24,064 nucleotides of DNA. It comes from a virus. The notes under the pieces are model-generated. The model was given only the letters and a program-made list of their open reading frames with translations, was not told where the DNA came from and ran no database searches. Of this stretch, positions 1 through 24,064 are shown piece by piece. The DNA lies in the IMG/VR virus record IMGVR_UViG_3300031787_005859, positions 1-24,064 of that record; one strand, 5' to 3'. The translations under genes were made by a program, and so were the position numbers. Positions within the stretch are counted from its first letter, which is position 1, and each line of letters starts with the position of its first letter.

Positions 1-3000
1 TAGGATCTCCACCTTGTTCAATAAGAGATTGCTTAAAGCTTTTTAATAATGATTTAAAGTTTGTAGAACCATCAGGATTTAAAACAGCTTTTCTTAATTC
101 ACCATATGTTCTAAATAACCTATCACCAAGAAGTTTTCTATATAGTTTTCTTAATGTACCAACACTGTATTCTTGATACTCTCCTTCTTTACCTTTAAGC
201 TTAACAAGAGTATTATCATTATGCTCAGAGTATATAAGCTGCATCATCTGAGTACCATGAATAATTTCAGTTTTCATGTTATCAGTAACAACTTGCTCTC
301 TAAAGAAGTCATTACTAACTACTACTGGTTTTAAAGGTTCATTCCATTTAGTAATATTTTGCTTATTAGTTTTAACTGCTGATGGAAAGATTATTATATC
401 AGTTTTAGTTTGCTCCATCTCATTAAGCTTATTATGTAAAGCAACTGATTTTGGATAAGGTTTATAATAACTTTGAATTGAAATTAACTTAGCATGATAC
501 TCATCTTTATCTTTAGTTTTTAAAAGATCATCCATTGCTTTTCTAAACTCAGGTAATTTAGATTCTTCTACATAACTAACTTCATTTCTATCAATTATGT
601 CTGTAGAAGTCTTACCATATATAAATGCATTAAACAATGATGTCTTTCTAGGATTAAGTAAAGCTCCATACTTATCTAAAGTATCTCTTTCTTTACCTGT
701 AAGTTCATACATCATTCTAATCTTTCTATATATTCTATCAATCTCAGGATTAACTTTAGAGAAAGTTTTTAAATAATTATTGTAATACCAATCTAAAGTA
801 CCATAACTTTGAGCATTAGTTCTTTCAATATTCTTATCAACTTTACCTGTAGCTGGATTAGTATAGTTAAAAAACTCATCTTCAACTATTGCTAATCTTA
901 AATCTCCAAAACCTAAAGCAGGTCCTGCAGCATTAGGTCCTGCATATCTTTTAAACAAGTCAACTGAATTTTTTAATCCAGTATTAATGTTTCCAAACAT
1001 TAAATTGTTAATAGTAGATGCATTAATCCAATTGTTAAAGAAAAAATCTTTAAGCTTGTTCATATCTACTTTACCATTAGGATCTATATAATCTTGTGGT
1101 AATGTAACTGAAACATAAGTTCCATCTTTTGATTTAGTAATAACATTAGTATCTAAAGAAGATAATTCATTTAAGAAGTTATTAAATGCAAGTGTTGCTG
1201 TTGTTTCTACTACTTTAGATAATTCTGGTATAGCTTCACCTTTAACTGCTGATTTTAAAAGAGACTCATATAATTCAGGAGAATATACTTTTAGAAGATC
1301 AAATTCTACAAATGATAGTGCTCTAAATTTAGACGCAACTTTTATAAAGTTAGGATCACTTGTATTTTTTAATATATCAATAACTTCTTGTTTTGAGTAA
1401 GATACATCATCAATCTTTACTCCATTGTTTTCATTGAAACCCTTTAAAGAACCTTCACCAGATAACATTCTTAAATATTCAGCTCTAATGTTATCTGCTT
1501 CAGTTTTAAACATCATTTCAAGATATTCTTTACCTAAGTCAGATACTGCTCCTGTATTGTCAACAAACTTTCTTTTAAGTACATTAAATGCATACTGAGT
1601 ATTTTTACCTTCATTTTGAAAGGCTACTAGTGAATATGTATCAAAGTTTTCTGTTCCTATAGTTATAGTTTTAGCTAAACTATTTCTATCTGTTTTAGCA
1701 AATAGGTTTAACATCATTATAAACTTACCTCTCTTATCAAGAGCAGCATATTGAGAAGCTTTAGAACCTTTATAGCTAACAGCATTACCATCATCATCCA
1801 TACTTTGCTGTTTAAGACCATCAAGTAAGTAGGCTGTTAAGTTTTTTAAATATGTTTCTCTTAACTCACCATTTAAATGTTTATCATTTAATATTGGATT
1901 GTTGTAAAGAGTTCTAAAGAAGTTTTCAATCAATTCAGTAGATTCAGGATTTTCTAAATATAAATTATTATTATTTAAGAAAGTTCTAAAACTATCTAAA
2001 CCTTCTTCAAAAGTGTCAGCATCAATAGCTGATAATAAAGCAGGATAGCTGTTTCTTATTTTTAATAGTAGTGTTGAAATGTAGTTTGGATATAAATGTA
2101 TATATACCATTTCATTATCTACATTTCTAATAGTAGAAGGTGATACTGATTCATCAAACATGGCATTACCACCAGCTATATCATTAATTCTACCTTTAGC
2201 ACCTAAAGCATCTTCTTCTTGTTCAGTAAGTTGTACTTTATTAGAAATAAATTTTTGTAATTCTTTTTTATTACTATAAGGGTCACCATCTACTGATATT
2301 GAATTTAATATACCTCTAACATTATCTTCTGTAATGTATTGTATATCTTTATAGATTTTAACTATTTCATTAAGAGATTTAAACTGAGATTCATCTTCTA
2401 TATTTAAATCTGGATATTTATCACTTATAATTTTAAATAATGATAACTGAATATATTTATCTGATAATGTTATACCTATTTCATTAAACTGACGTTTAAC
2501 ATCTGCAACAGCTTGATTGAAATTAGAAAATAAGTATTTAGCATTTGCATCAGTATCAGCAATAGTTTTTAATATTAAGTTTAATGTAGATACTACTTCA
2601 TCTTTTTTATTATCAAGATTTAATCTTTTCCAATTACCAAACCAAGTTTCTCTTTGAACTTTTCTAGCATCATTAACATTTGCAATAAACACTTTAGATT
2701 GACCTGTATCAGGATCTACTATATTTACTACAGATTCAAGTTTATGTTTTGTTAAACAAGCTGTAAACAAACAAAACTTACTAGAGTTTTTTAAATCATT
2801 TATTGACATTTCAGTAATGTCTTTTTCATAATTACCAACCATTGGTAAATCTAACTCTTTGTAAATGTCTTTAACTAATCTAGAGTAGAAAGCTTCCATT
2901 TGAGGTTGACCTTCTTTAATGTAATATAATTTTTTAAGAAGATCTTCTCTTTCAGTATTAACTAACATTCTTTCTAATGAATTGTAAAGTGTAATACCAT

Positions 3001-6000
3001 TTACATAATTAATATACTTAGGATCTGATTTTAAAATTTCTTCAGGTATACCAAAGTTAAATTCATCAATTGGCAACTCTGTAAACATTATATATCTTCT
3101 AAACTCTTTAGTAGTAGAAGACATGCCACCTACTCTTTGATTTGGTTTTTGTGCAAGTTCAGTTGGTGCATCATCTTCAAACTCTTCACTTTCAACATCA
3201 TAATCATCAAACTTAATAGTATCAATGTTCTGTCTTACAGTCTTAATAATTTTAGCAATGTTCTCTTCTCTTAATTGATCTGAAAGTTTTTTTATTGCTT
3301 CATTAGGTTCTGCAATACTTGATATACTTCTTATTATATTATATAATTGAACAGCATCTTGTTCTCTTGAATGTAAACCTGAACTATATCTTGAAAATTT
3401 ATCTTGTTGTATGATTTCTAGATATATTTGTTTATAGTCATTAGCAACAACATTAATTGCATCTAATATATCAGCATCAGTAACATAACCTTGGTTTTTA
3501 AGTTTCTGATAAGCTTTATAAAAAACTTTGTTTGTTAACCTTGTATTTAAATATGAGTCTTGATATTTAGCTATAGGTTTACCTGTATCATTAGATGATG
3601 CATATTTAAGTGATGAAAATACTGAAAGATTATCATCTATTATATCTAAAGGTTTAGCATTTTTAAACTGTCCACCCTTAATAGATTTAAACAGTGCATC
3701 TATTTCTGATAATGTTTCAGCATTACCATCTTTAAATAAGTTTACAATGCTTTTTAAAAGGTCTAATATTTTTTGTAAGAATGATTTTTCTTTAGGAAGT
3801 TCCTTGTCACCATTCATAATATCCATAAACTCATCAGCAAGTTTTTCTTCATACCATAAATTGGTAAGTTGTCTTAATGATAGTTTAGCATATTTATCAC
3901 TTAAAGATCTAAGTTGATCTAATTGCTCAGAAGTTGGTTTACCATATCTTGCAACTGCTTCTTGTAACACTTTAACTCTTTGAGCTTCTGTAAGAAGTGT
4001 TCTAAACACAGCATGAAATGCCTCATGGTACTCAACACCTTTAGGAACTTTTTTACCTAAATAGATTACAGCATTCTTAAATACACCATAAGTAATTGTG
4101 TTATTTGCTAATGCATCTACAAACTCATCTATAAACTTAACATTAATTGAATCAGGAAGTATTTGTTTTAATCTTTCTCTAACTTCTTCTAAGTTTACTT
4201 TTTCTGTACTTACAGTTTCATTGGTTGCAAAGTAAGGACTATCATCATAACCTTCATCATCTGGTGGTTCTTCATCTTTACGTCTTTCACCTGGTGGTTC
4301 AGGGTCTCCTCCAAATATAGATTTTGTTATATCATCTATACTTTGTGGTCCTGGTGGTGGTTCTTGTGGTTTCTCATCAGTTTCTTTTTTACCTTCTTTA
4401 CCTTCTTTCTTTTTAATTTCCTCATCAATGTTTTTTAACATGCGTTCATAAGGAACTTTGTTTTGAGCTTGAGCTGTAGAACTTAATTGCTCATAAGCAT
4501 CTTTAACAACAGACTTAAGTTCATTTAATCCATTTACACCAAGGTTACTAGCATTTTTTAAACTTATACGGAAACCATCTAATACTTTTGCAAATTTAGT
4601 TGCTTCATATTTTACTGGTTTACCATCAAAGAAGTAAGTTACTGTTGGATTTCTTAAAGGAGTAAAGTCATTAATTGCAGACTCTAACATGTTCTTATCA
4701 AAGTTTTGATTTATCCTTAATAGTTGAACAGGTTTTTTAACAAGCTTACCATCTACAATTTTATTTTGAAATAAGTTTGCACCAACTTTTTCAAAAAAGT
4801 TTTTTATCTCTTCACCGCTTTCTTCCTTTTTAAGATAAGCAGTTGTTTTATCTTTAATATAATTGTTTAAAGCACTTAAAAGATCAACATTATTTTTAAT
4901 TACTTTTTTATTGTATTCTAATACTGTAGAACCATTTGATAATCTTCTTAAGTTAAAACCTGAGTACTGAGTAGCTTTTTCATCAAACTTATCATCAGTA
5001 CTTGTTAAAGTAATTGTATCTACTTTTCCACTTTCACCTTTTTTAGTTCCAGGTGTATATATTTTTAAATTTAAAGCAGAACCATTTCTTTCAATAGATT
5101 TTTCACCACTACCTACTCCTGTTACAGATATTGAAAATTGTTTATCAGTTCCTTCAGATGTAAAGAATAAAAGCTCACCAGTATCCCAACCATTTACAGT
5201 TTGTTTTTCTTCACCTTCTTTTCTTCTAGCTTGTTCTTCTTTTACTTTATCACTTGTTTCAATTAATTTATCTATAATTAAATTAGATACATTAAAATCA
5301 GGATCTACTTCAGGTTGTTTTAAAGTAATACTTTTAACATGATCATTAAACTTGTATATAATTTTTAACTTACCTGGTGTAGAGTCTACGTCTTTTTTAG
5401 CTGCACCTGAATAAAAGTTTTCAATTAAACTTAAACTTAAAGCTGTATCTTCATTTAAACTTTTTAATTGTTTAGTATCAGGATTATACAAGTAGAAGTT
5501 AGCTTCGTTTTTTAAGTTGTAATATATTAATATACCTTTACCTTCTCCATTATATTTAGATAAGTCTGTTTGTAGTTTACCATCTTTTAATGAAGACCAT
5601 TCACTAAGTTTTTCTGTATTAGATTCTTCAAATCTAGATAGTCCTGTAAATATTGCTTTAACATCAAACAGTTGATCTACTTCAGCATTACTAAATTCTT
5701 TCTTACCTTCTTTTATTTGTTCTTTAATTTCATTAAAGGCATTAACACCTTGAACATAGTTATCTATAAATAACTTACCATCTCTTGTTACAATTTTATT
5801 ACCATCTTTATCTGTAGTTATAAAACTTGGATTTAAAAGTTCAAGATGATTTTCTGGTTCTTCAACATTAAAATCTACATAGTTACCATCTTCATCTTTA
5901 AATCTAAATCTATTAGGATCTAATATGTTACCTATGTGTACACCATCTGAAGGACCATCTTTGTAGTATATAGCTAAACCAAAGTTACTCATACCTACAA

Positions 6001-9000
6001 GACCTCTTTGAAGCATTACCTTGCTATCAAATTTATTTTTCTCAGCATCTTCAAGGTTAACCATACCTTGACCATCATCAGGTAATTCAAGAACTTTAAT
6101 TACAAGATTATTTAAAATATCTTCAGCAGATTTATCTGCAAGTAAAGCTTTACCATCTGGACTTATGTAATTTTGAATCATTACAGTAAGACTACTTGGG
6201 TCAGCTATTCTAGGATAAGATGATAAGTTTTCATCTTTACCATCTTCCTTTTTATAATTTTTAACAAAGTCTTGGAATTGTTTTACAATTGTATTAAACT
6301 TTTCTCCATTGAAAAGTGCATCTATTTCAGCAATTTGTTCTGGTTTAGCATTTTCTTTTAAACTATTAAGAATTTGTTTAATAAATTCAACATAACCTAA
6401 TGCATCAGTTGCTATTTTTAATTTAGCAGCATCATCTTTTTCTAGATTAAATGTTAAAATGAAACTTTGAAGTTTAGAAATTAACTCTTCAACTGTAGCT
6501 TTTAACTCAGGATCTTTAACATCATTAATAACATCATTAAGTTGAGATACTATTTTAGCTCTTTCTTTAATAACATAAGCTGTACCATGAACTCTTTGTG
6601 CATTTGCTTTATAAGCTTCAGCAGCAACTCTTTGCATATTATCAAATTGACGTTGCTTTTCTTGAAAAACTTGAGTAGTTTTATCTAATTCATCACTAAC
6701 AAGTTCATCAGATGCCATCTTTTTAAGATTATCAATTTCATTAACTAATTTAGTTTGACCTTTCTTAGTCATGTAATAATTAGCTAATGTAATTTGCTGT
6801 TGTCTATAAGTAGCAAGTTTCATTAAATCATCAAGTAATGGTTTGATATCAGGTCTATCATAAAAGTCTTCACCTACATTTTTAATAGCTTCATCTTGAA
6901 GCATTAAAAAATTATTATATGCAGTTTTAAATTTTTGTTTATCTCTGTTATAAGTTAATGCTTCACCTTTACTAGTAGCTTCATAAGTTTGTAAAAACTT
7001 ACTAAATTCTTTTTCTAGTCTATCTTCAACTGCAGAAATTTCATTAGTAAGTTTATCTATTTCTTTACCTCTATCCATAATTTGTTTAGAGGTTCTATTT
7101 TTATTAGCTTTTAATTCATCAGCTGTTAACTTTTCAAGTTCATTTATTTTATTAGTGTATTCATTAACTAATTTGCTACTTGTAGTTTTTTGAAATTCAA
7201 CAAAAGATGTAAATTCTTTAATTGTAGATTTATCATAAAGTAAGCCTAACTTCTTTTGAAGAGTTTTAAACATTTGATCTTCTCTAGCATCAATGTTTTT
7301 AGATATACCAAATACATACCCTAGACCATCTTTTAAATCTTCATCATCTTCATAGATAGAAACTTTTTCAGCAAGTTCTCTAGCTTCTCTAATATCATTT
7401 GCTCTCTGTCTAAATGTTGAAAGTACTTCAGTCTTTCTTTTACCTAATTCTTCTTCTGTGAGATTAGTATATCCAAACTGTTCACCAAATTCATCAGCTG
7501 ACATTTTTTCTACCATCTTGGAAACTTCAGAATCAATTTCATCAAATCTTCCAAGCTTAACCATAGTACTCACATAGGAATACATTGAAGCATACTCTTG
7601 ATTCTTAGCTTCAAACATGTCTCCTTGTGCAATAGCATCATCTTGTCTTTTAGTAGCACCTGCAACAGTAGCAGCATGTTTTACATTTTCAGTAGTTGCT
7701 TTACCATACTTAATAGCATCACCAATTAAAGTTTGAATATTCTCTCTTTTACCAGGAGATTGATATCCAAACACTCCACCTTGCCACATAGGTTGTCCTT
7801 TAGCTCTACCAATATTAGGAGCACCAACACCACCAAGAATAGAACCTATAATAATTTCTTTCCATCCTTCAGCTTTACTAACATCATATTGCTCTTCAAA
7901 TCCTCTAATAACAGATTCACTTAAATCAGCAACTTCATTTATATTGTCAGGATTTAACCTGTTACTAATGTAATCTAAAGCAGCATTTTGAGTTACACCT
8001 TGAAGACCTTCTTCAAAGAAACCTTCTGTTACCATTGGTGCAAATCTACCTTTACCTGCTCTAGCTGCTTTTTCAACTTTACTTAAACCATCCCATTTGT
8101 TTACAAAGTCTGTTGCTTTAAGTTCATCAATAGATTTACCAGTCTTCTTAGCCATTCTAGCTAACTGAGTATCAGTAAGTTCTGATGGTCTAACAACCCA
8201 ATCAGCATCTGTAACTTTACCTGCTTTAAAACCAAACTTAGAAGCTAAACCTGGAGCAAATGTTTTAGGTAATGTAATCATGTTACCTAATGATACTAAT
8301 GCTAAGTTAGTTCCAAATACACCATTACCTACTGAATGAATTTCATCCATAGCTGCAGCAATTTCTTCAGGTGAAGGTTCTTGACCATTAGCTTGAATGT
8401 AATCATTAATATATTGTTCTTTAGCTTGATCTACAAAATGTCTAGCTTCTACTGCTGCTTCATAACCAGCACCAGTTGCAACTTGTCTTGCAAGTTTAGC
8501 AGCTCTGTTCATTTGTAAACCAGGAGGAAATATTCCACCTGAAAATTTAGAAGCTTGTGTTACTACATCTTCTAATTTACTTGCTGTACTTAATTCTTTT
8601 AAATATTTACCTGCTCTACCAACAGCTAATCCAGATGCCATTCCTGCAGTTAAATACTCAGTTAATAATGCTGATGCTACAAATGATGCTCCACCTAATA
8701 AATCATTAGCCCAAAAATTCATTGTACCCATTGAATTCCAAACACTAGCTTCTCTTTCAGCGTTAGTTACATAATTAGGTAATGCAGAGTCCATAGCTTC
8801 ATTTGCAGAATCCATTAGTCTCTGATAATCATTATCATATATATCTTTAAATTGCCAGTTATCATTAGAACTAAGCATGTCTGTAAGTTGTCCTAAACCT
8901 ACAATAGCAATAGTGGGTATCATTCCTAAACCACCAGCAACACCTGTAGCAGTTTTACCTACAAACTTTATAGCACCATTAGCTAATTGATCTTGCCAAG

Positions 9001-9301
9001 TTTGTCTTTCTGCTCTAATGTTTTCATAATCAACACCATAAGTAGGTGTAATATTTCTTGAAGTATATGTTTCAAGTTCTTCAGGAGATAAATAAATATT
9101 TTTATCAATGTCTCCTCCAATAGTTACATCACCTAATCCTCTAGATTGTTCTGTTTTAACAAATTTTTCAGCTTCTTTTACTGCTGACGCTTGTTCTTCA
9201 TATTCTTTTTGTAGTTCTCTTTGATTAAGTTTTTGCTTTAACTTTTGATAGGTCTCATAATTAATGATACCACTTTGTAACATTTTTTCAAGTTCATCCA
9301 T
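1..9301 (-). CDS. Giant virion/cargo-type protein with zincin motif, 3'-truncated
   Basis: The frame runs from ATG at 9301 to the window edge, 3100 complete codons without a stop, so the C-terminus lies outside. An upstream in-frame TGA (9338-9340) and no other ATG fix the start. Visible parts: hydrophobic Gly/Ala-rich stretches at residues ~110-140 and ~200-228; another Gly-rich stretch near 480; long charged, coiled-coil-like helices at ~700-900; a Pro/Lys/acidic linker at ~1625-1690; a zincin motif HEAFH at 1759-1763, with Glu residues in EEKLADEF at 1818-1825 that could give the third zinc ligand; then a long mixed region to the edge. No DxDxD RNA polymerase signature was seen. Giant proteins next to the muzzle gene are typical of crAss-like phages, where several are virion cargo delivered into the cell or linked to the virion RNA polymerase. 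The cargo role is inferred from context. The membrane-prone N-terminus would suit a protein that crosses or inserts in the host envelope. Confidence 0.85.
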   Translation of the reverse strand, partial: MDELEKMLQSGIINYETYQKLKQKLNQRELQKEYEEQASAVKEAEKFVKTEQSRGLGDVTIGGDIDKNIYLSPEELETYTSRNITPTYGVDYENIRAERQTWQDQLANGAIKFVGKTATGVAGGLGMIPTIAIVGLGQLTDMLSSNDNWQFKDIYDNDYQRLMDSANEAMDSALPNYVTNAEREASVWNSMGTMNFWANDLLGGASFVASALLTEYLTAGMASGLAVGRAGKYLKELSTASKLEDVVTQASKFSGGIFPPGLQMNRAAKLARQVATGAGYEAAVEARHFVDQAKEQYINDYIQANGQEPSPEEIAAAMDEIHSVGNGVFGTNLALVSLGNMITLPKTFAPGLASKFGFKAGKVTDADWVVRPSELTDTQLARMAKKTGKSIDELKATDFVNKWDGLSKVEKAARAGKGRFAPMVTEGFFEEGLQGVTQNAALDYISNRLNPDNINEVADLSESVIRGFEEQYDVSKAEGWKEIIIGSILGGVGAPNIGRAKGQPMWQGGVFGYQSPGKRENIQTLIGDAIKYGKATTENVKHAATVAGATKRQDDAIAQGDMFEAKNQEYASMYSYVSTMVKLGRFDEIDSEVSKMVEKMSADEFGEQFGYTNLTEEELGKRKTEVLSTFRQRANDIREARELAEKVSIYEDDEDLKDGLGYVFGISKNIDAREDQMFKTLQKKLGLLYDKSTIKEFTSFVEFQKTTSSKLVNEYTNKINELEKLTADELKANKNRTSKQIMDRGKEIDKLTNEISAVEDRLEKEFSKFLQTYEATSKGEALTYNRDKQKFKTAYNNFLMLQDEAIKNVGEDFYDRPDIKPLLDDLMKLATYRQQQITLANYYMTKKGQTKLVNEIDNLKKMASDELVSDELDKTTQVFQEKQRQFDNMQRVAAEAYKANAQRVHGTAYVIKERAKIVSQLNDVINDVKDPELKATVEELISKLQSFILTFNLEKDDAAKLKIATDALGYVEFIKQILNSLKENAKPEQIAEIDALFNGEKFNTIVKQFQDFVKNYKKEDGKDENLSSYPRIADPSSLTVMIQNYISPDGKALLADKSAEDILNNLVIKVLELPDDGQGMVNLEDAEKNKFDSKVMLQRGLVGMSNFGLAIYYKDGPSDGVHIGNILDPNRFRFKDEDGNYVDFNVEEPENHLELLNPSFITTDKDGNKIVTRDGKLFIDNYVQGVNAFNEIKEQIKEGKKEFSNAEVDQLFDVKAIFTGLSRFEESNTEKLSEWSSLKDGKLQTDLSKYNGEGKGILIYYNLKNEANFYLYNPDTKQLKSLNEDTALSLSLIENFYSGAAKKDVDSTPGKLKIIYKFNDHVKSITLKQPEVDPDFNVSNLIIDKLIETSDKVKEEQARRKEGEEKQTVNGWDTGELLFFTSEGTDKQFSISVTGVGSGEKSIERNGSALNLKIYTPGTKKGESGKVDTITLTSTDDKFDEKATQYSGFNLRRLSNGSTVLEYNKKVIKNNVDLLSALNNYIKDKTTAYLKKEESGEEIKNFFEKVGANLFQNKIVDGKLVKKPVQLLRINQNFDKNMLESAINDFTPLRNPTVTYFFDGKPVKYEATKFAKVLDGFRISLKNASNLGVNGLNELKSVVKDAYEQLSSTAQAQNKVPYERMLKNIDEEIKKKEGKEGKKETDEKPQEPPPGPQSIDDITKSIFGGDPEPPGERRKDEEPPDDEGYDDSPYFATNETVSTEKVNLEEVRERLKQILPDSINVKFIDEFVDALANNTITYGVFKNAVIYLGKKVPKGVEYHEAFHAVFRTLLTEAQRVKVLQEAVARYGKPTSEQLDQLRSLSDKYAKLSLRQLTNLWYEEKLADEFMDIMNGDKELPKEKSFLQKILDLLKSIVNLFKDGNAETLSEIDALFKSIKGGQFKNAKPLDIIDDNLSVFSSLKYASSNDTGKPIAKYQDSYLNTRLTNKVFYKAYQKLKNQGYVTDADILDAINVVANDYKQIYLEIIQQDKFSRYSSGLHSREQDAVQLYNIIRSISSIAEPNEAIKKLSDQLREENIAKIIKTVRQNIDTIKFDDYDVESEEFEDDAPTELAQKPNQRVGGMSSTTKEFRRYIMFTELPIDEFNFGIPEEILKSDPKYINYVNGITLYNSLERMLVNTEREDLLKKLYYIKEGQPQMEAFYSRLVKDIYKELDLPMVGNYEKDITEMSINDLKNSSKFCLFTACLTKHKLESVVNIVDPDTGQSKVFIANVNDARKVQRETWFGNWKRLNLDNKKDEVVSTLNLILKTIADTDANAKYLFSNFNQAVADVKRQFNEIGITLSDKYIQLSLFKIISDKYPDLNIEDESQFKSLNEIVKIYKDIQYITEDNVRGILNSISVDGDPYSNKKELQKFISNKVQLTEQEEDALGAKGRINDIAGGNAMFDESVSPSTIRNVDNEMVYIHLYPNYISTLLLKIRNSYPALLSAIDADTFEEGLDSFRTFLNNNNLYLENPESTELIENFFRTLYNNPILNDKHLNGELRETYLKNLTAYLLDGLKQQSMDDDGNAVSYKGSKASQYAALDKRGKFIMMLNLFAKTDRNSLAKTITIGTENFDTYSLVAFQNEGKNTQYAFNVLKRKFVDNTGAVSDLGKEYLEMMFKTEADNIRAEYLRMLSGEGSLKGFNENNGVKIDDVSYSKQEVIDILKNTSDPNFIKVASKFRALSFVEFDLLKVYSPELYESLLKSAVKGEAIPELSKVVETTATLAFNNFLNELSSLDTNVITKSKDGTYVSVTLPQDYIDPNGKVDMNKLKDFFFNNWINASTINNLMFGNINTGLKNSVDLFKRYAGPNAAGPALGFGDLRLAIVEDEFFNYTNPATGKVDKNIERTNAQSYGTLDWYYNNYLKTFSKVNPEIDRIYRKIRMMYELTGKERDTLDKYGALLNPRKTSLFNAFIYGKTSTDIIDRNEVSYVEESKLPEFRKAMDDLLKTKDKDEYHAKLISIQSYYKPYPKSVALHNKLNEMEQTKTDIIIFPSAVKTNKQNITKWNEPLKPVVVSNDFFREQVVTDNMKTEIIHGTQMMQLIYSEHNDNTLVKLKGKEGEYQEYSVGTLRKLYRKLLGDRLFRTYGELRKAVLNPDGSTNFKSLLKSFKQSLIEQGGDP
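4013..4027 (-). other. HExxH zincin-like motif (HEAFH) in the giant protein
   Basis: Codons for H1759-E-A-F-H1763 are in frame with the ATG at 9301 and are preceded by GVEY, a hydrophobic/small lead-in typical of zincin active-site helices. Glu residues 55-65 positions later (EEKLADEF) fit a gluzincin-type third ligand. The domain directly follows the Pro/acidic linker, which suggests a separately folded protease module. Enzymatic activity is inferred from the motif only. Confidence 0.6.
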
Positions 9302-9319
9302 GTTAATTATGTTTGGTTT

Positions 9320-9328
9320 GCAAATATA
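9320..9328 (-). promoter_or_regulatory. Possible Bacteroidota-type -7 element (TAnnTTTG)
   Basis: The 32-nt gap before the giant gene contains TATATTTGC on the minus strand, which matches the TAnnTTTG -7 consensus of Bacteroidota housekeeping promoters and lies 18 nt upstream of the ATG at 9301. No convincing -33 TTTG partner is present at the usual distance, and an AT-rich sequence can produce this match by chance. If real, it would let the giant gene be transcribed apart from the upstream genes. Confidence 0.25.
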
Positions 9329-9333
9329 GTTAA

Positions 9334-11166
9334 TTATTCATTAAGAAGTATCTCTGCTGCACCAGCTTGCGGTTCTTGATTTCTAGCAATAGCTAATTGA
9401 GCAGGTGTAATTTTACCATTGTTAGCATCAGCTTTTATATTCATACTACCAGCATCACTTTGTAAAAAATAAATTTCTTTACTTCCAGTTTGTTTTTTAA
9501 TATGAAAAGCTGTTTCTAAAATATCTTTAACACTACCACTTACTTTTTTAGCAACTTTACCATCTTCAGATATAATAGTAACTGTTCCACCTAAATAAGG
9601 TCCAAATTGATTTAATTCACTAATGTTTTGATATTTGCTATGATTATTTTTTCCACCAGATATTCTTAAAGTATGTTCTTGATTTTTAGCATCTCTAAAA
9701 GGAATTCCCTGATTTACAAAAGAATTTTTATAAGTTTTTAATTTAATTTTTTTCTGATCTGGTGTTATATCAAAATCTGAAAGTTTAGCATAGCTTTGTC
9801 TATATATTTTATTTTCATTAAAATCATTTTGAGTTAAATCTTTTACTGCTTTTATTTTAACTTTAAACTTACCATTACCTAAATTTTCTTTTACTTGAAC
9901 AAAAGGTTGATCTTTATAATCTTTAGATTTCCACCTATATTTTAAATTTTCTATTTGAGCATTAGCTTGAACATCGTAAACATTATCTGTAAAATCAAAA
10001 TCATATAAATAATCACTAATAGCTACTGCATTATTAACTTCTTTTCTTTTATCTTTTTTATCATTTCTAGGCTGATAAGTTACTGTTATACCTTCTGACA
10101 TATCTACCATTAATTTAGAATAACTTCCTAAATTTAAATTTTTATAAGATTTACCTCTGTAAACTTTTTCATTAACTTTTGAATAACCGATTGTTTTTGT
10201 AAAGTTATCATCTTCTATTTTTCTTTGTTTAATTTTAGGATCTTCAGTTGATTTTTTAGTTGGAGGTAATGATGTTGATTTTTTAAGTAAAGATGATTCA
10301 TTAGTATTTCTTACAAATTCTTGATCTTCAGTAGGATTACCATCAGCTGCGTCTTTTACTTTTCTTGTTTCTTCAATAGGAACATCACTTTCAAACATAT
10401 ATGTCCAAGCTTTTTCTAAAAAACTAGGATCTTTTGTTTCAGTAACTACTTTTTTAGGTTGAGCAGGTGTATTTGATTTAGGATTTTTATTAATAGGATA
10501 TGGTGATGCTCTAAATGTAGGATTAGGATTTAATTGAGGTTTAGGAGCTAATACTTGAGGTTGATAATTAGTTTTAGGTTGTTTAGGTGTTGTTTCAGCT
10601 GGAACAGTTTTTAATTTTTCTTTAAAATTAAATATTCTTGATGATACAAATGGATTAGGAACAGTTGAATCAGGACCTCCTACTGGTCTTACATAAGGAT
10701 GATTTGAATCACCGTATGCCATTATTTCATCAGCTTTAGCTTGACCATATTGTTTAAATAAACTAATGTATTGTTCAGCACCTTTAGGTCCTAAAAAATG
10801 AACTAAATCTGTTATTTCTTCTACTGAAGCATTTATCTTAAATTGATCTATTAATTTACCTGCAGTTGTTACATTTTTAGAAGTTAATTTATTTTGAACA
10901 ACTTCTTGTGCTTGTGCATTATTAGCATATAAATTAGCAATTTCTTCATCAGATTTATTAGTAACATTTATACCAATATCTTGTAAAGATTGTTTAATAT
11001 CATTTTTATTATATTTATAATAATGTTGATATTTTCCAATAGCCCATTGGTCTGCAGGTTTTAATTTACCATCTTTAGTTTTATTATTAATAACAGTATA
11101 ATTATTACTAGATTCTACGGAAGCAATTGCATTATTAATTCTATTTACTGTGGGGCTGGAAACCAC
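9334..11166 (-). CDS. Lysozyme/transglycosylase-like virion protein, GTG start or frameshift product
   Basis: 610 residues if started at GTG 11166; ends at TAA 9336-9334. The N-terminus resembles phage muralytic domains: a helix with ASVESSNNY (E18 a candidate catalytic acid), then AIGKYQ at 42-47, like the G-x-Y-Q turn of transglycosylases, and FLGPKGAEQYI further on. Residues ~180-300 form a Pro/Lys/Thr/Asn-rich linker; the C-terminal half is charged, probably beta-rich, and not recognised. Its likely job is local peptidoglycan cutting during genome delivery. The start is uncertain: the frame has no ATG before residue ~150, which would remove the enzyme-like domain. GTG 11166 is the only usual start codon near the overlap, and it lies within the 3' end of the upstream gene and in a foldable segment. 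The frame is open upstream to the TAA at 11244-11242, so production by -1 frameshifting from the 775-residue gene is a real alternative. A sequencing indel in an A7 run is also possible. Confidence 0.85.
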   Translation of the reverse strand: MVSSPTVNRINNAIASVESSNNYTVINNKTKDGKLKPADQWAIGKYQHYYKYNKNDIKQSLQDIGINVTNKSDEEIANLYANNAQAQEVVQNKLTSKNVTTAGKLIDQFKINASVEEITDLVHFLGPKGAEQYISLFKQYGQAKADEIMAYGDSNHPYVRPVGGPDSTVPNPFVSSRIFNFKEKLKTVPAETTPKQPKTNYQPQVLAPKPQLNPNPTFRASPYPINKNPKSNTPAQPKKVVTETKDPSFLEKAWTYMFESDVPIEETRKVKDAADGNPTEDQEFVRNTNESSLLKKSTSLPPTKKSTEDPKIKQRKIEDDNFTKTIGYSKVNEKVYRGKSYKNLNLGSYSKLMVDMSEGITVTYQPRNDKKDKRKEVNNAVAISDYLYDFDFTDNVYDVQANAQIENLKYRWKSKDYKDQPFVQVKENLGNGKFKVKIKAVKDLTQNDFNENKIYRQSYAKLSDFDITPDQKKIKLKTYKNSFVNQGIPFRDAKNQEHTLRISGGKNNHSKYQNISELNQFGPYLGGTVTIISEDGKVAKKVSGSVKDILETAFHIKKQTGSKEIYFLQSDAGSMNIKADANNGKITPAQLAIARNQEPQAGAAEILLNE

Positions 11167-13472
11167 CCCAGATCTCTGCCCTGAGTCTGAGGATTTTGCT
11201 TTCCCACAGGAGAATAATTTTCTTTTTTTAATGCTTGTTCTTTAATTTTAGTTTCTATATTTTCTTTTTGTGAATTATACCATCTTTTTAATTCAGTAGC
11301 TCCTTTATAATCTTGTAAAGGTAGTTTATTAAGTTTATCTTGATAATCAAAATTTAATTGATCTATCAAAAGTGTTTTTATATAATCTAACTCTTGTAAT
11401 TGAGAACTAACTTTATTAGATGCTTCTACAAAGATGTCACCTAAATTATTTGTGTATTGAGTGTTAACTCCATCTAAACTATATTCATATCTAAATGTAG
11501 GATTATCTTTTGCTAAATCTTTAAATGTCGCATCAAAATTAAATGTTTTATCTCCTATATTAAATGATCCTTTTGTATTACCACTTCTTTGTAATGATTT
11601 AGATATTTGTTGCCAGAATCTCATTTGAGCTTTTAGAATAGGATATTCATCTGTTGCTAATTTATCAAGATTAGTTTCTGAAAGGTCAAACTGATAATAA
11701 TTACCATTAAACGCAAAAACACCTACAACACCATCATCAGGATCATATCCTATTTTTAAACTAGAAGCTTTGGTATCAAAATTACCTTTATCATCACGAG
11801 GAATACTTTTTACAAATTTTGTTAAACCATCACCTTCAGAAGCATCTTTATTTGTTACAAGATCTTTTATTTTTAATCCTCCTTGTGATGCATTTTGTAA
11901 TAATGTCATTTCTATATTATCAAATCTTTCATCATAAGGTAAGTCTGCTAATTGTATTTTAGACATCTTATTTTTAAGATTATTAAATGCTTTATATACT
12001 TTAGCTTCTGGTGTATTTTTATATTTATCATCATTTAATCTTTTTTGCATTTCTTTTTGAATATCTTCTTCAGATACAGGTTTACCTCCAGCATCTTTAA
12101 ATGATGTAAGTTCTTCTTCTACATTCTTTCTTAAATCTGTAATTATTTGAGCATTAAACTCATTAGGTTTTATATTTAAATCTGCTGCAATTTTATTAAT
12201 GAGATTTTCTCTAGTGTTTGAGGCATACCTCATTTCTTCAAAATTTGTTAATGCATCACTTATTTCAGGAGTAATGGCTGGAGCATTACTTCCTGGTTTT
12301 AAAATCCATTGACCATATTCATTTTTAGCATAGTTATTATATATTTGATCACTAACTATTTTTCTATTATTCCAATTATTAGAAGTTACAGTATTTGCTG
12401 GTATGATTCCTGTTAATTGTGCAATATTATTTGTTGCAACCTGAACTTCATTGTTAGCATAATTTTTATCATTTATTAATGCATCAAAAGAACCTATTTC
12501 ATCTTCAGCATAAACACCTTTTTGTATTGCTGGTATACCTACAGTTTTACCTTGAAGTGTAGTTGTTAAACCTGATAATACTTCTTTTTTCTTAGTTTGA
12601 TCTCCATCACCTCCGTCTCCTCCAGGTTTAGTAGGTTTAGGAGGAGTTATTTCTGGTATATTATGAAAAGATCTATCTTTTGTTATTTTTTGATAACCTA
12701 ATAAATTACTTATAGGAATTGCAACATCAGTATCCCATTTTTCAGCTTTATATTCTTGAGGCTTATAATTAGTTGTTGACCAAAAATACCCTTGATTTTC
12801 AGGAGATTGTCTCCAACTAGAATATCTATCATTTACATATTTACGAACTTCTTTATCAGCTACTTGTTCTACTGTTACAGCATCTGTTTGTAAAATTCCA
12901 TATTTATTTGGATTGGTTTTAATATCTTCTATAACATTAGCTTTAAATTTTTCAGCTTCAGGTAATATTGATTTTACAGGATCTGTAAATTGCATTGGAG
13001 AATAATATGCAGCAGAAGTCATTTCACCTGGGTCTAATTGAGCTCTTGGTGTACCATCAGGTCCATATAATCCTGCAAATATTTTATCAGTATATTTACC
13101 TTCTTGTAAAGCTTGATTATATCTTTGAGTTAAAGCATAATCTTCCATTATGTTTTTAACTTCAGGATCAGCAGCAAGATTTGCAGTAAATTTAGATAAC
13201 TCTGGAGCAGCCATTGAAACATTACCTGTATTAACAAGAGTATCTCTAATCTTTTCTATTTGAGGTAAATACTGTTGTTTAACTCTATCATAAGCATCTT
13301 TAGTTAACATGCCAGGAGTTATCTTCAAAAAGTTTTCAGCAGCTTTATCAATAGCAGCATTTTGTAAATCAAACTCTTTTTGTTTAGTTTCAAGTTGTTT
13401 ATAAATAAAATCTAAAGGTAAATCAACTTGTGTTTTTACATAAGGACTTGGTGTATATTCAAATAATCTCAT
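11145..13472 (-). CDS. Probable crAss-like virion cargo/structural protein, 775 aa
   Basis: ATG at 13472, 19 nt after the upstream stop; ends at TAA 11147-11145. An out-of-frame ATG sits 5 nt upstream of the start. No enzyme motif is recognised. The N-terminal ~190 residues are helical, begin with an aromatic/Pro-rich segment (FEYTPSPYVKTQVDLPLDFI) and contain DPEVKNIMEDY, a pattern I associate with structural proteins of Bacteroidota phages. A Pro/Gly/Asp linker at ~274-291 separates this from a long charged helical middle and a C-terminal part. It lies between two muralytic-type proteins and next to giant cargo-like genes, so a cargo or internal-virion role is inferred. The last ~22 codons are much more GC-rich than the rest and encode an odd tail ending in GWFPAPQ. 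The coding end overlaps the next gene by 22 nt and carries a possible -1 frameshift signal at codons 749-750. Confidence 0.88.
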   Translation of the reverse strand: MRLFEYTPSPYVKTQVDLPLDFIYKQLETKQKEFDLQNAAIDKAAENFLKITPGMLTKDAYDRVKQQYLPQIEKIRDTLVNTGNVSMAAPELSKFTANLAADPEVKNIMEDYALTQRYNQALQEGKYTDKIFAGLYGPDGTPRAQLDPGEMTSAAYYSPMQFTDPVKSILPEAEKFKANVIEDIKTNPNKYGILQTDAVTVEQVADKEVRKYVNDRYSSWRQSPENQGYFWSTTNYKPQEYKAEKWDTDVAIPISNLLGYQKITKDRSFHNIPEITPPKPTKPGGDGGDGDQTKKKEVLSGLTTTLQGKTVGIPAIQKGVYAEDEIGSFDALINDKNYANNEVQVATNNIAQLTGIIPANTVTSNNWNNRKIVSDQIYNNYAKNEYGQWILKPGSNAPAITPEISDALTNFEEMRYASNTRENLINKIAADLNIKPNEFNAQIITDLRKNVEEELTSFKDAGGKPVSEEDIQKEMQKRLNDDKYKNTPEAKVYKAFNNLKNKMSKIQLADLPYDERFDNIEMTLLQNASQGGLKIKDLVTNKDASEGDGLTKFVKSIPRDDKGNFDTKASSLKIGYDPDDGVVGVFAFNGNYYQFDLSETNLDKLATDEYPILKAQMRFWQQISKSLQRSGNTKGSFNIGDKTFNFDATFKDLAKDNPTFRYEYSLDGVNTQYTNNLGDIFVEASNKVSSQLQELDYIKTLLIDQLNFDYQDKLNKLPLQDYKGATELKRWYNSQKENIETKIKEQALKKENYSPVGKQNPQTQGRDLGWFPAPQ
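11148..11231 (-). promoter_or_regulatory. Candidate -1 ribosomal frameshift signal: A_AAA_AAA plus GC-rich stem
   Basis: In the 775-residue frame the codons TTA AAA AAA GAA (11231-11220) form the slippery heptamer A_AAA_AAA. Thirteen nt later a GC-rich segment begins (11209-11148; 35 of 62 nt are G or C). Its ends pair perfectly over 7 bp (CTGTGGG, 11209-11203, with CCCACAG, 11154-11148). An inner 7-bp stem with one G-U pair can form between CCTCAGA (11192-11186) and TCTGGGG (11172-11166). The outer stem ends directly before the zero-frame TAA. After a -1 slip the next codon is AGA at 11223-11221 and the frame stays open into the 610-residue protein, giving 750+629=1379 residues. The 13-nt spacer is longer than the usual 5-9 nt. 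The folding was done by eye. Confidence 0.45.
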
Positions 13473-13491
13473 ATCATATTATTTTAAATTG

Positions 13492-16400
13492 TTAAGCAGA
13501 TAGTGGATTACCTTGTTCATCATACATTTTACCATCAGGTGAAACATATACATCTTTTCCTCCAATGCTTGTTTTATAACTTCTTGTATTCATTCTATTT
13601 CTAGCAATCCATTCTTGTAAATATCTTTGTCTTTCTTCAGTAGCAGCACTTGCTAATTTATCAGTAGCACCTTGTGCACCTTTAAATACATAAGTCATTG
13701 CATTCTGATAATTTTGTTCATTTAGAGCATCTGTTTCTCTATTAGCACCAAACTGAGCCATTCCTGTTTGTTGTGCTAATTGAGCATTTGTATTTTTTTC
13801 TCTCATAATACTTTCTTCAATTCTTCCTGCAAGATCTTTATTAGATTGTAAGAAACCTTCTCTAAGAAGATTTCCAAACATTCTATTTCCTGAGTTTTTT
13901 ATTCTATCTGCAAAAGTATCAAATCTTCTTCTACTTTCTTCTCTATCAATTATTCTTTCTGGTTCATAATTAACAGTTTGAGCACCTAATTTTCTATAAG
14001 GTAATTTTCTTTTAGCTAAATTTGTAAGAGCATATATTGATGCAGCAAGATCTGGTAGTCCTTGACCATATCTAGCTGCTTTAGAATACCAAGGTTCTTC
14101 ATACCAAGGTTCATCTGGTGATGGAGATTTTGGAGGTTTTGACCGTTTGTAAGGTAAATTTTGACCATAAGTTCCTTCTAATATATCTCCTTCAACAGGA
14201 TTTTCAATTGTTGCATATGGATTAGGATTCATGCTTCTTCCAGGAAATGGCTCATAAAGTGGTGTAGGATATATAGGTTCTTCTTTAATAGTTAATTTAG
14301 GTTTTGTATTATTATTTGGTAATTTAAATGATTTAGGTTCTATTCTATCAATTAAAGGAGGTCTATTATCAATTGCATACTGAGTAGTCATTTCAGACAT
14401 ATCATCATATAATGGACTAGAATTTTCATAATCAGTAGCCATTTGTTGACCAATATTATACATAATAGGATACATAGAATCAGTGACTGGACCACCTCCT
14501 TGATACATATTACCTCCTTCAGCTAACATAGGTTGTACCATAGGTTGATATACATATCCTCCATTAGCATAATCCATTAACATACCACCTCTATTTTGTG
14601 CAGCTACTTCAAATGGTTGTTGTACATTAGATACCATTGGACCTCCTGCTGCATATCTTGACAATCCTTTTATTTTAGGAAGATAATCATTAATATTAGG
14701 ATTTGGATTTGAACCTTGATAGTTCATAACTGGTTTTCCATCTGGCTGATTTTGTCCAGTATTATAAAAGAAATTTTCAGTTGGAGTCATATAAGAATAA
14801 GTAGTATCACGTTTTAACCCATTGTCATATTCATTTATAATTCTAGTACCTTGTTCAGTAAAAGGTAAATTATTACCAGCACCAGCAGTTATTATATTTC
14901 TAGAACCTTGATTAATATTACTTCTTGAAGCAATTGGTAAAGACCATTGATCTGGTGGATCTGTTGGACCTCCTTCAGCATGTTTCCAACCAGCAGCATT
15001 TCTAGCAAAGTTAGCTTTCTTAACCATTGCTGCTGAGTAATTACCTTTATTAGCTAATACTTGTCTTGCAAACTCTTGAACGGACATACCTCTTTTTTTA
15101 GCTGCAGCAGTAAATGTGCCTCTTTTAGATTTTTTAATATGAATGCTACCACCTTTAGCATAAGAGTTAGGCATATTTAAATCTTTAACAATTCTTCCAC
15201 CATAAGCATAGTAATTATCTGCTTCAACATAGTTTTGAATATCATTACTTAAAATTCTTTCAAGATCGTTATTTAACTTACCACCAGCTGCAGCAATTTG
15301 TAAAGCACCATTAACCATCATTTGATTTTGTTGTTCTTCAGCTTGTGCTTTAGCTCTAGCTACTTCAGTTTCCATTATAGAATTTTGTTTAAGTTGTTCA
15401 ATTGTTTCAGCAGAATATGAATCATTAGGTCTTCTTAATTGTTTTTTTACAAATGAATTATTTGATAAACCTGATAACGTATATTTATTTAATCTTTTTT
15501 CAAGTTTTTCAGCCATTGTATTACCAAGCTCATCTGTTTGAGTATTCATACCATCTACCTCATCTGATACAACATAATTACCATCAATTACAAACTCTCC
15601 ACCTTCTGCCATAGCATTTTGTCCAATAGGTACTCCACCATAAGCATTTTCATGATGGTAACCTGCAGAGTCAGGAATTTTATTTATTCCAAATTGATTA
15701 AATGAACCACCTTGTTTATAATCTTTATATCTGTTTTTCATAGAGTATGGGTTTTGCAAAGTTACTAAATTATTTATATCACCACCAGTTGCTGCAAAAT
15801 TTAAATTAGGACTAGTTGGTGTTATAAAGTTGTTAGTATATCTGTTCATATATTCTTCACTTTGACCTTCACCTATTCTTTTATTTTCTAAATCTTTTAA
15901 TCTTGTTTTAGTTTTACCTGTAACAGCATTCCACATATTACCAACATTAGATAATGCTGTTCCAACTATGGGTATATTTCCTACAGTTTCATCTGCACTA
16001 AAAGCTATTTTTTGTTCTTCTTCATCTAAATCTAAAAATTTAGATGCTTGTTTTTTCATAACATTATTTGTAGCTTTATTTATTTGATCTGCTGTTTGAG
16101 CTAAAGCCATTATTGTCATAGGATCCATAGACGTTGATTTATTAGATGTTGTTTGTTTAGAAGGAAAAAATTGTCCTTCTGAAACAGAAGGCATTTTACT
16201 TGTTTCATAAGTTTTAGTTATAGGATTATATCCTGAAGAATCATATCCTGAAGAATTATAAGGTCCACCTGCATAATACATGTATGGATTGATAGGACCA
16301 CCTTGTGCTTTAACAGTATTAACTATATTTACAATATTAGGATTTTGTTTTAAAACTGAATCAGCAATATTTTGAATTTTTTCACCATATAAAGGAGTTT

Positions 16401-19400
16401 TAGACATGTTTATACCTTCTTTAGGTATTGGAACACCATATATAGATTTCATTTTAAAACCATGATATTTTTTTTCAGTTTCAGGAGTAATTGTTCCTAA
16501 ACCATTATATGCTTGAATTAAATGTTTTGTATCTTTATAACCTAATTTTTTAGCATAATCCATTTTATCTTTTAATGTAGAAACTAAATTTCTTTCAGCA
16601 TTAGAATCTTCATTAAGAAGATCCATTACATGACCAATGTTACTATCTGTTTTACCAAGTTGTGTTTCTTGTAATCCTACAGCTAATGCTAAATAAGGAT
16701 CTACATCATATTCTTTAGAATATTTAACTAAATTGTTAATTACACTTGTATCATATTCTCCTGATAATAAATCTCTAGTTGGTTTTATTTTAGTTTTTGT
16801 AACAGGATTATATACTCTTTTATCAATAATTTTAGTAGGAGGCAAAGGTATTCTTGAAACATACCTATTAAAATCTTCAATAACTTCTTGAGGTAAAAGT
16901 TTAGTATTTACTGAAGTAGTAGATACAACTGCTTTTTGTTTACCTGGATTTATGTCACCACCATCTTGATATAAATAACCACCTTTAGCTGCATATTGTT
17001 CATAAGGAGATTGTTGTTTATTACTTGCTAATGTATTTAATATTTTAGATAATACTTCATTATTATAATATCTAAATAAATGATTATTATAACCTGATTT
17101 TTTTATTTCTTGTAATCTTTCTGGAGTAATTATTTCACCTGGTTTAAACTTCTGATCAAATCTTAATTGCATTAAAAATGGATAAAGTTCTTCTCTTTCA
17201 AGTTCATTTATTACACTATTATCTTCTGGTGTAGGAAATTTAGCCATCATTATTTTAGCTAATGGTTTTTTACCGTCTTTAGTTTCAATTTCATATGTAT
17301 GACCACCTTCATGTGTTACTATTGATAATGGATCATATTTATCAGTTGCATTAACATCAGGATTTAAAACAATTATATTACCTTCAGGATCAGTAAATCC
17401 TTGAGGATTTTTTTTCATGCTTTTAAGAACTTCTTCTTTATATTTAGGATTTAAATTTGCTATATACTTATTAATTAATTCTTGATTAATTACAGGATCT
17501 GGATTATATAAAACTTTAGTGTTTGCTATAGATTTTTCAAAACCAGGTATTTTATGTTCAATATTATATATATTTCTTTCACTAAGTATTTGAGGTAAAT
17601 CATCAGGATCATATTTAATTTTATCTATAACACTAGGTAATGCAGGAAAAAGTTCATCAAACCTTCTTATAGTTTCATCACTATTCATCCAAGTAGTATA
17701 AAAATCAGCTACAGGTTTAGAAAATTCTTTTCCAATATTTGAACTAGATTTAAAAACATCATCTTCACTATTATTAACAGATCCACCTTTTGCAAATGTA
17801 AATTCAGATTCTTTATTAAATAAATCTCCAACATTTTTAATTAATCTACTAGGATGTATTTCTCTTTTAAATCTATTAATTACAGGTTTGTTTTTAGGAT
17901 CTCTTAACCAATCATATCCTTTTTTACTAAGATAAGCTGTTCCTGCTGTTAAAACTAATGGAGCAAATGTATTAATAGCATTTTCTATATGTGCACCAAC
18001 ATCTTTTTTACTCCCACTAATAAACATTTGTCTTTCAGCTGGAGTTAATTTATCCCAATTATTTTTAATATAATTAAGTGATGGATTAGTTTTAAAATCA
18101 TCATAACCCATTCCAGGTATATCAATAAATCCTCTTCTAAATCCAAAAGGCAATGTTCTTTCTCCATAATTATATACTTTTGGAAAAGTACCACCTCCTT
18201 GCATTTTCATAGGTGTTTCATGTATCATTTGACCAGGAAATTGATATTCATTATTTGGATACATTATTTGACCATAACCTGTTTCATCTTCTCCATATAC
18301 AGGATAAGGAACACCTTGCATAGTAATTTGACCTGTAGGTGATGGTACTATTGTACGTTTACCAGGATGAGCCCATTGACCACGAGGATCTATTATTGCA
18401 CCACCATCTGCATACATGTAACCACCTTTAGCATAACCTTTAAACAATCCATTTCCTGGACCTTGTGTAGGAAAATAACCACCTTCTGCTTTTAAAATCA
18501 TATTATATCCAGGATTACCTTCTCTTTCTAAATCTTGTTGATAATAATCTCTATAATCTTGATTTGTAAGACCATCTGAATTTATACCGTAAAATTCATA
18601 TCTACCATTATCTAAATGAATATACTGAGCATCTTTATTTTGTTTTAAAAATCTATTTACTTTATCAACTCCTTTTTTTCCACTTGATATATAATTAAAT
18701 TCTGATTTTTTTGTAGACGGAGAATACAAAATAAATTTACCTGTATTAGGAGTGTTTTGATAAATAGGATTTCCTTGGTTATCTAATAATCTCATTGCTC
18801 CTTCATTTAATACAGCTTTATTAATATTAGTTGCACCAAACCTTCTTGGTACTATTTCAGTATTAGAATTAAAATCTGAAGCTTTTCCTACTTTAAATTT
18901 ACCATCTTCTATACCATAAAAAGATTGTATAGTTTTAGATGGATATTCTTTATCAGAATATGTATCTGTAGCAGACAACCAATCTTTAGCCTTTCTTACA
19001 GTATTATTAGTATTTTCTATAAACTCTCCTCCTAATATCATTTGACCATCTGCAGTTTGATTAACTTTTGCAAAATCCATATTTCTATTAGTTAAATCTA
19101 TAGTTGTATCCCTAGAACTTAAACTTCCAGGTGTACTAGTTATTCCTGCAGAATTTAATACTTTATTTTTTACAGCAGGAGGACTAAATGCTAAACCCAT
19201 TATTCCAGCATATCCAGGATATGCAGTTCCAGCTAATCCTGCAATTGTATAATCAGCAGCTCCCCAATTTCTACCTCCATATAATATAGGATTTATTCTA
19301 TTTCTATTACCAGTTGCAATAGCTTCTTCTAAAGCCTCTTCTGCATAATTAGGTAAAGTCCAAGAATCTCCATATTTATTTTTTACTTCTAAATGTTCTT

Positions 19401-20607
19401 GTACACTTTGTTTATAATAATCTGAATTTTTAAATGCTTTTATTTCTTCTTGAGTTAATTTACCTTTAGGGTATTTTTGTAAAGCTCCTTTAGTATTAAA
19501 AAATCCCATTTGTTGTGGAGCAACATTACTAGAACTAGATAGTTTTTTAGGTGTAGCTTTAAATCCTCCAATAGGATTAACAACTTCTGCTGCAAGCTTA
19601 CCTACTTTACCTAAAGCTGTAGTTGCTTTAAAAGGTAAACTTGCAGGTAATAATGCAGACTCTACAGGTACATACTCTAATGGTTTTTCTCCTAGAAGCT
19701 TTCTAAACCCTTCACTATCATAGTCTGGACTATCTGTACTAATCTCTACTTCAGGCAATTGATGTTTAATCATACCTTTTGTAGTAGGCTTACCATTAAT
19801 ATCAAACTCAACTTCTTGCCAAGTTTTGTTATCTGGACTTACTAAAGCAGTTTTAATTTCTCCAGTAGCTGAGTTATACCAAGATCTTTCTGATAACTTT
19901 TTACTTTCAGGTTGCATTATTTTTACAATCTTATCTTTTGTTCCACCTCCATTAGCATACATATATCCACCTTTAGCTTTTTGTTGTTCTAAAGTTTTTA
20001 AAAAGTTTTCTTCTGAAGTAAATTCACCAGATCTTTCATAATTTCTTGCTTCACCTTCTAATGTTGTTGGATCATTATAAAGATTTTCATTAACTGCTTT
20101 ATCAAAAACAACTTCATCAGGAACAAATTGAAATTCAGAATCTTTTTTAAATTTATCAATACCTCTAAAAGATTCATTTATTTTTCTATTATGATACCCA
20201 TAAAATTCATCATCAGTAGTTGGCATTGCTGGTTTTTTATATGGAACATCATAAGGTAATTCTGTACTATAACCATCATTAAACTGAAAAGCATGATAAT
20301 TTTCATGAGCTAGTATTTTAGATTTCCAATAATCATCTAAATCATTATAATCTTGTCCTAAGTATATTGTATTAGTTCTAGGATCATATTCACTATTAAT
20401 GTAATTAGGATTTATTTCAACTTTAGCATCAATAGGATTACCATATCTATCTGTTTTAACAGGACCTCCATCTTGATACTTCTTAGCTTTAATCTTTTTT
20501 TCTTGCCTAAGCATTTCTGTAGTAGGTTTCTTAGGTGTAGCACCAGTTCTTCTGTTCTGTTCAGCTTTTTTTCTGATATTTTTCCAAAGTGAATTTTTTT
20601 CAGCCAT
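13492..20607 (-). CDS. Giant modular cargo-type protein: two zincin modules, SLT-like module, Gly-Gly motif repeats
   Basis: 2371 residues; ATG 20607 is only 2 nt after the stop of the muzzle-like gene, so translation is probably coupled; ends at TAA 13494-13492. Modules in order: basic N-terminus (1-45); zincin-like module 1 (~60-195) with HENYH 101-105 and a candidate third ligand in LEGEAR (183-188); a long unrecognised part (~225-705) with a Gly/Ala-rich hydrophobic stretch near 450; zincin-like module 2 with HEGGH 1099-1103; a transglycosylase-like module (~1290-1400) with LQETQLG (E1314) and AYNG (Y1367); a basic 56-residue module (1821-1876); a Pro-rich region; and a helical C-terminus (~2150-2371). 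Short motifs of the AKGGYMYADGG type recur at most module boundaries. Its place after the muzzle matches a crAss-like cargo protein, delivered through the tail; that role is inferred. It could also be processed into separate enzymes. Confidence 0.88.
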   Translation of the reverse strand: MAEKNSLWKNIRKKAEQNRRTGATPKKPTTEMLRQEKKIKAKKYQDGGPVKTDRYGNPIDAKVEINPNYINSEYDPRTNTIYLGQDYNDLDDYWKSKILAHENYHAFQFNDGYSTELPYDVPYKKPAMPTTDDEFYGYHNRKINESFRGIDKFKKDSEFQFVPDEVVFDKAVNENLYNDPTTLEGEARNYERSGEFTSEENFLKTLEQQKAKGGYMYANGGGTKDKIVKIMQPESKKLSERSWYNSATGEIKTALVSPDNKTWQEVEFDINGKPTTKGMIKHQLPEVEISTDSPDYDSEGFRKLLGEKPLEYVPVESALLPASLPFKATTALGKVGKLAAEVVNPIGGFKATPKKLSSSSNVAPQQMGFFNTKGALQKYPKGKLTQEEIKAFKNSDYYKQSVQEHLEVKNKYGDSWTLPNYAEEALEEAIATGNRNRINPILYGGRNWGAADYTIAGLAGTAYPGYAGIMGLAFSPPAVKNKVLNSAGITSTPGSLSSRDTTIDLTNRNMDFAKVNQTADGQMILGGEFIENTNNTVRKAKDWLSATDTYSDKEYPSKTIQSFYGIEDGKFKVGKASDFNSNTEIVPRRFGATNINKAVLNEGAMRLLDNQGNPIYQNTPNTGKFILYSPSTKKSEFNYISSGKKGVDKVNRFLKQNKDAQYIHLDNGRYEFYGINSDGLTNQDYRDYYQQDLEREGNPGYNMILKAEGGYFPTQGPGNGLFKGYAKGGYMYADGGAIIDPRGQWAHPGKRTIVPSPTGQITMQGVPYPVYGEDETGYGQIMYPNNEYQFPGQMIHETPMKMQGGGTFPKVYNYGERTLPFGFRRGFIDIPGMGYDDFKTNPSLNYIKNNWDKLTPAERQMFISGSKKDVGAHIENAINTFAPLVLTAGTAYLSKKGYDWLRDPKNKPVINRFKREIHPSRLIKNVGDLFNKESEFTFAKGGSVNNSEDDVFKSSSNIGKEFSKPVADFYTTWMNSDETIRRFDELFPALPSVIDKIKYDPDDLPQILSERNIYNIEHKIPGFEKSIANTKVLYNPDPVINQELINKYIANLNPKYKEEVLKSMKKNPQGFTDPEGNIIVLNPDVNATDKYDPLSIVTHEGGHTYEIETKDGKKPLAKIMMAKFPTPEDNSVINELEREELYPFLMQLRFDQKFKPGEIITPERLQEIKKSGYNNHLFRYYNNEVLSKILNTLASNKQQSPYEQYAAKGGYLYQDGGDINPGKQKAVVSTTSVNTKLLPQEVIEDFNRYVSRIPLPPTKIIDKRVYNPVTKTKIKPTRDLLSGEYDTSVINNLVKYSKEYDVDPYLALAVGLQETQLGKTDSNIGHVMDLLNEDSNAERNLVSTLKDKMDYAKKLGYKDTKHLIQAYNGLGTITPETEKKYHGFKMKSIYGVPIPKEGINMSKTPLYGEKIQNIADSVLKQNPNIVNIVNTVKAQGGPINPYMYYAGGPYNSSGYDSSGYNPITKTYETSKMPSVSEGQFFPSKQTTSNKSTSMDPMTIMALAQTADQINKATNNVMKKQASKFLDLDEEEQKIAFSADETVGNIPIVGTALSNVGNMWNAVTGKTKTRLKDLENKRIGEGQSEEYMNRYTNNFITPTSPNLNFAATGGDINNLVTLQNPYSMKNRYKDYKQGGSFNQFGINKIPDSAGYHHENAYGGVPIGQNAMAEGGEFVIDGNYVVSDEVDGMNTQTDELGNTMAEKLEKRLNKYTLSGLSNNSFVKKQLRRPNDSYSAETIEQLKQNSIMETEVARAKAQAEEQQNQMMVNGALQIAAAGGKLNNDLERILSNDIQNYVEADNYYAYGGRIVKDLNMPNSYAKGGSIHIKKSKRGTFTAAAKKRGMSVQEFARQVLANKGNYSAAMVKKANFARNAAGWKHAEGGPTDPPDQWSLPIASRSNINQGSRNIITAGAGNNLPFTEQGTRIINEYDNGLKRDTTYSYMTPTENFFYNTGQNQPDGKPVMNYQGSNPNPNINDYLPKIKGLSRYAAGGPMVSNVQQPFEVAAQNRGGMLMDYANGGYVYQPMVQPMLAEGGNMYQGGGPVTDSMYPIMYNIGQQMATDYENSSPLYDDMSEMTTQYAIDNRPPLIDRIEPKSFKLPNNNTKPKLTIKEEPIYPTPLYEPFPGRSMNPNPYATIENPVEGDILEGTYGQNLPYKRSKPPKSPSPDEPWYEEPWYSKAARYGQGLPDLAASIYALTNLAKRKLPYRKLGAQTVNYEPERIIDREESRRRFDTFADRIKNSGNRMFGNLLREGFLQSNKDLAGRIEESIMREKNTNAQLAQQTGMAQFGANRETDALNEQNYQNAMTYVFKGAQGATDKLASAATEERQRYLQEWIARNRMNTRSYKTSIGGKDVYVSPDGKMYDEQGNPLSA
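14086..14115 (-). repeat. 15-bp tandem repeat, two copies
   Basis: Two adjacent 15-bp units (14086-14100 and 14101-14115) differ at one base, and code for a repeated (D/E)EPWY pentapeptide in the Pro-rich part of the 2371-residue protein. This is likely a recent in-frame duplication in a linker. Confidence 0.85.
14980..15147 (-). other. Basic 56-residue module inside the 2371-aa protein
   Basis: Residues 1821-1876 begin SIHIKKSKRGTFTAAAKKRG and continue through SVQEFARQVLANK and KKANFARNAAGWKH. The block is lysine/arginine-rich, helical and bounded by GG motifs on both sides (AKGG before, AEGG after). I recall similar short blocks in unrelated phage proteins, which suggests a mobile module; a nucleic-acid-binding role is only a guess from the charge. 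Confidence 0.55.
16228..16257 (-). repeat. 15-bp tandem repeat, two copies
   Basis: Two adjacent 15-bp units (16228-16242 and 16243-16257) differ at the last base, and encode SSGYD/SSGYN-type repeats directly after a GG motif of the 2371-residue protein. This is an in-frame duplication within a flexible linker. Confidence 0.85.
16408..16740 (-). other. Lytic-transglycosylase-like (SLT) module inside the 2371-aa protein
   Basis: Residues ~1290-1400 read as a goose-lysozyme/SLT fold. YDVDPYLALAVGLQETQLG has the helix-Glu pattern in which E1314 would be the catalytic acid. The AYNG motif at 1366-1369 matches the conserved Tyr-Asn-Gly region of the family. It lies between two GG motifs (~1209 and ~1436). 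It would cut peptidoglycan during genome entry; activity is inferred from the pattern. Confidence 0.6.
17299..17313 (-). other. HExxH zincin-like motif 2 (HEGGH) in the 2371-aa protein
   Basis: H1099-E-G-G-H1103 is in frame, preceded by LSIVT and followed by TYEIE, the usual setting of a zincin active-site helix. Glu residues in NELEREELYPF some 40 residues later could supply the third ligand. The module lies between GG motifs at ~940 and ~1209. The sequence around it is unlike module 1, so it is not a simple duplication. Confidence 0.6.
20293..20307 (-). other. HExxH zincin-like motif 1 (HENYH) in the 2371-aa protein
   Basis: H101-E-N-Y-H105 follows DDYWKSKILA, a helix lead-in typical of zincins. 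LEGEAR at 183-188, about 80 residues on, gives a plausible third zinc ligand (E184 or E186). The module sits at the N-terminus, between the first GG motif (~47) and the second (~213). Confidence 0.6.
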
Positions 20608-20609
20608 AA

Positions 20610-23600
20610 TTATCTAGGTAGTATTTTACTTCTTAATGAGTATTCAGTTATTACATCATGCAATCTAAATAAATTATTAGATACATCAAGGTATTTAAAT
20701 GTAACATCAAGATATTTATCAGAAAATCTTGGTTTAATAGTTAAGTTAGGATTAGTTTCATCTCTTGGTATTTGTAATCTCCAACTTCTAATCTTTTGCT
20801 CAAAGCTAACATTTGATAATGGATATGTTTGATAATCATTAGATAATTGCATTTGAGTAACTGTTGATGGTAATTGAACACCTAAAGGTGATATTACTTC
20901 AGTATTTAATTGAAAGTTATCAAATGTTTTAACAAAATCTGATTTATCATTTACTCTAAATTTAATTTCTGAAGAATATGGAGTATTATAAAATATATTT
21001 CTATTACCTATATTATGTATATAAACTCTATCATTAGCTGAACTTATTGTAGGTTCAAACAATATAGATAGAAATCTTTTTCTCATATTAATATATAATG
21101 ATGGATAAAAGTCATAAAAAGATTCAAATGCTTCTAATGCTTCATTATATGATATAGTTTGTTTTATACCATTAGAAGTATCAAAGAATGTAAAATATAT
21201 AGAATTGTATTCTGAATTATATCCTGATGTTATACCTACTCTTGAAATTCTTGTAAGTTTATCTAATGATTTTAAATTACTATTAACAAATGCAGTTCTA
21301 AAAAATCCACTAAGACCTTCTATATCTGTTATAGGTGCTGCACCACTATCTAATGAAAACTTAAATAATTTATTAATAAAAGCATCATAATGATAAATTG
21401 CTGAACCTGTTTTTTCAACAGCAAATGAATGTTTACTACCTGTTTCAGTAGATATATAATCAAACCTTTGAAGTAAAGTACCTGTACCTAATTGAGTTTG
21501 TGTAGTATCACCTTCATTAGTAAGTACTCTTTCATCAACAGATGCTATACCAAAACCATCATTTTGATAATAATATAGTTTATCTTTAAACTCTATTAGT
21601 CTATTTATCTCACCATAATTACCATTAACACCTAATGCATTGTTTACTAGTATTGATCTCCATGCATCTAATCTTTCACCATCTAATTTAGGTTCTGAAC
21701 CATATATAGTATGAGGTTCATATTTTATATTAGTTTGTAAATAAGCTTTTGATATAAATACATTAGTAGTATTTTGTTGAGAATATGCTGGATTGTATAT
21801 ATAACTTGCTGCAAATATACTATCACTCCCGCTTGGTTGATTTAATCTAACAGAAGCATGTTGTTCTTTAGTATTTAATTCTGTATTAAAGAAAGATTCT
21901 GCAGGATAAAATACTCCAACAGCTGTATTATTATCATTATTAGGAGCAGCATCCCATCCTGAACCTTGTTTATAATTAACATTAGATCTTTGATAATCAA
22001 ATAAATTTACATAAGTATCTCCACCCCATACACCATTAATAACTAATCCTGTTACAGTATCTTTATCATAAGGCATAAAATGATTAGTAAGTATATATTC
22101 ATTAGAATATCTTGCTGCTCTAGTATCACCTCCATATTGTTTAGTTAAAAATCTTTCATATGATACTAAATATAATCCTAAATAAATTTCATTATTATTT
22201 TCAGAACTTTCAAAAACATTAAATGTATCAGGATGTCCTACAGTAAGTAATGTATTTGCTGCCCAAGGAAAATATTGATTAGTATTATCAAAAGCTACTA
22301 AATCACATTCTCCACCCCATTCTCCATATTCACTAGTATTTATATCTGCATATAATGCAGAAGTCATATTTCTAAAAGAAACAACAGGACTAGTTTGTTG
22401 ATTTATTGCAGCAGCAGGAACTGAATTTTGATTTGTTGAATAATTTACAAATACTTTGTCTAATATTGGAAATTTATAATTAGCAGCTGTTTGACTTTGA
22501 TTAATTATAATAGCTGCATCAGTGTATTGATAATTATATTCATTAGGTTTAACATAATAACCATTCCAATTTGCAGCACCTGTCCATATTGCAGGATTAT
22601 TTATTTTTATCCCATAATTAGGTCTAACACTAATAAAAGTAGTTCTTGCTAAAAATCTAATATAATCTCCTGGTTGAAAATCACCTGCTGCTCTTGTATA
22701 AAAATTAGGAGCATTAAATGTTTGTAATGCTATTATATATTTACTTGGAGAAATTGGATTTCCACCACTATCTTGTTCATAACACCATCTTAAATTAATA
22801 TTATTGTTATCGTTTTTAAAAGGTATTAAGTTTGCATAAGTAAATCCATTATCTGCTAATGTAGGTTGAATGTAACCTGTACCTAATCTTGAAGAATTAT
22901 TCAAATCTCTTTTTAATCTTACATAAGACCATCCTGTTATTTGATCTTTAATTGCTTGAAATTGTGCAGTTGATGTATCTAATGTAAATTCAATACCTAT
23001 TTGTTTTGTAATTATATCATGAAATAATGTACTTGAATCAGAATCATATTTTGTAAGACCATATGTTAATGAAGAACTATCTTGATCTGAAGCAAATGGA
23101 AATTTAATATCTCCTATCCATAATGGATAAGAAGGAAATCCTTTTTTATCATAAAATACAATACCAAATCTATATACTTCACCTCTTGCATATCCTACAA
23201 ATAATGTTTCAAATAAAGAACTTTTATGAGTATCTAATGATTGACCATTACCACCTGGATAAATATATGTATCATTAAATTCTCCTGTATATGCTGAATT
23301 ATAATCAGGTAATGGTCTAATATAAGGTGAATCTGTAGGAAGATAATTACCTCCTGATTGTACAACTGAATCTTCTGTTGTAAATCTATATGATATATTT
23401 AATCCTGAACCACCTAGTGTAGCACCATCTAATTGATATCTATATTGATCATTAGCTAAAAACTTTTCTAACCAACCTCCAATACTAGGATTAGTAGAAT
23501 CTAATCCATTAAATGGATTTAAAGCAGGATCTAAGTTTTCATTATTAAATGGGTTTATTAAATCATATGTTTCAGGTATTTGATCTAATGTATTTCCAGA

Positions 23601-24064
23601 TATTCCATTTATAATTACATCTGTTATAGATGAACCATTACTTTCTATTCTTACAGAAGGTGTACCAAAAACATCACTATCATTATATAAATCTGCATAT
23701 AATGGAGGGCCTATTGGTGAAAATCTATAAGCTCTTGCATCAAATACATCTGTTAAATCAAAATATGTAGTTCTTGCATTAGCAGCAAATAATCTATTTC
23801 TTGCAACTTCAATAGTTTTATATACTTCAGGAGGTCTATTAAGATTAGCTATTTCAGTAAAATCCATTGGTATATCATTTTCATTACCATTGTGTACAAC
23901 AGTAATAGTACCATCATCAGGTACTGGTCTTTCATCAAACCAGAAAGCTTCTGGAAAATCTGGAATCTGATATACTACATATCCAAATCTTATTGTATCA
24001 TAATTGACATCTAAATTAATAACATCAACTTGAACTGATTTTTGTGAAGAAGTACCTGGAACAT
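20610..24064 (-). CDS. Muzzle-like tail protein (crAss-like; P22 gp10-type tail accessory), 5'-truncated
   Basis: The stop TAA is at 20612-20610. The frame is open through 65 further codons upstream of the ATG at 23867 to the window edge, so at least 1150 residues are visible and the true start lies outside. The upstream stretch (NLDVNYDTIRFGYVVYQIPD) continues the fold, which argues against 23867 as the start. The protein is rich in Tyr, Asn, Ser and Thr, and mainly beta. Recognisable patterns are RNRLFAANART shortly after M23867; IEFKDKLYYYQNDGFGIASV; and SFAVEKTGSAIYHYD followed by NKLFKFS, like propeller blades of the long tail protein that closes the tail in crAss-like phages (the muzzle) and of P22-type tail accessory proteins. 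It would sit at the distal tail, hold back DNA and cargo, and help open at the host surface. It is first in the visible gene block, ahead of the cargo-like genes. The muzzle name comes from pattern and gene order, not from a search. Confidence 0.8.
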   Translation of the reverse strand, partial: VPGTSSQKSVQVDVINLDVNYDTIRFGYVVYQIPDFPEAFWFDERPVPDDGTITVVHNGNENDIPMDFTEIANLNRPPEVYKTIEVARNRLFAANARTTYFDLTDVFDARAYRFSPIGPPLYADLYNDSDVFGTPSVRIESNGSSITDVIINGISGNTLDQIPETYDLINPFNNENLDPALNPFNGLDSTNPSIGGWLEKFLANDQYRYQLDGATLGGSGLNISYRFTTEDSVVQSGGNYLPTDSPYIRPLPDYNSAYTGEFNDTYIYPGGNGQSLDTHKSSLFETLFVGYARGEVYRFGIVFYDKKGFPSYPLWIGDIKFPFASDQDSSSLTYGLTKYDSDSSTLFHDIITKQIGIEFTLDTSTAQFQAIKDQITGWSYVRLKRDLNNSSRLGTGYIQPTLADNGFTYANLIPFKNDNNNINLRWCYEQDSGGNPISPSKYIIALQTFNAPNFYTRAAGDFQPGDYIRFLARTTFISVRPNYGIKINNPAIWTGAANWNGYYVKPNEYNYQYTDAAIIINQSQTAANYKFPILDKVFVNYSTNQNSVPAAAINQQTSPVVSFRNMTSALYADINTSEYGEWGGECDLVAFDNTNQYFPWAANTLLTVGHPDTFNVFESSENNNEIYLGLYLVSYERFLTKQYGGDTRAARYSNEYILTNHFMPYDKDTVTGLVINGVWGGDTYVNLFDYQRSNVNYKQGSGWDAAPNNDNNTAVGVFYPAESFFNTELNTKEQHASVRLNQPSGSDSIFAASYIYNPAYSQQNTTNVFISKAYLQTNIKYEPHTIYGSEPKLDGERLDAWRSILVNNALGVNGNYGEINRLIEFKDKLYYYQNDGFGIASVDERVLTNEGDTTQTQLGTGTLLQRFDYISTETGSKHSFAVEKTGSAIYHYDAFINKLFKFSLDSGAAPITDIEGLSGFFRTAFVNSNLKSLDKLTRISRVGITSGYNSEYNSIYFTFFDTSNGIKQTISYNEALEAFESFYDFYPSLYINMRKRFLSILFEPTISSANDRVYIHNIGNRNIFYNTPYSSEIKFRVNDKSDFVKTFDNFQLNTEVISPLGVQLPSTVTQMQLSNDYQTYPLSNVSFEQKIRSWRLQIPRDETNPNLTIKPRFSDKYLDVTFKYLDVSNNLFRLHDVITEYSLRSKILPR

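Follow-up and report, generated by a model that had tools for sequence, protein, structure and literature searches.

The analyzed stretch of DNA, below called the window (24,064 nucleotides, or 24 kb), is a fragment of a crAss-like phage genome. Every large gene is located on the minus strand, and the gene set comprises a muzzle protein, a 2371-aa protein, an open reading frame (ORF) of 775 aa (positions 11145–13472), an ORF of 610 aa (from a GTG at 11166 to 9334), and an ORF of 3100 aa. A profile search matched the muzzle protein with PF25731 (E 6e-103). The 2371-aa protein exhibited a weak match to CARG1 (cargo protein 1; E 3e-5, 24.6 bits), with a score just under the curated cut-off of 27. 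The muzzle protein and the CARG1 domain are thus encoded side by side, as in the Crassvirales virion module. In crAss001 the cargo proteins 1 (gp45) and 2 (gp46) come after the muzzle and are packed in the virion, and their ejection is expected (PMC10172136). As the 775-aa ORF follows the CARG1-bearing gene, it probably encodes a second cargo protein. An initial annotation of this DNA, made from the sequence alone, had already called it a cargo protein. The gene order speaks for this assignment, while homology to a proven cargo protein was not detectable; a profile comparison with crAss001 gave no significant match to gp46, so that the agreement is one of position.

The 775-aa ORF ends with a TAA codon at 11147–11145. 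The -1 frame is open for 635 codons (9334–11241), with a stop codon just before 11241, and contains the 610-aa ORF. The initial annotation had proposed that a programmed -1 frameshift at an A_AAA_AAA heptamer fuses the 775- and 610-residue proteins. Several elements that it had named were indeed seen, i.e., an in-phase A7 run at 11229–11223, a -1 frame that is open from 11241 onward, and a GTG codon in this frame at 11166–11164. In addition, the segment 3′ of the A7 run is GC-rich and foldable in the window (about -25.9 kcal/mol, z -2.3). Another heptamer, G_GGA_AAG (11205–11199, within the codons GTG GGA AAG at 11207–11199), sits 24 nt downstream of the A7 run and 51 nt ahead of the zero-frame stop. 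It is also in phase, and GGGAAAG occurs only once in the 24-kb window, at this junction. The GC content from G_GGA_AAG to the zero-frame stop is 54%; the upstream gene has 28% and the downstream gene 26%. This base composition suggested a 59-nt GC-rich insertion, either a bypass of the T4 gene 60 type or a mobile element; this was rejected because the segment is also present in relatives, where it includes an in-phase heptamer that is conserved and a stem that covaries.

Relatives with the same gene position were collected from IMG/VR with protein and profile searches, in which both halves were used as queries at first and the muzzle protein later. Together with the window, this yielded eight junction genomes, the other seven being G001 (L002), G002 (L003), G003 (L005/L051), G004 (L006/L052), G005 (L021), G008 (L046), and G009 (L047). 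A DNA pattern search added a ninth genome, L053. All sequences compared are metagenome assemblies. The N-terminal part of the 775-aa protein has homologs in 12 genomes. The upstream proteins of the nine junction genomes are down to about 20% identical and form two groups, between which the identity is about 20–30% over parts of the protein only. The heptamer was retained in all nine genomes as an in-phase X_XXY_YYZ sequence (GGGAAAG, or GGGAAAA in G003), and it is invariably followed by a spacer of exactly 6 nt (CAAAAT at 11198–11193 in the window). The upstream ORF ends 36–51 nt past the heptamer (36–45 nt in the relatives), and 9/9 genomes have a long -1 frame that opens at the heptamer or before it. 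In the relatives this frame is open across the overlap and conserved downstream. The comparison of relatives for a conserved heptamer, stem and overlap, which had been put forward as a check, was therefore positive, at G_GGA_AAG.

The spacer is followed by a predicted 9-bp hairpin on the minus strand, in which the 5′ arm CCTCAGACT (11192–11184) pairs with the 3′ arm GATCTGGGG (11174–11166). It was recovered unaided by RNAalifold on a MAFFT alignment of eight genomes, in which both-sided compensatory changes were found at 9/9 base pairs and 92% of the cells are paired. Versions of the stem that were slid along the alignment reached at most 56.5% pairing. In a hand alignment of the eight genomes, with all letters checked against the DNA, 66 of 72 cells pair, and with the addition of L053 this number becomes 74 of 81. 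None of 500 shuffles reached the observed pairing, and when the 3′ arms of eight genomes were rearranged, only 4 of 40,320 combinations, including the true one, paired equally well; as the nine genomes share ancestry and their independence is limited, these counts are not true probabilities. Both arms have changed wholesale while the pairing was kept in G005 (CCTCAAACC/GGTTTGGGG) and in G004 (GAGTGGAG/CTCCACTC). The 3′ arm ends one codon short of the zero-frame stop, and the window has 15 extra nt at this place. The hairpin is modest, with about -6 to -21 kcal/mol across the genomes, and it is imperfect in G001. An Rfam search gave no match. The outer stem CTGTGGG/CCCCACAG of the window fold was set aside, because it overlaps the slippery site and is specific for the window.

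The distance of 6 nt lies within the range of 5–9 nt for a 3′ stimulatory structure, and the order of heptamer, 5–9 nt spacer and stem is the geometry of bacterial -1 frameshift sites. A long spacer had been regarded as an objection; it appeared long because it had been measured from the A7 run. The density of comparable heptamers was also determined. Among some 45,000 codon positions in these loci, 441 in-phase X_XXY_YYZ heptamers of any kind were found, i.e., about one per 100 codons. Being so common, a lone A7 run carries little weight. In-phase G_GGA_AAR, on the other hand, was found only twice outside of the junctions in the same set of codon positions and was present at every junction examined (the junction of G004 lies outside the counted stretch, and its heptamer was seen separately). 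In Escherichia coli G_GGA_AAG is highly shift-prone (PMC5009743), and GGGAAAG has been predicted as the frameshift signal of a podophage capsid gene (PMC7881722). It was assumed that the shift-proneness of GGGAAAG can be carried over from E. coli to the ribosomes of the phage's host.

Signal, phase, geometry, covariation, and intact -1 frames were all seen by comparison, and they make it very probable that a programmed -1 ribosomal frameshift at G_GGA_AAG joins both ORFs to a product of about 1379 aa. The fusion of the two proteins that had been proposed is thereby supported by the heptamer, the stem and the overlap that the relatives have kept; the place of the slip is another one. Ribosomes that translate the 775-aa gene would reach GTG GGA AAG and would be stalled by the mRNA hairpin that starts 6 nt past the heptamer. 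A fraction of them would slip back by one base and read GGA-AAG a second time, now as GGG-AAA. The majority would go on to the TAA at 11147–11145 and produce the 775-aa protein, while the slipped fraction would read the -1 frame from 11199 to 9334 and produce the fusion protein, with a probably cell wall-degrading domain and a tail at its C-terminus. We infer that the slippage takes place in the host with some efficiency. The position of the shift is narrowed down by the -1 frame itself. Its stop codon lies immediately before the heptamer in G005, at a distance of 3–6 nt in three more genomes, and at 15–36 nt in the others. With a stop so close to the heptamer, the shift would have to occur at or after this site, if the domain is continuous with the upstream protein.

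Alternatively, the downstream ORF could be a separate gene. Its translation would start at the GTG at 11166, or ribosomes would terminate and reinitiate near the TAA, and the role of the hairpin would be limited to controlling this start. Overlapping genes are common in phages, and an equivalent GTG exists in G009. However, in four genomes the 197 nt that begin with the heptamer are free of ATG, GTG and TTG, and G008 has a single nearby candidate, the TTG at +87. In the -1 frame, ATG first occurs 198–798 nt past the heptamer, and the positions of GTG and TTG are not shared among the genomes, so that no start codon is conserved. The GTG of the window borders the stem, where the 3′ arm ends, and a start site requires neither an in-phase GGGAAAG nor a fixed 6-nt spacer. 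A separate gene is thus very unlikely. Slippage at the A7 run, by the ribosome or by RNA polymerase, seems slightly less probable still. Runs of A are slippery, this one is in phase, and the -1 frame is open at its position in the window. However, the run is absent from the equivalent position in the other eight genomes, the -1 frame is closed by a stop ahead of this position in 7/9 genomes, heptamers of the general class are frequent, and the spacing of the covarying hairpin fits GGGAAAG and not A7. In the genome of the window, the run could at most be a secondary site; transcriptional slippage at A7 was rejected due to the lack of conservation. An indel from sequencing or assembly, or a decaying gene, might be suspected in a metagenome contig with a homopolymer nearby, yet the same break in the same direction with the same signal in nine genomes, with both frames intact in all of them, refutes this in practice, and the independent relatives have removed the worry about an indel that had been raised at the outset.

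A DNA pattern was also built from the heptamer, the spacer, the ends of the stem and the stop, and 2.9 million viral contigs were scanned with it. Only six matches were retrieved, and all belong to this gene family, four of them known and two on new contigs. One of the latter is L057, which belongs to the G005 phage and is a contig of its own; its junction is identical to that of L021, which speaks against an error of assembly. In 257 Gb of prokaryote genomes, this pattern yielded seven matches; none has a comparable pair of long ORFs, and they are chance matches. A protein search of the GTDB genomes revealed no relatives, and a phage collection searched with each half contained no protein relatives of either. 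The signal was absent after the muzzle gene of six named crAss-like phages. Three distant homologs of the upstream gene (L045, L048, L049) have neither the signal nor the extension, and the contig of a fourth (L050) is cut short. At the end of the first ORF of L049 (G013) no frameshift signal was found, and the next ORF is an ordinary overlapping neighbor; thus signal and extension were apparently acquired jointly, as far as the distribution among these sequences indicates.

The extension begins with a probable lysozyme/transglycosylase-like domain (10642–11154), which is followed by a C-terminal tail (9334–10641). A muralytic domain had been part of the initial proposal. This is well founded for one relative, as the -1 product of G004 carries an M23 peptidase (Peptidase_M23 profile PF01551, E 6e-29), and it is probable for the window. 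The domain of the window is shared with G002, G003, G005, G008, G009, and L053, and is characterized by a conserved Glu and the motif A-x-G-[KRQ]-Y-Q-H. It had no Pfam match and no PHROG function match. AlphaFold models of this domain type had pLDDT values of 75 and 85, and the fold matches were weak. In a first fold search the phiKZ transglycosylase gp144 was the best match (E 0.11), with the phi6 lysin also leading, and the search with the second model led to T4 lysozyme entries with E above 1. From these alignments and models a lysozyme/transglycosylase-like fold is predicted, with reserve. The composition of the -1 products varies. In G003, G005, and G008 the product consists of the domain alone (about 190 aa), while that of G001 carries only a tail and no recognizable enzyme. 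The -1 products of the window and G002 are about 50% identical, although the upstream proteins share only 20–25%, and L053 combines an enzyme of the window type (49%) with a tail of the G004 type (76%). Judged from these identities, the enzyme and tail modules are shuffled between genomes. The C-terminal part of the -1 product of L047 (G009; 2284–3414) contains the motifs HGDHIHIS and HSVNSHH and has no Pfam match; it seems to be a second enzyme-like segment, resembling M15-type peptidases.

The 775-aa protein and its extension of about 620 aa adjoin the muzzle protein and CARG1 of a crAss-like phage, and both forms may be packaged as virion cargo. In the likeliest scenario most cargo copies would be plain and a fraction would carry a wall-opening domain, which would open the peptidoglycan during ejection of genome and proteins, and the slip would set how many copies carry the enzyme. 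This predicted role as an ejection enzyme is favored with moderate confidence. It is less likely, though a serious alternative, that the extension is made by frameshifting and has another task, e.g., as an assembly, host-attachment or late-lysis domain. This would agree with the lack of a profile match for the domain of the window type, with the tail-only product of G001, and with the tails, which are large and have no assigned function. The M23 peptidase in G004, the conserved Glu with A-x-G-[KR]-Y-Q-H, the phage lysozyme and transglycosylase structures among the top fold matches, and the cargo gene order speak against it. It is tempting to speculate that the frameshift cassette serves as a fixed docking site, at which different wall-degrading and tail modules are swapped behind one recoding signal on an ejected cargo protein, and that translation, not transcription, sets the enzyme-bearing share of the few copies; the chances for this wider view appear evenly balanced.

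G_GGA_AAG is the frameshift site of the tail chaperone G/GT of phage lambda, which has relatives in dsDNA phages. There, ribosomes shift by -1 at a low rate close to where the upstream gene ends, which likewise leads to a C-terminally extended minority product. In contrast to lambda G/GT, the protein extended here is large, probably a cargo protein, and encoded behind the muzzle and CARG1 genes; its extension resembles an enzyme and is interchangeable, and the slippery site is followed by a covarying hairpin. Two small ORFs before a tape measure gene of a long-tailed phage, the hallmark of tail assembly chaperones, were not found at this locus. The same site is used in g-t of HCTV-5, and gpG and gpGT of lambda are assembly chaperones that do not become part of the virion (PMC5009743). 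Slippage also gives rise to a longer minority variant of a structural protein in T7 gene 10B and in the minor capsid proteins of Privateer and phiEco32, and the signal predicted for Privateer is likewise GGGAAAG (PMC7881722). These extensions are on an abundant capsid protein, however, and none of them is described as a peptidoglycan-cutting domain on an internal protein in the literature examined. The gp45/gp46 genes of crAss001 occupy the same slot in the gene order, between the muzzle and the large RNA polymerase-type genes, but a frameshift is not mentioned (PMC10172136).

The ejection proteins of podophages, of the T7 gp16 type, are virion-associated lysozymes or transglycosylases. They resemble the fusion protein in the likely role, the local opening of peptidoglycan during ejection. 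They differ in that the enzyme domain is present in every copy, whereas here only the frameshifted fraction would carry it. A literature search on frameshifting in crAss-like phages retrieved no report of its use on a cargo protein, an absence that is not proof; one paper notes frameshifts in the RNA polymerase genes of zeta-group phages and leaves them unexplained. The mechanism is thus of a known kind, and its use on a crAss-like cargo protein appears to be new. crAss-like phages are among the most abundant viruses, and the question addressed is how a large protein cargo passes through the cell wall. A directly testable answer would be that a conserved recoding signal determines how much of the cargo bears an enzyme. 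Annotation pipelines would miss the fusion, because the halves resemble separate genes and the second is often devoid of a start codon, and the DNA signature offers a means to find further cases.

Two additional features of the window were observed. Positions 14638–24064, which include the muzzle gene and most of the CARG1 gene, are 99.9% identical to L021 (IMGVR 3300020564_000007) over 9.4 kb. Past this stretch the similarity breaks off sharply, and the large downstream ORF has 43% amino acid identity; the abrupt divergence reflects either an exchange of modules that took place recently or the chimeric assembly of one of the two contigs. In addition, the gene for the 2371-aa protein contains three imperfect 58-nt repeats (16949–19994) at a spacing of about 1.5 kb.
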